Position numbers and translations under genes: made by a program. Source: Kyrpidia spormannii (GTDB taxonomy: Bacteria; Bacillota; Bacilli; Kyrpidiales; Kyrpidiaceae). Taken from it: 64,000 bases of DNA. The stretch spans positions 620,001-684,000 of the forward strand of contig NZ_CP024955.1 of NCBI RefSeq assembly GCF_002804065.1, in the 5' to 3' direction. How positions within the stretch are numbered: the first letter of the stretch is position 1; every line of letters begins with the position of its first letter. Below are positions 1-64,000 of the stretch, in pieces. The notes under the pieces were generated by a model that ran no database searches, was not told where the DNA came from, and was given only the letters and a program-made list of their open reading frames with translations.

Positions 1-197
1 TGATCTAACAGTTCCCACACGGATAGACGCTGGGCGGCGTCGACAGGAATCCCAGAAATGCGAAGGAACGCTTCGTTAAAATAAAGCGGGTTGCCGATGT
101 TGTCTGTAATATAGATTCCGTCGTAGGCGTTGTCGATCAATTGGTGCAACAGAAGCCCGGAATGGGCATCTAAAGTACGATGAACGGACGGGGCCAA
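1..197 (-). CDS. PAS-domain regulator, N-terminal part only (probable sigma-54 activator)
   Basis: The gene is cut by the left edge of the window; only the first 65 codons are visible. A TTG start at 197 lies 7 nt after a strong GAGGAGG ribosome binding site (205-211). The peptide carries the run AYDGIYITDNIGN followed by YFNEAF, which is the opening of a PAS sensor domain of the kind found at the front of PAS-AAA-HTH sigma-54 activators. The AAA and helix-turn-helix parts would lie outside the window, so the activator assignment is inference. It is supported by a divergent gene downstream of a well-matched sigma-54 promoter (367-383). The likely job is local control of the neighbouring MHS transporter. 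It could instead be another PAS regulator or a kinase. Confidence 0.7.
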   Translation of the reverse strand, partial: MAPSVHRTLDAHSGLLLHQLIDNAYDGIYITDNIGNPLYFNEAFLRISGIPVDAAQRLSVWELLD

Positions 198-280
198 AAG
201 GGTGCCTCCTCATCAATGAAATCGCCGCGGGGGCGTGGGTGTAATGATCTGAATTATCACGAATTCTATCCATGATTGTA

Positions 281-316
281 GCATTCCTGCGCATGATTGA
301 CAAGAATGCATATGCA
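281..316. promoter_or_regulatory. Dyad symmetries upstream of the sigma-54 promoter
   Basis: Inverted arms GCATTC (281-286) and GAATGC (304-309) are followed by the perfect palindrome TGCATATGCA (307-316). They sit 51-86 bp upstream of the sigma-54 promoter, between it and the divergent regulator gene, where an enhancer site for an NtrC-type activator would be expected. The role is inferred from position only. Confidence 0.35.
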
Positions 317-366
317 AAATTGCCTGTTCCAGCGAGCGGATTGTGCTGTGTTGGATGCCCAAAGGT

Positions 367-383
367 TTGGCATGATCCTTGCG
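367..383 (+). promoter_or_regulatory. Sigma-54 promoter (-24/-12)
   Basis: TTGGCATGATCCTTGCG matches the sigma-54 consensus (YTGGCACGRNNNTTGCW) at all but two positions, and has the invariant GG (369-370) and GC (381-382) exactly 10 bp apart. Transcription would start near 394 and give a leader of about 90 nt before the MHS transporter. Confidence 0.75.
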
Positions 384-485
384 TTCATAAGTTTCATTGG
401 AAGGACGACAATTGCGGATCGGGGGAAAATTTCTGCTGCACTCAGTTGACTTCCAAATCACATTATCGGGGGGGATGAACGCCTC

Positions 486-1772
486 ATGAGCACAGCCCGG
501 ATTCTTTTCGCGAGCCTCATCGGATCGGTCATCGAATGGTATGACTTTTATCTGTATGGTTCAGCCACAGCTCTGGTTTTTTCGACATTATATTTTCCCA
601 CTCACGATCCCGCGGTTTCCATCATCCTGGCCTTTGCCACCTTTGGGGCGGGTTATGCCGCCCGCCCTCTGGGAAGTGTACTTTTTGGTCACTTCGGTGA
701 TCGCCTTGGCCGTAAAGCCGCCTTGATGTTCACTTTGATGGGGATGGGAGGAAGTTCCACACTCATTGGCCTGCTGCCCACCTATCAGCATATCGGCCTG
801 TGGGCCCCCGCCCTTTTGGTTCTCCTTCGCCTGATCCAAGGGGTCGCTCTGGGGGGCGAATGGGGAGGTGCGATCCTTCTCGCTACCGAAAATGCCCCCA
901 AAGGAGTGCGCGGGCTATACGGGTCGATTCCGCAAATGGGGGTGCCCGTGGGTCTGGTGTTGGGGACGTTTGGCTTGGCGCTGATCAACCACTTTACAAC
1001 CAACGCACAGTTCATGGCCTGGGGATGGCGAATTCCATTTTTATTCAGCATTCTTCTCGTGGTGGTCGGCCTTTGGATTCGCGGCGGCGTGGACGAGACT
1101 CCAGTTTTTAAGGCCCAGAAACAAAGCGGGGATGTTGCCCGGGTTCCTCTCATTGACGCTCTGGTGCACGATTGGAAAAACGTTCTCCGGGCGATCGGAT
1201 TGAAGCTGGGAGACGGGTTTCTCAACGTGTTCACCATGTCCTACGTACTCACTTTTGCCACGATGTATCTGGGGTATTCCCGAGGTGACGCGTTGAACGC
1301 ATTGACCCTCGGTTGTGCCACGATGCTGATAGTCATGCCCATCATCGGATACTTTTCGGATTATATTGGAAGAAAGCGCATTTACATCTCCGGATTAGTT
1401 CTGCTACTGGTGTTGTCCATCCCTTATTTTGCCTTAATGGCCCAACATGTCGTCTGGCTATATCTCATGGAGGTCATCGTGTTGGGGATCGTGTGGGGGG
1501 CCATCTTCGCCACCCAGGGGACATTTTTCTCGGAGCTGTTTCCCGCAAAGGTCCGGTACACGGGATTGTCGGTGGGATACCAGGTGGCTGCGGCCATTGT
1601 CGGTTTTGGGCCTCTGGCATGGACGGCCATGGCAAAAAATTTTGGCCCGTCACCATGGGTATTCGGGGCGTTTTTTATCGGAGGGCTGATCATCTCCCTG
1701 GTTCTCAGTTTGTTCTCGCCGGAGACCAAGGAGATCGCCTATTCTCGAACAGAGCTCGGCGCCGAGAATTAA
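486..1772 (+). CDS. MFS transporter, metabolite:H+ symporter (MHS) family
   Basis: This 428-residue inner-membrane protein has about twelve hydrophobic segments. The N-terminal IEWYDFYLYG run, the loop motif FGDRLGRK (about residues 76-83) and LIQGVALGGEWGGA (about 117-130) are signatures of the MHS branch (ProP, shikimate and dicarboxylate symporters). It should import an organic acid or zwitterion with protons; the substrate cannot be read from the sequence. The ATG at 486 is preceded by a G-rich but weak ribosome binding site. The gene stands alone behind a sigma-54 promoter and diverges from a PAS regulator, so substrate-induced, sigma-54-dependent expression is likely. Confidence 0.88.
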   Translation: MSTARILFASLIGSVIEWYDFYLYGSATALVFSTLYFPTHDPAVSIILAFATFGAGYAARPLGSVLFGHFGDRLGRKAALMFTLMGMGGSSTLIGLLPTYQHIGLWAPALLVLLRLIQGVALGGEWGGAILLATENAPKGVRGLYGSIPQMGVPVGLVLGTFGLALINHFTTNAQFMAWGWRIPFLFSILLVVVGLWIRGGVDETPVFKAQKQSGDVARVPLIDALVHDWKNVLRAIGLKLGDGFLNVFTMSYVLTFATMYLGYSRGDALNALTLGCATMLIVMPIIGYFSDYIGRKRIYISGLVLLLVLSIPYFALMAQHVVWLYLMEVIVLGIVWGAIFATQGTFFSELFPAKVRYTGLSVGYQVAAAIVGFGPLAWTAMAKNFGPSPWVFGAFFIGGLIISLVLSLFSPETKEIAYSRTELGAEN

Positions 1773-1797
1773 GCCGGTTGCTGTTTAGCATATGAGC

Positions 1798-1839
1798 CAC
1801 CCGCCGCCCGCACCGTGGAAGTTCGCTGGCGGCGGGGTG
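1798..1839. repeat. GC-rich inverted repeat after the MHS gene
   Basis: CACCCGCCGCC (1798-1808) pairs with GGCGGCGGGGTG (1828-1839) with one bulged base. No T-tract follows, so it is a weak terminator candidate. The rest of 1773-1988 shows no gene. Confidence 0.3.
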
Positions 1840-1988
1840 AATCATCCCGCCGAGGTGGGCCACCTTGCAAAGGAGATCAATTCTGTGGTGAAGACGGGTG
1901 AAATCGGCGGAGTGGAAAATAAAACCACCTACTTACCTTGGAAATCGGACAGCCGGATCTGGCCCTGGGTGGGTGCCGGATGATGTTT

Positions 1989-3410
1989 CTACAAATCCAC
2001 CTGGTGGGGGCGCGGCTCTTTTCTGTATTTCCCCGGAAATACGTCGCAATCCACGAGTTGCCGAAAGGTGTCGTGATGGCGAATCAGCTGGACCTGGCCG
2101 GAAGTGCGAATCATCGCGGCGCCGGCCCGGGGAAAGCTGTTCGCTTCGGACATATATTCCAACACGTAGGCGCCGGTGTCCAAAAAGGCCAAACGGTCTC
2201 CGGGACGCGTGTTCCCCGGGAGGAGATAGTACTCACTGCCCTGGGTGCCGTCGCGAAAATAATCCCGGTGGTCGTACAAGGGGCCGCCGATTTTGAAGGG
2301 GACATCGTGGGTGCGTTCTGCCCGGGTGACGGACAAAGCAACCCTGTCGCTCGGTTCCCCAGGCCACTGAGGGAGGATGTTGAGTCCCGCATCGACGATT
2401 AACCAGCGCACGATATCGGTGACATTTCCTTCTTCGTCCCGGATCGATTTGCTTTTTACCTGGCGAACAGTGGTCAGCAATAGGCCCGCGTTCGCAATGA
2501 GCCGCTCGCCGGGAGACAGAACGAAACGCAGCGGCCGGTCGTACTGGGTGAGGAGTCCCGCCAGGGTCCGTGCAGCCAGCAGATCTTGATCGAGTTCCGC
2601 GGCGGCGGCTTCATCCGAGGACGGAAGATCCAACTCTTGCACCGGAAGTGGCAGTTCTCCCCCCAGGAAGAGAATATCCCCGTCCACGCCGAGGCGAGTT
2701 CGAAGCTGTTCTAAGAGTTCTAAGGCAATCTCGCCGGCTTGACGTAACGTTTCGGGTTTCCACCGGTAGGTGCCGACCTGCACATGAAGGCCCCGAATTC
2801 GTATGCCCGGATAAGTAAGGGTTTGCTCGGCGAAAGAGAGCAAGTCATGGCGATCGATCCCGGACTTTAGATAATAGGGAGTGGGTGGCCGGTGATTGGG
2901 GAAAGACAGCACGGGGTCGACTTCCAATAGAATGTCCGCCGGGCGCGCCATGTGGGTACCCAGGGTGGACAACGTCTCGATTTCCGACAGGGAGTCCGTA
3001 CTGATCGCCCGCACCCCCCGTTCCAAGGCATAGGAGAGGAGTTCCGGTGGTCTATCTGCCCCGGCGAGCAAGATGCGTTCTCCACTGAAACCTGCGGTAA
3101 GAGCCTTTTTGAGCTCTCCCATAGAGCCGACCTCGACCCCTATTCCGGTCCGGCCGATGGCTTGAAGAAGGGCCAGATTCGAAGAGGCCCGCAGCGGAAA
3201 GAACAGGTCGGCGGGTACGTGTTCGTAGTGAAAGGCGTCGTGGAGTTGACGGACGTTCCGCCATAGATGGGATTCGGAATACACATACAGTGGCGTGCCG
3301 AAGCGATCCGCCAGTGCCTCTAGATCGACATCATCCATAGTTAGCCGGCCATTTCGAATGAGCATGTTCCGTCTTGCCAGTTTATCGAACAGGACCATGG
3401 CGATCCCCAT
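1989..3410 (-). CDS. LysA-like fold-III PLP decarboxylase homologue lacking the catalytic lysine
   Basis: The 473-residue protein follows the diaminopimelate/ornithine decarboxylase plan: an alanine-racemase-type barrel, a GLHVQVGT segment (about 207-213) like the family's GLHxHIGS, and a C-terminal LAFLDTGAYVLEY segment typical of LysA. The residues needed for chemistry are changed. The lysine of the KAN motif is arginine 74 (PLRASSN); the GGG loop reads LGGELP; the EPGR motif reads SPGE (299-302); and the cysteine of CESxD is tyrosine 379. Schiff-base chemistry with PLP is therefore unlikely. It may be a binding protein, an enzyme with altered chemistry, or a decaying paralogue, although the frame is intact over its full length. 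The ATG at 3410 follows AGAGGTG; ATG 3398 is an alternative start. Confidence 0.75.
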   Translation of the reverse strand: MGIAMVLFDKLARRNMLIRNGRLTMDDVDLEALADRFGTPLYVYSESHLWRNVRQLHDAFHYEHVPADLFFPLRASSNLALLQAIGRTGIGVEVGSMGELKKALTAGFSGERILLAGADRPPELLSYALERGVRAISTDSLSEIETLSTLGTHMARPADILLEVDPVLSFPNHRPPTPYYLKSGIDRHDLLSFAEQTLTYPGIRIRGLHVQVGTYRWKPETLRQAGEIALELLEQLRTRLGVDGDILFLGGELPLPVQELDLPSSDEAAAAELDQDLLAARTLAGLLTQYDRPLRFVLSPGERLIANAGLLLTTVRQVKSKSIRDEEGNVTDIVRWLIVDAGLNILPQWPGEPSDRVALSVTRAERTHDVPFKIGGPLYDHRDYFRDGTQGSEYYLLPGNTRPGDRLAFLDTGAYVLEYMSEANSFPRAGAAMIRTSGQVQLIRHHDTFRQLVDCDVFPGKYRKEPRPHQVDL

Positions 3411-3438
3411 CCCCCCGGCACCTCTGGTGGGCTCCCCT

Positions 3439-3467
3439 TTGAATTGAAGCGATTTATACCCTATAAT
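3439..3467 (+). promoter_or_regulatory. Sigma-A-type promoter upstream of a 16-codon ORF
   Basis: TTGAAT (3439-3444) and TATAAT (3462-3467) are separated by 17 bp. The element points away from the LysA-like gene, toward the micro-ORF and the rhodanese operon. Confidence 0.5.
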
Positions 3468-3516
3468 TCACCATAGCCCTCTGCTCATTTCCACCCAAGA
3501 GACAAATGGAGGAAAA

Positions 3517-3567
3517 ATGACTGGTTCAGGTGGTCGATCTCATCTGGTGCGTTTGCACGGTTGGTGA
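3517..3567 (+). CDS. Putative 16-residue leader peptide or microprotein
   Basis: An ATG (3517) lies 4 nt after an ideal GGAGG ribosome binding site (3508-3512) and opens a 16-codon frame that ends at TGA 3565-3567. The peptide is MTGSGGRSHLVRLHGW. A plausible promoter lies 50 bp upstream and the CstR-controlled promoter of the rhodanese operon begins 27 bp downstream. No homologue is recognised. It may be a leader peptide, a small regulator, or chance; the promoter and ribosome binding site together are the only support. Confidence 0.35.
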   Translation: MTGSGGRSHLVRLHGW

Positions 3568-3593
3568 TAGTTGATTTGAACTACTACCTTGGA

Positions 3594-3622
3594 TTGACAT
3601 GATGCCCTAGGGGGTATATACT
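3594..3622 (+). promoter_or_regulatory. Promoter with CstR/CsoR-type operator in the spacer
   Basis: TTGACA (3594-3599) and TATACT (3617-3622) are 17 bp apart. The spacer contains ATGCCCTAGGGGGTAT (3602-3617), a near-palindrome with a perfect CCCTAGGG core, which resembles the TACCC/GGGTA operators bound by CsoR-family repressors. A repressor bound here would block RNA polymerase. The gene for a CstR-like protein lies 950 bp downstream in the same operon, so autoregulation by persulfide-sensitive repression is likely. Confidence 0.7.
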
Positions 3623-3663
3623 GCATCCATAAATATACTCTCCCCGGTATCGGAGGTGCGGGA

Positions 3664-4053
3664 TTGACCACGGGTTTAATTGCTCTGGTCGTGGTCCTGG
3701 TTGTGGGTTGGTGGTGGATGAACCGGCCGGCTCGCGGCGTAGAGCAGCTGGCCGCTGAGACCCTGGAGACTTGGAAAAAACAAGAGAAAGGCCGCTTGAT
3801 CGTGGACGTGCGGGAGGCGCACGAATTTCGATCAGGTCACGTGCCGGGAGCGGTGAATGTGCCGCTGAGCCGATTATCTCGCGAATTGCACCGCATCCCA
3901 AAGGATCGGGAGGTGGCTTTGATCTGTCGCAGCGGCCACCGAAGTGTTCAGGCGGCACGAATTCTGAAAAAGGCCGGGTATACCCGGCTCTGGAACGTTC
4001 GGGGCGGTATGATCGCCTGGAATCGCCGGCCCCATTCAAAACGGAGCCGGTAG
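3664..4053 (+). CDS. Membrane-anchored rhodanese-like sulfurtransferase
   Basis: The 129-residue protein has an N-terminal membrane segment (about residues 3-19) and then one rhodanese domain. The active-site loop is CRSGHRS with cysteine 88, the residue that would carry the persulfide. The IVDVREAHEF and GHVPGAVNVPL runs are classic rhodanese motifs. It probably handles sulfane sulfur at the cytoplasmic face of the membrane. The TTG start follows GGAGGTG. It is the first main gene behind the CstR-type operator and is followed by a second rhodanese and the repressor, an arrangement like the cst genes of Staphylococcus. Confidence 0.85.
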   Translation: MTTGLIALVVVLVVGWWWMNRPARGVEQLAAETLETWKKQEKGRLIVDVREAHEFRSGHVPGAVNVPLSRLSRELHRIPKDREVALICRSGHRSVQAARILKKAGYTRLWNVRGGMIAWNRRPHSKRSR

Positions 4054-4112
4054 GTGCAGTGAAAAACAAGAAAAGACAGGGCCGCGCCGCGGCTCGTGAA
4101 GGAGGATTTCGG

Positions 4113-4439
4113 ATGCGCGAGTGGAGTGGCGAGGACCTATGGCGCCGTATGCAGGAGGGGACTGCCCCCCGGATTATCGACGTGCGGGAACCGGTAGAGT
4201 ATTATGAACACGGGCATATCCCTGGAGCGGAATTAATCCCGATGGGCGAGATTCCTGCAGCTCTCGGCCGAATTTCAAAGCACGAGGAGATTGTTTTTGT
4301 CTGCCGGTCGGGCAGCCGGAGTGGCCATGTGTGCCAATTCCTTCAGCGGTTGGGGTACGAGCGTGTCATCAACTTGGCCGGTGGCATGATCTACTGGCCT
4401 GGAGCTGTGAATTACGGACCTGAATCCGAAGGTGCGTGA
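4113..4439 (+). CDS. Soluble single-domain rhodanese
   Basis: A 108-residue cytoplasmic rhodanese. The IIDVREPVEYYEHGHIPGA segment and the active-site loop CRSGSRS (cysteine 64) are intact. It lacks the membrane anchor of its upstream neighbour, so the pair may pass persulfide from membrane to cytosol; that step is inference. The ATG at 4113 lies after AAGGAGG with good spacing. An open frame extends further upstream inside the first rhodanese but carries no such signal. Confidence 0.85.
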   Translation: MREWSGEDLWRRMQEGTAPRIIDVREPVEYYEHGHIPGAELIPMGEIPAALGRISKHEEIVFVCRSGSRSGHVCQFLQRLGYERVINLAGGMIYWPGAVNYGPESEGA

Positions 4440-4571
4440 GCAGGTGCCTTCCGGAGCGGACAGTGCCGTCAGCCGCTCGGCAGGATGTTAGAGCCTGGAC
4501 CCCGGAAAGCGTCCCAGGCGTATCGTAAACCACTTCGGGGTATGGTATAGTCAACAGTGAGGTGTTGAACC

Positions 4572-4832
4572 ATGGAATACACAGATGCGATGAAGAATCG
4601 CCTGAAGCGCATCGAGGGTCAGGTTCGGGGCATTATGGGCATGATGGAAAAAGAGCAGTCCTGTCGAGACGTTGTGACGCAACTGTCCGCTGTCCGGGCG
4701 GCGATCGACCGGCTCATTGTATACGTGATCGGATCGAACATGGAAATGTGTATCCGGGACGAAGTTGAGAATGGCCGCCCCGCGGACCAAGTGATTCAAG
4801 AAGCCATTGAACTTTTGATGAAAAGTCGCTGA
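4572..4832 (+). CDS. cstR: CstR-like persulfide-sensing repressor (CsoR/RcnR family)
   Basis: The 86-residue all-helical protein belongs to the CsoR/RcnR/FrmR family (DUF156). Its two cysteines fall at 31 and 60, the positions used by Staphylococcus aureus CstR to form a di- or tri-sulfide bridge. Position 56, where copper-sensing CsoR has histidine, is asparagine. That pattern argues for a persulfide sensor rather than a copper sensor. It lies in an operon with two rhodaneses behind an operator-like palindrome. The ATG follows GAGGTG with 7 nt spacing. A TATAGT box (4546-4551) next to a GGGGTAT half-site suggests an extra internal promoter. Confidence 0.85.
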   Translation: MEYTDAMKNRLKRIEGQVRGIMGMMEKEQSCRDVVTQLSAVRAAIDRLIVYVIGSNMEMCIRDEVENGRPADQVIQEAIELLMKSR

Positions 4833-4885
4833 TCGACACCGCTTCGGCGGCAACGAGGAAGGATAAGGGCGGAAGGAGGAGGAAT

Positions 4886-5275
4886 ATGTTTCATTATACG
4901 GTGACCACCGACAAACCCCTGGAAGAGTCTGTTCGCGCCCTGGAGGAATCCCTCAAAGAGCGCCGCTTTGGTGTGCTGTGGCAGATGGACATCCCGGAGA
5001 AACTCCGGGAAAAAGGGGTGTCTTTTGATACCCCGTACCGAGTCCTGGAGGTATGCAATCCCCAGGAAGCGGCTCGGGTACTGGGGAAGGAACTCCTGGT
5101 GGGGTACTTCTTGCCTTGTAAGATTGTCGTCTACCGGGACGGGGGAAAGACCAAGATCGGTTTGCCCCGGCCGACCATGCTGCTCGGCCACGCCTCGGAG
5201 GACGCCGAGCTGCGGGAGATCGCCCAGCGGGTGGAGGAGCAACTCACAGCGGCCGTTGATGCGGCGGCCCGCTGA
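4886..5275 (+). CDS. DUF302 family protein
   Basis: A 129-residue soluble protein with the DUF302 pattern: a beta-strand start, then the segment LEVCNPQEAARVL (about residues 53-65) and the conserved cysteine in VGYFLPCKIVVY (about residue 79). Biochemical function of the family is not established. DUF302 genes are often next to rhodanese and sulfur-oxidation genes, as here, so a role in handling reactive sulfur or protecting cells from it is inferred. A very strong GGAGGAGG site precedes the ATG. It probably belongs to the CstR operon. Confidence 0.75.
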   Translation: MFHYTVTTDKPLEESVRALEESLKERRFGVLWQMDIPEKLREKGVSFDTPYRVLEVCNPQEAARVLGKELLVGYFLPCKIVVYRDGGKTKIGLPRPTMLLGHASEDAELREIAQRVEEQLTAAVDAAAR

Positions 5276-5300
5276 AAGCTGAAATGTAAGGGGTGAGGGC

Positions 5301-5885
5301 GTGGGACATCGATTCCATCCCGACCACATGGACCGATTGCTTGGGGAAGAACGGAAGGGCGTCTTGCCTCAGGATCGAATTATCGACCTCTTAGCCCCGA
5401 GTCCCGCAGATACAGTGGCGGATATCGGGGCAGGGCCGGGGTATTTTACCCTTCCCCTCGCCAAGCGGACCCAAGGGACGGTGTATGCCATAGACGTGGA
5501 GCCGCGGATGTTGGAAGCGTTGCAGAGCCGTTGGCCAGGAGGGATGCCGGCGAGGGTGCGGCCGCTCATCGGCGCGGCTGACGATTTGCCCCTGCCCGAC
5601 GGATCGGTGGACCGGCTCCTCTACTCATTGGTGCTTCACGAAGTCGATGCTCTGGATGAAGCCCTTCAAGAAGCGCGACGCGTGCTCAGGCTCACTGGGA
5701 GAATGGTGGTGATCGAATGGCACCCGGAGGCGACGGAACAGGAAGGGCCCCCCAAACAGGAACGATTAAATCCCGATCTCTTAGCTCAGCGGATGATGCG
5801 GTGCGGACTGAAGGTGGAGAGTCTTCTGGACGTCAGTGCGTTTCATTACGCTCTTGTAGCCGCACCTCAAACGCATGCCCGCTGA
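5301..5885 (+). CDS. Class I SAM-dependent methyltransferase
   Basis: The 194-residue protein has the Rossmann-type methyltransferase order: motif I VADIGAGPGYFTLPLA (about 39-54), an acidic residue at the end of strand 2 (AIDVEPRML), motif III-like DDLPLPDGSVDRLL, and a later Arg-rich helix. The size and the LHEVDALDEAL run resemble UbiE/Methyltransf_11 proteins. The substrate is unknown. The GTG start is 26 bp after the DUF302 gene, which suggests cotranscription with the CstR operon and possibly a sulfur or metalloid substrate, but that is inference. Confidence 0.8.
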   Translation: MGHRFHPDHMDRLLGEERKGVLPQDRIIDLLAPSPADTVADIGAGPGYFTLPLAKRTQGTVYAIDVEPRMLEALQSRWPGGMPARVRPLIGAADDLPLPDGSVDRLLYSLVLHEVDALDEALQEARRVLRLTGRMVVIEWHPEATEQEGPPKQERLNPDLLAQRMMRCGLKVESLLDVSAFHYALVAAPQTHAR

Positions 5886-5902
5886 TCGGGTTCGCCTCAT
5901 GG

Positions 5903-6007
5903 TTGGCCCGGCTGGTGCGTTGCGGGTGGTGCCCCGGGCAACTCGTGTTTCTCGCAGTGGCGGCAGCGGTGCTGGTGATGACCGTCGTCGCCCGATCGCT
6001 GCATTAA
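5903..6007 (+). CDS. Possible 34-residue single-span membrane protein
   Basis: The frame overlaps the last codon of the methyltransferase region and ends 22 nt before the ResA-like gene. Read from TTG 5903 it gives a short basic head with a CGWC pair, then a hydrophobic helix (about residues 12-29). There is no clear ribosome binding site, and other starts upstream in the same frame are possible. The position between a methyltransferase and a thioredoxin, the CxxC and the membrane helix make it worth listing, but it may be chance. Confidence 0.3.
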   Translation: MARLVRCGWCPGQLVFLAVAAAVLVMTVVARSLH

Positions 6008-6029
6008 CCGAGACAAAGGAGGGAGCGGG

Positions 6030-6593
6030 GTGACCGGCAAGCGCAAGAGCGGCATGGGGTTCACGATCTTTGTCGTGGTCGTGCTCCTCATTGCCGTGGC
6101 CGTCGTCATCAATGTCACGAAATCGAACGGATCCGAAGCCGGAGCGGGGGGTGGTGCGGCCCTTCCGATTAAAGGATACCAGGCTCCGGATTTTACTTTG
6201 AAAACGTTTGACGGACAGGCTGTGACATTGTCCCAGATGAAAGGCAAGCCGGTATTCTTGAATTTCTGGGCTTCCTGGTGTCCCCCGTGCCAGGCGGAAA
6301 CGCCAGACCTCGTGGAAATGCATAAGAAATACGGCGATAAGATCGCCTTTTATGGCATCAACCTGACGCAACAAGATGACCAGCAGAAAGCCTTGGATTT
6401 CATCAAAAACTACAAGATCGATTATCCCGTCCTCTCGGATGCGGAAGGCAAAGTCTCCGATCTGTACCGGGTACAGGCCATCCCCACCAGCGTGTTTATC
6501 GCTCCGGACGGCAAGATCGTCGAATTGGTCCAGGGCCTGATGACGAAACAGGACATGGACCGGTTATTCGGGGAATTGGCGTCCACGAAGTAG
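6030..6593 (+). CDS. resA: Membrane-anchored thiol-disulfide oxidoreductase, ResA/TlpA type
   Basis: The 187-residue protein has an uncleaved N-terminal membrane anchor (about residues 10-29) and an extracytoplasmic thioredoxin domain with the active site WCPPC (cysteines 84 and 87). The APDFTLKTFDG opening and the cis-proline region IPTSVFI are typical of ResA, which reduces the heme-binding cysteines of apocytochrome c. The GTG start follows AAAGGAGGGAGCGG. The CcdA gene that would supply it with electrons is directly downstream, which supports the cytochrome c maturation role. Other TlpA-like functions remain possible. Confidence 0.85.
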   Translation: MTGKRKSGMGFTIFVVVVLLIAVAVVINVTKSNGSEAGAGGGAALPIKGYQAPDFTLKTFDGQAVTLSQMKGKPVFLNFWASWCPPCQAETPDLVEMHKKYGDKIAFYGINLTQQDDQQKALDFIKNYKIDYPVLSDAEGKVSDLYRVQAIPTSVFIAPDGKIVELVQGLMTKQDMDRLFGELASTK

Positions 6594-6703
6594 CAGATTG
6601 TCCGGGGGGGTGGACTGGCGATAAGGAGTGCGGCGGCCGGCGCGAGGCGCTGAGGCCGGTGTCGGGGTCCCCGGTCGCCCCCGGGGTGAGGAAGGTGATA
6701 ACC

Positions 6704-7411
6704 ATGTCGGAACCGGTAACCCTGTGGCTGGCGTTTGGCGCGGGATTGCTCTCCTTTGTCTCTCCGTGCGTACTACCGTTGTATCCTTCCTACATTTCCT
6801 ATATCTCAGGCGTGTCCTGGGGGGAAGGTGCCGACCGGGCCGAGGCGCGAAGGCGGGCCTTGAAGTACGCGATTTTTTTTGTGCTCGGGTTTTCCACTGT
6901 TTTCCTGGCTCTAGGGTGGTCTGCCAGTCTCATCGGCCAATTGTTTGTGGAGTATAAAATGTGGTTACGGATCATCGGCGGGATTGTGGTAATCTTCATG
7001 GGCATGGTGATTGCCGGCTGGATTCGATCGGACTGGTTGATGCAGGAGAAAAAATGGACGGTCAACCGGAAACCGGTGGGGTATTTTGGAGCCTGGTTGA
7101 TCGGAGTCAGTTTTGCCGCCGGCTGGACGCCGTGCATCGGCCCGATCCTGGCCTCGGTGTTGGTCATGGCGGCCAACGAGCCCGGCCGGGCCCTCCTGTT
7201 CATGGCTCTTTATGCCTTGGGATTCGCCCTGCCCTTTTTGATCTTGGCCTTTTCCCTCACCTCCTGGAAATGGCTGCAACAAAAGTCCGGCGTGGTCAGC
7301 AAGGCCGGCGGGGTCATCATGGTGGTCATGGGATTCTTGTTGCTGACGGATTCCCTGAGCACGATTACGGTCTGGCTCACGAAGTTGTTCGGCGGATTTA
7401 CCGGCTTTTAA
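6704..7411 (+). CDS. ccdA: Cytochrome c biogenesis protein CcdA
   Basis: The 235-residue protein has about six membrane spans and the two signature segments SFVSPCVLPLYPSY (about residues 16-29) and AGWTPCIGPIL (about 139-149), each with the redox cysteine and proline pair used by CcdA/DsbD to carry electrons across the membrane. It should reduce the neighbouring ResA-like protein. ATG 6704 is chosen because GAGGAAGGTG precedes it; a longer frame from 6659 adds a hydrophilic head without a signal. It converges on the hydrolase gene with 13 bp between them. Confidence 0.9.
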   Translation: MSEPVTLWLAFGAGLLSFVSPCVLPLYPSYISYISGVSWGEGADRAEARRRALKYAIFFVLGFSTVFLALGWSASLIGQLFVEYKMWLRIIGGIVVIFMGMVIAGWIRSDWLMQEKKWTVNRKPVGYFGAWLIGVSFAAGWTPCIGPILASVLVMAANEPGRALLFMALYALGFALPFLILAFSLTSWKWLQQKSGVVSKAGGVIMVVMGFLLLTDSLSTITVWLTKLFGGFTGF

Positions 7412-7424
7412 CTGCGTTTCGCCT

Positions 7425-8171
7425 TCATGGCGCCGCGAGACAGAACGAGCGGATCCGGTCCACCAGTATGTCGGGACATTCCACGTGGAGAAAATGGCCA
7501 TATCCTTGTAGGACCTCCAATTTGGCCCCGGGAATGCCTGCGGCTGTCTCCCGGGCGGAGGACAGAGGGGTTATGCGGTCCTGGTCTCCTTGGAGGATCA
7601 GAGTGGGCGCCTGGATCCGGTGTAGCTGATCTCTCAAATCAAAGCCGGCCAGAGCCCGGGATGCGACGCGCAGAATCTCGGGTTCCGGGCGCGGATAGCC
7701 CTTCATGCGGCCGACGACGGTCATGAGGGGCGTTTTTGTTCCCACGAACTCCTTGATGGGGATGCCGCCCCGAGGGCTCACGAGCCGCCCCGGCCGCTCC
7801 GGGCCCGCAGCGGAACGGGTGGAAATGAGGACGAGAGAGCGGCAGTGCTCAGGGTGGGCGATGGCAAAAGCCTGGGCGATGAAGCTTCCCATGGAGTGGC
7901 CCACAATGTGCGCCCTCTCGATCTCCAGGGCGTCCAAAAGGCCTGCCAGATCGGCCACGTGGTCGTCCAAAGTGTAGGAAGCCGGGTGGGTGCTCTCGCC
8001 GTGTCCCCGGCAGTCATAGACCAGAGTCTCAAAATCTGCCGCCAGAGGCGGGGCGACGTGGTTCCAGACGATGCGGCTTCCCGCCATTCCGTGGATAAAC
8101 ACCATTGGCGGGCCGGATCCTTCCAGGGTGTAAGCGATATCGATGCCGCCTAAGTGGGCTTGGTTTTCCAT
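7425..8171 (-). CDS. Alpha/beta hydrolase
   Basis: The 248-residue alpha/beta-hydrolase has the oxyanion HG motif (FIHGMAG, about 25-31), the nucleophile elbow GHSMG with serine 93, acid D198 in GDQD and histidine 226 in GYGHFLH. It should cleave an ester or similar bond; the substrate is unknown. The ATG at 8171 follows GAGGAGTGG, while the upstream extension to 8246 runs into the transporter gene and lacks such a site. It lies just downstream of the ArsB/NhaD-type transporter on the same strand and may be cotranscribed. Confidence 0.85.
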   Translation of the reverse strand: MENQAHLGGIDIAYTLEGSGPPMVFIHGMAGSRIVWNHVAPPLAADFETLVYDCRGHGESTHPASYTLDDHVADLAGLLDALEIERAHIVGHSMGSFIAQAFAIAHPEHCRSLVLISTRSAAGPERPGRLVSPRGGIPIKEFVGTKTPLMTVVGRMKGYPRPEPEILRVASRALAGFDLRDQLHRIQAPTLILQGDQDRITPLSSARETAAGIPGAKLEVLQGYGHFLHVECPDILVDRIRSFCLAAP

Positions 8172-8205
8172 GCTGTCCACTCCTCGCGTTTGGCTTTTAG
8201 GCTCC

Positions 8206-9483
8206 TCATAAATATCTGAGGAAGACATACAGGTGGGCGATGGCAATCGAGAGGACCATCAAGGGAAAACCGACCAAGAAGAAGCGCAGAAAGGTAATTC
8301 CCTGTCCCTCTTTGGCCGCCATTCCCGCTACGATGACGTTGGCACTTGCACCGATCAATGACCCGTTTCCTCCCAGGCAGGCTCCGAGAGACAGACTCCA
8401 CCATAGCGGATCCAAATTTGTCAAGCCCAAGGATCCCATTTCCTTAATCAAGGGAATCATGGTGGCGACAAAGGGAATGTTGTCCACGAAGGTGGAAGCG
8501 ATGGCACTCACCCATAGAATGAGTAATGATGCCCCAGCGATATTGTTGCCCGTCCAACTAATCACCTGTTTAGCCAATGCGGTAATGACTCCGGTGATCT
8601 CGAGGCCGGACACCAGTACAAATAGACCCACGAAAAAGAAGATTGTCCCCCACTCGACGTGGGCCAGAGCCTCCTCGAGATAGCGCTCACCCGTAAGCAG
8701 GAGGAGCAAGGTCGCCCCTGATAAAGCGATCGTTGCCGATTCAATGTGAAGGATAGGGTGCAAGAAAAACCCGAGAATCGTAAGAAGCAACACAACAACC
8801 GATTTCTTTAGAAGGGTGATATCGGTGATCTCAGCTTTTTCATCCAACTCAAGTATTTGCTGTCTTACATCCTCGTCGGCCCGGAGATATTTTCGGTAAA
8901 TCAGCGAAAGGACCCCGAGGGTGACGACAAGAATGATGAGAGAAATACCCGCAAGGTTGGTGATAAAATCCACAAACGTCAGTTCTTTGACCGCCGTTCC
9001 AATCATGATATTGGGCGGATCACCGATCATGGTGGCCGTACCCCCGATGTTGGAGGACAGGATCAACGAAATCAAAAAAGGTATCGGCGGCAACGCCAAC
9101 CGGCGGACAATGCTGAAAGTGACTGGGACCATGAGAAGTACCGTCGTCACATTGTCCAGAAACGCGGAAGCGATGGCTGTGATCAGATTCAGGGCCCAAA
9201 AAATTCGCATCGGGTCCCCCTTTACGGTTTTCGCTGCTCGGATTCCAAGATATTGGAATACACCGGTGCGCCCGGTGATGTTGACGATAATCATCATTCC
9301 GACCAGTAATCCGATGGTTCCAAAATCAACGTGCTGTATTGCCGTTTGTTGGTCCACAACTCCGAGCAGGATCATGAGGATCCCGCCAACCATCGCGATA
9401 ACCGTCCGGTGGATTTTCTCGCTGATAATCACGGCGTAGGTCAGCAAAAAAATTCCTATCGCCAACAGGGCTTGATGTTCCAT
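8206..9483 (-). CDS. ArsB/NhaD-family ion transporter (copy 2)
   Basis: A 425-residue membrane protein of the IT superfamily, with about eleven hydrophobic segments. The segment SAFLDNVTTVLLMVPVT (about 111-127), SSNIGGTATMIGDPPNIMIG (about 147-166) and a second inverted-repeat half carrying ASTFVDNIPFVATMIP and GGNGSLIGASANV are diagnostic for the ArsB/NhaD group, whose members move sodium, arsenite or organic anions. It is a close paralogue of the gene at 9515-10798 and follows it by 31 bp in one operon. The ion cannot be assigned; no arsenate reductase or ArsR gene is nearby, which makes an arsenic role less likely. Confidence 0.88.
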   Translation of the reverse strand: MEHQALLAIGIFLLTYAVIISEKIHRTVIAMVGGILMILLGVVDQQTAIQHVDFGTIGLLVGMMIIVNITGRTGVFQYLGIRAAKTVKGDPMRIFWALNLITAIASAFLDNVTTVLLMVPVTFSIVRRLALPPIPFLISLILSSNIGGTATMIGDPPNIMIGTAVKELTFVDFITNLAGISLIILVVTLGVLSLIYRKYLRADEDVRQQILELDEKAEITDITLLKKSVVVLLLTILGFFLHPILHIESATIALSGATLLLLLTGERYLEEALAHVEWGTIFFFVGLFVLVSGLEITGVITALAKQVISWTGNNIAGASLLILWVSAIASTFVDNIPFVATMIPLIKEMGSLGLTNLDPLWWSLSLGACLGGNGSLIGASANVIVAGMAAKEGQGITFLRFFLVGFPLMVLSIAIAHLYVFLRYL

Positions 9484-9514
9484 GTCTCTTTCGGCCCACC
9501 CCTTTCTATCGCCG

Positions 9515-10798
9515 TCAGTGAATCAGATACCGGAGGTACACATATGCGGCGCTGATCGCGATCGATAGGATCATCAAGGGAAATCCGAGGATGAGGTACT
9601 GCACAAAGGAAATCCGGTGTCCTTCTTTATCTGCCAACCCCGCCACGATCAGATTGGCACTGGCCCCGATTAGGGTTCCATTCCCTCCAAGGCAAGCGCC
9701 GAGAGATAAGCTCCACCACAGCGGATCCAAGTTTGTGAGGCCCATGTGTCCCATTTCTTGGACCATCGGGATCATGGTGGCGACGAAGGGGATGTTGTCC
9801 AAAAACGCGGAAACAAGGGCACTCATCCACAGAATCAACATAACGGTCGCATTCAATCTCCCCCCCGTTAACTCCAGGGCAGCCCGGGCCAAAGTTTCGA
9901 TCACACCCGTTTTTACGAGACCGGCAATGACCACAAACAGACCGGTAAAAAAGAAAATCGTGGTCCATTCGACCTTGGCCAGGGCCCTCTCCACTTGCTT
10001 TTCGTCGGTTAACAGGAGAAGTACAAAGGCCCCGGATAAAGCGATGGTCGCACTATCCAAGTGAAGCTTTTGATGAAGAAAAAAACCGAAAATCGTCAGG
10101 GCCAAGACACTGACGCTCTTTTTCAATAGCACGGGATTTGTGATTTCAGTTTTTTCCTCCATTGTCATCAGGGTCTCCTTGCGTTCGGCCGACGCGCGAA
10201 GAGATCGGTGAAAAATAAGGGCCATTAATCCGATGGTCACCACTAAAATGATCGCGGAAACGATGCCTAAGTTATTGATAAAATCAAGAAACGTGAGGTT
10301 TGGGTTTGCACTTCCGATCATGATGTTCGGCGGGTCACCAATGAGGGTGGCGGTACCGCCAATATTGGAAGCCAGAATCTGTGCCATTAAATAAGGGTAA
10401 GGGGAGATCCCCAGTCGTTGCGTCACGTTAAAAGTGACGGGCACCATCAGCAAAACCGTTGTTACATTATCCAAAAATGCGGATACCACAGCGGTGACGA
10501 CTGCCAGTGCGACTAAAATCAGAATCGGCTCACCCCTGGCTTTTTTGGCCGTCCAAATCGCCAGGTATGAGAACACCCCGGTTTGCGCAGTAATGTTTAC
10601 GAGAACCATCATTCCGATTAATAAACCTAGCGTATTAAAATCAATGTGATGGATGGCCGTGTCCTGGTCGACGATGCCTAATAAAACCACCAGTGCCGCG
10701 CCGACCATACTGATGATCGCACGGTGAACCCATTCGGATACGATAAACGCATAGGTGATCACAAAAATTCCTACGGCCAATAGAGCTGTATGATCCAT
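9515..10798 (-). CDS. ArsB/NhaD-family ion transporter (copy 1)
   Basis: A 427-residue paralogue of the downstream transporter, with the same signatures: SAFLDNVTTVLLMVPVTFNV, ASNIGGTATLIGDPPNIMIG and GGNGTLIGASANLIVAG. ATG 10798 is chosen because GGAGG lies 5 nt before it and the resulting N-terminus aligns with that of copy 2. The longer frame from 10837 has no signal. The two copies form a tandem duplication that has diverged clearly, so they may work on different ions or as a heteromer. Both are expected in the cytoplasmic membrane. Confidence 0.88.
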   Translation of the reverse strand: MDHTALLAVGIFVITYAFIVSEWVHRAIISMVGAALVVLLGIVDQDTAIHHIDFNTLGLLIGMMVLVNITAQTGVFSYLAIWTAKKARGEPILILVALAVVTAVVSAFLDNVTTVLLMVPVTFNVTQRLGISPYPYLMAQILASNIGGTATLIGDPPNIMIGSANPNLTFLDFINNLGIVSAIILVVTIGLMALIFHRSLRASAERKETLMTMEEKTEITNPVLLKKSVSVLALTIFGFFLHQKLHLDSATIALSGAFVLLLLTDEKQVERALAKVEWTTIFFFTGLFVVIAGLVKTGVIETLARAALELTGGRLNATVMLILWMSALVSAFLDNIPFVATMIPMVQEMGHMGLTNLDPLWWSLSLGACLGGNGTLIGASANLIVAGLADKEGHRISFVQYLILGFPLMILSIAISAAYVYLRYLIH

Positions 10799-10930
10799 CA
10801 TGTCCTCCGGCGCGCCTCCCCTGCTACTATACCACATGGAGCCTAGGTTATACCAAAGCGTTTTAGTGTCTGCCTTTGTAGCTTGTCCGCATGGGCTCTA
10901 ACTCCGAAAAGGATACCAGATCCACTAAAT

Positions 10931-10959
10931 TTGAAAAGACAAAGCAGGTTCGGTAATAT
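10931..10959 (+). promoter_or_regulatory. Probable sigma-A promoter of metH
   Basis: TTGAAA (10931-10936) and TAATAT (10954-10959) with a 17-bp spacer lie about 100 bp before the metH start. I looked for an S-box or cobalamin riboswitch in the leader and did not find one. Confidence 0.5.
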
Positions 10960-11057
10960 AGGCGTGAAATGACCGCGGTGGGTAGGAAGAGTGTTTTGAT
11001 GGCATCGTCATGTGGGCTCGATTTTTGAACTGTCCGCTGTGCCAAGGGAGGTGGGGC

Positions 11058-14000
11058 ATGACGTTGGGACAGAATATCCAATCGGTTCAGCTGGCAAAGA
11101 GGCGCCCGGAGCTTCTGGAGCGCCGCCTCAAAGAGGCGATTCTGGTGCTGGACGGGGCAATGGGGACGATGATCCAGCAACAGGGCTTAACAGCCGCGGA
11201 TTTTGGCGGCGAGGCCCAGGAGGGGTGCAATGAGGTCCTCAACTTAACCCGTCCGGACGTCATCACCTCCATCCACGAGGCCTATCTCGAAGCCGGGGCG
11301 GACATCATTGAAACCAATACGTTTGGGGCCACCCGGGTGGTGCTGGCCGAGTACGGGCTCGAGGGGAAAGCCTACGCCATCAACCGGACGGCGGCGGAGT
11401 TGGCCCGGCGGGCGGCGGATGGGTACAGCACGCCGGATCGGCCGCGTTTTGTGGCCGGGGCCATGGGTCCCACCACCAAAACCCTGTCGGTGACCGGGGG
11501 GATCGATTTTGACACCCTGGCGGCAGCCTACGCCGAACAGGCGAAGGGGCTGCTGGACGGCGGAGTGGACCTCCTTTTGGTGGAGACCGCCCAGGACACC
11601 CTTAACGTCAAGGCGGCGGGCGTGGGGATCCACCGGGCTTTTGCTGAGCTGGGTTTTGAAGTGCCGGTGATGATTTCCGGGACCATCGAACCCATGGGGA
11701 CCACCTTGGCCGGCCAGGGGATAGACGCCTTTTATGTTTCGGTGGAGCACCTTCACCCCGTCGCCGTGGGGCTCAACTGTGCCACGGGGCCGGAGTTTAT
11801 GACCGATCATCTGCGGACGCTCAGCGGCCTCGCGAAGACTGCGGTCAGCTGCTATCCGAACGCGGGGCTGCCGGACGAGGAAGGCCACTACCACGAATCT
11901 CCCCAGAGCCTCGCCGAAAAAATGGCGGGGTTTGCGCGGCAGGGGTGGGTCAATGTGGTGGGCGGGTGCTGCGGAACGACTCCGGAGCATATCCGGGCCC
12001 TGGCCCAGGCCGTCCGCGGGCTTCCCCCCCGCACCCCGGCGGCGGACCATCCGCCGGCGGTGTCCGGAGTAGAGGCGGTGTTCCTCGAGGGCGACAATCG
12101 GCCGCTGTTGGTCGGGGAGAGGACCAATGTCATCGGGTCCAGGAAATTTCGCGAACTCATCCAATCCGGGCGGTTCGAAGAAGCGGCGGAGATTGCCCGG
12201 GCCCAGGTGAGGGGCGGGGCCCAGATCATCGATGTATGCCTCGCGGACCCCGATCGGGACGAGTACGCGGACATGGACCAGTTTCTCAAATATGTGACCA
12301 GAATGGTCAAAGTGCCGCTCATGATCGACTCCACAGACCCCCGGGTCGTGGAGCTGGCTCTTCAGCGCTCCCAGGGGAAAGCTATTATCAATTCGATCAA
12401 TTTAGAGGACGGGGAAAAGCGCTTTGCCCAAGTCGCGCCTCTCGCCCGGCGCTACGGCGCGGCGGTGGTGGTGGGGACCATCGACGAGGAGGGTATGGCG
12501 GTAACCCGGGAGCGCAAATTGGCGGTGGCCAAACGCTCCTACCAACTTTTGACTGAAGAATACGGGATTCCCCCGGAGGACCTGATCTTTGATCCCCTGG
12601 TATTCCCGGTGGGGACCGGGGATGAGACCTACGTCGGGGCGGCGGCGGAGACGGTGGCTGCCCTCCGGATGCTGAAGGAGCGGTTTCCCCGCAGTGCCAC
12701 CATCCTCGGGATCAGCAATGTGTCCTTCGGCCTGCCTCCCGCCGGCCGGGAGGTGCTCAATGCGGTATTCCTGTACCATTGCACCAAGGCCGGATTGGAT
12801 TACGCCATCGTCAACCCTGAAAAGCTTCAGCGCTACGCCTCCATTCCCGAAGAGGAGCGCCGCTTGGCCGAGGCGCTTCTCTTTGAAACGGGACAGGAGA
12901 CCCTGGCCCGGTTCCACGATCGCTTCAAAGACCGACCCGCCGGCCCGCCGGTGCGCCGGGACACCCTCTCCCTGAACGAGAGGCTGGCCCGCTGTGTGGT
13001 GGAAGGGTCGAAGGAGGGGCTTTTCGATGATCTCGCCGAGGCCCTTCAGAGCGCCTCTCCCATAGAGATCATCAACGGGCCGTTGATGGCGGGCATGGAT
13101 GAGGTGGGGCGGCTTTTTAATGACAACCAACTGATCGTGGCCGAGGTGCTCCAGAGCGCCGAGGTCATGAAGGCGGCGGTGGCCTATCTCGAACCGCACA
13201 TGGAAAAGGCGGAGACGGCGAAAAAAGGCAAGATCCTCCTGGCCACGGTCAAGGGGGATGTCCATGACATCGGCAAGAATCTCGTGGAGATCATCCTCAG
13301 CAACAACGGGTTCGAAGTGGTGAATCTGGGCATCAAAGTGGCGCCGGAGGTGTTAATCGAGGCGGTCCGGCGTGAGGAACCCGATGCCATCGGTCTCTCG
13401 GGCCTCCTCGTGAAAAGTGCCCAGCAGATGGTGGTCACGGCCCAGGACCTCCGGGCGGCGGGCGTATCGCTGCCCCTTCTCGTCGGCGGTGCGGCATTGA
13501 CGGCGAAATTCGCTTATACCCGTATCGCCCCGGAGTACGAGGGTTTGGTTCTTTATGCCAAAGACGCCATGGAGGGGCTGGAGATCGCCAATCGGCTGGC
13601 CGATCCCGAGGGGCGTCCGGAGTTGGAGAGGAAGACGGCAGAATTGCGGGCCTCCCTGACCGATCGCCCAGCCGCTCCGGCCGTTTCAACCGGTTCCAGG
13701 CCGAGGAGGTCATCGGTGAGTCGCACCGTCCCCGTGGCGGTCCCCCCGGATTGTCGCCACCACCTGTGGCGGGATTATCCTTTTGACCACGTTCGGCCTT
13801 ACATCAATCTCCAAATGTTGCTGGGCCGCCATATGGGGCTGCGGGGGAACGTGGACAAGCTCCTCGCCGAGAGGGATCCGAAGGCCGTGGAGTGGGTGGA
13901 GCGGCTGAATGCCTTGATTGCCGAGGCCAAGGGGGAGGGGTTGCTGCGGCTTCACGCCGTGTACCAATTCTTCCCCAGTCAGAGCGAAGGAGACGACATC

Positions 14001-14537
14001 TTGATCTATGACCCTGAACAGCCGGGTCGAGTCATCGAGCGGTTCACCTTCCCTCGCCAGGGGAGGGAGCCTTATCTTTGCTTGTCCGATTACGTGCGAC
14101 CGGTGGAGAGTGGAGAAATGGACTATGTGGCCTTTTTTGCCGTGACGGCCGGTGCCGGGATCCGGGACAAAGCGGAGGAGTGGAAGGCTCGGGGGGAATA
14201 CGTGAAGTCCCATTTTCTACAAGCCCTTGCTCTGGAAACGGCCGAGGCCTTTGCCGAGCGGCTGCACGGGATGATCCGCGACCTGTGGGGATTTCCGGAT
14301 CCGCCGGATATGACGATGAGGGAGCGATTTCAGGCCAAATATCGCGGGATTCGGGTGTCTTTCGGGTACCCGGCCTGTCCGAATTTAGAGGATCAGGCGA
14401 AACTTTTCCGCTTGTTGCGGCCAGAAGAGATTGGGATTCGACTGACAGACGGTTTCATGATGGACCCCGAGGCTTCGGTGTCCGCCTTGGTTTTCAGTCA
14501 TCCGGAAGCGGTGTATTTTCGGGCAGACGTAACCTAG
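11058..14537 (+). CDS. metH: Cobalamin-dependent methionine synthase
   Basis: The 1159-residue enzyme transfers a methyl group from methyltetrahydrofolate to homocysteine. All four modules are present: a homocysteine domain with the zinc cysteines C241 and the pair C304/C305 (GGCCGTTPEH); a pterin-binding domain (about 350-620) with SINLEDGE; a cobalamin cap and binding domain with the base-off motif DVHDIG (D734, H736, G739); and a C-terminal SAM-binding reactivation domain (about 880-1155, RERFQAKYRGIRVSFGYP). It is slightly shorter than the E. coli enzyme, which is usual in Firmicutes. ATG 11058 follows GGGAGGTGG. The gene appears monocistronic. Confidence 0.96.
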   Translation: MTLGQNIQSVQLAKRRPELLERRLKEAILVLDGAMGTMIQQQGLTAADFGGEAQEGCNEVLNLTRPDVITSIHEAYLEAGADIIETNTFGATRVVLAEYGLEGKAYAINRTAAELARRAADGYSTPDRPRFVAGAMGPTTKTLSVTGGIDFDTLAAAYAEQAKGLLDGGVDLLLVETAQDTLNVKAAGVGIHRAFAELGFEVPVMISGTIEPMGTTLAGQGIDAFYVSVEHLHPVAVGLNCATGPEFMTDHLRTLSGLAKTAVSCYPNAGLPDEEGHYHESPQSLAEKMAGFARQGWVNVVGGCCGTTPEHIRALAQAVRGLPPRTPAADHPPAVSGVEAVFLEGDNRPLLVGERTNVIGSRKFRELIQSGRFEEAAEIARAQVRGGAQIIDVCLADPDRDEYADMDQFLKYVTRMVKVPLMIDSTDPRVVELALQRSQGKAIINSINLEDGEKRFAQVAPLARRYGAAVVVGTIDEEGMAVTRERKLAVAKRSYQLLTEEYGIPPEDLIFDPLVFPVGTGDETYVGAAAETVAALRMLKERFPRSATILGISNVSFGLPPAGREVLNAVFLYHCTKAGLDYAIVNPEKLQRYASIPEEERRLAEALLFETGQETLARFHDRFKDRPAGPPVRRDTLSLNERLARCVVEGSKEGLFDDLAEALQSASPIEIINGPLMAGMDEVGRLFNDNQLIVAEVLQSAEVMKAAVAYLEPHMEKAETAKKGKILLATVKGDVHDIGKNLVEIILSNNGFEVVNLGIKVAPEVLIEAVRREEPDAIGLSGLLVKSAQQMVVTAQDLRAAGVSLPLLVGGAALTAKFAYTRIAPEYEGLVLYAKDAMEGLEIANRLADPEGRPELERKTAELRASLTDRPAAPAVSTGSRPRRSSVSRTVPVAVPPDCRHHLWRDYPFDHVRPYINLQMLLGRHMGLRGNVDKLLAERDPKAVEWVERLNALIAEAKGEGLLRLHAVYQFFPSQSEGDDILIYDPEQPGRVIERFTFPRQGREPYLCLSDYVRPVESGEMDYVAFFAVTAGAGIRDKAEEWKARGEYVKSHFLQALALETAEAFAERLHGMIRDLWGFPDPPDMTMRERFQAKYRGIRVSFGYPACPNLEDQAKLFRLLRPEEIGIRLTDGFMMDPEASVSALVFSHPEAVYFRADVT

Positions 14538-14562
14538 CTCGGTCCGGCTGCCCGGATCGCCT

Positions 14563-14580
14563 GGCCCTGGAGGCAGGGCC
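14563..14580. terminator. Hairpin after metH, possible terminator
   Basis: GGCCCTG and CAGGGCC form a 7-bp perfect stem with a 4-nt loop 26 bp after metH. There is no U-tract, so intrinsic termination is uncertain. Confidence 0.35.
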
Positions 14581-14678
14581 GGTTAAGCTGCGGTCATCGG
14601 TGAGCTTTGCACGAAAAACTTATCCTCAAACCACCAGTCTCGAATCACGACAGAGTTCATGCAAAGAAGGTGTCTGGA

Positions 14679-16181
14679 TTGTTGCGCGAACGATTGGTCG
14701 ATCGATGGATGACGGCGGAAGAGGCGGCATCGTGGATTCGCCCTGGGATGACAGTGGCGGTATCCGGGTTTGCCCGAGCCGGGGAGGCCCGGGCCGTACT
14801 TGGCGCATGGGTAGCTCTCCAGGAGCAATTGGGAGAAAAAGGCCAAATCGATCTGCTCACCGGAGCCTCGATGAGCGACCCGGTGGATGGGGAGCTGGCG
14901 AGGCGGGGCCTTCTTCACAAGCGGGCGCCGTTTCAGGCAAACTCCGATCTGCGGGCAGCGATTAACCGCGGCGAAGTGTTGTTTGTCGACGAGCACCTTT
15001 CTCACATGCGGGAGAGCTTTGAGGACGGCGTGTGGCGCCGGCCGGATATAGCGATTCTCGACGCGGTGGACGTGCGGGAGGAAGGAATTGTCCCCACGAC
15101 ATCGGTGGGAAATGCGGCGCTCTTTGCGAAGCTCGCCGAGAAAGTGATCATTGAGTGGAACCAGGGACAGCCCCCCGCTCTCATCGGGATGCACGACATC
15201 TATGATCCCGGCCCTTGGGGGCACCGGGAACCCATTCCTCTGACCAGGCCGGAGCAACGAATTGGCACGCCGGTCATCCCCGTCGACTGGTCGAAAGTGG
15301 TGGCTGTGGTGAAAACGGATAGCCCGGACCGCCACGCGCCCATGAAATCCGGGGACGCCCAGACGGAAGGGATCGCCGGGCACTTGATGGAGTTTTTTGC
15401 CCACGAGGTGCGCAAAGGCCGGCTGCCTCTTCCCCTGCCTCCCCTGCAGGCGGGGATCGGCGCCGTGGCCAATGCGGTATTCCAATCATTTTTGGATGTG
15501 CCGTGGAGCGGGCTTACGGTGTATTCCGAGGTCATCCAGGATTCGATGTTCGACCTTTTCGACAGCGGTCAGCTCTCCTTTGCATCGGCCAGCGCTATCA
15601 TTCTGTCGAAGGAAAAAGCTCCGCAGGTGATGGGGGAGTTAAATCGCTATCGGGACCGCATCCTCCTGCGTCCCCAGGACATTTCCAACAATCCTGGGAT
15701 TATCCGACGGCTCGGGGTGGTGGCCATCAATACGGGCCTGGAAGTCGACATATACGGGAATGTCAATTCCACCCATGTGCTGGGGTCGAACATCATGAAC
15801 GGTGTCGGCGGCTCGGGAGATTTTTCCCGTCACGCGCGATTGAGCGTATTCGTCGCGCGCTCGGCGGTCAAAGGTGGGGCTATTTCTAGCATCGTTCCGA
15901 TGGTGTCTCACACAGACCACACCGAACACGAGGTTGACGTGGTGGTCACCGAGCACGGTTTGGCCGATCTGCGAGGCTTAGCCCCCCGGGAGAGGGCCCC
16001 TTTGATCATCGAGCATTGTGCGGACCCGGCGTATAGGGACGAATTGCGGGAGTATTACAAGGAGGCGCTCAAGCGGGGCGGCCATACCCCCCATGTGTTG
16101 GAACGGGCTTTTTCCTTCCACCAACGCTTTCTAGAGCACGGATCGATGCAGGTGAGGAGCCAATCGGTCGGTCGATGCTGA
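14679..16181 (+). CDS. Acetyl-CoA hydrolase/transferase family protein (succinyl-CoA:acetate CoA-transferase type)
   Basis: The protein is about 500 residues and belongs to the Cat1 class of CoA-transferases. The catalytic glutamate is E284 in VYSEVIQDS, and the GNVNSTHVLG and NGVGGSGDF segments that form the CoA pocket are intact. It should move CoA between an acyl-CoA and acetate or succinate in the cytosol. The start is uncertain: TTG 14679 follows AGAAGGTG and leaves the family's usual N-terminus (LLRERLVDRWMTAEEA), whereas an open frame extends back to TTG 14607 without a clear signal. The gene stands alone. Confidence 0.85.
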   Translation: MLRERLVDRWMTAEEAASWIRPGMTVAVSGFARAGEARAVLGAWVALQEQLGEKGQIDLLTGASMSDPVDGELARRGLLHKRAPFQANSDLRAAINRGEVLFVDEHLSHMRESFEDGVWRRPDIAILDAVDVREEGIVPTTSVGNAALFAKLAEKVIIEWNQGQPPALIGMHDIYDPGPWGHREPIPLTRPEQRIGTPVIPVDWSKVVAVVKTDSPDRHAPMKSGDAQTEGIAGHLMEFFAHEVRKGRLPLPLPPLQAGIGAVANAVFQSFLDVPWSGLTVYSEVIQDSMFDLFDSGQLSFASASAIILSKEKAPQVMGELNRYRDRILLRPQDISNNPGIIRRLGVVAINTGLEVDIYGNVNSTHVLGSNIMNGVGGSGDFSRHARLSVFVARSAVKGGAISSIVPMVSHTDHTEHEVDVVVTEHGLADLRGLAPRERAPLIIEHCADPAYRDELREYYKEALKRGGHTPHVLERAFSFHQRFLEHGSMQVRSQSVGRC

Positions 16182-16335
16182 AAGACGGAATGCTATGCGG
16201 TCATCTCCCGGGACAGGGATGTAGCGACGAGGCAACGACTGGTCGGACCGGAGAGCGCGAGGAAAGGGATTGAGATGGAGGGCGGGCCGTCGGGGGACCG
16301 GCGGCCCAGATCCCAGGCAGATCACGATTGCCGGT

Positions 16336-16623
16336 TCAATGTACGCCGACGTGAATCTCCCGGGCGTGAATCAAGGTCGTGGTTTTGTCGCCATCAAAAT
16401 TTACTTGGCAATAGTCCACCAAATAGTTTTTCCCGGATAAAGAAGGTTCCTCTGTCCCTTCCGGAGGCTGCTGACCTTGAAACTCAAATCGGATGTGTTC
16501 GGTTTTGTCAAAAACGGACAGAGCCCCGTGAGTTCCGTCCCCCCGGGAATACACGCGTTCCAATACGACGATGGTCTGTCGCGGCAATACGACGATGCCG
16601 GGCAAGACGACTTTTAGATTCAA
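16336..16623 (-). CDS. Hypothetical protein, 95 residues
   Basis: A small soluble protein of unknown function. A TTG start at 16623 is preceded by GAGGTGAAAAGGA, a good ribosome binding site, and no other gene occupies the interval. The N-terminal half (about residues 1-25) is valine-rich and likely beta-structured; the C-terminal end carries two histidines. No family is recognised. It points away from ctaA, so it should have its own promoter, perhaps from the TTGACA (minus strand) near 16682. Confidence 0.55.
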   Translation of the reverse strand: MNLKVVLPGIVVLPRQTIVVLERVYSRGDGTHGALSVFDKTEHIRFEFQGQQPPEGTEEPSLSGKNYLVDYCQVNFDGDKTTTLIHAREIHVGVH

Positions 16624-16917
16624 TCCTTTTCACCTCAACCACGCGGATTGTCTTCTTTCCCATGTTCCGTCAATCCGGACCCCTTGTCAAGTAAAGGGCA
16701 TGCGGGGCATTTCTTGGATAAACTGTGTCGAAATTGCAAACGATGTGCGACAGATGTCGAATCTCCGCGGAGGACGGCCCTTCCTGGGACTGGCGGTCGG
16801 ACGTCTGGGAGTGTATCATTATGCTAAGGAAAGTGTGGCGTTGGAGTGAGGCCCGGTCATCGCTGCACTGTGGCACGGCTTCTCCGGGCGATGAATTCGA
16901 CGGAAGGGGATGGGACG

Positions 16918-17892
16918 GTGGGGTACCGACTGCCGTTGGTTACAGCAGTGACAATATACATTTCGATGGTCATGGGTGCTTTGGTGGTGGGCCTGAATGC
17001 GGGCTTTGTCTGCCCGGACTGGCCCCTCTGTAATGGACAGTTGATCCCGCCGCTCGATGGCCTCGTTCTGGTCGAATACACCCATCGCTTGGTTGCGGCC
17101 GCAGTCTCACTCCTGGTGTTGGCGGTAGCTGTAGTCGGTTTTCGCAATCGGAAGCGGTTGGACCGTTTGTCGAAGTGGCTGCTTGGGATCACCGTCGCCA
17201 GTATCATGGTTCAGGTGATCGCAGGGGCGTTGATTGTGGTCTTGGTCTTGCCCGGCGCGTTCACCACCATCGACGTAGGAAACAGCATGATTCTGTTTGC
17301 GACGATGGTGGCTTTGACGGTACACTTGAGGCGGTCCGCTGGATCTGGAACCGCCGTCGCCCCCCGGGAGATGGACGCGAAAGACCGGGGCTTGATGCGG
17401 GCGGCCTGGATCACCGCCATTGCGGCCTTTGGGGAGGTACTGTTGGGCGGGTATTTTCGCCATTCCGGGGCCGGGGAAGCCTTGTTCGGCAAGGGGACTT
17501 ACCTTGCGAGTCATCAGCAGTTCATTATTCCGTCGAAGATTTTCTCCACAACGGTGTTTGCCCTACACATCCTTTTTGCCTTCGTCGTGGTGGTGTTAGC
17601 CGTTTGGCTGTTGACCGAGGCGGTGCGAAGCGCCCGGGGTGTCAAGACCGTCGTGCTCTACCTCAGCCTGTTGGTGGCTGAGATGGTGGCGGGGGCGGTG
17701 GCGTACCTGTTGGAACTCAATGTGGCCTCGGTGACCGTGCATTGGTCGGGGGCGGCGCTGGTGGTCGGGCTCGGGTCGTATCTGGTGACCGGCTTGTGGC
17801 ACGATCTGCACGGTCAACAGATCAATCCTGGGCACGAAACAGTGGTGTCCCAGGGGTCTTCCGACAGCCTGACGGCCGGGGGCCGGATGTGA
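16918..17892 (+). CDS. ctaA: Heme A synthase CtaA (COX15)
   Basis: The 324-residue protein has eight membrane spans and converts heme O to heme A. The extracytoplasmic cysteine pair in VCPDWPLCNG (about residues 30-38), the heme-ligand histidine in VEYTHRLVA, and later histidines in ASHQQF, ALHILFAF and SVTVHWSGA match the Bacillus-type enzyme. GTG 16918 is chosen because GGAAGGGG precedes it and the resulting N-terminus aligns with Bacillus CtaA; ATG 16891 is an alternative. It forms an operon with ctaB. No cytochrome oxidase subunit genes are in the window. Confidence 0.9.
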   Translation: MGYRLPLVTAVTIYISMVMGALVVGLNAGFVCPDWPLCNGQLIPPLDGLVLVEYTHRLVAAAVSLLVLAVAVVGFRNRKRLDRLSKWLLGITVASIMVQVIAGALIVVLVLPGAFTTIDVGNSMILFATMVALTVHLRRSAGSGTAVAPREMDAKDRGLMRAAWITAIAAFGEVLLGGYFRHSGAGEALFGKGTYLASHQQFIIPSKIFSTTVFALHILFAFVVVVLAVWLLTEAVRSARGVKTVVLYLSLLVAEMVAGAVAYLLELNVASVTVHWSGAALVVGLGSYLVTGLWHDLHGQQINPGHETVVSQGSSDSLTAGGRM

Positions 17893-17946
17893 CCGGAACG
17901 GTGGTGAAGGTCGAGGACGCACGATGTACAGAAAGGAGGGGGAAGG

Positions 17947-18882
17947 ATGGAAAGGCCCGCGGCCTATGATTCTCCGACCCCCGCTCAGATAGAATCCGAT
18001 TCTGCAGCGGAGCCGCAAGAGGTCAGCCGTTCCTGGAAAGATTATGTGTCGATCACGAAGGTAGGAATCAATGTCGCCAACTTGTGGACGACGTTCGCGG
18101 GGTTGTGGCTGGCGGGCCACGGGCGCCTCGAAGGGTACACCACAGTGGTGACCTTGGCGGGTACGGCCCTCGTGGTGGGGGGCGGGGCCGCGCTCAACAA
18201 TTGGATTGATCGGGATATTGATCGGGTCATGCCTCGCACGGCCAAGCGGCCACTGGCCAACGGCCGGATTCCAGCTGTTCAGGGGCTATTGCTCGGTTCG
18301 GCGATTTCTCTGGCAGGGCTGGTGCTGCTCGCTGTGGGCATCAATGGTCTGACGGCGCTCACGGCTTTTGTCGGCTGGTTTACTTATGTCATCGTCTATA
18401 CATTATGGTTGAAGCGAACCACCACCCTGAACACCGTGGTCGGGGGGATCGCCGGTGCTGTACCTCCTCTCATTGGCTGGGCAGCGGTGCGGGGCACGTT
18501 GGACCCATCGGCGTGGATTCTTTTTTTGATCATCTTTCTCTGGCAACCGCCCCATTTCTTTGCCCTGGCCATGAAAAGGGTGGAAGATTACCGAGCGGCC
18601 GGAATCCCCATGCTGCCGGTGGTACGGGGGTTCGAACCGACGCGGCGCCAGATGCTCGGTTACACGGCCGTGCTGTGGCCCGTCTCGCTGTTGCTCTTTT
18701 GGACCGGGGCTGCGGGCTGGCTGTATGTGATTTCAGCGGCGATTCTCGGCGGGATCTACATCGGCATGAGTCTGTGGGGTTTTCGAACGTCCGACCCGAT
18801 GAAATGGGCTAATGGGATGTTTCGTTATTCGTTGATCTATCTCATGGCCATCTGCGCAGCGGCCATCGTTGGCGTGGAATAA
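17947..18882 (+). CDS. ctaB: Protoheme IX farnesyltransferase CtaB (heme O synthase)
   Basis: A 311-residue UbiA-superfamily prenyltransferase with about nine membrane spans. The first aspartate-rich motif NNWIDRDIDRVMPRT (about 93-107) and the RPLANGRI run are diagnostic for COX10/CtaB. It adds farnesyl to protoheme to give heme O, the substrate of the upstream CtaA. The ATG follows AAAGGAGGGGGAAGG. It ends 19 bp before an intrinsic terminator, so ctaA-ctaB is a two-gene operon. Confidence 0.94.
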   Translation: MERPAAYDSPTPAQIESDSAAEPQEVSRSWKDYVSITKVGINVANLWTTFAGLWLAGHGRLEGYTTVVTLAGTALVVGGGAALNNWIDRDIDRVMPRTAKRPLANGRIPAVQGLLLGSAISLAGLVLLAVGINGLTALTAFVGWFTYVIVYTLWLKRTTTLNTVVGGIAGAVPPLIGWAAVRGTLDPSAWILFLIIFLWQPPHFFALAMKRVEDYRAAGIPMLPVVRGFEPTRRQMLGYTAVLWPVSLLLFWTGAAGWLYVISAAILGGIYIGMSLWGFRTSDPMKWANGMFRYSLIYLMAICAAAIVGVE

Positions 18883-18900
18883 CTCTTGTTGAAGGGAAAT

Positions 18901-18933
18901 GGGCCTCCCTCCTTCCGGGGGAAGCCCTTTTTT
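18901..18933 (+). terminator. Intrinsic terminator of ctaA-ctaB
   Basis: A GC-rich hairpin (18901-18927, about 10 pairs with one mismatch) is followed by six Ts (18928-18933). Confidence 0.85.
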
Positions 18934-19002
18934 CGTCGGGTGGAGCGCACTGTCCTGTGGGCGGGGCCGGAGATCATCGGCCCACTCCGGCCAGGCGCTT
19001 TG

Positions 19003-20994
19003 TCACACGGGCACAGCCTGGGCGACGTAATCTCCGTAGACCCATCCCTCTTGGCCGCTCGGCAGGCGGACGTGGTACCAGTTGTTGACTGCCGTTGGCT
19101 TGCCCCCGGCGTTGTTGACGGGGGTGAGGAGGGTGCCGGCGGGCACCTGGGTGATGACGCTGAAGGAGAGACCCGGTCCCCGGCGGACGTTGAGGGCGTC
19201 GTCCACCCGGGCCACGAGCACGTGATCAAGTTGCAGGTACTGGCCGTATACCCACCCTTTTTGACCGCCGATGTCCACCTGAAACCAGCCATCCGGGGAG
19301 CGTTGCAGCACCGTCACCGAAGTCGAGGGTGGCAGCACAGTGATGACCCGGGTCGAGGTGCTGGGGCCTTCCCGGAGATTGACGGCGTCTGTCGTCTCGC
19401 CCTTGAGACCTGCGGGCAGGGGGGTTGGCACCCCCGAGCGGTCTCCGAGCTGGGAACCGGGGATCGGAAAGCCGGAACCGGGGCCTGGCTGGCCCGAGTT
19501 TGGAGTCGGCAAGGTGCCACCGGAGTTGGCGGGTGCCGGAGGTGGATCTGCGATGGGTCCGGGAGGCTGCGGAGCGGAGGCGGGAAGCACCGCCACCCCG
19601 CGGTAATCCTCCGGCTGATACGGGCGCATCTGTTCCATCAGGCTGGCGATCTTCTCCGCCCAATCGGGATCGGTGGCGTAGTGGACATTCATGCCGTCTA
19701 AAGTTGGCGAACCTCCGTACCAGCGCCCACTGGAATCCAAATACTGGTGCCGAACGAAGTAAGCGATAAAACGGATCGAGTCCTGGTAACTCGCGAAGGT
19801 GGCGGCGGCGTTGTACGGATCTCCATCATAGGCCCCGTATCCGAACAGATTTTTCTTGTCGAGGGCGATGGAAGACAGTCCCCACCCGCTCTCCAGGATC
19901 GCATGGGCGGCTAGGTACTGGGGGTTTACACCGTATTGTTGCCCGGCCTGCACGAAAGCGTTCCCCATACCCACCAGCGGGCTTTCGGGGTGGTGCTCCC
20001 GAATAAACTGGTCGATCTCCTGGCCAGTGATCTTGGCCGGCAGCCGGAGGTCCAGGGTTTCAAAGGGAGGCTCCCACACGCCCACCGGCTGATCGCCCGA
20101 AGGAGTCCGCCGGTAAAACCGATGTGCAGAGTCCCGGATGTATATGTCTCCGGGCCGCATAAAGTCTGGTGCCGGTCCCACCACGATCGCCGCTTTGGGC
20201 GGTGCCCCGGGGGTGCCGAACAGGTGCAAAAGAGTGCCCCCTTGAACCTCGTAATAATCCGGCCCGTAGGGAGCAGGCCGATCCGGGACCCGGGTAGTCC
20301 CACTTCCATTCCCCGGTTGGGGTGAAGAGGTTGCGGCCCCAGGGGATGATGTCCCTTGCCCTTTCGCCGAGGAAGCGGGCGAGGGATTTTTCGTTGATGT
20401 CCCCGGGGCAGGTCCCGGCGAAGATCCACCAGATAACGCATTTGCCGGCGCTTTGGTCGCGGTCGCCGCCGGGGGTAGGACTTGGGCATAAACAGGCGGA
20501 TGATCCACCGGGGTCGATGGGGAATTGCCGGACGTGGGGTTGCTCGCCGTTTCTCCCCGAGAGGATAAACCGTCCCCGGAAGCCCCGCCTTGACTCGGAG
20601 AAGTCGTTGGGGGGTGCTGCCAAACCACGGTTCCGGTCAGGGCGTTCAAAACCACGGAATCCGGCACATTCTTCGCTTTTTGAACGGCTTGCTCCTGGGT
20701 CCAGGCAGCATCCACCCACTCGCCGTGCCGGACTACCCAGTAGCCCAACTTGGCGATAGGGGCCGGATAGTTGTCCCATTCGTCTTCGCCGGTGGCCAGG
20801 TTGACGATCCGGCTGTGGTCCCACAGCTTCGCATAGGCCACGGCATCCGTCAGTGTAGGAAACTCTTTTAACCGAACGGCATATTGAAAGACGGCGTAAG
20901 AACCCTCCGCGTGGGCTGGGTGTGCTCCCGCCACGCCACCGGCCGTTCCGAGCACGAGCAACGGCCAGAGGTATCTCTTGCGCTTCACCGACAC
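19003..20994 (-). CDS. Secreted SH3-domain glucosaminidase (GH73-type autolysin)
   Basis: The 663-residue protein has a signal peptide (basic head, hydrophobic core, AHPAHAEG cleavage region near residue 30). A repeat-like N-terminal region follows, then a long Gly/Pro/Ser/Thr-rich linker (about 130-245), a glucosaminidase domain with the catalytic-glutamate motif ILESGWGLSSIA, a second Pro-rich linker, and two SH3-like cell-wall domains at the C-terminus (VNLREGPSTSTRVI and LNVRRGPGLSFSVI). It should cut peptidoglycan glycan strands outside the cell. GTG 20994 follows GGGAGGCA closely; a second GTG six bases later has better spacing. It stands alone and converges on ctaB across the terminator. 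Confidence 0.85.
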   Translation of the reverse strand: MSVKRKRYLWPLLVLGTAGGVAGAHPAHAEGSYAVFQYAVRLKEFPTLTDAVAYAKLWDHSRIVNLATGEDEWDNYPAPIAKLGYWVVRHGEWVDAAWTQEQAVQKAKNVPDSVVLNALTGTVVWQHPPTTSPSQGGASGDGLSSRGETASNPTSGNSPSTPVDHPPVYAQVLPPAATATKAPANALSGGSSPGPAPGTSTKNPSPASSAKGQGTSSPGAATSSPQPGNGSGTTRVPDRPAPYGPDYYEVQGGTLLHLFGTPGAPPKAAIVVGPAPDFMRPGDIYIRDSAHRFYRRTPSGDQPVGVWEPPFETLDLRLPAKITGQEIDQFIREHHPESPLVGMGNAFVQAGQQYGVNPQYLAAHAILESGWGLSSIALDKKNLFGYGAYDGDPYNAAATFASYQDSIRFIAYFVRHQYLDSSGRWYGGSPTLDGMNVHYATDPDWAEKIASLMEQMRPYQPEDYRGVAVLPASAPQPPGPIADPPPAPANSGGTLPTPNSGQPGPGSGFPIPGSQLGDRSGVPTPLPAGLKGETTDAVNLREGPSTSTRVITVLPPSTSVTVLQRSPDGWFQVDIGGQKGWVYGQYLQLDHVLVARVDDALNVRRGPGLSFSVITQVPAGTLLTPVNNAGGKPTAVNNWYHVRLPSGQEGWVYGDYVAQAVPV

Positions 20995-21240
20995 TGCCTC
21001 CCTTCAGTCCCTTGGCGTCACGTCGTTCTCAGACGGCGTTTGGCCGGCTGGGAAGTCGTGTCTCACATCCTTGCAGGGGAAGGTCATCTACTACATCACC
21101 AAGAGAAGAATTCGTCCACAGAGAACCGTTTTCCTCCCGGGTTGGGCAGAATTTGCCCTGTACAGATTCGGCCGTTCATGAGACACTAGCAAATAGAGAG
21201 TTTAGCGGCAAGGAGTTTCGAGAGGGAGCGGGGTGCAGGG

Positions 21241-21987
21241 ATGACGATTTTCGGGTTTGCATCGGTGACCCACGCGGATCTGACGGAATTTCTGAATACC
21301 GTGACGGAGATTTGGGCGGAGCGCTTTTCTGGAGTGGCCGATGTCCACAAAGATGTGGAATTGGTGGATTTGTCGAATTCGCTGCGGCAATTGAACCTTG
21401 GGCCGATCGACAAGGCCGACCGACTGTTTTTGATTTGTTCGGGGAATCCCGCCCTGGCGGCCGGGCTGGCGGGGTTGCTTCACCACATTGAATCTCTTCA
21501 CGGCAGTCGGGTGAATCTCGTTCTGACGCACTTGTCCGAAGAAGGGGTGGCCCAGGCCTTTAAACAGGCGGTGGACCGACCGATCTTCGGCATTGTCAAG
21601 GACACCCAGGACGCCCGGCGGGAGATGGAGCAATTGGTGGAAGCCCTGGTGTACGAGTATGTGGCGGTGCGCCTGGAAGAACGCCGGAAAGACGAAGTCC
21701 GGGACTTGGTGCTCCGGATTCTCGGCGCCCAGAGGCTGGTCGTGGGCCCCAGCCGGGGAATCGAAGCGGGGTTGGATCAGTTGGAACTCCCCTTTGGCAT
21801 CCGGTGGATTTTCCAGGAATTCCTTCAGTTGCGCACCCGTTTGGGGCAACCTGTGGATAAGGCGTTGGAAGATCTGTTGCCCTTGGCCTTCGCGGGGGAT
21901 GGGGGAGCAGTCCTCGCCCGGCAATTGGCCTTGGAGACGGAGGTCCTGCGGGTTCTGCGGGGTCAGCCGCCCCAACCTCAGGCGTAA
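21241..21987 (+). CDS. Unknown protein, 248 residues
   Basis: I do not recognise this protein. It is soluble and mostly alpha-helical, with a Rossmann-like first half (strands in RLFLICSGN and VNLVLTHL) and a charged, helical second half (about 120-160) with LVEALVYEYVAVRLEERRKDEVRDLVLRIL. It lacks obvious catalytic motifs. The ATG lies after GGAGCGGGGTGCAGGG. The gene is 49 bp upstream of an aldo/keto reductase on the same strand. The coding frame is long and its composition matches its neighbours, so it is probably real. Confidence 0.6.
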   Translation: MTIFGFASVTHADLTEFLNTVTEIWAERFSGVADVHKDVELVDLSNSLRQLNLGPIDKADRLFLICSGNPALAAGLAGLLHHIESLHGSRVNLVLTHLSEEGVAQAFKQAVDRPIFGIVKDTQDARREMEQLVEALVYEYVAVRLEERRKDEVRDLVLRILGAQRLVVGPSRGIEAGLDQLELPFGIRWIFQEFLQLRTRLGQPVDKALEDLLPLAFAGDGGAVLARQLALETEVLRVLRGQPPQPQA

Positions 21988-22036
21988 GGACTGTTGTCCA
22001 AAATCTCGGGCGGGATGAAGCAGAGATGGTGGAGGG

Positions 22037-22873
22037 ATGAAGGTGATTCGGGGATTGTCGGATAGGGCGGTTCTCAACAACGGCGTCGCGATGCCCTGGT
22101 TTGGCCTTGGGGTGTACAAAACCAAGGAGGGCGAGGAGGTGGAGCGTGCGGTGCGAGCCGCTTTGGAGGCGGGGTACCGCAGCGTCGACACCGCGGCGAT
22201 GTATCAGAATGAAACAGGAGTAGGCCGGGCGATTCGGGAGAGCGGAGTGCCCCGGGAGCAGGTGTTTCTCACGACGAAGGTGTGGAACAGCGACCAGGGG
22301 TACGATTCCACACTAAAGGCTTTTGAAGAGAGCCGGCGGCGGCTGGGGGTGGAGTATGTGGACTTGTACCTCATCCACTGGCCGGTGAAGGGTCGTTACA
22401 AAGAGACGTGGCGGGCGATGGAAAAACTGTATCGCGACGGTTGGGTCCGGGCAATTGGAGTAAGCAACTTTCAGATCCACCATTTGCAGGACCTCATGGC
22501 GGATGCCGAGATTCGGCCGGCGGTCAACCAGGTGGAATTTCACCCCCGTCTGACCCAAAAACCCCTTTTGTCCTTTTGCCGGGAGCACGGGATTCAATTG
22601 GAGGCCTGGAGCCCTCTCATGCGGGGTCACCTGTTCGACGAGCCGACGGTACGAGGGTTGGCAGAAAAATACGGAAAGACCCCGGCCCAGATCATCCTTC
22701 GGTGGGACCTGGAACACCAAGTGGTGACCATTCCAAAATCTGTCCATCCCGAACGGATCCGGGACAATGCCAAGGTGTTCGATTTTGAGCTCGCCCCCGA
22801 GGACGTGGCGGCCCTGGATGGGTTGAATCGCGACCAGCGGGTGGGGCCCGATCCGGACAATTTTCATTTTTGA
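22037..22873 (+). CDS. Aldo/keto reductase (AKR5-like)
   Basis: The 278-residue NADPH-dependent oxidoreductase has the catalytic tetrad of the family: aspartate in SVDTAAMYQNE with the following tyrosine, lysine in TTKVWNSDQG, and histidine in YLIHWPVKG. The C-terminal cofactor motif TIPKSVHPERIRDN is present. The short form resembles 2,5-diketo-gluconate reductase/YtbE-type enzymes that reduce aldehydes or ketoses. The substrate is unknown. It overlaps or abuts the Toprim gene, which suggests cotranscription. Confidence 0.88.
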   Translation: MKVIRGLSDRAVLNNGVAMPWFGLGVYKTKEGEEVERAVRAALEAGYRSVDTAAMYQNETGVGRAIRESGVPREQVFLTTKVWNSDQGYDSTLKAFEESRRRLGVEYVDLYLIHWPVKGRYKETWRAMEKLYRDGWVRAIGVSNFQIHHLQDLMADAEIRPAVNQVEFHPRLTQKPLLSFCREHGIQLEAWSPLMRGHLFDEPTVRGLAEKYGKTPAQIILRWDLEHQVVTIPKSVHPERIRDNAKVFDFELAPEDVAALDGLNRDQRVGPDPDNFHF

Positions 22874-22923
22874 GGCAGGGTACAGCCAGGGCATTTCCGG
22901 CCGCGGCGTGGTATGCTGGATTT

Positions 22924-23331
22924 ATGAAAGGCATCGACCGTGAGGAAGAGGGTTTCGCCATTCTGGTGGAAGGAAAACACGATCGGGCGAGGTTGCGTCG
23001 AATCCTGCCCGCAGACGTGATGATACTGTGTACGAACGGGATTCCCGGTCACCGGCGGCTCATGGCGCTGCAGAAACAAGTGGGGCGCCGGCAAGCGGTG
23101 ATCTTGACAGACAATGACCCGTCGGGTCGGCGGATCCGGGGGCTGTTGTCCGAGGTGTTTCCAGATGCCCTTCACGTTTATACCAAAGCGGGGTATGCCG
23201 GCGTGGAGGGCACACCCTTGGACTATCTCGAACGACAGTTAGAAAAGGCCGGGGTGCTGGGTCCGGGCTGGGATGAGGAAAGGCCTCTGGGCGATTCGTC
23301 GGCATGGGGGCGTGACGGGAAGCGGAGATAG
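22924..23331 (+). CDS. Toprim-domain protein (RNase M5-like fold)
   Basis: From ATG 22924 the protein is 135 residues and consists of one Toprim domain: the glutamate motif ILVEGKHDRARLR near the N-terminus and the DxD motif LTDNDPSGRRIR (about residues 60-71), which together bind magnesium in nucleases and primases. It resembles the N-terminal half of ribonuclease M5 but is shorter. A TTG at 22870 that overlaps the upstream stop codon would add 18 residues. The target nucleic acid is unknown. Confidence 0.75.
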   Translation: MKGIDREEEGFAILVEGKHDRARLRRILPADVMILCTNGIPGHRRLMALQKQVGRRQAVILTDNDPSGRRIRGLLSEVFPDALHVYTKAGYAGVEGTPLDYLERQLEKAGVLGPGWDEERPLGDSSAWGRDGKRR

Positions 23332-23382
23332 GCAGAGGTCTATCCGCTTCTTTTGTTATGGAGAGAAGCCGAGGTGGTTGGC

Positions 23383-25920
23383 GTGAGGGAAGAACGGGAG
23401 ATCACAGAGTGGCGCATTGAGGGGTTTGAGCCGGGCGGCGCCCGGGATACCGAAGTAGCTGCCCGGGATTACATCGATCATTTCTGGCTCCCGGCGGAGG
23501 TGCCCGGAGATGTGCACACGACCCTGCATCGAGCCGGGGTCATTCCTCACCCATTTTATGGACACAACGACCGGCGCACCCGTTGGGTGGAAGAACGGGT
23601 GTGGTGGTACCGGGGCCATTTTTCTATGGATGAAGGGTCAGTCCGCACGGGGGAGACGTTGGAGTTGGTGTTCGAAGGGCTGGATACCTTGGCCACGATC
23701 TATCTCAACGGCCGGGAGCTCGGGCGCCACGCCAACATGTTCGTCCCGGCGACCTTCGATGTGACCCGGGAACTGGTGGCCGGGGACAATGTGGTGGCGG
23801 TGAAATTCGACCCCGTGGCCCTGGCGGTCAAAGAGAAAGATCACGGGTTGTGGGCGGCTTTCAACCGCGACCGGGTGTGGGTCAGGAAGGCCCAGAGCCA
23901 TTTTGGCTGGGATTGGGGGCCCAACATCGTCCCCTGCGGAATTTGGCGGCCCGTGGTGCTTCGCAGCCACCGGGGCTGGCGGATTCAGTCCGTGAGTCCC
24001 AGGACTCCATTTATTGGCGAGGGCTGGGCGAAATGGCCGGTGGAGGTGGAGATCCTTCGCCCGGGGGATCCCGAGGAGAAGGAAGATGCCCGGGTGCGGA
24101 TTGTCCTCTGGGATGGAGAACGCAAGGCCGCCGAGGGCGAGGCGCCGGTGATCGGAGAAAAGGCATCGGTGGACCTGGAAGTGTTGCGGCCAAAGCTGTG
24201 GTGGACCCGGGACCTCGGTGAACCCCACCTATACCGGTTGGAGGTCGCCCTGATTGTCCGGGGAGAGGAGTTGGACCGGCGGGAACAGGGGGCGGGGCTG
24301 CGCACATTGACCCTGCTCCGGGAGGAGGATGGTGAACCCCGGTTTACCTTTGTGCTTAACGGCCGGCCGATTTTTGCCAAGGGGGCCAACTGGATCCCCG
24401 CGGATCAGTTCCCCGGGGCGGTGACGGAAGAGCGCATCGCTGGGCTCCTGGAGGCAGCCGGACAGGCGGGAATGAATATGATCCGGGTATGGGGAGGTGG
24501 ACTCTACGAACCGGATATTTTTTACGAAATCTGCGACCGACTGGGGATCTTGGTCTGGCAGGACTTCATGTTCGCCTGTGCCCTGTATCCGGACTACAAT
24601 AAGGATTTTATGGAAAATGTAAGAACCGAGGTGGAAACGGTGGTTCGCCGGCTGCGGGGTCATCCGTGTTTGGCCCTGTGGTGTGGCAACAATGAGAATC
24701 AGTGGCTCTGGGAAATGATGGTCTCCGATGGCCGGCTCCGGGAACCGTTTTACGGGGAGCGGATTTACCACCGTTTGATCCCCGAGGTGCTGCGGCGCCT
24801 GGATCCGGACCGGCCGTACTGGCCCAGCTCGCCCTACGGCGGGGCGGACCACAACAGCGCCGAGGAGGGGGACCGACACAATTGGCAGGTGTGGCACGGA
24901 CATGTGTACCCCCGCCATTTCGGGGAGCCCGAGCGGGTGGATCGCAGCGTCCAGGGCGTGTCGTTTAAACAGTACCTGCAGGACACCGCACGGTTTGTCA
25001 GCGAGTTCGGCATTCAGGCGGCGGCCAATCGCTATACATTGGGAAAATGGCTTCCCGACGGCGGCCTGGAGTGGGGGGGCCGGGAGATGGCGTACCGGAA
25101 CAAAGACGCTCATCCACAGACGGCGGTTTTGGTGATGGCTGGGTACACCGGCGTGCCACGGACCTTTGACGAATATGGGATGAACTCCATGCTCATCCAG
25201 GCCGAAGGGCTCCGGTTGGCGGTGGAACACTACCGCCGGCGAAAGTTCGCCACCTCCGGGGCATTAATTTGGCAACTGAACGACTGCTGGCCGGGGATCA
25301 GCTGGAGCATCATCGATTACGAGGGCCTGCCCAAGGCGGCTTACTACTATGCCCGGCGGTTTTTCCACCCGTACCTGTTAACCCTTGAGGTGAAGGAAAC
25401 GGAATGGATTTTACACGCGGTGTGGGACGGTCTGGACCCTTTGAGCGATGAGGTGACGATGGAACTTGCCGACTTTCACGGAACTCGCTTGAAAATGGCG
25501 CAGTGGCCGATTCGGGTGCCTGCGGGAGGCCGGGTGGAGATTGCCAGGCTCGCCCCGGAGGAGTGGCTGGGTGGAGCGGATGTCCGGCGGGTGGCGGTGG
25601 CCCTGCGGTCCCGGACGGGGCGCACCCCGGAACGCTGGGTGTACCTTTGCGATCAAAAAGACATGGACCTGCCCCAAGCGTCCCTTGAGGTGGAGATTCT
25701 GGAGGGCGGGCAGGAGGTTCGGGTCCGGGTTGACGTCCACGCCCGGATGATCGTCCTGGAGGTGCCGGGGAAACCGGCGGTGTTCGAGGAGAATTTTTTT
25801 GACCTGGCAGCCGGAGAGAGCCGGGTGGTGAAAGTGACCGCCGGGGTGTCTGGGGGGCTTCACCGGGTGACGGCGCGGTGTCTGAATGGGGCGCCGGTGG
25901 TGGCGGAGATCGCCCGGTAA
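23383..25920 (+). CDS. Beta-mannosidase (GH2)
   Basis: The protein is about 845 residues with the GH2 layout: jelly-roll sugar-binding domain, immunoglobulin-like domain, TIM barrel and C-terminal beta domains. The acid/base glutamate is E438 in WCGNNENQW and the nucleophile is E541 in VSEFGIQA, both typical of beta-mannosidases. The FGWDWGPNIVPCGIWRPV segment is also characteristic. It has no signal peptide, so it acts on imported mannosides in the cytosol. GTG 23383 follows GAGGTGG; the open frame reaches back to 23353. A zinc alcohol dehydrogenase follows 54 bp downstream. Confidence 0.9.
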   Translation: MREEREITEWRIEGFEPGGARDTEVAARDYIDHFWLPAEVPGDVHTTLHRAGVIPHPFYGHNDRRTRWVEERVWWYRGHFSMDEGSVRTGETLELVFEGLDTLATIYLNGRELGRHANMFVPATFDVTRELVAGDNVVAVKFDPVALAVKEKDHGLWAAFNRDRVWVRKAQSHFGWDWGPNIVPCGIWRPVVLRSHRGWRIQSVSPRTPFIGEGWAKWPVEVEILRPGDPEEKEDARVRIVLWDGERKAAEGEAPVIGEKASVDLEVLRPKLWWTRDLGEPHLYRLEVALIVRGEELDRREQGAGLRTLTLLREEDGEPRFTFVLNGRPIFAKGANWIPADQFPGAVTEERIAGLLEAAGQAGMNMIRVWGGGLYEPDIFYEICDRLGILVWQDFMFACALYPDYNKDFMENVRTEVETVVRRLRGHPCLALWCGNNENQWLWEMMVSDGRLREPFYGERIYHRLIPEVLRRLDPDRPYWPSSPYGGADHNSAEEGDRHNWQVWHGHVYPRHFGEPERVDRSVQGVSFKQYLQDTARFVSEFGIQAAANRYTLGKWLPDGGLEWGGREMAYRNKDAHPQTAVLVMAGYTGVPRTFDEYGMNSMLIQAEGLRLAVEHYRRRKFATSGALIWQLNDCWPGISWSIIDYEGLPKAAYYYARRFFHPYLLTLEVKETEWILHAVWDGLDPLSDEVTMELADFHGTRLKMAQWPIRVPAGGRVEIARLAPEEWLGGADVRRVAVALRSRTGRTPERWVYLCDQKDMDLPQASLEVEILEGGQEVRVRVDVHARMIVLEVPGKPAVFEENFFDLAAGESRVVKVTAGVSGGLHRVTARCLNGAPVVAEIAR

Positions 25921-25974
25921 CCCCGCCTGGGCGGGCAGCCTGCAAGCGACAGCACGCGGAGGGAGGGGAGCGCG

Positions 25975-26976
25975 ATGAAGGCGATGGTGATCCCCGAGCC
26001 GGGGCGGGCGGTGATCCGAGAGGTCCCGGAACCCGAGCCGGGCCCGGGTGAAGTGGTGGTCTCTGTCAAAGCGGCGGGGATTTGCGGGACAGATTTTCAT
26101 ATCTTTGAGGGAGATTCTCTGGGCAGTTACCCGATCATCCCCGGGCACGAGTTCGCCGGTGTGGTGGCCAAGGTGGGCCCGGATGTTACGTCCCTTGCGG
26201 TAGGGGACCGGGTGGCGGTGGACCCGTCTCTGTTTTGCGGACACTGCCGCTATTGCCTCACGAACCGGGGGAATCACTGTGAAAACTGGGGCGGCATCGG
26301 CACCACGGTGCCCGGGGGGTTCGCCGAACAGGTGGCGGTACCCGAGTCTTCCGCTTTTCGGCTGCCGGATGCGCTTAGTTTTGAAGAAGGGGCGTTCGCG
26401 GAACCGGTGGCCTGCGTGGTACACGGGATGAACCGGCTGAAGCTTCGCCCGGGGGAACGGGTGCTCCTCTTCGGGGCCGGGGCGATGGGCCAGCAGTTGG
26501 TGCAGGCCCTGGTCCACGCCGGGGCGGCGGAGTTGACCGCCGTGGATGTCGACCCGGGGAAATTGGCGTTGGCCCGGCGGTTTGGCGCCACCCGGACGGT
26601 GCCGGCGGCGGCCCTGGAGAAGGAGCTCGGCGGGGAGCTGGAGTCTTTCGACACGGTGGTGGATGCCACTGGAGCGCCGGCGGTGATTGAAACGGCCTTG
26701 CGGTTTCTCGGGCCGGCGGGAAAGTTCTTGCAGTTCGGCGTAGCGCCCAAAAGGGCGAAAATCTCCCTGAGCCCTTTTGATCTGTATCGGCGGGATTGGA
26801 CGCTGATCGGCAGTATGGCCATTAACCACACGTTTCTGCCCGCCCTGGAGTGGGTGGCGGCGGGAAGGATCCAGGTGAAGCCTTTGCTGTCGAAAACGAT
26901 CGCCTTGGAGGAGCTGCCCGAATTTCTGGGACGCCCGAAAGCGCCGGAGTTGCTCAAAGTTCAAGTGGTTTTCTGA
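25975..26976 (+). CDS. Zinc-dependent medium-chain alcohol dehydrogenase (sorbitol dehydrogenase-like)
   Basis: The 333-residue enzyme has the catalytic zinc ligands (cysteine in AAGICGTDFHIFEGD and the PGHEFAG histidine-glutamate pair), the structural-zinc cysteine cluster CGHCRYCLTNRGNHC (about residues 88-102) and the NAD-binding GAGAMGQQLVQAL motif. It is of the polyol/sorbitol dehydrogenase type. The location behind a beta-mannosidase suggests use of a sugar or polyol released from mannosides. A terminator (27050-27076) closes the pair. Confidence 0.88.
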   Translation: MKAMVIPEPGRAVIREVPEPEPGPGEVVVSVKAAGICGTDFHIFEGDSLGSYPIIPGHEFAGVVAKVGPDVTSLAVGDRVAVDPSLFCGHCRYCLTNRGNHCENWGGIGTTVPGGFAEQVAVPESSAFRLPDALSFEEGAFAEPVACVVHGMNRLKLRPGERVLLFGAGAMGQQLVQALVHAGAAELTAVDVDPGKLALARRFGATRTVPAAALEKELGGELESFDTVVDATGAPAVIETALRFLGPAGKFLQFGVAPKRAKISLSPFDLYRRDWTLIGSMAINHTFLPALEWVAAGRIQVKPLLSKTIALEELPEFLGRPKAPELLKVQVVF

Positions 26977-27049
26977 CGGGGTGTCGGCGCTGGCCGACCC
27001 CCTGTCAGCCGTACACTGTCACGGATTTTCCTGTGATAAACTAAAAGAG

Positions 27050-27076
27050 GCCCGGGTGCCGCCGGGCGATTTTTTT
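27050..27076 (+). terminator. Intrinsic terminator between the alcohol dehydrogenase and the aldo/keto reductase
   Basis: GCCCGG (27050-27055) and CCGGGC (27062-27067) form a 6-bp GC stem with a 6-nt loop, then seven Ts (27070-27076). It ends only 20 nt before the next start codon, so it may also attenuate the aldo/keto reductase. Confidence 0.8.
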
Positions 27077-27095
27077 GATGAGGGGGCTCAAAGGG

Positions 27096-28058
27096 ATGGA
27101 ATACCGAAGGCTGGGGAAGAGTGGGCTCAAAGTTTCGGCGATTGCCCTGGGAAGCTGGCTGACCTATGGGACCGTGACTGAAGAGCGGACAGCCGAGGCC
27201 TGTGTACATAAAGCTTTTGAGTTGGGGATTAACCATTTTGACTGCGCCAATGTGTACGGGGCGGAACCCCATGCCGCCGAGCGGGTGCTGGGCCGGGCCC
27301 TGCGGGAGTACCCCCGGGAGAGCTATGTGGTGACGACGAAGGCCTTTTGGCCGGTGGGAGCCGGACCCAATGATCGAGGACTCAGCCGTAAACACATCAT
27401 CGACGAGGTGGAGAAAAGTTTGACCGCCCTTGGGGTGGATTATGTGGATATTTTCTATTGCCACCGGTTTGACCCGGAGACAGAGTTGGAGGAGACCCTC
27501 CGGGCCATCGATGATCTGATCACCCAGGGGAAGATTTTGTACGCCGGGTTCAGTGAATGGTCGCCGGTGCAAATTGCCGATGGGGTGCGTCTGCAGAAGG
27601 AGTTGGGGTTGCACCGGTTTGTGGCGAGCCAGCCGCTGTACAATATGCTCAATCGCGGCATCGAGGCCGAGGTGATCCCCTTGTGCGCCCGGGAGGGAAT
27701 CGGCCAGGTGGTGTTTTCGCCCCTTGGGCAAGGGGTCCTCACGGGCAAATACCGCCCGGGCGAGCGGCCGCCGGCGGGCAGCCGGGGGGCCACGCCGGAG
27801 GTGCAGGCCTTTATGCGCCGATACCTGCAACCGGAAATCTTGCAAAAGGTGGAGGAGCTGGCGGCCGTCGCCCGCCGGTACGACCTGACTTTGGCGCGGA
27901 TGGCGTTGGCGTGGGTGTTGCGGCTGCCGGAAGTGTCCAGCGCTTTGGTGGGGGCTTCCCGGCCCGAGCAGGTGGAGGAAAATGTCAAGGCCGCGGGGGT
28001 GGTGCTGCCCGAGGAAGCGCTGCGGGAGATCGACCGCATCTTGGGAGTGGCGGAATGA
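27096..28058 (+). CDS. Aldo/keto reductase, voltage-gated K+ channel beta-subunit-like
   Basis: The 320-residue enzyme starts EYRRLGKSGLKVSAIALG, typical of the AKR6/AKR14 group. The tetrad is visible: aspartate and tyrosine in FDCANVYG, lysine in VVTTKAFWP and histidine in DIFYCHRFDP. A cofactor loop SSALVGASRPEQVEENVKA lies near the C-terminus. It probably reduces aldehydes or sugars with NADPH. ATG 27096 follows GAGGGGGC. The strong terminator in its leader suggests either weak readthrough from the upstream pair or a separate promoter. Confidence 0.88.
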   Translation: MEYRRLGKSGLKVSAIALGSWLTYGTVTEERTAEACVHKAFELGINHFDCANVYGAEPHAAERVLGRALREYPRESYVVTTKAFWPVGAGPNDRGLSRKHIIDEVEKSLTALGVDYVDIFYCHRFDPETELEETLRAIDDLITQGKILYAGFSEWSPVQIADGVRLQKELGLHRFVASQPLYNMLNRGIEAEVIPLCAREGIGQVVFSPLGQGVLTGKYRPGERPPAGSRGATPEVQAFMRRYLQPEILQKVEELAAVARRYDLTLARMALAWVLRLPEVSSALVGASRPEQVEENVKAAGVVLPEEALREIDRILGVAE

Positions 28059-28069
28059 CAGGGCCTGGC

Positions 28070-28096
28070 GCCGGCGGTCGGGAGGCGGCCGCCGGC
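28070..28096. repeat. GC-rich hairpin between converging transcripts
   Basis: GCCGGCGG (28070-28077) and CCGCCGGC (28089-28096) form an 8-bp perfect stem just after the aldo/keto reductase. It has no T-tract and could act as a weak terminator for either strand. Confidence 0.35.
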
Positions 28097-28123
28097 CTGG
28101 AGACCAAGGGCCGACGGGAGGCG

Positions 28124-28219
28124 TCAAGATGGATCCGACTTAGTCCCGGCGGCGCGGGGTCCGATGTCGGGAGACGGTTTTTGCTGCGGGGTCGGCCGTT
28201 GGTTTTCCTTTTGCCCCAT
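28124..28219 (-). CDS. Possible 31-residue hydrophilic protein
   Basis: ATG 28219 (or an overlapping frame from ATG 28224) follows GAGGAGG on the minus strand. An extended -10 (TGCTACAAT, minus strand, about 28261-28269) lies about 40 bp upstream. The peptide is rich in Pro, Gln, Lys and Asp, starts MGQKENQRP and looks unstructured. Short proteins of this kind occur as minor spore proteins in Firmicutes, but I cannot assign it. It diverges from the sucrose operon. The signals are good and the coding evidence is weak. Confidence 0.35.
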   Translation of the reverse strand: MGQKENQRPTPQQKPSPDIGPRAAGTKSDPS

Positions 28220-28315
28220 AACATCGCACACCTCCTCTGCCTGGCGATTTTTTCGATGTCCATTGTAGCACATCCTTTCCACCTCATATCGATAGACGGC
28301 CCGAATCGGGTCGAA

Positions 28316-28353
28316 TTGACATCCAGACAACTCATGTATAAAATTAAGTTGTC
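28316..28353 (+). promoter_or_regulatory. Promoter and operator dyad of the sucrose-synthesis operon
   Basis: TTGACA (28316-28321) and TAAAAT (28339-28344) are 17 bp apart, an almost ideal sigma-A promoter. GACAACT (28326-28332) and AGTTGTC (28347-28353) form a perfect 7-bp dyad that straddles the -10 box. A GntR-type dimer bound here would block transcription. The BusR-like gene at 30499 is the best candidate regulator, which is inference. Confidence 0.65.
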
Positions 28354-28378
28354 GGAAGGTCTTTGAGGGGGTGGAAGG

Positions 28379-29647
28379 ATGGGGCTTCGCGTCTGCATGA
28401 TTTCGGATCACGGCGATCCTCTGGCGACACTTGGGGATACCCAAAGTGGCGGGCAGAATCAGTACGTGTACCAGCTTAGTCTCCACCTGGATCGCCTTGG
28501 GCATCAAGTGGATGTCTACACCCACTGGTCCCGGGAGGATGCGCCGGAGGTAGAAGCCTTTGGGGATTGCGCCCGGGTGATCCGGGTGGCGGCCGGGAAG
28601 CGGGGCCATCTCCCGAAAGATGACCTCTATGAGCGGCTAGATCTTTTTTATCATGAATTATCGGCGAAGATCGCCACTTGTGGGCCGTATGATCTGGTCC
28701 ACGCCCACTACTGGATGTCGGGCACCCTAGGGCGCGTTCTGCGCCGGGAGTTGAACTATCCGCTCATTTACACGCCGCATTCCCTGGGTATGGTAAAAGG
28801 GCTTCGGACGGGCAGTTGGGACTGGGAGAGGCTCTGGAAAGAACGGTCGATCTTGGTTGAGGCCGATCACGTCGTGGTGACCACCGAAACCGAGAGAGAG
28901 CATGCCAAGGAATTTTGCGGAAAAACGGCGACGGCGCCCATCAGTGTGATCCCGGCGGGGGTGGGGGAACATTTTATAGCCGATCCGAAAGCGGAGTCGG
29001 AAACGGATGATACGGCGGATCGGGACTGCGGGGTGCCCGTGGATCCAAATGGACATCGGCGGCCTTATGTGTTGTACGTCGGCCGATTGGCGATGGAGAA
29101 AGGTCTCGGTGTACTGTTGGACGCATACAGCATGTGGGTGGCCCGGAATCCCGATGTTCCGGATTTGTGGATTGCAGGTGGGGACCGGGAAGGCCGGGAG
29201 TGGCGGCGATGGACGGCGAGCCATGCCGCTCTTGGCGAACTGCTGACCACGATACCGGATCGCGTTCACTACCTCGGCCCGGTGGCGAACGAAAAATTGC
29301 CGCAGCTGTACCGGGGGGCGGAGATGGTGGTGGTGCCCTCCTGGTATGAATCCTTCGGTTTGGTGGCGGCAGAAGCCATGGCGGCGGGGGGTGTCGTGAT
29401 CGCTTCCGGGGTTGGAGGTCTCCGCCATATCGTTCAGGATGGGGTCACAGGCCGGCTGGTCCCGCCCCGGGACTCCGGGGCATTGGTCAAAGCCATGGAC
29501 GAAATGTGGGTGAGTCCGTCTCTTCGAAACGCCTTCCGCAGAAAGGGGACTAGGGATGCCCGGCGAAGGTTTTTCTGGCCGAACATCGCTCCGCAAGTGG
29601 TGGAAGTCTATCTGGGCTACGTCAAACAGCCCGTCGTCCTCCCCTGA
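28379..29647 (+). CDS. GT4 glycosyltransferase, probable sucrose-phosphate synthase
   Basis: The 422-residue GT-B enzyme has an N-terminal acceptor domain with DTQSGGQNQYVYQL, like the GGQVKYVVEL loop of sucrose-phosphate synthases. The C-terminal donor domain shows LYVGRLAMEKGLGVLLDAY and the E-x7-E motif ESFGLVAAEAMAAGG (about 323-337). It should join glucose from UDP- or ADP-glucose to fructose-6-phosphate. Its immediate neighbour is a sucrose-phosphate-phosphatase-like HAD protein, which is the main reason for this call. Other GT4 products such as mannosyl- or glucosyl-glycerate cannot be excluded. ATG 28379 follows GGGGTGGAAGG. Confidence 0.75.
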   Translation: MGLRVCMISDHGDPLATLGDTQSGGQNQYVYQLSLHLDRLGHQVDVYTHWSREDAPEVEAFGDCARVIRVAAGKRGHLPKDDLYERLDLFYHELSAKIATCGPYDLVHAHYWMSGTLGRVLRRELNYPLIYTPHSLGMVKGLRTGSWDWERLWKERSILVEADHVVVTTETEREHAKEFCGKTATAPISVIPAGVGEHFIADPKAESETDDTADRDCGVPVDPNGHRRPYVLYVGRLAMEKGLGVLLDAYSMWVARNPDVPDLWIAGGDREGREWRRWTASHAALGELLTTIPDRVHYLGPVANEKLPQLYRGAEMVVVPSWYESFGLVAAEAMAAGGVVIASGVGGLRHIVQDGVTGRLVPPRDSGALVKAMDEMWVSPSLRNAFRRKGTRDARRRFFWPNIAPQVVEVYLGYVKQPVVLP

Positions 29648-29663
29648 ACAGCCTCGGGTGGAG

Positions 29664-30464
29664 ATGGGGATTGTTACTGATTTGGATGACACGTTACTCG
29701 GTTCCTCGGAGTGTTTGTCCGCCTTTTTGCGCTGGCGGGAAGGGCGGCCGCAATGGGGACTGGCCTATGCCACCGGCCGTTACCTGGACTCGGCGCTGCA
29801 CGTGATGCGGGAAGCGGGGCTGCCACGGCCAGAGGCATTGATTACCGACGTGGGGAGTCGGATCTTTTTCCCCGTTTCAGGTTTTCCCGGCGGAGGTTCG
29901 GGCCGGGAGACGGCGGGGGGCGAGGGTTCGCCGGTTTCCGGGACGGAGTGGGAAGAAGATTTGAGGTGGTGGAGCCGGGCCTTGGCAACCTGGCGTCCGG
30001 TGGAGGTGGTCCGGGCCCTGAAAAGAGTCCCGGGCTTTTCTGTGGACGCGGTGGACGGGGAAGATCCCCGGGGGCCGAAAGGGCGAATCAGCGGCAGGTG
30101 GGATGGAGATCCAGGCGTTGTCGCCAGGGTCGAGCAAGCACTGAAAGAGGCCGGTTTACCGACCCGGGTGGTGGTCAGCCGGGGGCGGCTCGACGTGATT
30201 CCGGCCTCGGGGGGGAAAGGGGCGGCGGCCCGGTACGCCGTGGCCCGGCTGGGTTGGCGGAAGGTCCTCGCCTGTGGGGACAACGGAAACGACCGGGACC
30301 TGCTTCTGGCCGGCTTTCCCGCTGTGCTGGTCGGAAACGCCGATAAGGGGATGCGGGAAGAACGTTGGCCGCCCCGGGTATACATCGCCTCGAAACCTTA
30401 CGCCTGTGGTATACTCCAAGGATGGGAGCATTGGTATGGGGGTCCGAACATCGACGGGCCCTGA
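29664..30464 (+). CDS. HAD phosphatase, sucrose-phosphate phosphatase-like
   Basis: The protein is about 266 residues. Its first motif is TDLDDTLLGS (nucleophile aspartate), with ATGRYLDS, ITDVGSRIFF, a lysine in PASGGKGAAARYA and CGDNGNDRDLLL. These match the HAD-IIB sucrose-phosphate phosphatase (S6PP) family. It should remove phosphate from the product of the upstream glycosyltransferase. An open frame continues upstream to ATG 29556 with an AAAGGGGAC site, inside the glycosyltransferase gene; ATG 29664 gives the normal S6PP start and is preferred. Confidence 0.78.
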   Translation: MGIVTDLDDTLLGSSECLSAFLRWREGRPQWGLAYATGRYLDSALHVMREAGLPRPEALITDVGSRIFFPVSGFPGGGSGRETAGGEGSPVSGTEWEEDLRWWSRALATWRPVEVVRALKRVPGFSVDAVDGEDPRGPKGRISGRWDGDPGVVARVEQALKEAGLPTRVVVSRGRLDVIPASGGKGAAARYAVARLGWRKVLACGDNGNDRDLLLAGFPAVLVGNADKGMREERWPPRVYIASKPYACGILQGWEHWYGGPNIDGP

Positions 30465-30498
30465 CAGCCCCGGAAACTGTGCGAAGGAGTGCGTGGTT

Positions 30499-31134
30499 GT
30501 GGCTGGTCCCCATTCGGAGGGTCTTTCTCGCTATGAGCAGATCGCTGTGGATATTGCTCAAAAAATCGCGTCCCAGGAGTATACGGAAGGCATGAAGTTG
30601 CACGGTCGGTCCACCTTGGCCAGTCAGTACAACGTGTCGCCGGAAACGATTCGCAGGGCGATCTCCGTGCTTGATGCCGCGAAAGTGGTCCGGGTGCAAC
30701 CCGGCGTTGGAATCGTGGTATTGTCGAAACGGGCGGCTGAATTGTTCCTATCCCAGATGCATTTTAAGCGCACGCTGGAAGAGTTGCACCGCCGCCTCAC
30801 CGAATTGGTGGAAAAACGCCGGGTGATTGACAACGAGATCGACCAGGTGCTTCACGATATTCAGCATTCTTCTCACCGGTACGTGGTGTTGCACGATTTA
30901 CTTCACTGCGTGGCGATTCCCGAAGGTTCTCCGGTGATCGGAAAAACCCTGAGGGAACTCTCTTTTCGCAACGTGACCGGGGCGACGGTGGTATCCATCG
31001 AGCGGTCGGACCGGGCCATGAATCTCGCGGCCGGAGAGGCCCCCCTGTCCGCCGGGGATCTGCTTTGGCTCATTGCAGAACCCGGGTCTCTGGCCCAGGT
31101 GGAGCGGTTGTTGGGGAGCGGCCCCCAGATGTGA
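30499..31134 (+). CDS. BusR-like regulator: GntR-type HTH plus RCK_C (TrkA_C) domain
   Basis: From GTG 30499 (AAGGAG 9 nt upstream) the protein is 211 residues. It has a GntR winged helix (about 8-75; STLASQYNVSPETIRRAISVL is the recognition region), a coiled coil (about 85-118) and an RCK_C domain (about 130-205; the run GKTLRELSFRNVTGATVVSI is typical). This is the layout of BusR, which represses the glycine-betaine transporter genes of lactococci and streptococci and binds c-di-AMP through RCK_C. Here the gene follows sucrose-synthesis genes, so control of a different compatible solute is inferred. The next genes encode an ABC exporter, not an osmolyte importer. Confidence 0.8.
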   Translation: MAGPHSEGLSRYEQIAVDIAQKIASQEYTEGMKLHGRSTLASQYNVSPETIRRAISVLDAAKVVRVQPGVGIVVLSKRAAELFLSQMHFKRTLEELHRRLTELVEKRRVIDNEIDQVLHDIQHSSHRYVVLHDLLHCVAIPEGSPVIGKTLRELSFRNVTGATVVSIERSDRAMNLAAGEAPLSAGDLLWLIAEPGSLAQVERLLGSGPQM

Positions 31135-31150
31135 CAGGAGGGGTGCCTCA

Positions 31151-32149
31151 GTGTCGGCAGAAAGCAACCGAGGGCCCGGGGACCCGGCGGTGCGGGCCCG
31201 GGGACTTGTCAAGCAGTACGGCCATTTTCAGGCGGTCCGGGGGATTGATTTGCTCGTTCGGCGCGGCGAGTGTTTCGGGGTGCTCGGCCCCAATGGGGCG
31301 GGGAAATCCACGACGATGAAGATGATTTACGGTCGCACGCCCCTCAGCGCCGGGGAACTCTTTGTGCTGGGGATGGATGTCCGCACGGAGATGCGGCGGA
31401 TCAAAGCCCGGATCGGCGTGGTTCCCCAGGAGGATAATCTGGATCCTGATTTCACGGTGATCCGGAACCTGCTCGTGTTTGCCCGGTATTTTGACCTGTC
31501 CCGGAGAATTGCCCGGGAACGGGCCGAGCAGCTGCTGGATTTTGTCGGTTTGGCGGAGCGGCGGGATTCCCGGGTGGACAGTCTCTCCGGGGGGATGAAA
31601 CGCCGGCTGGTTATCGCCCGGGCCTTGATCAACGACCCGGAGCTCTTGATTCTGGACGAACCCACCACCGGGCTGGATCCCCAAGCCCGGCAGCTGGTGT
31701 GGAGCAAGATGCGGGAACTGCGAACCCGGGGGGTCACGCTGCTCCTGACCACCCATTACATGGAAGAAGCCGCCCGGTTGTGCGACCGACTCGTCATCAT
31801 GGACGGGGGACGCATTCTGGCCGAGGGATCGCCCCAGGGTCTGATTGAAGCTCACGCCGGGCCCTGGACGGCAGAGGTGATGCTACCTCCGGCACAGCAC
31901 CAAGAGGCGCTGAGGCGGTTAGAAGTCGACACGGCTGCCGGGGTCGGTCAAATCGGGAATCAAGGGATTCGCGGGTGGGAGTCGGCGGAAGATCGATTGT
32001 TGCTTTATACAGAGTCCGTCGAGGAGGCCACTGCAGCCTGCGAGCGTTTGAAGGCTATGGGACTTGGCGGGGCGGGCTTTTTCTCCAGGCCCACGACTTT
32101 GGACGATTTATTCCTGCGACTCACCGGGCGGACCCTCCGGGAGGCATGA
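31151..32149 (+). CDS. ABC transporter ATP-binding protein (ABC-2 type exporter, NodI/DrrA-like)
   Basis: The 332-residue ATPase has Walker A GPNGAGKSTT (about 47-56), a Q-loop PQEDN, the signature LSGGMKRRL, Walker B LLILDEPTTGLD and the H-loop TTHYMEEA. A C-terminal extension (about 240-330) is typical of drug/polysaccharide exporters. GTG 31151 follows CAGGAGGGG; the longer frame from 31073 overlaps the regulator gene. With the permease 1 bp downstream it forms a two-component exporter of unknown substrate. Confidence 0.9.
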   Translation: MSAESNRGPGDPAVRARGLVKQYGHFQAVRGIDLLVRRGECFGVLGPNGAGKSTTMKMIYGRTPLSAGELFVLGMDVRTEMRRIKARIGVVPQEDNLDPDFTVIRNLLVFARYFDLSRRIARERAEQLLDFVGLAERRDSRVDSLSGGMKRRLVIARALINDPELLILDEPTTGLDPQARQLVWSKMRELRTRGVTLLLTTHYMEEAARLCDRLVIMDGGRILAEGSPQGLIEAHAGPWTAEVMLPPAQHQEALRRLEVDTAAGVGQIGNQGIRGWESAEDRLLLYTESVEEATAACERLKAMGLGGAGFFSRPTTLDDLFLRLTGRTLREA

Positions 32150-32150
32150 G

Positions 32151-32912
32151 ATGAGCGCGCGGGCGGTATGGGCGGTGTTCGCCCGAAATATGGATGTGTT
32201 TCGTCGCTACTGGTTGAACAACCTTGTGTCGAATTTTTTTGAACCCTTTTTGTATCTTTTGGGAATGGGTGTGGGGATGACTCGCTATGTGGGCGGGATC
32301 GATGGCGTTTCGTACACTGCCTTTATCGCTCCGGGGATTGTGGCGTCCACGGCCATGTTTGCGGCGACTTTCGAATCGACCTATGGAACTTTTGTCCGCA
32401 TGGAGTTTCAGAAGACTTTCGATGCCATGATTGCGACCCCGGTGAACGTGGAGGAAGTGGCGGTCGGGGAACTGGTTTATGGGGCAGTCAAAGCGGCCAT
32501 CGTCGGGGTGATCATCCTGGCGGTGGTGGAGGTGTTCGGGTTTGTGCCGGGGTGGCATTACTCCGCCCTCCTGGTTCCGCCCGCGGCTCTGCTCGTGGGG
32601 TTGGTTTTTTCGGCCCTGGCCATGACCGCTTCCACCCTCGTCCCTCAAATCGATCATTTTAATTACTACATCACGTTGTTGATCACTCCAATGTTTGTGT
32701 TTTCCGGGATCTTCTTCCCTTTGGAGGGATTGCCTTCCGCGGTGCAGGCGGTGGCGTGGTTTACACCCCTGATGCATGGGGTGCGCATGAGCCGGGAGTT
32801 GATCTTCGGCACGTGGACTCATGTCTGGGCGGATGCGCTGTGGTTGGCCGTGGCGGCCGCAGCCCTTTCATGGCTGCCCGTGATCTTGTTGCGTCGGCGA
32901 TTGATTCGGTAG
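32151..32912 (+). CDS. ABC-2 type permease (NodJ/DrrB-like)
   Basis: The 253-residue membrane protein has six predicted spans and the ABC-2 signature near the C-terminus (PMFVFSGIFFPLEGLPSAVQAVAWFTPLMHGV pattern, about 186-217). It pairs with the ATPase upstream, whose stop codon lies 1 bp before this ATG, so translation is probably coupled. The long N-terminal helix NFFEPFLYLLGMGVG matches NodJ-type exporters. Substrate unknown. Confidence 0.88.
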   Translation: MSARAVWAVFARNMDVFRRYWLNNLVSNFFEPFLYLLGMGVGMTRYVGGIDGVSYTAFIAPGIVASTAMFAATFESTYGTFVRMEFQKTFDAMIATPVNVEEVAVGELVYGAVKAAIVGVIILAVVEVFGFVPGWHYSALLVPPAALLVGLVFSALAMTASTLVPQIDHFNYYITLLITPMFVFSGIFFPLEGLPSAVQAVAWFTPLMHGVRMSRELIFGTWTHVWADALWLAVAAAALSWLPVILLRRRLIR

Positions 32913-32925
32913 GGGAGGTGAAGGG

Positions 32926-33756
32926 ATGCCGGACATTCGGATGATCGTGTATGACCTGGACGGGACTTTGTATCGGGATCGGAGACATTTTCGCCGTTAT
33001 TGCGAACTTCTGGCCGCCGGAGCCCCCCGACTGAGAGCGTTTGAACGGGATTGGGAAGAGATTGAAGAGGAACGCCACCCTCTGCGGGTGGGGATGTTTT
33101 TCAACGGCAGAACGGGGCAGATCTGCGGCCCGAAGGGTTTAATGACCTGGGAGGGGGAGGTGGTACAGGCGGGGTCAGCCTTTTATGATGATCTGGTGAA
33201 CGACGTGGAACAAGAACGGGACCTGGGGGATTGGTTGTACATCGGCGACCTTTGGTGGTCGATGATCGCCCTGGCGGCGTGGCACCGGGTGCCGCCCGAG
33301 CGGCTGAGGGAAAGCTTCCTGGCTACCCGGGCGTATATGATGGAGGATACGGTGCCGCTCAGGACAGTGCCCGGTCTGAGGGAGTTCATCCAAGCTCGCA
33401 ACCGGGAAGGGGTGGTGCAGATCCTGGCCACGAACAGCCCGGAACCGGATAGCTGGGCGATCATTGGAAAACTCGGCTTGAAAGGTCTGTTTCAGGTTTG
33501 CTCCTTTGTCACGGGCAAACCTGCCGGATTGCTCCCCCGGTTGCGGGAGTGGGCGGCCAAATTTGGCGTTTCCCTCGACGAGGTGCTCATGGTGGGCGAC
33601 AACTACCGGAATGATGTGGTGCCGGCCCGGCGCGGGGGATGCCGGACCTTTTTTCTGGACCCGCACCGGGTGCCCCACCCGGTGCACGCCACGTACCACG
33701 AGAGACGGATCGAGTCCCTGTTCGTTCACTGGAATTCTCCTCAGAACTCCCGTTGA
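32926..33756 (+). CDS. HAD-superfamily hydrolase
   Basis: The 276-residue protein starts with VYDLDGTLYRD, the HAD nucleophile motif. Motif II ILATNSPEPDSW is in the middle, and the C-terminal motif VLMVGDNYRNDVVPARRGG (about 219-237) holds the magnesium-binding aspartates. A large insert (about 35-115) is the likely cap that sets the substrate. It may dephosphorylate a metabolite, but none can be named. It follows the exporter by 13 bp and converges exactly on the amidohydrolase gene with no space between stop codons. Confidence 0.8.
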   Translation: MPDIRMIVYDLDGTLYRDRRHFRRYCELLAAGAPRLRAFERDWEEIEEERHPLRVGMFFNGRTGQICGPKGLMTWEGEVVQAGSAFYDDLVNDVEQERDLGDWLYIGDLWWSMIALAAWHRVPPERLRESFLATRAYMMEDTVPLRTVPGLREFIQARNREGVVQILATNSPEPDSWAIIGKLGLKGLFQVCSFVTGKPAGLLPRLREWAAKFGVSLDEVLMVGDNYRNDVVPARRGGCRTFFLDPHRVPHPVHATYHERRIESLFVHWNSPQNSR

Positions 33757-34596
33757 TCACGAGCGCGGGGGGTCCGTCAAATTCCAGAACCGCCGGGCGT
33801 TGGTATCCAGAATCTCTTGTTTGACCTGTTGGCTCAGGGGCAGACCCTCGACCCAGGCTTTCACATCGGCCTGGCCGTTTAAAAATGGAATGTCGCTGCC
33901 AAAAAGTACGCGTCCGGGCAGGCGTTCGATCCACTCCACCCATTGCTCCGCCGGCGGCCAACCCATGGGGCCAGGCCAGTGGTTGAGTGTTTCCGGGGTG
34001 ATGGCCGCCGTGTCAAAGACGACGTTCGGCAGCTGCTCGGCGAGGCGCACAAAAGATTCGGTCTCGTACAGGCCGAAATGAGCCACTTGAACCCGAAGTT
34101 CGGGAAACCGGTCCATGGTCCGGGCGAAAAATCGAACGCCCACCGTTCCGGTGTAGTCCCGGGGGGCCGTCCCGGCGTGAACGATCAAAGGCTTGTTGAA
34201 AGCGATCAATTTTTCATACAGCGGATCGAGCCTCGGGTCGTCCATGGAGACCCGCTGCACGGCGCAGTGGAGTTTCATTCCCGCAAAACCCAGTTCCCCC
34301 AAGCAATACTCGGTTTCCGCACTGACATCGTCGTCCTGGTGGACGCATCCGATGGGAACGACCTCGGGATGAACCGTCGCCAGGTCCGCCAACCAGTCGT
34401 TCAAGGACCGCGCCATTCCCGGTTTGTGGGCGTACAAGAGGACGAAGAATCGCTCCATTCCCTGCTTTCTGTGTTCTGCAAAGAGCTCTTCGGTCTGTTT
34501 GCCGTCATAAGGAATCTTCCAGCCATCCCGGCGAAACCAGGCGTAGATCGCGTTCATCAGCCGTTCGGGGAAGGCGTGGGTGTGCACATCGATCAT
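33757..34596 (-). CDS. Amidohydrolase family 2 (TIM-barrel metal-dependent hydrolase)
   Basis: From ATG 34596 the protein is 279 residues. The metal-binding HxH lies at the very start (IDVHTHAF). Later motifs include LIVHAGTAPRD, VAHFGLYE and VLFGSDIPFLN, which supply the remaining metal ligands. Members hydrolyse or decarboxylate aromatic or cyclic acids. The substrate is unknown. ATG 34596 is preferred because AAAGGAGG precedes it; the frame runs 12 codons further upstream without a signal. It appears monocistronic. Confidence 0.82.
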   Translation of the reverse strand: MIDVHTHAFPERLMNAIYAWFRRDGWKIPYDGKQTEELFAEHRKQGMERFFVLLYAHKPGMARSLNDWLADLATVHPEVVPIGCVHQDDDVSAETEYCLGELGFAGMKLHCAVQRVSMDDPRLDPLYEKLIAFNKPLIVHAGTAPRDYTGTVGVRFFARTMDRFPELRVQVAHFGLYETESFVRLAEQLPNVVFDTAAITPETLNHWPGPMGWPPAEQWVEWIERLPGRVLFGSDIPFLNGQADVKAWVEGLPLSQQVKQEILDTNARRFWNLTDPPRS

Positions 34597-34715
34597 TCGA
34601 CGAAGACCTCCTTTTTGTAGCCATTTTAGCAAAATGATTCGAGAGTTAGAAACGCGTAGAAAGTGGTGGCGAAGTGCGCAAACGCTTCACAAAAGGCTCT
34701 CTGCGGAGGGGCGCA

Positions 34716-34746
34716 CAAAAATACCCCCGGGCCGGCCATGGCCCGG
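34716..34746 (-). terminator. Intrinsic terminator of thiC
   Basis: On the minus strand CCGGGCC (34746-34740) and GGCCCGG (34733-34727) form a 7-bp stem with a 6-nt loop, followed by GGGTATTTTTG. Confidence 0.7.
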
Positions 34747-34792
34747 AGGCGGAAGGAGGTCTTGACGCCGGCTTGAGTCATATCTTTGGGAA

Positions 34793-36948
<2,156 letters not shown>

Positions 36949-37094
36949 GTAGATGTGCAGTTGTGCTGGTTTGAGAATAGCACAAGGGCGCTCCGGGGGC
37001 AAGGGAACGGGCAAAACGGAGAGAATCACGTTTCAGACGGACGGCCACCGATAAGGTGTGAAAATACTAAGTATTCATCTATTATTTCGGGAGT

Positions 37095-38351
37095 TCATTG
37101 AATGGCTGTCTCCGTTGACGCAGTTGTTACTCGTTGTTTAATGGGAGCCGTTTCTTTAAGGCCAAATCCAACCAGTGCGCAGACCAAGGCACCGGCTGCG
37201 GCAATGTATAGTGGAGCAGACAGACCGAATTGATCTGCAGCTATGCCGGCGAGCGTCGGAGCAATCGTTCCACCAACCAATTCCCCGATCAGCTGCGTCA
37301 AAGAAATTGCTGTTGCCGCAACCCCCAGCGGAAGGGATTCGCTCGGTATAATCACCATGAACAGCGGAAATACGCCGTTACCAACCGTTGTCACAAGGCT
37401 GATCAGCATCATTACGGCAAGGGATCCGTGAACGGTTGCCAGCAGTAACGGTGATAAGATTGCTACAAACGAGAACAGAATCAAAGTCGGTTTTCTTCCC
37501 AGTTTATCGGAAATCGTCGGGATTATTATGGTCCATAAAAAGTTCCCCAGCCCCACGGCCGACATGATCAGCCCCATCTCTCCAGCGGAGAAATGATCTG
37601 CCTCCACGAAGAATGTAGGAGCAAAGGTAGTGAATACAAACAACCATGTCATGAAGAATGCTGATATGACGACGCACAGCCACACATTCCGATGCATAAA
37701 AACCTTACGGTAATCTGCCCAACTTGCTTTTGTATGAACTTGTCCCTGCAACGCCGGTTCCTTTACCTTTGGTTCCCTCATGTATTTTAAGAGAATAAAT
37801 GTCATCACCAAACCTGGAATTCCGACAATGTAGAACGCCGTACGCCATGAATAGTTCATAGCTATCACAGTAACAATCAGCGGCGTTAATGTCGCACCAA
37901 TCAAACTTGCGGCGCTTTGCACAAAGCCAATATTGAAGCCTCGTCGCCTTGACGAGGATTCTGCTGTGACAGCCGCCTGCGCAATTGGAAGTACCGGTCC
38001 TTCCGAGAGACCCATCAAAGCGCGCACAAGCAACATGTTTACAAACGATTTTGCAGCGCCTGACAGAAAGGAGCAGATCGAGAAAACGAACGTAATGGGA
38101 ACCAGCACTTTCTTTCGGGAGCCAATCAGGTCTGATGTTGAGCTGAAAATCCATCCCGAAATTGCCCAAGTGACTCCCAAGACCGAGGCAATCAGCCCGA
38201 GCTGCGCATTATTGAGTTTTAACTCTGGAGCGAAAAAGGGAAAAAGGAATGAAACGCTCAGCCTTTCCATAAACACAAATCCCCAAGTGAAGAACATCAT
38301 GAGCAAGATTCCATTCTCATAAGTAAGAAATTTCTGTTTTATTTTGTTCAT
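37095..38351 (-). CDS. MFS transporter (anion:cation symporter-like) of the aromatic island
   Basis: The 418-residue membrane protein has twelve predicted spans, the loop 2-3 region SDLIGSRKKVLVP (about 73-85) and ALMGLSEGPVLPIAQA, typical of the ACS branch that imports organic and aromatic acids. ATG 38351 follows GGTGGAGGAG. It is the last gene of a minus-strand cluster with an extradiol dioxygenase, a hydrolase and a ferredoxin, so it probably imports the substrate of that pathway. Base composition here becomes visibly more AT-rich than in the thiC region, which suggests transfer. Confidence 0.85.
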   Translation of the reverse strand: MNKIKQKFLTYENGILLMMFFTWGFVFMERLSVSFLFPFFAPELKLNNAQLGLIASVLGVTWAISGWIFSSTSDLIGSRKKVLVPITFVFSICSFLSGAAKSFVNMLLVRALMGLSEGPVLPIAQAAVTAESSSRRRGFNIGFVQSAASLIGATLTPLIVTVIAMNYSWRTAFYIVGIPGLVMTFILLKYMREPKVKEPALQGQVHTKASWADYRKVFMHRNVWLCVVISAFFMTWLFVFTTFAPTFFVEADHFSAGEMGLIMSAVGLGNFLWTIIIPTISDKLGRKPTLILFSFVAILSPLLLATVHGSLAVMMLISLVTTVGNGVFPLFMVIIPSESLPLGVAATAISLTQLIGELVGGTIAPTLAGIAADQFGLSAPLYIAAAGALVCALVGFGLKETAPIKQRVTTASTETAIQ

Positions 38352-38370
38352 GTCGGTCTCCTCCACCCGA

Positions 38371-38658
38371 TCAAATCTGAATCAGAATTTTCATGTCACT
38401 TGTGGGATACGTTTTGCATGCCAAAGTATAGTTTTGCAGCCTTTCGTCGTAGGGTAATCCCGAAACGGAACAAGTCCCCCTTCTGTACTCCCCCTCAACA
38501 ACTTTAATTTTGCACAATCCACATCCTCCCACCTTGCACGCGTACTTAATCCGAACCCCCTGAAGCCGCATCGCATCCAATAGACTCTGCTGGTTTGTGC
38601 ATGAAAAGAACGGTTTTTCTTTCTCATAAAAACTGTCTACAATCTCGACATTAAACAT
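38371..38658 (-). CDS. Plant-type 2Fe-2S ferredoxin (XylT-like)
   Basis: The 95-residue protein carries the four cluster ligands C41, C46, C49 and C81 in the CxxxxCxxC...C order of chloroplast-type ferredoxins. In TOL-type clusters XylT, a ferredoxin of this class, reactivates oxidised catechol 2,3-dioxygenase. The same job is likely here because the dioxygenase is two genes upstream and no ferredoxin reductase or Rieske oxygenase is present. ATG 38658 follows GGGTGAT; further in-frame starts lie upstream. Confidence 0.85.
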   Translation of the reverse strand: MFNVEIVDSFYEKEKPFFSCTNQQSLLDAMRLQGVRIKYACKVGGCGLCKIKVVEGEYRRGTCSVSGLPYDERLQNYTLACKTYPTSDMKILIQI

Positions 38659-38756
38659 AGGCATCACCCGTCTGAATGTTTTTGACCCCCAAGGGGAGGT
38701 TGTCATTGTCGGTGTAGGTAACGACAATGACAACCCGATTTCAAAGAATCTTGATG

Positions 38757-40532
38757 TTACGGTTTCTCTGGAATAACGGGAAGGAGTAGATGGGATTCTC
38801 TCCCTCTTCCCGTGTATACAGTCACCTTGCCTCCGTAAATGTGACTCGGTCGATCATCGGGATCTGCGTGCAGAAATGGTCCGCATCCTCGTGATGGATA
38901 ACGGTGAAATTGGGTCATCTCCTCGTCGAGTGCCCCGCTGTACTCGTAGTCCTTCCCGCGTACTGTCAAACCCAGGCGATATCCCTCGGGCACCACAATC
39001 GATGTCGGCCATATCTCAATGTCCAATTCGTAAATTTCTCCGGGTACCAACCATTCAACCTCTGTGTGCGTGTGATATGGCCGGTAGGGTAAACTGCGTT
39101 CCATGTCCAGCTTCCGATGTGAGGCTCGTAACCATCCCTGTGCTACCGGTGTATAGGCATCCATCGCTCCTCGAAAGACAACTTCTTCCCCGCTCGGGTT
39201 AAACAGCCGAAGCACTAGGAAGATATCCGCATCTTGTGTCGATGAACTGATGAACAATTTGGCTGCCAACGGCCCGGTGATCTCGGTTTCTTTTTCCATC
39301 GGGTGCGTATAGAAGGTTACTCCGTCACCAAGAGCCTCGTACGTCACAGAGGAATCATTTTCAGGCAATTCTTTGTTTAAAAGGAAACTTCTTGCATTAA
39401 GATAGTACTTTGTCCAGACTGTTCTCGGTATGGGCCAGGCGTCTTCTTCGCGCGCGACAAACTTATTCCCGACGTGTCTGATTTGAAGCAGTACCTTCGG
39501 TTTGTTGTCCCAGCCGTTGTCTTCGCCTTTCAGGAATCGATCGAAAAACTGCCTCTGCAGGTTCACGCCGTAGGGTGTGTAGAAGTGTGTCCAGTGCTCA
39601 AGCCCATGAACCTCCAACCATTTTTTCTCCGAAGCGGATTGCATAAATCCCTCAATATTTCCGCGCAGATGTAATCCTTGTCCACCCCAGTTGGCCGCAG
39701 AGAGCAACGGAATGTTGATTTGTGACCAGTCGACGCTCAATGTCTGATAGTACTCATCGAATAAGGGGTGCGCCTTGACCTCCGCCACCTTGTCCACTCG
39801 ATTACGCCGGAGCTCTTCTTCTGTAAACGTCTCAGGTCCTGCAACGGATTCCCCTGTGTGAGGATTCTTCCTTGCTCTGCTCCCGTACCCGTATTGCATC
39901 GGCACCTGCTTGGGAAGCCAACTATCGATGAACTGGCAACGGATACCTCCATGATAGTAGAATTCCCGATATAGATCGGACGTGCCCTCCCACGGAATGA
40001 TCGCCTTCAGATGCGGTGGCTGCAGTGCAGCGACCAGCCATTGATTGGCGGCGTAATATGAGATCCCAAGAAGACCGATGTTGCCATTGCTCCACGGTTG
40101 TTCAGCCGCCCACTCAATACACTCGTAGAAATCGTAAATTTCCTCCATTGACCATAAATTCTGTAGCCCTTCAGACCAACCGGCGCCACGAGAATCCACC
40201 CGCACGACGGCGTAGCCGTGCGGTATCCAGCGCTCTGGATCGGTGACTTCCCAACACTGGTACTTATTTGAGGAGCCCTCCGCTATTTCCGGGAAGTCTT
40301 TGAGCATTTGATTCCATTGGGCCGAATACGCTTCCTGAAATGACTGTCCCTTGGCATAAGGTCCATAAGACATGATGGTTGGGTAAGCGCCCTCTGGGGT
40401 CGGAAGAAACACATCCGCCCGCAGAACTACGCCATCCCTCATTTGAATTGGCACTTGCCACATAATCAGCATGTCGTCCCGAATTTCCGTACGCATATAC
40501 TGGTCGTCAACCATTTTTGTCGTGTTCGTCAT
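38757..40532 (-). CDS. CocE/NonD family hydrolase (X-Pro dipeptidyl-peptidase superfamily)
   Basis: The 591-residue enzyme has the S15-type alpha/beta-hydrolase core with nucleophile S158 in GLLGISYYA, the RVDSRGAGWSEG segment before it, and the C-terminal jelly-roll domain (about 390-580; YRLGLTVRGKDYEY) found in cocaine esterase and glutaryl-7-ACA acylase. It should cut an ester or amide. Its place between the dioxygenase and ferredoxin suggests it frees the phenolic substrate, or acts on a pathway product; this is inference. The ATG follows AGGTGGTGA. Confidence 0.85.
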   Translation of the reverse strand: MTNTTKMVDDQYMRTEIRDDMLIMWQVPIQMRDGVVLRADVFLPTPEGAYPTIMSYGPYAKGQSFQEAYSAQWNQMLKDFPEIAEGSSNKYQCWEVTDPERWIPHGYAVVRVDSRGAGWSEGLQNLWSMEEIYDFYECIEWAAEQPWSNGNIGLLGISYYAANQWLVAALQPPHLKAIIPWEGTSDLYREFYYHGGIRCQFIDSWLPKQVPMQYGYGSRARKNPHTGESVAGPETFTEEELRRNRVDKVAEVKAHPLFDEYYQTLSVDWSQINIPLLSAANWGGQGLHLRGNIEGFMQSASEKKWLEVHGLEHWTHFYTPYGVNLQRQFFDRFLKGEDNGWDNKPKVLLQIRHVGNKFVAREEDAWPIPRTVWTKYYLNARSFLLNKELPENDSSVTYEALGDGVTFYTHPMEKETEITGPLAAKLFISSSTQDADIFLVLRLFNPSGEEVVFRGAMDAYTPVAQGWLRASHRKLDMERSLPYRPYHTHTEVEWLVPGEIYELDIEIWPTSIVVPEGYRLGLTVRGKDYEYSGALDEEMTQFHRYPSRGCGPFLHADPDDRPSHIYGGKVTVYTGRGRESHLLLPVIPEKP

Positions 40533-40598
40533 GACTCACCACCTGTGCTGAGTGATGTTAAATCATGTTTGAAGACGGTACAGTGGCACTGTCTCAAC

Positions 40599-41513
40599 TC
40601 AAGTCACAACCGTAAAGTGATTTTCTTTCATCTCGCGTCCAATGTGCCCCACAGCTCTGAGCAACTGGTCAGCCGTCCACGTCATGGTTGGCCAGTCAGG
40701 GAATGTCTCATACCCTCCTGCGAACACTTCGTTTCGATTCCCCGCGGGATCAAAGAAGTAAATCGTCTGTCCTCGGCTCAGGCCGTGGATATCGGGTCCA
40801 AAGCCAACGGAAACATCGTTCATTCCCAGAATTTCACCGGCAATCCGAATCGCGTTCCAATCCATCACCTTATAACCGATGTGATGGAACTTCCCATTCA
40901 CACCGTTAATGAAAGCGATATCGTGTGTCTTATGAGTCGCAAACAGCCACGTTCCTATGACTTTCCCTTTTTCGCCTAACTCGGTCACCACTCGCTCGGA
41001 CACCCGGAAATTCATGCACTCGATAAAGAATCGCTCCATTAACCCGGGGTCTTCAGCGCTTAGAAGCATATGGTCAAGTTGCGGCACGCCAATTCCGATG
41101 AGATGCTTCGGGCGTAAAAGGGGATTGATGGTGCCGACCTCAGTGCCAACGTATTCAATGTCGTAATACAGCTCCATGATGTGTTCGGAAGGCAGGACGA
41201 CGCGAAGTCCTTCACCAACCGCCAAATTCTCACCCTTGCTCATTCGCATGACCGTGCATCCGAATTGGCGGGTTTTCCTCTCAAACTCGTCCAGTGCTTC
41301 TGGACCTGTAACCTTAAACCCAAATTTGTTCAGTCCCAGTCCGCCTTGCTCAAGGACGAGATGGTGGTGATCCCATTCATCCCACGCCTTGTAATACAGC
41401 CTGTCCGGTTCTTCGTGCATCAGCTTAAGCCCCAAGACATCCTCGTAATGCTTCCTTGCTTCTGAATTGTCTGTCGCACGCAGGTGAACGTAGCCCAAAC
41501 GAATGACGCCCAT
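40599..41513 (-). CDS. Extradiol ring-cleavage dioxygenase (catechol 2,3-dioxygenase type I)
   Basis: The 304-residue two-domain vicinal-oxygen-chelate enzyme has iron ligands H148 (PQLDHMLL), the His pair at 210-211 (KFHHIGYKV) and E262 (NRNEVFAGG), with FFDPAGNRNEVF as the family signature. It should open a catechol ring next to the hydroxyls using Fe(II) and O2. The precise catechol (catechol, homoprotocatechuate or other) is not certain. ATG 41513 lies 6 nt after GGAGGA. It is the first gene of the minus-strand cluster and diverges from a LysR regulator. Confidence 0.9.
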   Translation of the reverse strand: MGVIRLGYVHLRATDNSEARKHYEDVLGLKLMHEEPDRLYYKAWDEWDHHHLVLEQGGLGLNKFGFKVTGPEALDEFERKTRQFGCTVMRMSKGENLAVGEGLRVVLPSEHIMELYYDIEYVGTEVGTINPLLRPKHLIGIGVPQLDHMLLSAEDPGLMERFFIECMNFRVSERVVTELGEKGKVIGTWLFATHKTHDIAFINGVNGKFHHIGYKVMDWNAIRIAGEILGMNDVSVGFGPDIHGLSRGQTIYFFDPAGNRNEVFAGGYETFPDWPTMTWTADQLLRAVGHIGREMKENHFTVVT

Positions 41514-41631
41514 AGCCACTCCTCCAATGCGATAAATTTATGGTCAGCTTGTAAACCAGGCAAAGGCTTGTCCTCTTTTTCGGTCTTTTATCACCCCTCT
41601 GTGCTCTAAGACTGTTTAAGTTTTCCGTTTC

Positions 41632-41647
41632 TGATATCATGATATCA
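41632..41647. promoter_or_regulatory. 16-bp perfect palindrome upstream of the dioxygenase
   Basis: TGATATCATGATATCA is fully self-complementary and also a tandem repeat of TGATATCA. It lies 119 bp upstream of the dioxygenase start, within the block duplicated at 49408-49485, where the symmetry is partly lost. Confidence 0.5.
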
Positions 41648-41686
41648 ACAAAGCAGAAAACACGAAAATATCGATTATGAATCTCA

Positions 41687-41707
41687 GTAATCAGTGATCA
41701 TGATTAC
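41687..41707. promoter_or_regulatory. LysR-type dyad between the divergent genes
   Basis: GTAATCA (41687-41693) and TGATTAC (41701-41707) form a perfect 7-bp dyad with a 7-nt centre. It overlaps the probable -35 region of the LysR gene (TATACT -10 at 41716-41721), the usual place for an autoregulating LysR recognition site. Confidence 0.6.
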
Positions 41708-41756
41708 TTTTGTTGTATACTTTTTCGTATGAAATGACTACCGGGAGGTCGGATAT

Positions 41757-42671
41757 ATGGAGCTCAGACAATTGCGTTATTTTATTGTGGTTGCTGAGTA
41801 CTTGAATTTCACAGAGGCTTCAAAACGATTGTTTGTTGCTCAGTCAGCGGTGAGTCAACAGATTGCGAAATTAGAGCAACAAGTTGGGGTAAAGCTGTTC
41901 ACAAGAAATAAGCGCAGTGTTCAATTGACAAGTGCAGGAAAAACATTTCTAAAGGAAGCTATAGAAATTGTCAGGAAAACCGAAGAGGCAATTGACAAAA
42001 CCCACAAAGCGAATGTTGGGATTCTTGGGAATTTGAAAATTGGTTTCCTAGCAGCTCCTGTGAGGAAGTTTCTTCCTTCCCTGATTCGACACTTCAACAA
42101 CAAGTACCCGATGGTTGACATTGAATTGCATCATTTGAATCTCGCTCAACTAAATGAAAAACTGAACGCGGATGACTTGGATATTGTGTTTACCGTTTCC
42201 TTTGCCGTTCCTCAGTTTGGAGATTACGAATGCAAGAAGCTCTTTTCAGAATCCATTTGTGTATTTTTGCATCCTGAACATTCACTGTGTCAAAAACCGC
42301 GCCTTCGGATAGCTGATTTGGCGATGGAACCGTTTATTCTCAGAGATAGAGAAGAAGGTCCGCAGTGGTATGAATACATATTGATGATTTGCGCAAAAAA
42401 CGGTTTTCTCCCTAAAATAGCTCGTGAAACGCGGCACATTGAGACTGTTCTGATGTTTGTAGAGGCGGGACTAGGGATTACGATTCTCCCTCGGTACCTG
42501 GAGATGTATGCGAATCCATCCATTCGCATTATTGAGGTAGAAGATGAGAAAGACAGTTTTGATGTGGTGGTTTATCGGAAGAAAAGAAATATGAACCCAT
42601 CTGTACCGTTGTTCCTGAATGAAATGGACCACTTTGTTCACCGGGAGGTGGAACCTCCCTTAAGTGGCTAA
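41757..42671 (+). CDS. LysR-family transcriptional regulator
   Basis: The 304-residue regulator has the winged helix at the N-terminus (MELRQLRYFIVVAEYLNFTE, then AQSAVSQQIAKLEQQVGVKLF) and a periplasmic-binding-like effector domain (about 92-295). It resembles CatR/BenM/CatM-type activators that sense aromatic acids. The ATG follows GGGAGG. It diverges from the dioxygenase cluster, and the duplicated control region at 49408 suggests that it also controls the monooxygenase genes there. Confidence 0.88.
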   Translation: MELRQLRYFIVVAEYLNFTEASKRLFVAQSAVSQQIAKLEQQVGVKLFTRNKRSVQLTSAGKTFLKEAIEIVRKTEEAIDKTHKANVGILGNLKIGFLAAPVRKFLPSLIRHFNNKYPMVDIELHHLNLAQLNEKLNADDLDIVFTVSFAVPQFGDYECKKLFSESICVFLHPEHSLCQKPRLRIADLAMEPFILRDREEGPQWYEYILMICAKNGFLPKIARETRHIETVLMFVEAGLGITILPRYLEMYANPSIRIIEVEDEKDSFDVVVYRKKRNMNPSVPLFLNEMDHFVHREVEPPLSG

Positions 42672-43050
42672 CGAAAGCCCTGAACTGTTTCAAGTTGCAT
42701 TGTTTGGGGGTTGGCTTGATGGCCTATCGGAACCATTGTAATCCACGTTCTACGAAACGGGGCCAGCCTTGTTCATTATGACGAAAGTCCACATTCTCGA
42801 CGGATCCGTGCGAGTGGGGAACGATACAGGTGTGGTTTAGAAGCGCCCTGACGATTCATAAATGAATTAATCGCCAACAAGAAAAAAGTCGGTGTGCTCC
42901 GAAGGGTACTCTCCGGGTCCTTCTCTCTCGGAACCGGTTATTGGCGGATACCGCATTTGCCGCATGTATGAATCGGTAGGAGTAAAGGCTAGGGCGTCCA
43001 TAACCTTGGTCCATCTCTCACTCACCGTCTCTCGGGACTGAGCAGCCGGT
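42672..43050. other. Intergenic stretch upstream of the sigma-54 promoter
   Basis: No convincing gene. A 20-codon frame (42778-42840, MTKVHILDGSVRVGNDTGVV) has no ribosome binding site and may be a gene remnant. The composition shifts from AT-rich to GC-rich across this stretch. Enhancer sites for the sigma-54 activator would be expected here; GCGGATACCGC near 42944 is a small dyad. Confidence 0.4.
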
Positions 43051-43067
43051 CTGGCACGATACTTGCT
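43051..43067 (+). promoter_or_regulatory. Sigma-54 promoter, perfect consensus
   Basis: CTGGCACGATACTTGCT matches every position of the YTGGCACGRNNNTTGCW consensus; GG (43053-43054) and GC (43065-43066) are 10 bp apart. Transcription should start near 43078, about 115 nt before the APC permease. Confidence 0.85.
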
Positions 43068-43191
43068 TAGGAGGTTTTTTCGGTTTCATGGCAGGAACCG
43101 TTGAGGCGGACTTTTGAACGCGAGGTGCGCGTCGCCGCAACCGAAAACGACGAGGACAACACCTACAATCATGCAAGAGAGGAGGTTTTCT

Positions 43192-44592
43192 ATGAGCCAG
43201 GTGACGTTAAAGCATGGTGTGTTGAGTTTCACGGATGTGATGGTGTCTGGACTGGCCAATATCGGGCCAGCCATGAGCCTCTTTTTCGGGGCAGCCTTTT
43301 TAGCGGAAACGGTGGGAAAATCAATCCCTTTCGAGGTGATTCTTGCGGGCATCGCGATCCTCACCTTGGGCAACACCATGGCCCAATTTTCGAAATCGAT
43401 CCCCAGCGCCGGATCTTTTGTCACCTTCATCAGTCGGACGTTCGGAGCCGGGCTGGGAACGGCCAGCGCTTTTGTCATCGTGGTGGGATACATCATCGCC
43501 ATTTCCGGCGTCATCGCGGTTTTGGGAGGCTGGGTGTCGGCGATCCTCTCCCGGGATCTGGGGGTCCACGTTCCTTGGCTTGTGGTGATGATCCTGGGCA
43601 GTGCCGGGATCACGTGGTTGTTGCTCCGCGGCGTCAAGGTGTCTTCCTTTTGGGCGATCGTCTTCTTTTTCTTCGAAGCGGGTGTTTTGCTGCTGTTGGC
43701 TGGGGCGATTCTGATCAAAGGAGGTGCGGAGGGAATCTCCGGGATGCCGTTTAACCCGTCCGGAGCGTCAATGGAGGCTCTGGCGACGGCGTTCCCCTTG
43801 GTGGTGTTCATGTTCGTGGGATGGGAGAACAGTGGCGCCCTGGCCGAGGAGACGGCCAATCCCCGACGGAATGTCCCTCGTGCGATTTTTTCGACGATTT
43901 TCATTGTGGCGGCGCTGTTCATCGTCAGTTCCTATGCGGCGGTCCTCGGGTTCGGGACGGGGCATATCGACCTGATGGCCAAGGACGAGGCACCCTTTGA
44001 CACGTTGGGGCGACAGTATTTGGGGCCGCTCAGAGTTCTGGTCGATTTGGCCGGGTTGACAAGTATCGTGGCCACCATTGTCGCTGCGGGGAACTCCCAA
44101 ACCCGGATCCTGTTCCATGCGGGCCGGGAGCAGTTGTTGCCGGCGGTGTTTGGGCGGGTGCACGGCAAAAATCAAACGCCCCATGTGGCGATTTACACCT
44201 ACATGGGGGTGGCGACCGGGCTGGCTTTGTTGTTGGGACTGGAGTTCGACGCCAACACGTGTTACGGCTACCTTACGACCCTGGGGACGATTCCGCTGAT
44301 TCTGATGTATGCCTTATCGAATCTGGCGTTGCCTTGGTACTATTTAAAAGTTCATCGTGAGCAGTTCGGATTCATTCGACATCTGGTCATTCCCGTCATT
44401 GGTCTGATTATCTTGGTCTGGCCGTTTTGGCAGTTGGTGCAACCGAACCAAGAGTGGCCGCTCAACTTGTTCCCGTGGATTACGGGGGGCATTGTGGTTG
44501 CTGGGATTTTCTGGACCAGGTACCGCCTAAAAAAGCATCCGCAGATTGCTGAGAAGGCGGGGAGCATCTTGGCGGATTCGCACGACTCGTGA
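43192..44592 (+). CDS. APC-family amino acid permease
   Basis: The 466-residue membrane protein has twelve predicted spans and the APC features near the first helix (DVMVSGLANIGPAMSLFFG, broken helix) and in helix 6 (FVGWENSGALAEETANPRRNVPRAI, about 206-230). It should import an amino acid or amine. ATG 43192 follows AGAGGAGG; the longer frame from 43114 has no signal. It heads a sigma-54-controlled operon with a CoA-transferase and an acyl-CoA dehydrogenase, so the imported compound is probably converted to a CoA ester and oxidised. Confidence 0.88.
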   Translation: MSQVTLKHGVLSFTDVMVSGLANIGPAMSLFFGAAFLAETVGKSIPFEVILAGIAILTLGNTMAQFSKSIPSAGSFVTFISRTFGAGLGTASAFVIVVGYIIAISGVIAVLGGWVSAILSRDLGVHVPWLVVMILGSAGITWLLLRGVKVSSFWAIVFFFFEAGVLLLLAGAILIKGGAEGISGMPFNPSGASMEALATAFPLVVFMFVGWENSGALAEETANPRRNVPRAIFSTIFIVAALFIVSSYAAVLGFGTGHIDLMAKDEAPFDTLGRQYLGPLRVLVDLAGLTSIVATIVAAGNSQTRILFHAGREQLLPAVFGRVHGKNQTPHVAIYTYMGVATGLALLLGLEFDANTCYGYLTTLGTIPLILMYALSNLALPWYYLKVHREQFGFIRHLVIPVIGLIILVWPFWQLVQPNQEWPLNLFPWITGGIVVAGIFWTRYRLKKHPQIAEKAGSILADSHDS

Positions 44593-44768
44593 GCTGAAGG
44601 GCGAGAGGGGTGAAATGGACATCTCCGATTGCGTGAACACTTCGAAAGGCGCAGAATTGATATGAGGATACAGACGGCCGAAAGGTTGAAGACAAGAAAG
44701 GAAGGTTGACCGATGGTTGTGATCGACGACGGACAGAGGGGATTCGGGGCCGGCGGGAGGAGGGAGCG

Positions 44769-46049
44769 ATGATCGCTCCAATGCAGTCGGCGGCCTTGCC
44801 CCTGGCCGGGGTGCGGGTACTGGACTTGTCGCGGGTCCTGGCCGGACCTTTTTGCACCATGCTCTTGGGGGATCTGGGAGCGGATGTGGTGAAGGTGGAG
44901 TCTCCCCGGGGCGGGGATGAAACCCGGGCGTGGGGGCCGCCCTTCGTGGGAGAGGTGAGTGCCTATTACCTGTGCGCCAACCGCAACAAACGGTCCATCG
45001 CCGTAAACCTGAAAACGCCCGAGGGGTTGGAGATCATCCGGCGCTTGGCGGCTGAGAGCGACGTGGTGATTGAGAATTTTCGCCCGGGGAAGGCCGAGGA
45101 GCTGGGGGTAGGGTATTCCCAGCTCAAAGAGGTGCGGCCGGACCTGGTGTACTGCTCCATCAGTGGATTCGGCCAAACCGGGCCGTACCGGAACCTGCCC
45201 GGATATGATTTTATCGTCCAGGCGATGTCAGGACTCATGAGCATCACCGGGGAGGCGGACGGGCGGCCGATGAAAGTCGGAGTGGCGGTGGCCGATGTGT
45301 TCACCGGGCTGTTCGCCGCCCTGGGGATCGTGTCGGCGCTGCGGGTGAAGGAGCGAACCGGGGTGGGGCAGTACATCGACCTGGCGCTGATGGATGTGCA
45401 GATCGCCGTCATGGTGAACGTCGCCAGCAATTACTTGGTGGGCGGCAATGTCCCCCGGAGGTATGGCAATCAACACCCGAACATCGTGCCGTATCAAACT
45501 TTTGAGGCGGCGGACGGGGAGATCGCCGTGGCGGTCGGCAACGACCGGCAATTCCGGCGGTTGTGCGAAGCGATGGGGGTGCCGGAGTGGGCGGAGGATC
45601 CCCGGTTTGCCACGAATGACCGCCGGGTGGAGAATCGCGACGTGCTGATCCCCATGCTTCAGGAGCGGTTCCGAACGCGGACGGGGCGGGAGTGGATGAC
45701 GGCTCTGGCGGAGCACGAGATTCCTTGTGGTCCCATCCAGACGATGGACCAGGTGTTCGCCGATCCCCAGGTTCAGGCCCGAGAGATGGTGCGCCGTCTG
45801 GTCCATCCGTCCGCCGGGGAGGTGCCGGTGGTGGCGAATCCGTTAAAATTGTCGGAAACTCCGGTGCAGATCCGGCGGCATCCTCCGGATCTGGGGGAGC
45901 ATACCGAGGAGATCTTATTGGAACTCGGCTATACGCTGGAGCAAATTGAAGCTCTGGAGGCGGGTGGAAGCGTTCGCCGGGGCAGGAGCAGGGGGCCGGC
46001 GCCGGGGGACGGGGCTTCCGGGCAGAGGCCCGAATCCGACTCGCGGTAG
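44769..46049 (+). CDS. CaiB/BaiF-type family III CoA-transferase
   Basis: The 426-residue enzyme opens LAGVRVLDLSRVLAGPFCTMLLGDLGADVVKVE, the hallmark of the family. The catalytic aspartate is in GYDFIVQAMSG (about residue 160). It moves CoA onto a carboxylic acid in the cytosol. The next gene is an acyl-CoA dehydrogenase, so the acid is probably oxidised after activation. The C-terminal tail (about 400-426) is Arg/Gly/Pro-rich and not part of the family core. ATG 44769 follows GGGAGGAGGGAG. Confidence 0.88.
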   Translation: MIAPMQSAALPLAGVRVLDLSRVLAGPFCTMLLGDLGADVVKVESPRGGDETRAWGPPFVGEVSAYYLCANRNKRSIAVNLKTPEGLEIIRRLAAESDVVIENFRPGKAEELGVGYSQLKEVRPDLVYCSISGFGQTGPYRNLPGYDFIVQAMSGLMSITGEADGRPMKVGVAVADVFTGLFAALGIVSALRVKERTGVGQYIDLALMDVQIAVMVNVASNYLVGGNVPRRYGNQHPNIVPYQTFEAADGEIAVAVGNDRQFRRLCEAMGVPEWAEDPRFATNDRRVENRDVLIPMLQERFRTRTGREWMTALAEHEIPCGPIQTMDQVFADPQVQAREMVRRLVHPSAGEVPVVANPLKLSETPVQIRRHPPDLGEHTEEILLELGYTLEQIEALEAGGSVRRGRSRGPAPGDGASGQRPESDSR

Positions 46050-46166
46050 GGTACGAAGGGTGTGGCCGCTCTGGTTGGCCTCGCGGGAATGAGGTCCTTG
46101 CCAGGGCTTTGGCCCCGGGACGTGCGGCGGGGAGGGCCAGCCGTGCAGAAGTCGGTCCTGCCAGAA

Positions 46167-46309
46167 CCGGCCAAATCGACGGAGCCCAGCCAAAGAGACC
46201 GGCAGGCCGGCCAAACGAACCGGAGGCCACCCGAACGTAACGCCGGGCCAAGCAAAAAGATCGGCGGACTGCCGAATGGACCGCCGGGCCCGCCGAACAG
46301 ACTGAACAG
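46167..46309. repeat. Degenerate ~20-bp tandem repeat between the CoA-transferase and acyl-CoA dehydrogenase genes
   Basis: About seven imperfect units of 18-22 bp can be read, starting at 46167, 46185, 46207, 46227, 46248, 46269 and 46289. Each begins with a C-rich CCGGCCAAA-like core followed by GA and CCGG/CGGC. The array lies in the 275-bp gap before the acyl-CoA dehydrogenase ribosome binding site. Confidence 0.55.
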
Positions 46310-46324
46310 AAAAGGAGAGACACC

Positions 46325-47536
46325 ATGCTGGATTTTAGTTTGACAGAAGAGCAGATTGCCGTTCGCGATATGGTGCGGGACTTTGTGGACAAGGAGATTC
46401 TGCCCTACATCAAAGAGTGGGATGAGAACCATCATTTTGAGCGCAGCGTCCTGGACAAGCTGGCGAAGCTCGGCCTGATGGGCGTGTGCATTCCCCAGGC
46501 CTACGGCGGGGCGGGGATGGATTACAATACCCTGGCTCTGGTGTGTGAAGAGTTGGAGCGGGGGGACACGGCGTTTCGCACCGCGGTGTCGGTGCACACC
46601 GGGCTGAATTCCATGACTCTCCTGCAGTGGGGCACCGAGGAGCAAAAGCAAAAATATTTGGTTCCCCAGGCGAAAGGGGAGAAACTGGGGGCCTTTGGCC
46701 TGACCGAGCCCGGGGCCGGGTCGGACGTGGCGTCGATGCAGACCACGGCGGTGCGGGACGGCAAGGGGTACCGGTTGAACGGGTCGAAAATTTGGATCTC
46801 CTTGGCGGATGTGGCGGATCATTTTCTGGTGTTCGCCTATACGGATAAATCCAAGAAACACCACGGGATCACGGCATTTATCGTCGAGCGGACCTGGGAA
46901 GGGTTCAGCAGCCGGCCGATCAAAGGGAAACTCGGCATCCGGGCCGGGAATACCGGGGAGATCATTTTTGAGGATCTGTGGGTGCCCGAAGAGAACCGGT
47001 TGGGTGAAGAGGGCGAGGGGTTCAAGATCGCCATGTCGGCCCTGGACAACGGGCGGTTCACCGTGGCGGCGGGGGCCTGTGGGACGATTCAGGCCTGCCT
47101 GGAGGCGTCGCTGAAATACAGCCACGAGCGGGAGACCTTTGGGAAGGAGATCGGGCGGCACCAGCTGGTGCAGCAGATGATCGCGAAGATGGCGGCGAAC
47201 CTGGAGATCTCCCGGCTTCTGGTGTGGAAGGCGGGTTGGCTGAAAAATCAAGGGCAACGCTGCACCCGGGAGGTGTCCCTGGCCAAATGGGTGGCCTGCG
47301 ACGCGGCTTGGGAGGCGGCCAGCGACGCGGTGCAGATCCACGGGGCGTACGGATACTCGAACGAATACCCGGTGGAACGGTATCTGCGCAACGCCAAGGC
47401 GCCTGTGATCTACGAGGGGACCCGGGAGATCCACACAATTATGCAGGCGGAGTACGCATTGAGATACCGGGAGGACAAGCCGCTGAACAAGATGTTGCCC
47501 TCCTGGCCCTTTGAGGTGGACGGGGAGCGGGAGTGA
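46325..47536 (+). CDS. Acyl-CoA dehydrogenase
   Basis: The 403-residue flavoenzyme has both family signatures: GAFGLTEPGAGSDVASM (about 119-135) and QIHGAYGYSNEYPVERYLRNAK (about 338-359). The catalytic glutamate is in VIYEGTREIHTIM (about residue 368). It should desaturate a short- or branched-chain acyl-CoA; the overall pattern also recalls glutaryl-CoA dehydrogenase. The ATG follows AAAGGAGAG. It is the last gene of the sigma-54 operon and is closed by a terminator that became a group IIC intron target. Confidence 0.9.
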   Translation: MLDFSLTEEQIAVRDMVRDFVDKEILPYIKEWDENHHFERSVLDKLAKLGLMGVCIPQAYGGAGMDYNTLALVCEELERGDTAFRTAVSVHTGLNSMTLLQWGTEEQKQKYLVPQAKGEKLGAFGLTEPGAGSDVASMQTTAVRDGKGYRLNGSKIWISLADVADHFLVFAYTDKSKKHHGITAFIVERTWEGFSSRPIKGKLGIRAGNTGEIIFEDLWVPEENRLGEEGEGFKIAMSALDNGRFTVAAGACGTIQACLEASLKYSHERETFGKEIGRHQLVQQMIAKMAANLEISRLLVWKAGWLKNQGQRCTREVSLAKWVACDAAWEAASDAVQIHGAYGYSNEYPVERYLRNAKAPVIYEGTREIHTIMQAEYALRYREDKPLNKMLPSWPFEVDGERE

Positions 47537-47591
47537 AGACGGTGCGATGACTCGGGTAAAAGTGGGTTTGGATGCGTAAGGCTGTAGGTGG

Positions 47592-47618
47592 GCGGGGGCC
47601 GGGGGTCCCCGCTTGTTT
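47592..47618 (+). terminator. Terminator of the APC/CoA-transferase/acyl-CoA dehydrogenase operon
   Basis: GCGGGG (47592-47597) pairs with CCCCGC (47607-47612), followed by TTGTTT. The first base of the group IIC intron is 47620, directly after it, which is the insertion preference of this intron class. Confidence 0.7.
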
Positions 47619-47619
47619 A

Positions 47620-47687
47620 GTGGTGCCGGCATGGGCGTTGAGTTGGTGGTGAAAGTCCACTGCAGGCGAGGCAGCACGAGTCTGCTA
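47620..47687 (+). mobile_element. Group IIC intron, 5' fragment
   Basis: GTGGTGCCGGCATGGGCG at the 5' end matches the start of group IIC introns such as that of Oceanobacillus iheyensis, and GGTGAAAGTCCAC follows as in those introns. The fragment stops at the TA (47686-47687) where the composite element begins. The sequence resumes at 54771. Confidence 0.75.
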
Positions 47688-48837
47688 GTGTCCTTTCAGG
47701 CAATGTAGTTGGATAAATCGGAAGGAATGTCCAGTTGTCTGTCGAATGATCATCCCAGGTGGTGATCATCATGTGCATCTTTGTCCGAGACCTGACACCT
47801 GAAGAGGGCAACAAACTTGTGAAGATTGCTCGCAAAGGATCCAACCCCGTTGAAGTGCGACGGGCTTTAGCCGTGTTGGCTTCCGCTCAAAAGATGAAGG
47901 TGCCGGAGATCTCCGAGTTGTATCACCTCTCTCAGGAGCACATTCGTCATATTATTCATGCCTTCAATCAGCATGGATTCGAGGCCTTAAAGCCTCGGTA
48001 CAAGGGCGGACGACCGCGGACCTTTACCGAAGAACAAAGAGCCGCGATCATTGAGTTGGCCCAGATCCCGCCAAACACCCTGGGTTTGCCCTTTACCCAT
48101 TGGTCACTGTCCAAGCTCAAAGAGGAGGCCGAAAGGCGGGGCATCGTGACCTCTATTAGCATTGAGACTATCCGTGTCATTCTGGAGGAAGCCGACATCA
48201 CCTACTAGCACACCAAGACATGGAAAGCCTCGAATGATCCTGACTTTGAGGTAAAAAAAACGAATCCAGTCGCTCTACCGGAATCCGCCCAAAGACGGAC
48301 GGGTCATCTGCGTTGACGAGTTTGGACCGTTGTCCATTCAGCCGTTTTCCGGTTGCGGATGGTACCCGAAAAGTCGGCCCGATCGATTGCCGGCAACGTA
48401 CCGCCGCACCCACGGGGTGAGGCACTTGTTTGCGGCTCTAGATCTGAAAGCGGATAAACTGTACGGGCACGTCTCATCCAGCAAGAAGCACCAGGATATT
48501 CTGCGTTTTCTCAAGGTGCTCCGCCGGCGGTATCACCGGTCTGAACGGCTGTACGTGGTCTTGGACAATTTTTCACCTCACAAGCATCGTACTGTGACTG
48601 AGTGGGCTGCAGAAAACAATGTAGAACTGGTTTTTACACCGACCCAGGCGTCATGGTTGAACCGAATCGAATGCCATTTTGCGCCGTTACGATCGTTTGT
48701 GTTGCGTGGGAGTCACTATCCAAATCACGAGGCGTTGGCCACAGCGATCCGGTCGTACCTGCGTTGGCGAAACAAGCACACCGCCATGCCAGACTTCTAC
48801 GTGAGCAAAAGAAGATCAAGGTTCTCTGAAGGGGCAC
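47688..48837 (+). mobile_element. IS630-family insertion sequence, copy 1
   Basis: A 1150-bp element with 12-bp inverted ends (GTGYCCYTTCAG) flanked by TA on each side (47686-47687 and 48838-48839), as expected for IS630/Tc1-type transposition. It is essentially identical to copy 2 apart from base 4 of the outer end. Confidence 0.9.
47771..48837 (+). pseudogene. IS630 transposase, split by an amber stop and a frameshift (copy 1)
   Basis: The first part (47771-48208) holds the helix-turn-helix DNA-binding domain (VPEISELYHLSQEHIRHII) and linker. It ends at TAG 48206-48208 where the homologous frame continues with HTKTWKASNDPDFEV. A run of eight As (48253-48260) then shifts the frame. The second part (48261 onward) has the DDE catalytic core: aspartates in VICVDEFG and VVLDNFSPHK and glutamate in WLNRIECHF. 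The frame runs past the element's end with no stop inside. ATG 47771 follows AGGTGG. Copy 2 carries the same lesions. Confidence 0.85.
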
Positions 48838-48933
48838 TAGTTTGACCCAGCGGTTCTCTTTATTCAATTTCCCGCCGAACGGAAGGAAAAAGTCATCGGG
48901 CAACAGAATCTGACGCTCAGTCGCTCGGTACAC
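48838..48933 (-). pseudogene. N-terminal fragment of an IS4/IS5-type transposase
   Basis: From a GTG at 48933 (GAGGTG upstream) the frame reads YRATERQILLPDDFFLPFG and then GKLNKENRWVKL, the opening of a DDE transposase of the IS4/IS5 group. It is cut off at the TA where IS630 copy 1 begins. The rest of the gene is absent here. Confidence 0.6.
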
Positions 48934-49054
48934 GGCTGTCGACACCTCAAGTGCACGGTTTTTGAAGGGTTTCGCGCAAAATCCATGCACTTAATTTCTC
49001 TGTCAGGTGCCGAAATCCCTTCCATTACGGGACTTTTGAATCGTTCAGCAGACC

Positions 49055-49246
49055 CTAAGTAATGAAGGCCGCATGAAGACGCCTGTGATTGTCAAATTCC
49101 GCGAACTCCATGATTGCGGTATACGCCTCGACACATGACCCGAATTTATGCCGGCTCAGGCATTCCTCCTCCAAAATCCGGTGATGTGCGCATTCATATT
49201 CGGTGTGAGGCTTGGAATGTGCTCATGCTCTACCCCCAGTTCAATT
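49055..49246 (-). pseudogene. Decayed IS3-family transposase (integrase core remnant)
   Basis: On the minus strand the pieces IELGVEHEHIPSLTPNMNAHI and, after a frame change, RILEEECLSRHKFGSCVEAY and FAEFDNHRRLHAAF can be read. They match the C-terminal integrase core of IS3-type OrfB proteins. A deletion or frameshift lies near 49180. No ends were found. The remaining 48934-49407 shows nothing else coding. Confidence 0.6.
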
Positions 49247-49407
49247 GGCGTCCATGAACACACGGAATCGATAGGGAGCCGAATTCCCTTACCAGCAGAT
49301 TGGCGGCAAAATCTTCGCCTTCCCGATCAATGAACAGGTTCCGTACTGTCTCTGAAAAACCATTCAATCCGGTACAATGGTTCCCGACGAACAAGAAGGT
49401 TGAAAGA

Positions 49408-49485
49408 GTAATCACCATTTCTGATAACTGAGATTCATAAAGTGAATTTCCGTGTTTTATGTCTTATTGATATTATACTGTCAGA
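49408..49485 (+). promoter_or_regulatory. Decayed duplicate of the dioxygenase control region
   Basis: This 78-bp block aligns without gaps to the minus strand of 41707-41630; I count 59 identical bases. It includes a GTAATCA arm, a fully conserved CTGAGATTCATAA stretch, CGTGTTTT and TTGATAT. A LysR-type site shared with the dioxygenase promoter is therefore likely, and would place the monooxygenase genes under the same regulator. Confidence 0.7.
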
Positions 49486-49525
49486 TCCTTAAAATTTCAG
49501 CTCATCACACTGGAGGAATGACTCT

Positions 49526-49600
49526 ATGGGTATGATTCGCTTGGGCTATGTTCACAAAGATAATTGGCACTTGTGTCCCGACAATGGACCGGTGAAATAG
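49526..49600 (+). pseudogene. Vestigial start of a second extradiol dioxygenase
   Basis: ATG 49526 follows TGGAGGA and opens a 24-codon frame whose first residues MGMIRLGYVH match the dioxygenase start MGVIRLGYVH; 25 of the first 30 bases agree with 41513-41484. Homology stops after ten codons and the frame ends at TAG 49600. The rest of the gene has been deleted, which placed the flavin reductase directly behind its promoter. Confidence 0.7.
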
Positions 49601-49616
49601 AGAGAAGAGATCATAT

Positions 49617-50198
49617 ATGATCGTTGTACCACCAACTGCAGGCCGGGAGGAAGATGATGGATACACAGAGTTGCGTTTCTGTTTTGGGCGATTTGCCACG
49701 GGTGTGACCGTGGTTACATATGAGTTCGGTGGGGGACCCCACGGAATAACGGTCAACTCCTTCACGTCGGTGTCTTTGGATCCGCCGTTGCTTCTGGGGT
49801 CCATTGATCGGCGGGCCAAAGCTTGCAATTCGCTGGACGGAGCTCCCTTCACTGTAAATGTCCTCACATCCGGCCAACAGGAGTTGGCGATGCATTTTGC
49901 AGGCAGACCGCAACCGGACGTTTCGCTTGAATGGGAAATGGGTGAGCGGGCTCCGAGGTTGTTCTGGGTTCTTGCATGGATGGAGTGTGTTCCGTGGCGC
50001 AGGTACGACGGAGGTGACCACGTTCTCTATACCGGGAAAATCATCCGTTACGATTATTGTGATGATCAACCGCTGATCTTTTTCACGGGGAATTTTGGGA
50101 TCCTCCCTTTTGCCGCAAAGGAAACGAGAAGAGCCGGGAGGAGGCGTCGACCGCCGCAGAGACGGGTACGTTGCGGATGTTGGCGGAGACAGTTTTGA
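49617..50198 (+). CDS. Flavin reductase, HpaC-like (partner of the monooxygenase)
   Basis: The 193-residue protein has the FMN-binding split-barrel: RFCFGRFATGVTVVT (about 20-34), GITVNSFTSVSLDPPLLLGSIDRRAK (about 43-68) and GDHVLYTGKIIRYD (about 133-146). It supplies reduced flavin to two-component monooxygenases such as the HpaB-type gene next to it. The last 28 residues are Arg/Cys-rich and unlike the family, so a frameshift near 50120 is suspected; the other two frames stay open past it. The start has only a weak GAGAAGAG site. The enzyme core looks complete. Confidence 0.8.
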   Translation: MIVVPPTAGREEDDGYTELRFCFGRFATGVTVVTYEFGGGPHGITVNSFTSVSLDPPLLLGSIDRRAKACNSLDGAPFTVNVLTSGQQELAMHFAGRPQPDVSLEWEMGERAPRLFWVLAWMECVPWRRYDGGDHVLYTGKIIRYDYCDDQPLIFFTGNFGILPFAAKETRRAGRRRRPPQRRVRCGCWRRQF

Positions 50199-50304
50199 TG
50201 TCTTGAACTCTGGGTGGAGGTGATGGAAGAAAGGCACGATACCTGAATGTCTGCTTAGTGCAGGATGAATGGGAACATTAAGAATGGAAAGGGGAAGTGA
50301 TCCA

Positions 50305-51858
50305 ATGGCGGTTAATTTAACTTTGAGTCGTCCCCTGACGGGGCAGGAGTATCTGGAGAGTTTGCGCGACAGCCGGGAAGTATGGATTTACGGAGAAAGG
50401 GTCAAGGATGTGACCACCCATCCCGCGTTCCGCAATTCGGCGAGAATGCTGGCACGCATGTATGACGCCCTTCATGATCCCGATTATCAGGATGTCCTAC
50501 TGACCGACACCGACACGGGCAACAGCGGAAAGACGCACCCATTTTTTAAGGCGCCCAAAAGTGCCCACGATCTGGTTGCGGCCCGGGATGCAATCATGGC
50601 CTGGCAACGGATCAGCTATGGATGGATGGGGCGCAGTCCGGACTATAAAGCGAGTTTTCTCGGAACACTGGCTGTTAATTCCGAGTTCTATAAACCATTT
50701 GATGAAAATGCAAAAAGCTGGTATAAGCGTGCCCAAGAACAGGTGCTGTTCTTGAACCATGCGATCGTGAATCCTCCGGTGGACCGGAACAAGCCACCTC
50801 ACGAGGTTAGCGACGTGTTCATGCGCGTGACGAAAGAAACGGATGGCGGCATTTACGTAAGCGGCGCCAAAGTGGTGGCAACTGGATCAGCTCTGACCCA
50901 CGCCAACTTTATGGCGCCCTTCGCAACGTTGCCGGTTCAGAAAGAAGAGTTCGCCTTGACGGTTATCGTTCCGATGGACACCCCTGGAGTTAAGTTACTT
51001 TGTCGCCCCTCATATGAATACACGGCCGCCGTTATGGGCAGCCCGTTCGATTATCCGTTGTCCAGCCGTTTGGATGAGAACGATGCCGTGTTGATTTTTG
51101 ACAATGTTTTTGTCCCTTGGGAAGACGTCTTGACCTACCGCGATGTGGAGAAGGCAAACCAGTTTTTCCCGATGTCGGGGTTTGTCCCCCGTTTTACATT
51201 CCACGGCTGCACTCGACTTGTCGTGAAACTCGAACTGATCGCCGGGTTGCTCATTAAGGCGCTTGAGTCAACCGGAGCAAAAGATTTTCGCGGGGTGCAG
51301 GCCCGGCTGGGTGAAGTCATCGCTTGGCGGCACCTGTTCTACTCCATCACCGAGGCTATGGCCCACGCTCCCGTTCCTTGGATCGGTGAGTACGTCAACC
51401 CGGACGTTCGCCATGCACAGGCCTATCGTGTCTTTGCACCAATAGCCTATCCCCGCATTAAAGAAATTATTGAGACGGATGTGGCTAGTGCCTTGGTGTA
51501 TATGAACTCGAATGCGGTCGATTTCAAAACCCCCGAGATTCGCCCCTATTTAGATAAGTATCTGCGGGGTTCAAACGGGTACGATGCCGTTTCAAAGATG
51601 AAGGTGATGAAAGCGCTCTGGGATGCCGTGGGGAGTGAGTTCGGCAGCCGACATGAGCTGTATGAGCGAAACTATGCCGGGAATTACGAAAACATTCGCT
51701 TAGAAACCTTGCTTTTTGCCCAAGCCATGCAAGATGTGGATAGCTACGTCAAGTTCGCCGAGACAATGATGAATGAATACGATATAGACGGGTGGACGGT
51801 GGAGGACCTCATAAATCCGGACGATGTGAATCTTCATCTTAAAAAGTTAAAGAAGTAG
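50305..51858 (+). CDS. Flavin-dependent aromatic monooxygenase, large component (HpaB/PheA family)
   Basis: The 517-residue protein is of the 4-hydroxyphenylacetate 3-monooxygenase family, with an acyl-CoA-dehydrogenase-like fold. Typical segments are [22 protein letters not shown] at the start, [23 protein letters not shown] (about 185-207), and [17 protein letters not shown]-like [13 protein letters not shown] near 266-278. It should ortho-hydroxylate a phenol with FADH2 from the upstream reductase, giving a catechol for extradiol cleavage. Homologues act on 4-hydroxyphenylacetate, phenol or anthranilate; the substrate here is unresolved. ATG 50305 follows AAAGGGGAAG; an upstream ATG at 50269 is in frame. 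Confidence 0.88.
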
Positions 51859-52229
51859 GGACAGTCTTGCCCAAATACTTGACCACACTTCGGCCGCCAC
51901 GAGCCTCGGGTTTAGGCCCCAGGACTAAGGCGGCCGATGTTAATGTAAGACTTTTTTTAGGATATACTGGCAAACATTGTTTCTCCGGATGAGATTTCCG
52001 GTAAGTAAGGAGTTCTAATGCTACTTGGACGGATGAAAGATGGTTGAGCCTTTTTCGATGTCCCGTTGTCCCGGAACCGCCGACAAGATTCCTATTGGCG
52101 GGTTGATCTCAATATGCCCATAATATGGTTGATCAGCCATATGTTGGGTGGTTCAGCCCATGTTGAGCCAAGGTTAGGTTCTTGGTTACCTGGCCCAGGA
52201 GCTCCGCCTTCTATGATCGCGTGCCGTTT
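51859..52229. other. Non-coding stretch after the monooxygenase
   Basis: No gene is seen in these 371 bases. They hold a probable terminator hairpin (51891-51936), a T7 run (51952-51958) and AT-rich sequence running to the end of the next transposase. One end of that insertion sequence is probably here, but I could not define its inverted repeat. Confidence 0.5.
51891..51936 (+). terminator. Inverted repeat after the monooxygenase, probable terminator
   Basis: CGGCCGCC (51891-51898) and GGCGGCCG (51929-51936) form an 8-bp perfect stem around a 30-nt loop. Seven Ts follow 15 nt later. Confidence 0.45.
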
Positions 52230-53293
52230 TTAGGACACGCTTCGAACCAAGCTCCTCATGCGTTCTTGCCGCTTCTCCCGCACCCTCCCCAATGCCATCG
52301 CCAGCATCACGCACAAAGCCAAGCCGCAGCGTAACCGCATCTTCCCCAGCCCTCGAACGGTGTGCCGTTCAAACCCAAACGAGACGTTCAATCGGCGGTT
52401 CACCCGTCCCACCGCGGTCCTGTACCGGTATTCCTTCGCCCATTTGTAGCTCTCCCGGGCAATCGGGGTGAATATCCGTCGGTCCACCGCGAGCGCCACC
52501 CGCACCCCTCCGGCCACGGGGCACTGTTCCCGCCCTTTACACGTGACCCCGTACGCCTTGGCTGGGCAACCTTCCTTCAGCGTCCCCCGATCTTTTTCAA
52601 ATCCGCCGTTGCTCATCCGCCGCCGGCCCCCTGTCTCTGGACAGTAACAGTACACCGCTCCCCGCTCGTCATACACCACGTTCGTATGTCCTGGTAATAA
52701 CCGCGTTTGCTCTCCATCTTTCCACAGCCGCCTCGTGTCGATCACGGGCTTGATCTCATACTCATCCCAGCAGCGACTCAGGAGTTTCGAGTCGTCGTAC
52801 CCCCGATCGGCCGTCAGGACCTCTGCCTTTTTCAACATCTCGGGATGTCGTTTCTCCAGCTTATCCAGCAGGACATGTCCTTCTTTGACGTCGGAGCGCG
52901 ACCCCTTGGTCACCGTATACGCCACAGGCAATTCATGCTTGGCGTCGACCACCAGGTGGAGCTTATAGCCAAACCACCGAACCACTTTCTCCCATGTCCC
53001 CCCATCCTCGCGCGACCCACGATAGGTTTTTACCCCGTATGCTGCATCCAGATCCCGCCGTCCGTCTTCCTTCTTTTCTTTCGAGGGACGGGACGCCCAC
53101 GAGGCGATCGTCTTACTGTCCATCGCCAAACGACGCCCGAACTCCGGAAGCTCCTCACTCAGGGCTTTCACCAACGCGTCGAACATCGATTCGATCCACG
53201 ATCCGTGCCTCACCAAGCTGCGGAGAAATCGGGTATAGGCGGCTGCGCTGGGAACGGCGTGCAATCCACAGTAAGCGTAAAATGGCGCACAGC
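52230..53293 (-). pseudogene. DDE transposase (IS1182/IS4-like) with its N-terminus cut off by a group II intron
   Basis: The frame reads CAPFYAYCGLHAVPSAAAYTRF just inside the break, then LAMDSKTIASWASR with the first aspartate, LVVDAKHELPVAYTVTKGSRSD, and VLTADRGYDDSKLL with the second aspartate. A conserved late segment REQCPVAGG follows. The C-terminal end (about 340 residues counted from a TTG at 53264) is intact. The first hundred or so residues are missing because intron sequence begins at 53294 on the opposite strand. Confidence 0.75.
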
Positions 53294-53618
53294 GTGCCTA
53301 GCAAAGCTAGGCACAACTTGCCGGTGCAAGTCCGGCCGAGGTAGGGGCCAGATCGCCTCGTAGCTAGCAGGCATCTGGTGGTGAGAGCCTAAGGGTGAAG
53401 CCCTGCGAAAAGCCCGGATGGGTGAAGCAAAACTGCAGGCCGTAACATGAAGTGAATCCCGCCGCATCGTTAATTTAGACCCGAAAAGGACAAGAGGAAG
53501 CCGAGCCGCGTGTGCACCGGCGAAGGCCATGGAACGTGTGAAGAATCTGGAAGGGCAGCACGGAAGAATCCTCCGGTGTAGAGGGAGCGGTATGTAGTGA
53601 CAGTTGTGCCTGGAACTA
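53294..53618 (+). mobile_element. Second group II intron, 5' fragment
   Basis: The sequence begins GTGCCTAGC and carries pieces typical of a widespread bacterial group II intron: GCCGGTGCAAGTCCGGC, GGTGGTGAGAGCCTAAGGG, CTGCAGGCCGTAAC and GACAGTTGTGCCTGGAAC. It differs from the group IIC intron that surrounds the composite element. It is inserted in a transposase gene and is itself cut at TA (53617-53618) by IS630 copy 2. The reverse transcriptase and 3' domains are absent. Confidence 0.7.
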
Positions 53619-54685
53619 GTGCCCCTTCAGAGAACCTTGATCTTCTTTTGCTCACGTAGAAGTCTGGCATGGCGGTGTGCTTGTTTCGCCAACGCAGGTA
53701 CGACCGGATCGCTGTGGCCAACGCCTCGTGATTTGGATAGTGACTCCCACGCAACACAAACGATCGTAACGGCGCAAAATGGCATTCGATTCGGTTCAAC
53801 CATGACGCCTGGGTCGGTGTAAAAACCAGTTCTACATTGTTTTCTGCAGCCCACTCAGTCACAGTACGATGCTTGTGAGGTGAAAAATTGTCCAAGACCA
53901 CGTACAGCCGTTCAGACCGGTGATACCGCCGGCGGAGCACCTTGAGAAAACGCAGAATATCCTGGTGCTTCTTGCTGGATGAGACGTGCCCGTACAGTTT
54001 ATCCGCTTTCAGATCTAGAGCCGCAAACAAGTGCCTCACCCCGTGGGTGCGGCGGTACGTTGCCGGCAATCGATCGGGCCGACTTTTCGGGTACCATCCG
54101 CAACCGGAAAACGGCTGAATGGACAACGGTCCAAACTCGTCAACGCAGATGACCCGTCCGTCTTTGGGCGGATTCCGGTAGAGCGACTGGATTCGTTTTT
54201 TTTACCTCAAAGTCAGGATCATTCGAGGCTTTCCATGTCTTGGTGTGCTAGTAGGTGATGTCGGCTTCCTCCAGAATGACACGGATAGTCTCAATGCTAA
54301 TAGAGGTCACGATGCCCCGCCTTTCGGCCTCCTCTTTGAGCTTGGACAGTGACCAATGGGTAAAGGGCAAACCCAGGGTGTTTGGCGGGATCTGGGCCAA
54401 CTCAATGATCGCGGCTCTTTGTTCTTCGGTAAAGGTCCGCGGTCGTCCGCCCTTGTACCGAGGCTTTAAGGCCTCGAATCCATGCTGATTGAAGGCATGA
54501 ATAATATGACGAATGTGCTCCTGAGAGAGGTGATACAACTCGGAGATCTCCGGCACCTTCATCTTTTGAGCGGAAGCCAACACGGCTAAAGCCCGTCGCA
54601 CTTCAACGGGGTTGGATCCTTTGCGAGCAATCTTCACAAGTTTGTTGCCCTCTTCAGGTGTCAGGTCTCGGACAAAGATGCACAT
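53619..54685 (-). pseudogene. IS630 transposase, split by an amber stop and a frameshift (copy 2)
   Basis: Carries the same TAG (complement at 54248-54250) and the same run of eight As (complement 54196-54203) as copy 1. The DNA-binding part is read from 54685 and the DDE core in the second frame. The catalytic frame runs out of the element into intron sequence. The identical lesions show that the element was copied after they arose. Confidence 0.85.
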
Positions 54686-54768
54686 GATGATCACCACCTG
54701 GGATGATCATTCGACAGACAACTGGACATTCCTTCCGATTTATCCAACTACATTGCCTGAAAGGGCAC
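53619..54768 (-). mobile_element. IS630-family insertion sequence, copy 2 (inverted)
   Basis: A 1150-bp inverted copy of the element at 47688-48837, with TA on both sides (53617-53618 and 54769-54770). Its inner end joins the second group II intron fragment and its outer end joins the group IIC intron. Confidence 0.9.
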
Positions 54769-54770
54769 TA

Positions 54771-55770
54771 GCCAAAGGCAAGGGTGTCCATCGCGAGGTC
54801 GAATCTGAAGGAAGCCGGAGGCAAACCCAAGGCCCGATGAACAACAACCTCATACGAGGCTACGCCGTTCGGATGAGCTGGCACGACACAGCGAAATCCA
54901 AGGCTGCCAAGGGGCGGTGGAGCATATGAGGCGGCGCGGGGGGAAGGTCAACGTTCTTATCCGGGTAGGCCTGCCGGATACACCAGGGAAACTGGCAACC
55001 CGGGTGCGTTCGCGAGAAGGACAAAGACAGCCGAAAACCCTGGACAGGGACTGCCCACGGGAGAAAGTGGTGAAGCCACGAGGGACCGTGGAGAGCCGAG
55101 CCCTTCTCCGGCACAAAGCGGAGCTTCACCTCGCGGAGAACAAGGTGACGGCCTGATGGAGAAGGTGGTGGCCAGGCAGAACATGCTGGCCGCCCTGAAG
55201 CGGGTGGAGCAGAACAAGGGTGCCCCCGGCGTGGACGGCATTCCCACGGAAAACCTCCGGGAACAGATCCGAGCCGAGTGGCCGCGCATCCGGGAAGAGC
55301 TGCTCACGGGGACCTACCGACCGCAGCCCGTGCGCCGGGTCGAAATCCCGAAACCCGGGGGAGGCAAGTGGATGCTAGAGATCCCCACCGTGATGGACCG
55401 CCTGATCCAGCAGGCGTTCCTGCAAGTGCTGACGCCGATCTTTGACCCGCAATTTTCGGAGGTCAGCTACGGGTTTCGCCCCGGAAGAAGGGCTCACGAT
55501 GCGGTGAGATGTGCGCGGCAGTACGTGGAGGAGGGATACGAATGGGCCGTGGACATGGACCTGGAAAAGTTCTTTGACCGGGTGAACCATGACATCCTCA
55601 TGGCCCGGGTAGCCCGGAAGGTAACGGACAAACGAGTGCTCAAGGTCATTCGCCGGTATCTCCAGGCAGGGATCATGGTGAACGGGGTGGTCATGGAAAG
55701 AGAGGAAGGGACACCACAGGGTGGGCCCCTGAGTCTACTGCGGGCGAATATCCTTCTGGATGCGGGGTAG
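54771..55770 (+). mobile_element. Group IIC intron, continuation with truncated reverse transcriptase
   Basis: The intron resumes after the TA with GCCAAAGGCAAGGGTGTCC, then AATCTGAAGGAAGC and GGCAAACCC, the same order as in known group IIC introns. Domains II-III and the reverse transcriptase start (55156) follow. The intron stops abruptly near 55763; domains V and VI are missing, so it cannot splice. Confidence 0.8.
55156..55770 (+). pseudogene. Group II intron reverse transcriptase, truncated before YADD
   Basis: The 204-residue fragment has the start of an LtrA-type protein: NKGAPGVDGIPTENL (RT0/1), RRVEIPKPGGGKWMLEIPTVMDRLIQQA, SYGFRPGRRAHDAV and the first catalytic aspartates in WAVDMDLEKFFDRVNHD. 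It reaches EGTPQGGPLS and then becomes atypical and ends at TAG 55770. The YADD box, maturase domain X and any nuclease domain are lost, so no activity is expected. Confidence 0.85.
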
Positions 55771-55893
55771 CTCATCATAGACGAGGCGAACCCAACGGGA
55801 ACAGTGAGTGTAGTCAAATCCTTATGCATAGAAATGTGAATTATATAATACTAATAACTAAACCAAGTGCTATGCCGAAATGGAGGGAGATTG

Positions 55894-56637
55894 ATGGCCG
55901 AGTCCGAGGTTAAAGAGAAAAAAATTTCCCGCCGAGATTTTTTGAAAACTGCTGGGTGGGCCGTGGGGGGACTAGTGGTAGGAGGAGTTGTCGGGGGGAG
56001 CTTGGTTGCCGGCCTCGACAAGGGGCAAGTAGTCCAAACGGGCGGTTCCATCTCCGTGGATTACGGCAACGCACTCATGTACTTCTCTAAAGAGCAGTTT
56101 CAAGTTGTTGAGGCTGCGGTGGAGCGTATTTTCCCAAAAGATGAAAATGGTCCGGGGGCCAAGGAGCTAGGCATTGCATTTTTTATTGATCATCAATTGG
56201 CTGGATCGTGGGGCAACAATGCGAAAGAGTACATGTTACCGCCATTTTTCCCGGGCAGCCCGACTCAAGGGTATCAAGGTCAACTGAGACATCAACAGAT
56301 TTTTGATGCCGGTGTACAAGGACTTGACGACTACTGCGTCAAACACTACGGCAAGCCCTTTGTTCAACTTGACCCCAATCAGCAAGACTCGGTGCTCGAA
56401 GCCTGCGAGAAAGATCAGATTCCATTAAAAGGGGTATCGAGTGCGTACTTCTTTTCCTTGTTCCGACTGGTAACCTTGGAAGGGGCGTACGCCGATCCTA
56501 TGTACGGCGGCAATCGAAACATGGCTGGGTGGAAAATGAAGCACTATCCCGGCAACCAAATGTCGTATGCCAACGTTGTCGACAAAAACGGATTGGTAAA
56601 TCTCGAACCAAAAAGTCTGAGAGATCATCTTGTGTAG
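55894..56637 (+). CDS. Gluconate 2-dehydrogenase subunit 3-like protein, Tat-exported
   Basis: The 247-residue protein has a twin-arginine signal (RRDFLK, residues 13-18, then a Gly/Val-rich hydrophobic stretch to about 46), followed by a helical domain typical of gluconate 2-dehydrogenase gamma subunits (ERIFPKDENGPGAKELGIAFFIDHQLAG). It is exported folded and should carry the flavoprotein encoded next. ATG 55894 follows GGAGGGAG. An AT-rich TATAAT box lies at 55844-55849, just past the broken intron. Confidence 0.88.
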   Translation: MAESEVKEKKISRRDFLKTAGWAVGGLVVGGVVGGSLVAGLDKGQVVQTGGSISVDYGNALMYFSKEQFQVVEAAVERIFPKDENGPGAKELGIAFFIDHQLAGSWGNNAKEYMLPPFFPGSPTQGYQGQLRHQQIFDAGVQGLDDYCVKHYGKPFVQLDPNQQDSVLEACEKDQIPLKGVSSAYFFSLFRLVTLEGAYADPMYGGNRNMAGWKMKHYPGNQMSYANVVDKNGLVNLEPKSLRDHLV

Positions 56638-56651
56638 GAGGAGTTTCGGAT

Positions 56652-58367
56652 ATGCCGACCAAATTGCCCAAAACCGATGTGGTCGTTGTCGGCGTCGGAT
56701 GGACCGGAGGTATTATTGCAGCTGAATTGACCAAACAAGGTCTGAAGGTCGTGGGATTAGAGCGGGGAAAAGAAAGAACTACAAAGGATTATTACATGGT
56801 CCACGACGAGCTACGTTATGCGTTCCACTATGAATTGATGCAGGACCTGTCGAGAGAGACAGTTACCTTCAGAAACAATGAGCAGATGCGGGCCTTGCCC
56901 ATGCGTCGTTACGGATCATTTTTGCCGGGCGAGAACCTCGGTGGTGCTGGAGTCCATTGGAACGGTATGACATTTCGTTTTCTGCCCTATGACTTTCAGA
57001 TTTATAGCAAAACGGTAGAGCGATATGGAAAAAACAAGATCCCTGACGGAATGACGATCCAGGATTGGGGGATCACCTATGACGAACTTGAACCGTATTA
57101 CGACAAATTCGAGAAAATGGCCGGGATTTCAGGGGAAGAAAACCCGCTGGGGGCAAAACGGTCCAGTCCGTATCCCAACCCACCGATGAAAGAGACCCCT
57201 TTGCTGACGTTGTTTAAGCAGGCGGCAAAATCTCTGAATCTTCACCCGTATATGTCTCCTTCTGCAAATTTGAGTCAAAATTACACAAATCCGGATGGCA
57301 TTTCACGAGTCGCTTGTCAGTATTGCGGGTTTTGTGAACGATTCGGCTGCGAGTATGGTGCAAAGGCCGACCCAGTTGTCACGGTATTGCCTGTTGCCCA
57401 GAAATCTGGAAATTTTACCCTAGTGACCTTTGCTAATGTCCTCCGGATCATTCACGATGGGAAAACGGCCGCCGGTGTCGTGTATGTAGATACTCGGACT
57501 GGGGAAGAGTTTGAACAGCCTGCCGATATTGTCGTGCTAACAAGCTATGTTCTCAACAATACCCGGTTGCTTCTTCTCTCCAAAATTGGACGTCCCTATG
57601 ATCCACACACCGGCCAGGGGGTGATCGGCAAGAATTACTGTTACCAAACAATGGGGGCTGCCGCCCAAGGCTTTTTCGAAAACAAGCAGTTCAATCTGTT
57701 TGCCGGTGCTGGGGCTTTGGCCATGTGTTTGGATGACTTCAACGGAGATAATTTTGATCACTCGTCCCTCAAATTTATACACGGTGCCAACATCTCAGTG
57801 AGTCAGACGGGACTTCGTCCCATTGCAAACAATCCGATATTGCCAGGGACGAAATCGTGGGGGAAAGATTTCAAGGCCCAATCGATTCGATACGCGAACA
57901 GCGTTTTCAGTGTCGGGGCACAAGGAGCGAGCATGCCACATCGCTATCATTACCTGGATCTCGATCCAATTTACAAGGATATCTACGGTCAACCGCTTCT
58001 GCGGATCACTTTCGATTTTGAGGACCAGGAGAGGGAATTGGTCGCGTTTCTGGGCCAACAGACGGAGAAGATCGCCAAGGCTATGGGGGCGGATAAGGTG
58101 GTGACAAACACCAAACTTGGGCCCTATAACATCGTGCCTTACCAGTCAACCCATAATACCGGCGGTGTGATCATGGGCGCGGACCCGCGTACCTCGGCGG
58201 TTAACCATTATCTGCAGATGTGGGACATGGAGAACCTTTTTGTAGTTGGTGCCTCCGCATTTGCCCATAACAGTGGGTACAATCCCACGGGTACCGTCGG
58301 GGCCCTGGCGTATAGAGCGGCAGAGGGAATCTTGAAATACCACAAAAATGGCGGCAGTTTGGCATGA
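56652..58367 (+). CDS. GMC-family oxidoreductase (gluconate/sugar dehydrogenase flavoprotein subunit)
   Basis: The 571-residue flavoprotein has the dinucleotide motif VVVGVGWTGGIIAAEL (about 10-25), a conserved LGGAGVHWNGMTFR segment (about 98-111), CQYCGFCERFGCEYGAKA (about 221-238) and C-terminal GTVGALAYRAAEGIL. The catalytic histidine-asparagine pair is in AHNSGYNPTG. It should oxidise a sugar, sugar acid or alcohol outside the membrane, hitch-hiking through Tat with the upstream small subunit because it lacks its own signal. No cytochrome c subunit follows. ATG 56652 follows TAGGAGGAG. Confidence 0.88.
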   Translation: MPTKLPKTDVVVVGVGWTGGIIAAELTKQGLKVVGLERGKERTTKDYYMVHDELRYAFHYELMQDLSRETVTFRNNEQMRALPMRRYGSFLPGENLGGAGVHWNGMTFRFLPYDFQIYSKTVERYGKNKIPDGMTIQDWGITYDELEPYYDKFEKMAGISGEENPLGAKRSSPYPNPPMKETPLLTLFKQAAKSLNLHPYMSPSANLSQNYTNPDGISRVACQYCGFCERFGCEYGAKADPVVTVLPVAQKSGNFTLVTFANVLRIIHDGKTAAGVVYVDTRTGEEFEQPADIVVLTSYVLNNTRLLLLSKIGRPYDPHTGQGVIGKNYCYQTMGAAAQGFFENKQFNLFAGAGALAMCLDDFNGDNFDHSSLKFIHGANISVSQTGLRPIANNPILPGTKSWGKDFKAQSIRYANSVFSVGAQGASMPHRYHYLDLDPIYKDIYGQPLLRITFDFEDQERELVAFLGQQTEKIAKAMGADKVVTNTKLGPYNIVPYQSTHNTGGVIMGADPRTSAVNHYLQMWDMENLFVVGASAFAHNSGYNPTGTVGALAYRAAEGILKYHKNGGSLA

Positions 58368-58393
58368 CTATGAGGTGACAGGGGGAGGGTACT

Positions 58394-58576
58394 ATGGCCA
58401 ATATCGGTATCCCAGGGCTCATACTCATTCTGATTGTGGCTTTAGTGGTATTCGGGCCGGCAAAACTGCCACAATTGGGACGCGCCGTGGGCGAGACCTT
58501 TCGGGAGATCAGGCGTTCCACACAGTCCATCGTTTTGGAGGAAGAAACTGTAGGAACGGAGAAAAAAGCCGATTAG
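58394..58576 (+). CDS. tatA: Twin-arginine translocase subunit TatA
   Basis: The 60-residue protein has a short N-terminal membrane helix ending at FGPAKLPQLGRAVGETFREI (about 20-39), the hinge and amphipathic helix of TatA/TatE, and an acidic tail. It is 26 bp after the GMC dehydrogenase and in the same operon, so it probably serves export of that Tat substrate. TatC is not in the window. The ATG follows GGGGGAGGG. Confidence 0.9.
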   Translation: MANIGIPGLILILIVALVVFGPAKLPQLGRAVGETFREIRRSTQSIVLEEETVGTEKKAD

Positions 58577-58589
58577 TAAAGTTCCTGCC

Positions 58590-59110
58590 ATGTTGAAGAA
58601 GGACTGGATGATTTCCCGCACAACGGTGGCTATAGCGGGCGGATTCGTGGCCGCTTTCGGGCTGCTGCTGGCTTTAGCTTCGCAGCGAGGATGGCTTCAC
58701 CCGGGTGTGGGTGTGGGAATGCTTTTGCCTTGCTCCCTGCCAACTTTCTCAGCATGCCCATTCTCTTGTATCGTGCACCTCGGTGGGATTGGAAAGGGAT
58801 CCGTCCATTTGGCTGCAGTCGCCTCAACCCGGATGGATGTTTCTCGGTTCGAAGTGGCTTGTCACCCTTTTTGACGGCGCTGTTGCTGGAGGTGGTGAGT
58901 TACGCGATAGTCCTGTTGCTCCTTCACGTGGAATCCAGCCACTTGGGGGAGATGATCGTGCCGGCTTCGGCGGCTATAAATCCGAGTTTTCAATTTCCGG
59001 GAACTTGCACTGATCGTGGTCCTGGGAACGGCGCTGTTCGGATTCTACATCGAGGCGTGGATCTGCCCGGTGTAGGATGTTTCGTGATGCTCGACAACGG
59101 ACTAAACCGC
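58590..59110 (+). pseudogene. Decayed ABC transporter permease
   Basis: Pieces of one membrane protein are spread over three frames: DWMISRTTVAIAGGFVAAFGLLLALASQRGW-like sequence from 58605, then LLPANFLSMPILLY, SIWLQSPQPGWMFLGSKWL, and FLTALLLEVVSYAIVLLLLH. At least two frameshifts are needed to join them. The pattern resembles ABC-2-type permeases, and a broken ATPase gene follows. No functional product is expected. Confidence 0.55.
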
Positions 59111-59122
59111 GGGAGGAAACAC

Positions 59123-59280
59123 ATGGATACCTCAATTGTTGACTTTGAACGTGTGACGAAACGATACGGTCGGCGCCTGGCGTTGAAAGACGTCACCTTC
59201 ACGCTGCCAAGGGGCAAGATCATCGGCGTGGTCGGGCCGAACGGCAGTGGAGAATCCACGCCGCCGAAATGGCGGTCTTT
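59123..59280 (+). pseudogene. Broken ABC transporter ATPase (Walker A lysine lost)
   Basis: ATG 59123 follows GGGAGGAAAC and opens an ABC ATPase: VDFERVTKRYGRRLALKDVTF, then GVVGPNGSGESTPPKW. The Walker A lysine is glutamate and the next residues have changed (TPPKW for a usual TLLKL). The sequence then runs into a hairpin and T-tract and no later ABC motif is present. It is a truncated remnant. Confidence 0.7.
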
Positions 59281-59285
59281 TTTTT
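59261..59285 (+). terminator. Intrinsic terminator inside the broken ATPase
   Basis: CCGCC (59261-59265) and GGCGG (59271-59275) form a short stem followed by TCTTTTTTTT. It would stop transcripts coming from the dehydrogenase-tatA operon. Confidence 0.65.
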
Positions 59286-59347
59286 ACGTTGATGCTGTTT
59301 GCAAAAAGTTCTTGACCCGGAGCCTATGCGTATGGTAGGTTGGAGAT

Positions 59348-60295
59348 ATGAAACATATGTTCGTAACATACCGGCAGGAGAAGGGATGCTGGCCGGATTG
59401 GCGGGCCTTGATTATACTGAGGGTAGGCGGGGAGATCGTGGAGATATCGCGGAATTCAAACGATATTGTCGCGCGCCATTTGACTGTTGCCATGGCCCAG
59501 GGTGCGCTGGCGGCGATCGGCATCTCCGACGCTGTGGTGGTCGGAGCTTTGCCTGCGGATTTGCCGAGGGTGGAAGTACGCGAAGAGCGGATGGATATCC
59601 TGTTGGAACTGCAGGATGGCCGATTGATGCATCTCGAGTATCAGAAAAAGAAGGAGCCTAATCTCTACCGGTTTTTGCATTATGATGCCGCCATTGTCGA
59701 GAGATATCACTGTAAGGTTCGCACCATTGTCGTTTATACCGATGAGGTGGCCAGTGCTCCAGAACAGTTGGATGCCGGATCCATCTCTTATCGGGTAGAA
59801 AATTTGTATCTCAGCCGAATTGACGGCGACGCTACAATCGACACACTGCGCCAGCATGTGTCAGTGGGTGAATGGACTGCGGTCGATCGGGTGAAAACAG
59901 CGTTTGCGTTTCATATGCGTTTCACCCGGAGAACGCCGGAACAGGCATTTGACGAGATCGTGGAAGTGATTCGTCGAATACCCGATCAAGAGGAGCAACG
60001 CTACGTTGCGGCCCTCATCCTCGGGTTCAGTGCCAAGGCTTTAACCGATCAACAGATGAAAATTCTTCGGGAGGTGGCTGGGGTGGCCGACCTGCTTTAC
60101 TCTGTTCAACGGGAAGCCATTGAAAAAGGTTGGAAAGAAGGTTTGCAGAAGGGATTGCAACAGGGTCGCGAGGAAGAAAAACGTGACATTGCTAAGCGAA
60201 TGTTACAACGGGGTGTATCCGTGTCGGTTGTCGCGGAATTCACGGGTCTGACGGAGTCCGAGGTGGAAGAGATTATGAGAAGCCTCGACCGATGA
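59348..60295 (+). CDS. PD-(D/E)XK nuclease-family protein (Rpn/PDDEXK_2-like)
   Basis: The 315-residue protein has the nuclease core with D83 (ERMDILLEL) and E97-x-Q-K (LEYQKK), as in transposase-like Rpn proteins. A helical region follows, then a Lys/Glu/Gln-rich coiled tail (about 255-285; EGLQKGLQQGREEEKRD) typical of the family, and a C-terminal helix-turn-helix-like end (VVAEFTGLTESEVEEI). Members make breaks in DNA and are often scattered in genomes near mobile DNA. The ATG at 59348 follows GGTTGGAG; a later start is possible because the first 25 residues are not family-like. Confidence 0.75.
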   Translation: MKHMFVTYRQEKGCWPDWRALIILRVGGEIVEISRNSNDIVARHLTVAMAQGALAAIGISDAVVVGALPADLPRVEVREERMDILLELQDGRLMHLEYQKKKEPNLYRFLHYDAAIVERYHCKVRTIVVYTDEVASAPEQLDAGSISYRVENLYLSRIDGDATIDTLRQHVSVGEWTAVDRVKTAFAFHMRFTRRTPEQAFDEIVEVIRRIPDQEEQRYVAALILGFSAKALTDQQMKILREVAGVADLLYSVQREAIEKGWKEGLQKGLQQGREEEKRDIAKRMLQRGVSVSVVAEFTGLTESEVEEIMRSLDR

Positions 60296-60373
60296 CCAGG
60301 ATCGCTGGTTGAGCCGATACCGGCCGGTGGCGAAGGGTATCGTGGTGCGGGAAAAACGGAAGGTGAGGGGCCA

Positions 60374-62119
60374 ATGACGGAGCGGGAACTGTTAGATGTG
60401 TTGGACACGCCGATCTATTTTATCGATGCAAAGCACGTCGTGGTCTGGATGAACCGTGCCGCCCAAAATGCGGTTCCAGGGATTGTCAAGGGGATGCCGT
60501 GGACTGACGTACAGCCCCGCCTTCCGCGAACCCACATCTTTAGGTTCCACGAAGTGCAGGTCGGCGGGGAACCTGGCGTAATGGTGGAAGGGACGCCGAG
60601 TGTGGATCCCGCGCTGCTGTCCGAGTTGGAACGGCTGCGCCAGGCCAATGAGGATCTTGAAACCATCCTGGACACGTTGTTTGATGAAGTTTTCGTCACC
60701 GATGGAGAAGGGGTGGTCCTGCGGGTCAATACGGCCGCGGAGCAGTTGTACGGCCTACAAAATTCCGATATCGTCGGACGAACGGTGTTTGACCTTGAGC
60801 GGGAACAGGTGTTTTACCCGTCGGTGGCCGCCATGGTTCTTCAGCGGCGCAGACGTGTGACAGCGCTTCAAGAGACGAAAAACGGCCACCGGCTGGTGGT
60901 GACGGGTAGCCCGGTTTTCGATCGCGAAGGGCGGATCGTGCGGATCGTTTGTTACACCCGGGATCTGACCTCTAGCCGGTCATGGCCCTCGGTCGCTGTT
61001 CAAGGAGTAGGGCAAGGCGTAGAAATACCCCGGGATTCGGGCCTGGTGGCGGAGAACCCCGCCATGAAGTCCGTCATGGATCTGATCCGGCGGGTGGCCC
61101 CCACCGATGCGACGATTTTGCTGCTCGGAGAGACTGGGGTGGGAAAGAACCGCCTGGCCCGCTTCATTCACGACCTCAGTTCCCGCCGGGCGAATCCCTT
61201 TGTGGAGATCAACTGCGCCAATGTCCCCGAATCCCTCTTCGAGAGTGAACTATTCGGCTATGAAAGCGGAGCCTTTACCGGTGCTCGGAAGGAGGGTAAG
61301 GTCGGCAAAGTCGAGTTGGCCCACGGGGGCACCTTATTCCTCAATGAGGTGGGGGAGCTGCCTCTTCACGTGCAGGGAAAGATTTTGGACCTCCTTCAGG
61401 AACGGACCGTTTCCCGGGTGGGAGGGGTGCACACCCGGAAGGTCGATATCCGGATCGTGGCGGCGACAAACAAGGATCTCCGCCAATTGGTGAAAGAAGG
61501 GCGGTTCAGGGATGACTTATATTTCCGCCTGAACGTCGTCCCTTTAACCATTCCACCCCTTCGGGAGCGGGGGGAAGATATTTGTACCCTCGCGGAGACC
61601 CTGGTTCACCACTTTTGTGACAAATATCAACTGCCGAGAAAAGCGATTCATCCCGACGTCATGGCGTGTTTCCTACACTATGCCTGGCCCGGCAATGTCC
61701 GGGAGCTGGAGAATGTGATCGAACGGCTGTGCATCATCGTGGAAGATGACATCCTGCTTCCGGAACACCTGCCTGAAGAACTTTGGTCATCGGGGGGGAC
61801 CGAGCGAGGTGAGAAGGACGGGTATCTTGGGACAAAGGGAACGCCGGACAACGGAGGCCCACCGCCCAAGACTGTCTTCGGCTCTTCGCTGCCGGGGAAG
61901 GCGGCTTTCCAGTCGCACTCTTCGCCAGATATTCTTTCCCAAGGATGGGGCATTCGCCAGGTGTTGGAAGAGGTGGAACGGGAGCTGTATGCCCGGGCTT
62001 TACAACAATATGGAAGCACCTATGCCATCGCAAAACATCTTCGGGTGAGCCAACCCACCGTGGTACGGAAGTTAAGACAGTTCGGCCTTTCGGGCGGAAG
62101 GGCATTGGATTCTCAATAA
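60374..62119 (+). CDS. Sigma-54-dependent transcriptional activator (PAS-PAS-AAA-HTH)
   Basis: The 581-residue regulator has a short PAS-like domain (about 5-60), a coiled linker, a second PAS domain (about 95-205), an AAA+ domain (about 225-460) and a C-terminal TyrR-type helix-turn-helix (YAIAKHLRVSQPTVVRKL). The sigma-54 contact loop GAFTGA is at 299-304 and the arginine finger region is DDLYFRLNVVPL. Walker A reads GETGVGKN. Walker B reads FLNEVGE, with asparagine 324 where the family has aspartate. It presumably activates sigma-54 promoters in response to a small molecule bound by PAS. Candidate targets are the promoter at 43051 or the convergent operon. Confidence 0.9.
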   Translation: MTERELLDVLDTPIYFIDAKHVVVWMNRAAQNAVPGIVKGMPWTDVQPRLPRTHIFRFHEVQVGGEPGVMVEGTPSVDPALLSELERLRQANEDLETILDTLFDEVFVTDGEGVVLRVNTAAEQLYGLQNSDIVGRTVFDLEREQVFYPSVAAMVLQRRRRVTALQETKNGHRLVVTGSPVFDREGRIVRIVCYTRDLTSSRSWPSVAVQGVGQGVEIPRDSGLVAENPAMKSVMDLIRRVAPTDATILLLGETGVGKNRLARFIHDLSSRRANPFVEINCANVPESLFESELFGYESGAFTGARKEGKVGKVELAHGGTLFLNEVGELPLHVQGKILDLLQERTVSRVGGVHTRKVDIRIVAATNKDLRQLVKEGRFRDDLYFRLNVVPLTIPPLRERGEDICTLAETLVHHFCDKYQLPRKAIHPDVMACFLHYAWPGNVRELENVIERLCIIVEDDILLPEHLPEELWSSGGTERGEKDGYLGTKGTPDNGGPPPKTVFGSSLPGKAAFQSHSSPDILSQGWGIRQVLEEVERELYARALQQYGSTYAIAKHLRVSQPTVVRKLRQFGLSGGRALDSQ

Positions 62120-62264
62120 AGCCTTACACCTGGGACTCCGCCCAGGAACTGAAGGCTCACGATATGGAATCCAGGGGGGAGGCCGTGACCAAAGACCCCG
62201 GGAAGTGAAGCCGGGCCGGGGCGGTTATTCCGACTCCCGACCGGCCGTGTTGGCTTCCGGTTAT

Positions 62265-62525
62265 CTACTTGTCCTCTTTGGGAATGAGGACGGCGATCTC
62301 CTGGCCGACGTCCACCATTGCTTCGTTTTCCACGGAGAAAGCGGCAATGATCCCGTCTTCTTCCGCCTGGATCTCATAGAAGTTCTTCATCACTTCCACC
62401 AGCCCGATGGTGTCTCCCGACTTCACCGTATCCCCTTCGCGGACGTATACGTCCGACTGCGGGTTGGGCCGTCGATAGAATATACCGGGCAAGGGGGAAA
62501 CGATGCTCTTGCGCGGTTCGGACAT
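62265..62525 (-). CDS. Biotin carrier protein (AccB/biotinyl domain)
   Basis: The 86-residue protein is a single biotinyl domain. The biotin-attachment site is K47 in VEVMKNF, with the surrounding hammerhead pattern VREGDTVKSGDTIG and EDGIIAAF. It is much shorter than fatty-acid AccB and lacks the Pro/Ala linker. It is the last visible gene of the PxpC-PxpA operon, so it probably works with a dedicated carboxylase or carboxyltransferase there and not in fatty acid synthesis; this is inference. The ATG follows AGGAGGTG. Confidence 0.88.
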   Translation of the reverse strand: MSEPRKSIVSPLPGIFYRRPNPQSDVYVREGDTVKSGDTIGLVEVMKNFYEIQAEEDGIIAAFSVENEAMVDVGQEIAVLIPKEDK

Positions 62526-62570
62526 ACCGGTACACCTCCTTCAGGTTGCTGCGTTTGCTACGTCGTGTCC

Positions 62571-63335
62571 TCAGGCAGAGGCGCCTTCAAAAGGGCGAAT
62601 TTCGACGCCGTGTTCCATGAGGTGCTGGCGGATCACCCGGGCCAACTCCGGGGCGCCGGGCGTGTCACCGTGAATACAAATGCTATCGACCCTAACCGGG
62701 ATGTCCTCGCCTTCTGCCGTTGTCACCCGATTCTCCCGAACGGCTCGTAGAACCCGATCGGCCGCTTTAACGGGGTCCAGGGCTGTCTCCACCTTCCGGG
62801 TGAACAAGATTTTGCCGTCGTTGGCGTACTCCCGATCGGCGTAAAACTCCGCCGCCACCCGCTGGCCCATCTCGTTGGCCACGCGATAGGTGGCGGAGGC
62901 CTCCATGCAGTACAGGATGAGGGACGAATCTACCCGCTGAATCGCATCGATCACTGCCCGACTGAGATCCTCGTCGTCTGCCATCATCATGTACAAGGCG
63001 CCGTGGGGCTTTACATGTTGGACTTTCAACCCGTAAAGAGAGGCGAATTCCCGCAGGGCCCCCAGTTGGTAGATGAGGTCGTCCTGAACCTCCTGGGGTG
63101 TGCAGCGCAGATACCGTCGGCCGAAGCCCACCAAGTCCGGGAATCCGGCGTGAATCCCCACGGCGACGCCGTGAGCTTTTGCCAATTCTACGGTCCGGCG
63201 CATCACGTGAGGGTCTCCGGCGTGAAAGCCGCCCGCCACATTCGCCGAGGAGATGTACTTCATCATTTCCTCGTCCCGTCCCATGGTCCAGGCCCCAAAG
63301 CTTTCTCCCATATCGCAGTTCAGGTCCACCTGCAC
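62571..63335 (-). CDS. pxpA: LamB/YcsF family protein, 5-oxoprolinase subunit A
   Basis: The 254-residue protein starts [14 protein letters not shown], the signature of the LamB/YcsF family, followed by [24 protein letters not shown] and HVKPHGALY. PxpA, PxpB and PxpC together hydrolyse 5-oxoproline (pyroglutamate) to glutamate with ATP. PxpC lies directly upstream. The GTG at 63335 follows AAGGGGG. The biotin carrier downstream is an addition to the standard trio and may point to a related ring-opening carboxylase. Confidence 0.9.
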
Positions 63336-63353
63336 CGCATAGGCCCCCTTCTA

Positions 63354-64000
63354 TCAGCTTTGTCGCAAAAACGATTCCACTTCCAGAATCCTCGTCTGCC
63401 TCTCCCGGCGCCGGCGCAGGGCCTCGGCCAGATCGATTTCGACGAATTTCGCTTTCTGGTTCGTCCGGGTCTGGGCGATGCGATCGAGATCCGCACTGAT
63501 CACCGTGCCGATGGTGGCGTAGCCCCCTCCCGTCACGGCGTCGTTCAACAGGACAATGGGCTCCACGCCGTCCGGGACCTGGATGGAACCGATGGGATAC
63601 CCGCAGTCGACCACGTTCGACGGGTTGCTGCCGGCCCCGAAGGGTTGGGGGCGATCCACGAATTGTAAACGGATGCCCTTATACCGATAGCCCACGCGGT
63701 TGGCCTCGGGGGTGACGGTCCACTCGGCGGCAAAAAACTCCTGTTTACTCTCCTCGGTCAGCCGGTGTACGTACAGTCCCGGCACCACGTGGAGCTCCGC
63801 TGCCTCGGCAAAATTCGGACGCCATTTCTCGGGTACGGCAACCCCTTCCCTGGGCGCTCGGGTTTGCAAGTCCCCCTTCTCGAGCATATCCCCGGCTTTC
63901 AAGGCCCGCCCCTCATGGCCGCCGATGCCGCAGAGGGCGTAGGTCGAACGGCTGCCCATGACCGGCGGGACTTCAATGCCTCCTTCCACGGCGATGTAGC
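63354..64000 (-). CDS. pxpC: 5-oxoprolinase subunit C (KipA/PxpC, biotin-dependent carboxyltransferase family), C-terminal part
   Basis: The gene runs off the right edge; 215 codons from its 3' end are visible. The segment AVEGGIEVPPVMGSRSTY and, later, NRVGYRYKGIRLQF, GSIQVPDGVEPIVLLNDAVTGGGYATIGTV are typical of the C-terminal half of PxpC/KipA and of allophanate-hydrolase-like subunits. With PxpA it should open 5-oxoproline. PxpB (KipI) is expected upstream, outside the window. The stop codon is 19 bp before the pxpA start. Confidence 0.9.
   Translation of the reverse strand, partial: YIAVEGGIEVPPVMGSRSTYALCGIGGHEGRALKAGDMLEKGDLQTRAPREGVAVPEKWRPNFAEAAELHVVPGLYVHRLTEESKQEFFAAEWTVTPEANRVGYRYKGIRLQFVDRPQPFGAGSNPSNVVDCGYPIGSIQVPDGVEPIVLLNDAVTGGGYATIGTVISADLDRIAQTRTNQKAKFVEIDLAEALRRRRERQTRILEVESFLRQS

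Follow-up and report, generated by a model that had tools for sequence, protein, structure and literature searches.

A BusR-type regulator and operator on a predicted sucrose-synthesis operon of Kyrpidia spormannii, with most c-di-AMP pocket residues of BusR replaced

The second messenger c-di-AMP sets the uptake of K+ and osmolytes. In Kyrpidia, a heat-loving soil bacterium, a gene set resembling a sucrose pathway and its regulator raises the question of whether solute synthesis is controlled in a related manner, and whether c-di-AMP is the signal. The window analyzed comprises 64,000 nucleotides of K. spormannii contig NZ_CP024955.1 (positions 620,001 to 684,000, forward strand), and all coordinates refer to it. 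Open reading frame positions place three genes on the same strand with short gaps, in the order GT4, HAD and GntR-RCK_C. The first-pass annotation had described them as a sucrose-phosphate synthase (SPS)-like GT4, a sucrose-phosphate phosphatase (SPP)-like HAD protein and a GntR-HTH plus RCK_C regulator, and the Pfam families agree. Conservation in relatives, which it had proposed to check, was found, as this order is kept in all four Kyrpidiales genomes compared. The features are as follows.

28316..28344, plus strand: predicted sigma-70-type promoter (consensus match)
28326..28353, no strand assigned: candidate operator, perfect 7-bp inverted repeat GACAACT-N14-AGTTGTC
28379..29647, plus strand: SPS-like GT4, 422 aa (Pfam, PDB match 6kih, catalytic residues)
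29664..30464, plus strand: SPP-like HAD phosphatase, 266 aa (PF05116, 1s2o)
30496..31134, plus strand: BusR-like regulator with GntR, coiled-coil and RCK_C parts, 212 aa, start codon assumed to be GTG (Pfam, BusR 7b5t, Foldseek)
30532..30720, plus strand: winged helix-turn-helix (wHTH, GntR), residues 13-75 (Pfam, alignment to BusR)
30910..31116, plus strand: RCK_C (TrkA_C), residues 139-207 (Pfam)
31024..31038, plus strand: replaced pocket loop Leu-Ala-Ala-Gly-Glu, corresponding to Ser178-Pro-Gly-Pro-Phe182 of BusR (alignment)
31151-32149, plus strand: ABC ATPase, directly 3' of the regulator, a short gap after its stop codon
32151-32912, plus strand: ABC-2 permease, directly 3' of the ABC ATPase

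The last two genes (31151..32912) are a possible extension of the putative operon. An ABC ATPase and an ABC-2 permease also lie 3' of the gene set in another genome (G001). An Rfam scan of 27500-33000 gave no matches and therefore no c-di-AMP riboswitch in this interval.

The GT4 protein carries the Pfam domains Glycos_transf_1 and Glyco_transf_4, and its best PDB match was SPS from Thermosynechococcus elongatus (TeSPS; 6kih, E 3.3e-58). In TeSPS numbering, the catalytic residues His158 and Glu331 and the donor-site residues Arg249, Lys254 and Glu339 are kept and are invariant in all 11 sequences of the GT4 alignment. At the acceptor phosphate, Arg178 is kept and Arg105 is replaced by Lys. The HAD protein matched the S6PP family PF05116 (E 9e-40, 137 bits against a cut-off of 20.3) and Synechocystis SPP (1s2o, E 3e-19), with the DxD, T, K and GDxxND motifs aligned. 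The most likely product predicted for the two enzymes is sucrose, via sucrose-6-phosphate.

That sucrose synthesis is uncommon in Firmicutes, as first proposed, was borne out: among 398 genomes sampled from the phylum, 15 had an SPP match at E <= 1e-8 (31 at E <= 1e-3). The regulator was present in 11 of these 15 genomes versus 80 of the 383 others (Fisher p 3e-5, a test that ignores phylogeny). A class-wide search around genome G031 revealed no additional SPS genome, the 4 positives among 20 all being known already. Two loci with fused SPS-SPP genes (L099 and L100) lack the operator and encode a distant GT4.

Analysis of the region upstream of the GT4 gene revealed a predicted promoter with a -35 box TTGACA (28316-28321), a 17-nt spacer and a -10 box TAAAAT (28339-28344), matching 11 of 12 consensus positions. 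The perfect GACAACT/AGTTGTC dyad noted earlier around the -10 box is present, with half-sites at 28326-28332 and 28347-28353 enclosing this box. It reads exactly GAC-N22-GTC, identical to the spacing in published BusR operators (PMC8517857); BusR binding was lost when the operator spacing was altered by +5 or -10 bp (PMC8517857). The perfect dyad is single-copy in the 3.35-Mb genome at any spacing from N8 to N22, with no occurrence of the reversed control, and was found in 4/4 Kyrpidiales genomes. The half-sites are unchanged in the three other genomes, and the 14-bp center has diverged in two of them. Sites with one or two mismatches and N14 in the same genome were not counted as further regulon members, because several are copies within a repeated element and controls gave similar numbers; the counts against controls were 3 versus 11 (G000), 10 versus 8 (G003) and 6 versus 2 (G001).

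The operator recurs elsewhere. With up to two mismatches and N14 or N15, it was detected within 300 bp of the regulator at 14 of 59 GntR-RCK_C loci, a set that includes near-identical relatives and not 59 independent cases; scrambled half-sites gave a mean of 0.35 and a maximum of 3, and the other 45 loci lack such a site. Two further results of this count speak against the operon reading: elsewhere the spacing was N15 at 10 loci versus N14 at 4, and a secondary count of 7 loci stood at gap 22. For the region upstream of SPS, the 14 SPP genomes other than our own were reduced to 12 by leaving out G165, whose contig begins inside SPP, and G351, a 3.3-kb locus without GT4. Five of these 12 non-Kyrpidiales loci carry the operator with at most two mismatches within 160 bp upstream of SPS, and sites as good arose in at most 2/300 random windows and 2/500 shuffles; among the remaining seven, six stand at 5 or more mismatches and one (L097) at 3. 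Perfect N14 sites adjoin GntR-RCK_C genes at L021, upstream of an Opu-type importer, and at G038/L083. Searching the 398 genomes for the perfect dyad identified 7 sites, spread over 6 genomes; of the six sites in other genomes, only that of G038 adjoins a GntR-RCK_C gene. Regulator and SPS share one cluster in G114, and regulator, Opu, SPS and SPP share one in G103.

A chance origin of the dyad was rejected on its single genomic copy, its conservation in Kyrpidiales and its recurrence against controls. The exact spacing and the 4/4 conservation, together with recurrence beside GntR-RCK_C genes and upstream of SPS, uphold the pairing of a BusR-type regulator with a BusR-type operator on the predicted sucrose-synthesis operon. 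They make it probable that sucrose synthesis is under BusR-type control, an arrangement that recurs across Bacillota.

The regulator contains the Pfam domains GntR and TrkA_C and matched BusR (7b5t) by sequence at E 2.1e-22. Its structural model comprises a wHTH, a 56-residue helix (78-133) and an RCK_C domain, and the top 13 Foldseek matches of the model are all BusR. No indel separates its coiled-coil helix from that of 7b5t, i.e., the ruler has BusR length. The BusR DNA-contact residues Y13, R38, R53, G70 and G72 are identical, with K36 replaced by H and K54 by R. By its domains, modeled helix length, operator spacing and predicted DNA contacts, the regulator is a member of the BusR (GntR-RCK_C) subfamily. 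Purifying selection acts on its RCK_C domain (dN/dS about 0.06-0.08) as it does on the wHTH, and the reading as a decayed gene was rejected.

Comparison of the ligand pocket revealed that none of the BusR residues Gly154, Asn157, Trp159, His160, Pro179, Gly180, Pro181 and Phe182 is kept, and the autoinhibition lock Trp159/Phe182 corresponds to Arg and Glu. The replacement of Trp159, His160 and the Ser-Pro loop is common to all four Kyrpidiales regulators. Pro179 occurs in 58/58 other GntR-RCK_C sequences and in 0/4 from Kyrpidiales, where the replacement loop is itself conserved (4/4). This conserved loop and the purifying selection suggest a specific role for RCK_C. Of the c-di-AMP-responsive, BusR-like regulator first proposed, the BusR-type regulator and its operator stood, and responsiveness was weakened by the replaced pocket and autoinhibition residues, although CdaA-type and DisA-type cyclases are encoded in the genome.

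We give a probability of about 0.6 to the reading that the three genes form a compatible-solute operon. GT4 would join NDP-glucose and fructose-6-phosphate to sucrose-6-phosphate, from which HAD would strip the phosphate to give sucrose. A tetrameric GntR-RCK_C repressor on the GAC-N22-GTC dyad that spans the -10 box would shut the operon, its own gene included, and would be released by hyperosmotic stress. We infer all four of tetramer, repression, osmotic release and sucrose product. Since the classical BusR pocket is lost in Kyrpidiales, c-di-AMP held in the manner of BusR is probably not the effector; the selection on RCK_C makes a functional domain with a changed ligand, or one that senses ionic strength, probable. 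Either would be more likely than c-di-AMP bound as in BusR.

It is improbable that the enzymes make another product, i.e., mannosylfructose, glucosylglycerate or an MshA-like inositol glycoside, which would leave the osmotic regulation unchanged. The mannosylfructose system likewise pairs an SPS-like with an SPP-like enzyme, and MshA is the best NCBIfam model for GT4, below its cut-off. Assignment as MshA by that score alone was rejected, because proven TeSPS behaves in the same way; nor does the cut-off of TIGR02472 (576) discriminate, since the proven TeSPS fragment (145 bits) falls below it as does GT4 (113 bits). Besides the Lys at position 105, TeSPS Arg253, Ala48 and Pro332 are Glu, Ser and Ser in GT4, and MshA agrees with GT4 at three of these positions (Lys at 105, Ser at 48 and Ser at 332). 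In contrast, Gln51 and Ser159 are kept as in TeSPS (Met and Thr in MshA), all 11 GT4 proteins compared score higher with TeSPS than with MshA by BLAST, and the partner phosphatase belongs to the S6PP family.

For the effector, a true c-di-AMP sensor, in which c-di-AMP on RCK_C drives operator binding and turns sucrose synthesis off at high K+ or turgor, appears unlikely given the eight replacements, among them that of Pro179, which is lost in the four Kyrpidiales sequences only. Still, BusR provides the nearest solved structures, the genome carries a CdaA-type cyclase gene with a CdaR-like gene next to it on the 3' side, as well as a DisA-type gene that follows a RadA-like one, and the regulator retains Ala164 and Thr165 and is still hydrophobic at position 166. 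Arg at 159 is also found in KtrA/KtrC (KtrA compared by sequence) and in 32/58 other GntR-RCK_C proteins, so that a KtrA-like binding mode is conceivable. Outside Kyrpidiales, regulators of SPS genomes retain the Ser-Pro loop, and a c-di-AMP output on sucrose is therefore more plausible there. Direct sensing of cytoplasmic ionic strength or K+, with no nucleotide ligand and a merely structural RCK_C, seems somewhat unlikely. It would fit the lost loop and the ionic-strength dependence of BusR binding reported by Romeo 2007 (cited in PMC10243994). It would also fit the SPS-linked relative in G005, a 131-aa GntR protein without RCK_C, although this gene, with 2 stops inside the match, may be decayed. 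The selection on RCK_C and the loop conserved in all four Kyrpidiales argue against it.

A wider extension of the preferred compatible-solute reading is tentative: a Bacillota-wide BusR-like regulon in which one operator, GACAACT-N14/15-AGTTGTC, would serve Opu importers, mechanosensitive channels and sucrose synthesis, with the Kyrpidiales repressor keeping operator and ruler and having its RCK_C pocket rebuilt for a new effector. If true, the operator would extend BusR-type control from solute uptake to solute making and account for how a sucrose pathway of cyanobacterial type is regulated in Bacillota. The regulators of Kyrpidiales offer a test of what RCK_C senses after the c-di-AMP pocket is lost and the domain retained; a rebuilt pocket would be an example from nature of a c-di-AMP receptor family member re-specified for another ligand. 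Among the titles and abstracts of the matches listed in the open literature (Kyrpidia, c-di-AMP and BusR with sucrose), BusR-type control of sucrose synthesis was not reported.

In another thermophilic Firmicute, Halothermothrix orenii, sucrose was proposed as a compatible solute, and the passages of PMC2626281 considered mention no GntR-RCK_C regulator. With the SPS Tll1590 of T. elongatus (6kih, PMC7264703), GT4 shares His158, Glu331, Glu339, Arg249 and Arg178 and, as with Synechocystis SPP (1s2o), a separate S6PP-family phosphatase is present; the Kyrpidia enzymes are about 35-37% identical to these. They differ from Tll1590 in Arg105 to Lys and Arg253 to Glu, in the predicted BusR-type control and in their Bacillota genome. 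BusR is described as a repressor of the BusA importer, with further targets experimentally uncharacterized (PMC8517857). While BusR acts on glycine-betaine uptake in lactic acid bacteria, the adjoining target of the Kyrpidia regulator would be solute synthesis (SPS-SPP). Unlike BusR, the Kyrpidia regulator is the last gene of its set and does not keep the c-di-AMP pocket or lock. It resembles BusR of Streptococcus agalactiae and Lactococcus lactis (PMC8517857, PMC5919688, PMC6108528) in its wHTH, indel-free coiled-coil helix and RCK_C, in a GAC-N22-GTC operator overlapping the promoter and in an osmolyte-related target.

The window covers bases 620001-684000 of a 3.35-Mb genome in one contig. 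A consensus promoter precedes three co-directional genes, and the promoter carries a dyad:

28326-28332 and 28347-28353, half-sites GACAACT and AGTTGTC of the dyad, outer triplets GAC-N22-GTC
28379-29647, GT4 protein resembling sucrose-phosphate synthase (SPS), co-directional with the other two genes
29664-30464, HAD protein resembling sucrose-phosphate phosphatase (SPP), co-directional with the other two genes
30496-31134, GntR-RCK_C regulator, third gene, co-directional with the other two

The dyad described in the first-pass annotation as straddling the -10 box of the operon promoter is present at 28326-28353; it starts 4 bp past the -35 box and ends 9 bp past the -10 box. Its spacing equals that of the BusR motif, GAC-N22-GTC, a match absent from that annotation. 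According to PMC8517857, this spacing is equal in all four experimentally determined BusR sites, and binding is abolished by a spacing change of +5 or -10 bp. Downstream of the regulator, at short gaps, lie genes for an ABC ATPase, an ABC-2 permease and a HAD hydrolase (31151-33756), and the related genome G001 has the same genes in this position; they may be part of the operon and possibly encode an exporter.

Analysis of the GT4 protein revealed T. elongatus SPS (TeSPS) as its best solved relative (E 3.3e-58), followed by MshA. Compared with TeSPS, whose residue roles were taken from PMC7264703, GT4 keeps His158, Glu331, Glu339, Arg249, Lys254, Arg178 and Gln51, with Arg105 replaced by Lys and Arg253 by Glu. 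The top NCBIfam model for GT4 is MshA (224 bits, below the cut-off of 462.5); this ranking is non-discriminating, because the proven TeSPS also ranks MshA first (285 bits). The HAD protein was assigned to S6PP (137 bits). Sucrose is the best-supported predicted product, ranked above mannosylfructose or another glycoside.

The regulator is 91% identical to that of Kyrpidia sp. Bu79, the closest named relative found. The BusR-like GntR-RCK_C architecture proposed earlier was borne out: the alignment with BusR has no indel across the coiled coil, residues 78-133 form a single helix in the AlphaFold2 model, and the top 13 Foldseek matches are all BusR chains. Global TM-scores were only 0.35-0.57, which we attribute to domain orientation; RCK_C taken alone superposes at 1.4 A rmsd. 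Conservation in relatives, put forward as a check in the first-pass annotation, was found in all four Kyrpidiales genomes examined, each with the three genes adjacent and co-directional and a perfect dyad. The 14-bp dyad centre is the same in G003 and different in G002 and G001; there GT4 (66-68% BLAST identity) and SPP (57-67%) have diverged more than the regulator (85-91%).

To survey the operator elsewhere, 59 regulator loci were searched (30 from a named scan, 29 from a phylum sample). Sites with at most two mismatches and 14 or 15 bases between half-sites (N14 or N15) lay within 300 bp in 14 loci; scrambled half-sites gave a mean of 0.35 and a maximum of 3. By single gap, sites occurred in 4 (N14), 10 (N15), 7 (N22), 1 (N7) and 1 (N11) of these loci, and all remaining gaps between 6 and 24 gave none. 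The gap-22 inverted half-sites perhaps reflect two overlapping operators. In G038 the regulator is followed, after about 31 bp, by a perfect N14 site; in L021 such a site lies between the regulator and a downstream Opu-type ATPase gene. In 8 of 18 loci with ORFs judged by eye (L013, L016, L018, L021, L023, L027, L029 and L036), the genes after the regulator encode an Opu-type ABC importer, so the ancestral target of the family was probably solute uptake, as in BusR.

Other neighbours were also observed. By eye, a TsaC-type gene directly follows GntR-RCK_C in L008, L009, L011 and L012 (Peptococcaceae/Clostridia), and a K+/H+-antiporter-like gene lies upstream in L009. DapB-like genes adjoin the regulators in three lineages (L083 1777-2667, by Pfam; L020; L034). 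G389 and G349 belong to one genus and both carry GntR-RCK_C; in each, a perfect N14 dyad precedes a citrate-synthase-like gene by about 100 bp (L086, L088).

An SPP match at E <= 1e-8 was found in 15 of 398 genomes of the phylum; 12 of the 14 besides our own had a readable GT4 upstream. Within 160 bp upstream of GT4, five of these 12 non-Kyrpidiales loci carry a site with at most two mismatches: L092/G114 (none), L089/G005 (one), and L093/G332, L094/G250 and L096/G031 (two each). The best site in L097 has three mismatches, and L091, L095, L098, L099, L100 and L101 have at least five. G250 and G031 belong to the same genus, so about four independent lineages besides Kyrpidiales combine operator and SPS. 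SPS-SPP comes immediately after Opu-type importer genes in G073 and G103. In G031 and G250 it comes after an MscS-type channel gene, and that gene has a two-mismatch N14 site of its own. The regulator lies within the SPS cluster in G114 (L092 4571-5191); the G103 cluster has the regulator, an Opu operon, SPS and SPP on a single strand; and the G005 cluster holds a truncated regulator, a 131-aa GntR relative that stops before RCK_C (L089 7149-7544) and adjoins a serine-recombinase-like gene. The regulator is present in 11 of 15 SPP genomes versus 80 of 383 without SPP (Fisher p 3e-5, uncorrected for relatedness). Judged from these sequence comparisons, sucrose synthesis is probably a recurrent target of the BusR-type operator and regulator.

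A second operator-like site in our genome, with one mismatch and an A/T-rich centre (G000:C1:2560389-2560416; L150 1501-1528), sits directly after an MscS-type channel gene and ahead of a gene for an amino-acid-type ABC importer. It also occurs in G003 and is a candidate second target. Spurious two-mismatch matches arise from other genome copies of an exact 1151-bp inverted repeat (47692-48842 and 53614-54764) with a transposase-like gene, IS630-like by eye.

BusR contacts c-di-AMP through Ile153, Gly154, Asn157, Val158, Trp159, His160, Ala164, Thr165, Ile166, Gly180 and Pro181, and its autoinhibition lock is Trp159/Phe182. The Kyrpidia residues at 153, 154, 157-160 and 164-166 are Leu, Arg, Ser, Phe, Arg, Asn, Ala, Thr and Val, and those at 179-182 are Ala, Ala, Gly and Glu. 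Position 159 holds Arg in 32 of the 58 distinct GntR-RCK_C sequences from outside Kyrpidiales and Trp in the other 26; Ser178 occurs in 56 of them and Pro179 in all. Ser-Pro is also present in the aligned KtrA and KtrC chains and is kept by the regulators of G073, G103, G114, G226, G250, G031, G332 and G351; Leu-Ala-Ala-Gly-Glu replaces this loop in all four Kyrpidiales regulators. A decaying RCK_C in Kyrpidiales was ruled out by dN/dS values of 0.06 and 0.076. Two DAC proteins, CdaA-type and DisA-type, indicate that this genome can make c-di-AMP, and its KtrA retains the Ser-Pro loop, so c-di-AMP signalling probably exists there. The suggested c-di-AMP response is weakened: the DAC proteins, Ala164 and Thr165 favour it, but most BusR contacts and the Ser-Pro loop are replaced. 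The regulator may no longer read c-di-AMP, or may read it differently.

Because the operator encloses the -10 box, the bound regulator would block RNA polymerase and repress the operon, including its own gene, the third; high ionic strength would release the repressor and turn sucrose synthesis on. Titles and abstract openings of the open-access papers searched contained no description of BusR-type or c-di-AMP control of sucrose synthesis.

Follow-up and report, generated by a model that had tools for sequence, protein, structure and literature searches.

A duplicated LysR-type control region with the start of a dioxygenase gene precedes a flavin reductase-monooxygenase pair in Kyrpidia spormannii

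Introduction

Among the described systems in which a LysR-type protein governs the breakdown of aromatic compounds, one of the closest to the locus studied here is para-nitrophenol degradation in Pseudomonas sp. WBC-3 (PnpR/PnpM), where one LysR regulator controls several separate operons by way of dyads that resemble each other and have their T-N11-A core near -65, the classical position of LysR-type regulatory sites (PMC5603801). The same study itself suggests a patchwork assembly of the para-nitrophenol operons. In Pigmentiphaga kullae H8, redundant operons for 3-bromo-4-hydroxybenzoate are under LysR and MarR control (PMC12016517). We herein analyze a stretch of 64,000 nucleotides of the Kyrpidia spormannii chromosome (NZ_CP024955.1, positions 620,001 to 684,000; hereafter the window, whose coordinates are used unless stated otherwise), in which a LysR-linked dioxygenase promoter is found a second time, in front of genes for a two-component monooxygenase.

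Results

The first-pass annotation had proposed that a LysR-type control region and the start of an extradiol dioxygenase gene are duplicated within the window (Table 1). Positions 49408-49485 align without gaps to the complement of 41707-41630, and our recount gave exactly the 59 identities in 78 positions claimed before, while the next best place for this 78-mer on either strand of the window reaches 37/78. In a formal local alignment, 49381-49640 and the 41.4-41.76 kb region scored 47, which is significant against 1000 dinucleotide-preserving shuffles (mean 13.4, sd 2.2, maximum 26). Moreover, a search of the whole 3.35-Mb genome with 49380-49640 returned only the query itself and genome positions 661630-661711 (window 41630-41711; 76%, E 1.5e-9). 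The dioxygenase start was likewise matched as claimed: 49526-49555 is identical to it at 25 of 30 positions (19/30 at the second-best place), the changes within the ten codons are mostly silent, the ribosome-binding sites are similar too (CTGGAGGAATG versus TTGGAGGAGTG), and block 49504-49556 reaches a score of 29, whereas its shuffled versions stay at or below 14. Hence, the duplication of the control region is real. The two matching parts are separated in the 41.5-kb copy by about 76 bp of additional leader, missing from the 49.4-kb copy. Among 60 related genomes, the promoter block was not found outside the present one, and the six-frame translation of the region upstream of 49408 shows no trace of another LysR gene, and nothing but the weak transposase remnant listed in Table 1.

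Table 1. Features of the two control regions and their surroundings (window coordinates)
Feature	Position	Strand	Basis or remark
Extradiol dioxygenase, catechol 2,3-dioxygenase family	40599-41513	-	GTG start 41519 also possible
Control block of the dioxygenase promoter	41630-41707	-	alignment; candidate -35 TTTTCG 41668-41663, -10 TATCAT 41644-41639
Operator 1, perfect dyad GTAATCA-N7-TGATTAC, T-N11-A inside	41687-41707	.	pattern search, alignment
LysR-type regulator, intact	41757-42671	+	HTH_1 84.7 bits and LysR_substrate 135.2 bits, both above cut-off (Pfam)
IS630-family element, left copy	47684-48842	+	1159 bp; sequence comparison
Weak rve-type transposase remnant	49058-49213	-	rve_3 E 0.01, under family cut-off; just upstream of copied promoter
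Control block, second copy	49408-49485	+	ungapped alignment, shuffles, whole-genome search
Operator 2, GTAATCA-N7-TGATAAC	49408-49428	.	1 arm base and 4/7 spacer bases changed; pattern search, alignment
Candidate promoter TTTCCG-18-TATTAT	49447-49476	+	position relative to operator as in 41.7-kb copy
Alternative promoter-like site TTGATA-17-TAAAAT, 10/12 to consensus	49467-49495	+	stronger; its -10 absent from 41.7-kb copy
Ribosome-binding site GGAGGA and first ten dioxygenase codons	49512-49555	+	alignment, shuffles
24-codon remnant frame MGMIRLGYVHKDNWHLCPDNGPVK	49526-49600	+	stop 16 bp before reductase ATG 49617
Junction, 90 bp, unlike rest of genome	49556-49645	.	includes second half of 24-codon frame
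Flavin reductase	49617-50198	+	Flavin_Reduct 109.5 bits; native ATG 49654/49657 frameshifted, in-frame start 49617
HpaB-type two-component flavin monooxygenase, intact	50305-51858	+	93% aa identity to chromosomal copy
IS630-family element, right copy, inverted	53614-54772	-	1159 bp, 99.9% identical to left copy

Within the duplicated block, the putative operator has drifted less in its arms (13 of 14 positions identical) than in its spacer (3 of 7; Fisher p 0.025, on small numbers). The exact pattern GTAATCA-N7-TGAT(T/A)AC occurs at two sites in the 3.35-Mb genome; as it was derived from these two, the informative part is that there are no further ones. A third site with one mismatch, at genome position 303918, falls within an unrelated frame and was judged to be a chance match. 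Among the Bacilli searched, the proteins closest to the 41757 regulator share 48% (L076), 47% (L081), 45% (L077) and 43% (L082) identity with it. Loci L076 and L081 carry GTAATAA-N7-TTATTAC and L082 the one-base variant GTCATAA-N7-TTATTAC, in each case 86-98 bp ahead of the regulator gene, in the interval that separates it from a divergently oriented gene. At L076 and L081 the product of this divergent gene was identified by its score as an HsaA-like flavin monooxygenase, and the L082 protein visibly belongs to the same kind. At L077 the dyad is weaker but stands in the same register, and the neighbours of the regulator are an FAA-hydrolase gene and a partial frame resembling a ring-cleavage dioxygenase. 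The presence of a similar dyad in the same place beside three LysR relatives independently supports the operator call, so that the case for this predicted assignment is strong.

Both copies have a weak candidate -35/-10 pair (TTTTCG-18-TATCAT at 41.7 kb) at an identical distance from the operator, with the dyad centre 29 bp before the candidate -35 and at about -65 of the predicted start. As judged from these predicted starts, both promoters would thus carry the interrupted dyad and T-N11-A core near -65 that characterize LysR-regulated promoters, and it is very likely that the duplicated region is a true operator-promoter. The 49.4-kb copy contains in addition a sigma-70-like TTGATA-17-TAAAAT site, because of which some regulator-independent expression of this copy is possible.

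The 41757 protein, with an N-terminal HTH_1 and a C-terminal LysR substrate-binding domain, is the sole close member of its regulator clade in the present genome. The neighbouring dioxygenase scores 316.4 bits over its full length against TIGR03211, whose cut-off is 320.2, and its relatives at 58-60% identity come from Rhodococcus rhodnii and Phytohabitans only, i.e., they are actinobacterial. One R. rhodnii contig (L033, 5969-14432) displays an unusual catabolic and biosynthetic mix on one strand: a dioxygenase, a 1784-aa polyketide-synthase-like gene, a reductase and a monooxygenase. In the sampled genus mates of K. spormannii we found no close relative of the LysR-dioxygenase pair, the composition of which is unlike its surroundings (42% GC in the LysR gene and 36% in the promoter block; 57% in the window). 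On the strand opposite the dioxygenase mRNA leader (41520-41630), positions 41557-41570 make up a weak hairpin that resembles a terminator. Behind the dioxygenase (37095-41519) there are genes for a CocE/NonD-type hydrolase, a 2Fe-2S ferredoxin and an MFS transporter; given these neighbours, the natural substrate may be taken up in ester or amide form.

As the first-pass annotation had stated, a flavin reductase and a monooxygenase gene lie behind the copied promoter. The monooxygenase matches HpaB_N (322 bits) and HpaB (212 bits) over its full length and conserves the catalytic-type motifs GR-x-PDYKA and NHAIV, with scores below both HpaB equivalog cut-offs (TIGR02310, 693 versus 885; TIGR02309, 300 versus 480). 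The pair corresponds to the two leading genes of an intact operon 1.37 Mb away (L040; genome 2.038-2.048 Mb), at 83.8% DNA identity over 2224 bp (49646-51861); the homology starts beside the native ribosome-binding site of the reductase and ends with the monooxygenase. That operon (L040 positions 2131-11764) is a complete meta-cleavage operon, in which the reductase, the HpaB-type monooxygenase and an extradiol dioxygenase are followed by a ferredoxin, an aldehyde dehydrogenase, a hydratase-like protein, an acetaldehyde dehydrogenase, an aldolase and a decarboxylase-like protein; a GntR-type gene lies upstream, and the GTAATCA-N7 operator is absent. Synonymous divergence between the window and chromosomal copies is 0.74 for the monooxygenase and 0.63 for the reductase (omega 0.05 and 0.29, respectively), and thus both genes fit one duplication. 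The monooxygenase was long under purifying selection. Its window copy carries Y206F and G207A at adjacent residues that are invariant in 16 relatives, and shows a modest excess of derived changes (11, versus 6 in the chromosomal copy). For the reductase, the count of derived changes (4 versus 5) did not support a relaxation peculiar to the window copy.

A single base is missing after the native ATG of the reductase, a frameshift that the first-pass annotation had overlooked. The native start now yields a 17-codon frame, and 49617 is the only start from which the whole reading frame stays open. Hence, the reductase would have to use this upstream ATG. As read from the sequence, either it would be made from there, possibly with its translation coupled to that of the 24-codon frame, or it may be replaced by another reductase. 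The 90-bp junction between codon 10 of the dioxygenase and the start of homology at 49646 was compared with the dioxygenase gene, including its leader and 3' end, and with the leader of the chromosomal reductase, and nothing beyond chance was found; the best comparison, with the chromosomal hpaB-dioxygenase junction (shuffled frequency 0.03 in six comparisons), is unconvincing. Dioxygenase sequence after codon 10, including the gene end and the region downstream, was not found at the junction.

The 49.4-51.9 kb segment is bracketed by the inverted IS630 pair, which encloses the copied promoter, the reductase, the monooxygenase and a further IS-type transposase frame (52230-53264). Two near-identical IS copies flanking a cargo form a composite-transposon-like layout.

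Discussion

Our results suggest that a LysR-responsive promoter, together with its ribosome-binding site and ten codons of a catechol-2,3-dioxygenase-type gene, recombined onto a duplicate reductase-monooxygenase pair. The pair would have been sourced from the main ring-cleavage operon and the joining would have taken place inside the IS-rich segment, so that the duplicate left its old control, where the GntR-type gene lies upstream, and passed under the 41757 regulator acting in trans. The GTAATCA-N7-TGAT(T/A)AC dyads, each about 65 bp ahead of a predicted promoter start, would be the binding sites of the regulator, which in the presence of an aromatic inducer would switch on the genes for hydroxylation (49.6-51.9 kb) along with that for ring cleavage (40.6-41.5 kb). 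Taken as a whole, we consider this explanation, promoter capture with joint LysR control, to be probable, if far from assured. That the 41757 regulator controls both loci, as already suggested in the first-pass annotation, we would by itself rate as fairly probable. The idea of a shared regulon gains independent support from the conserved operator dyad, which relatives of the regulator also have; the 49.4-kb promoter would then drive the monooxygenase genes as part of that regulon. Regulator binding, the inducer, activation and joint physiological use are what we infer, rather than observe. No third genome with the promoter-gene junction was present among those searched, and hence the direction and timing of the events are not readable from relatives.

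Possibly, the whole 49.4-51.9 kb segment was transferred ready-made from a sister species or strain, and the two monooxygenases are not in-genome duplicates. The synonymous divergence of 0.6-0.7 is large for a recent duplication within the genome, the region is IS-rich and of mixed composition, and the genus sample contains nothing close to the LysR-dioxygenase pair; however, a donor was not found among the genomes searched, the genus sample being two other genomes. We regard this transfer as conceivable though somewhat unlikely. It is compatible with the capture having occurred in that sister lineage, and the weights that we give to the rival accounts overlap.

A less likely explanation is that the 49.4-kb promoter is a relic, either deaf to the regulator or placed before a dying operon. 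Given the frameshifted reductase start and the Y206F and G207A changes, the operon may be decaying, and the new constitutive-like promoter site points in the same direction. Nevertheless, the operator arms were kept where the spacer drifted, and the monooxygenase is open over its full length with its catalytic-type motifs intact and an omega of 0.05. The opposite possibility, that of a working rewired operon in which the captured promoter and start moved the duplicate monooxygenase into the dioxygenase regulon and a new translation start, the 24-codon leader coupled to ATG 49617, rescues the frameshifted reductase, is in our opinion also rather improbable.

The first-pass annotation had instead envisaged that the duplicated LysR promoter once preceded an ancestral dioxygenase-reductase-monooxygenase operon, and that a later deletion left only the first ten codons of the dioxygenase. 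The promoter, the ribosome-binding site and codons 1-10 indeed stand in their natural order and frame, and on the R. rhodnii contig a dioxygenase of the nearest class (58%) lies upstream of a reductase and a monooxygenase (48% and 61%) on the same strand, with the polyketide-synthase-like gene between them. However, this scenario did not hold up well against the junction itself, which retains neither dioxygenase sequence past codon 10 nor the end of that gene and matches neither the dioxygenase nor the chromosomal reductase leader beyond chance. Moreover, the pair stems, from 49646 onward, from the chromosomal operon, where the dioxygenase is downstream; the monooxygenase is likewise upstream of the dioxygenase in nine of the ten Bacilli genomes that have both genes together. 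An intact dioxygenase-reductase-monooxygenase operon was not found in the sampled Bacilli (about 400 genomes searched for the dioxygenase and about 300 for the monooxygenase). We therefore consider the deletion quite unlikely. Since the genes behind the copied promoter derive from a different operon and nothing of the dioxygenase body is left, promoter capture is the simpler account and appears to fit best. Finally, a chance similarity or the plain AT-richness of promoters, to which the 36% GC of the block might point, is practically ruled out by the shuffled alignments and the genome-wide E-value.

Promoter capture would make this locus a readable case of catabolic regulon growth, in which an operator, a promoter and ten codons were copied to a position ahead of two duplicated enzyme genes, with the arms of the operator retained while the rest drifted. 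Additionally, the relatives of the regulator provide a testable operator, GTAATNA-N7-TNATTAC, for a LysR clade that adjoins ring-hydroxylating or ring-cleaving genes in Bacilli.

The chromosomal layout described here is new; the type of rewiring is already known, since regulators that reach several operons by way of similar dyads have been reported, as has patchwork assembly. As in the PnpR system, a single LysR-type regulator is associated with separate operons of one aromatic pathway, although joint control is a prediction in our case; the operator is GTT-N11-AAC there and GTAATCA-N7-TGATTAC here, and the PnpR operons have promoters of their own, whereas the second promoter in K. spormannii is a visible copy of the first that includes the start of the first gene. 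P. kullae H8 similarly has duplicate catabolic genes with different regulators in one genome, but its enzymes and regulators are others, and its abstract describes no promoter captured along with a truncated gene start (PMC12016517). Like the HpaB/HpaC-type systems (Pfam HpaB_N, HpaB, Flavin_Reduct; PDB 4oo2, 6qyh), the 49.4-kb locus combines the gene of a full-length oxygenase with that of a small flavin reductase in a single transcription unit; it differs from them in its TIGR02310 score below the cut-off and in its frameshifted native reductase start. The nearest counterparts of the regulator itself, at L076, L081 and L082 (43-48% identical), have the same dyad architecture and position; there, however, the divergent target is a monooxygenase of the acyl-CoA-dehydrogenase fold with one operator copy, whereas in K. 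spormannii it is a dioxygenase, and a second operator lies 7.7 kb away.
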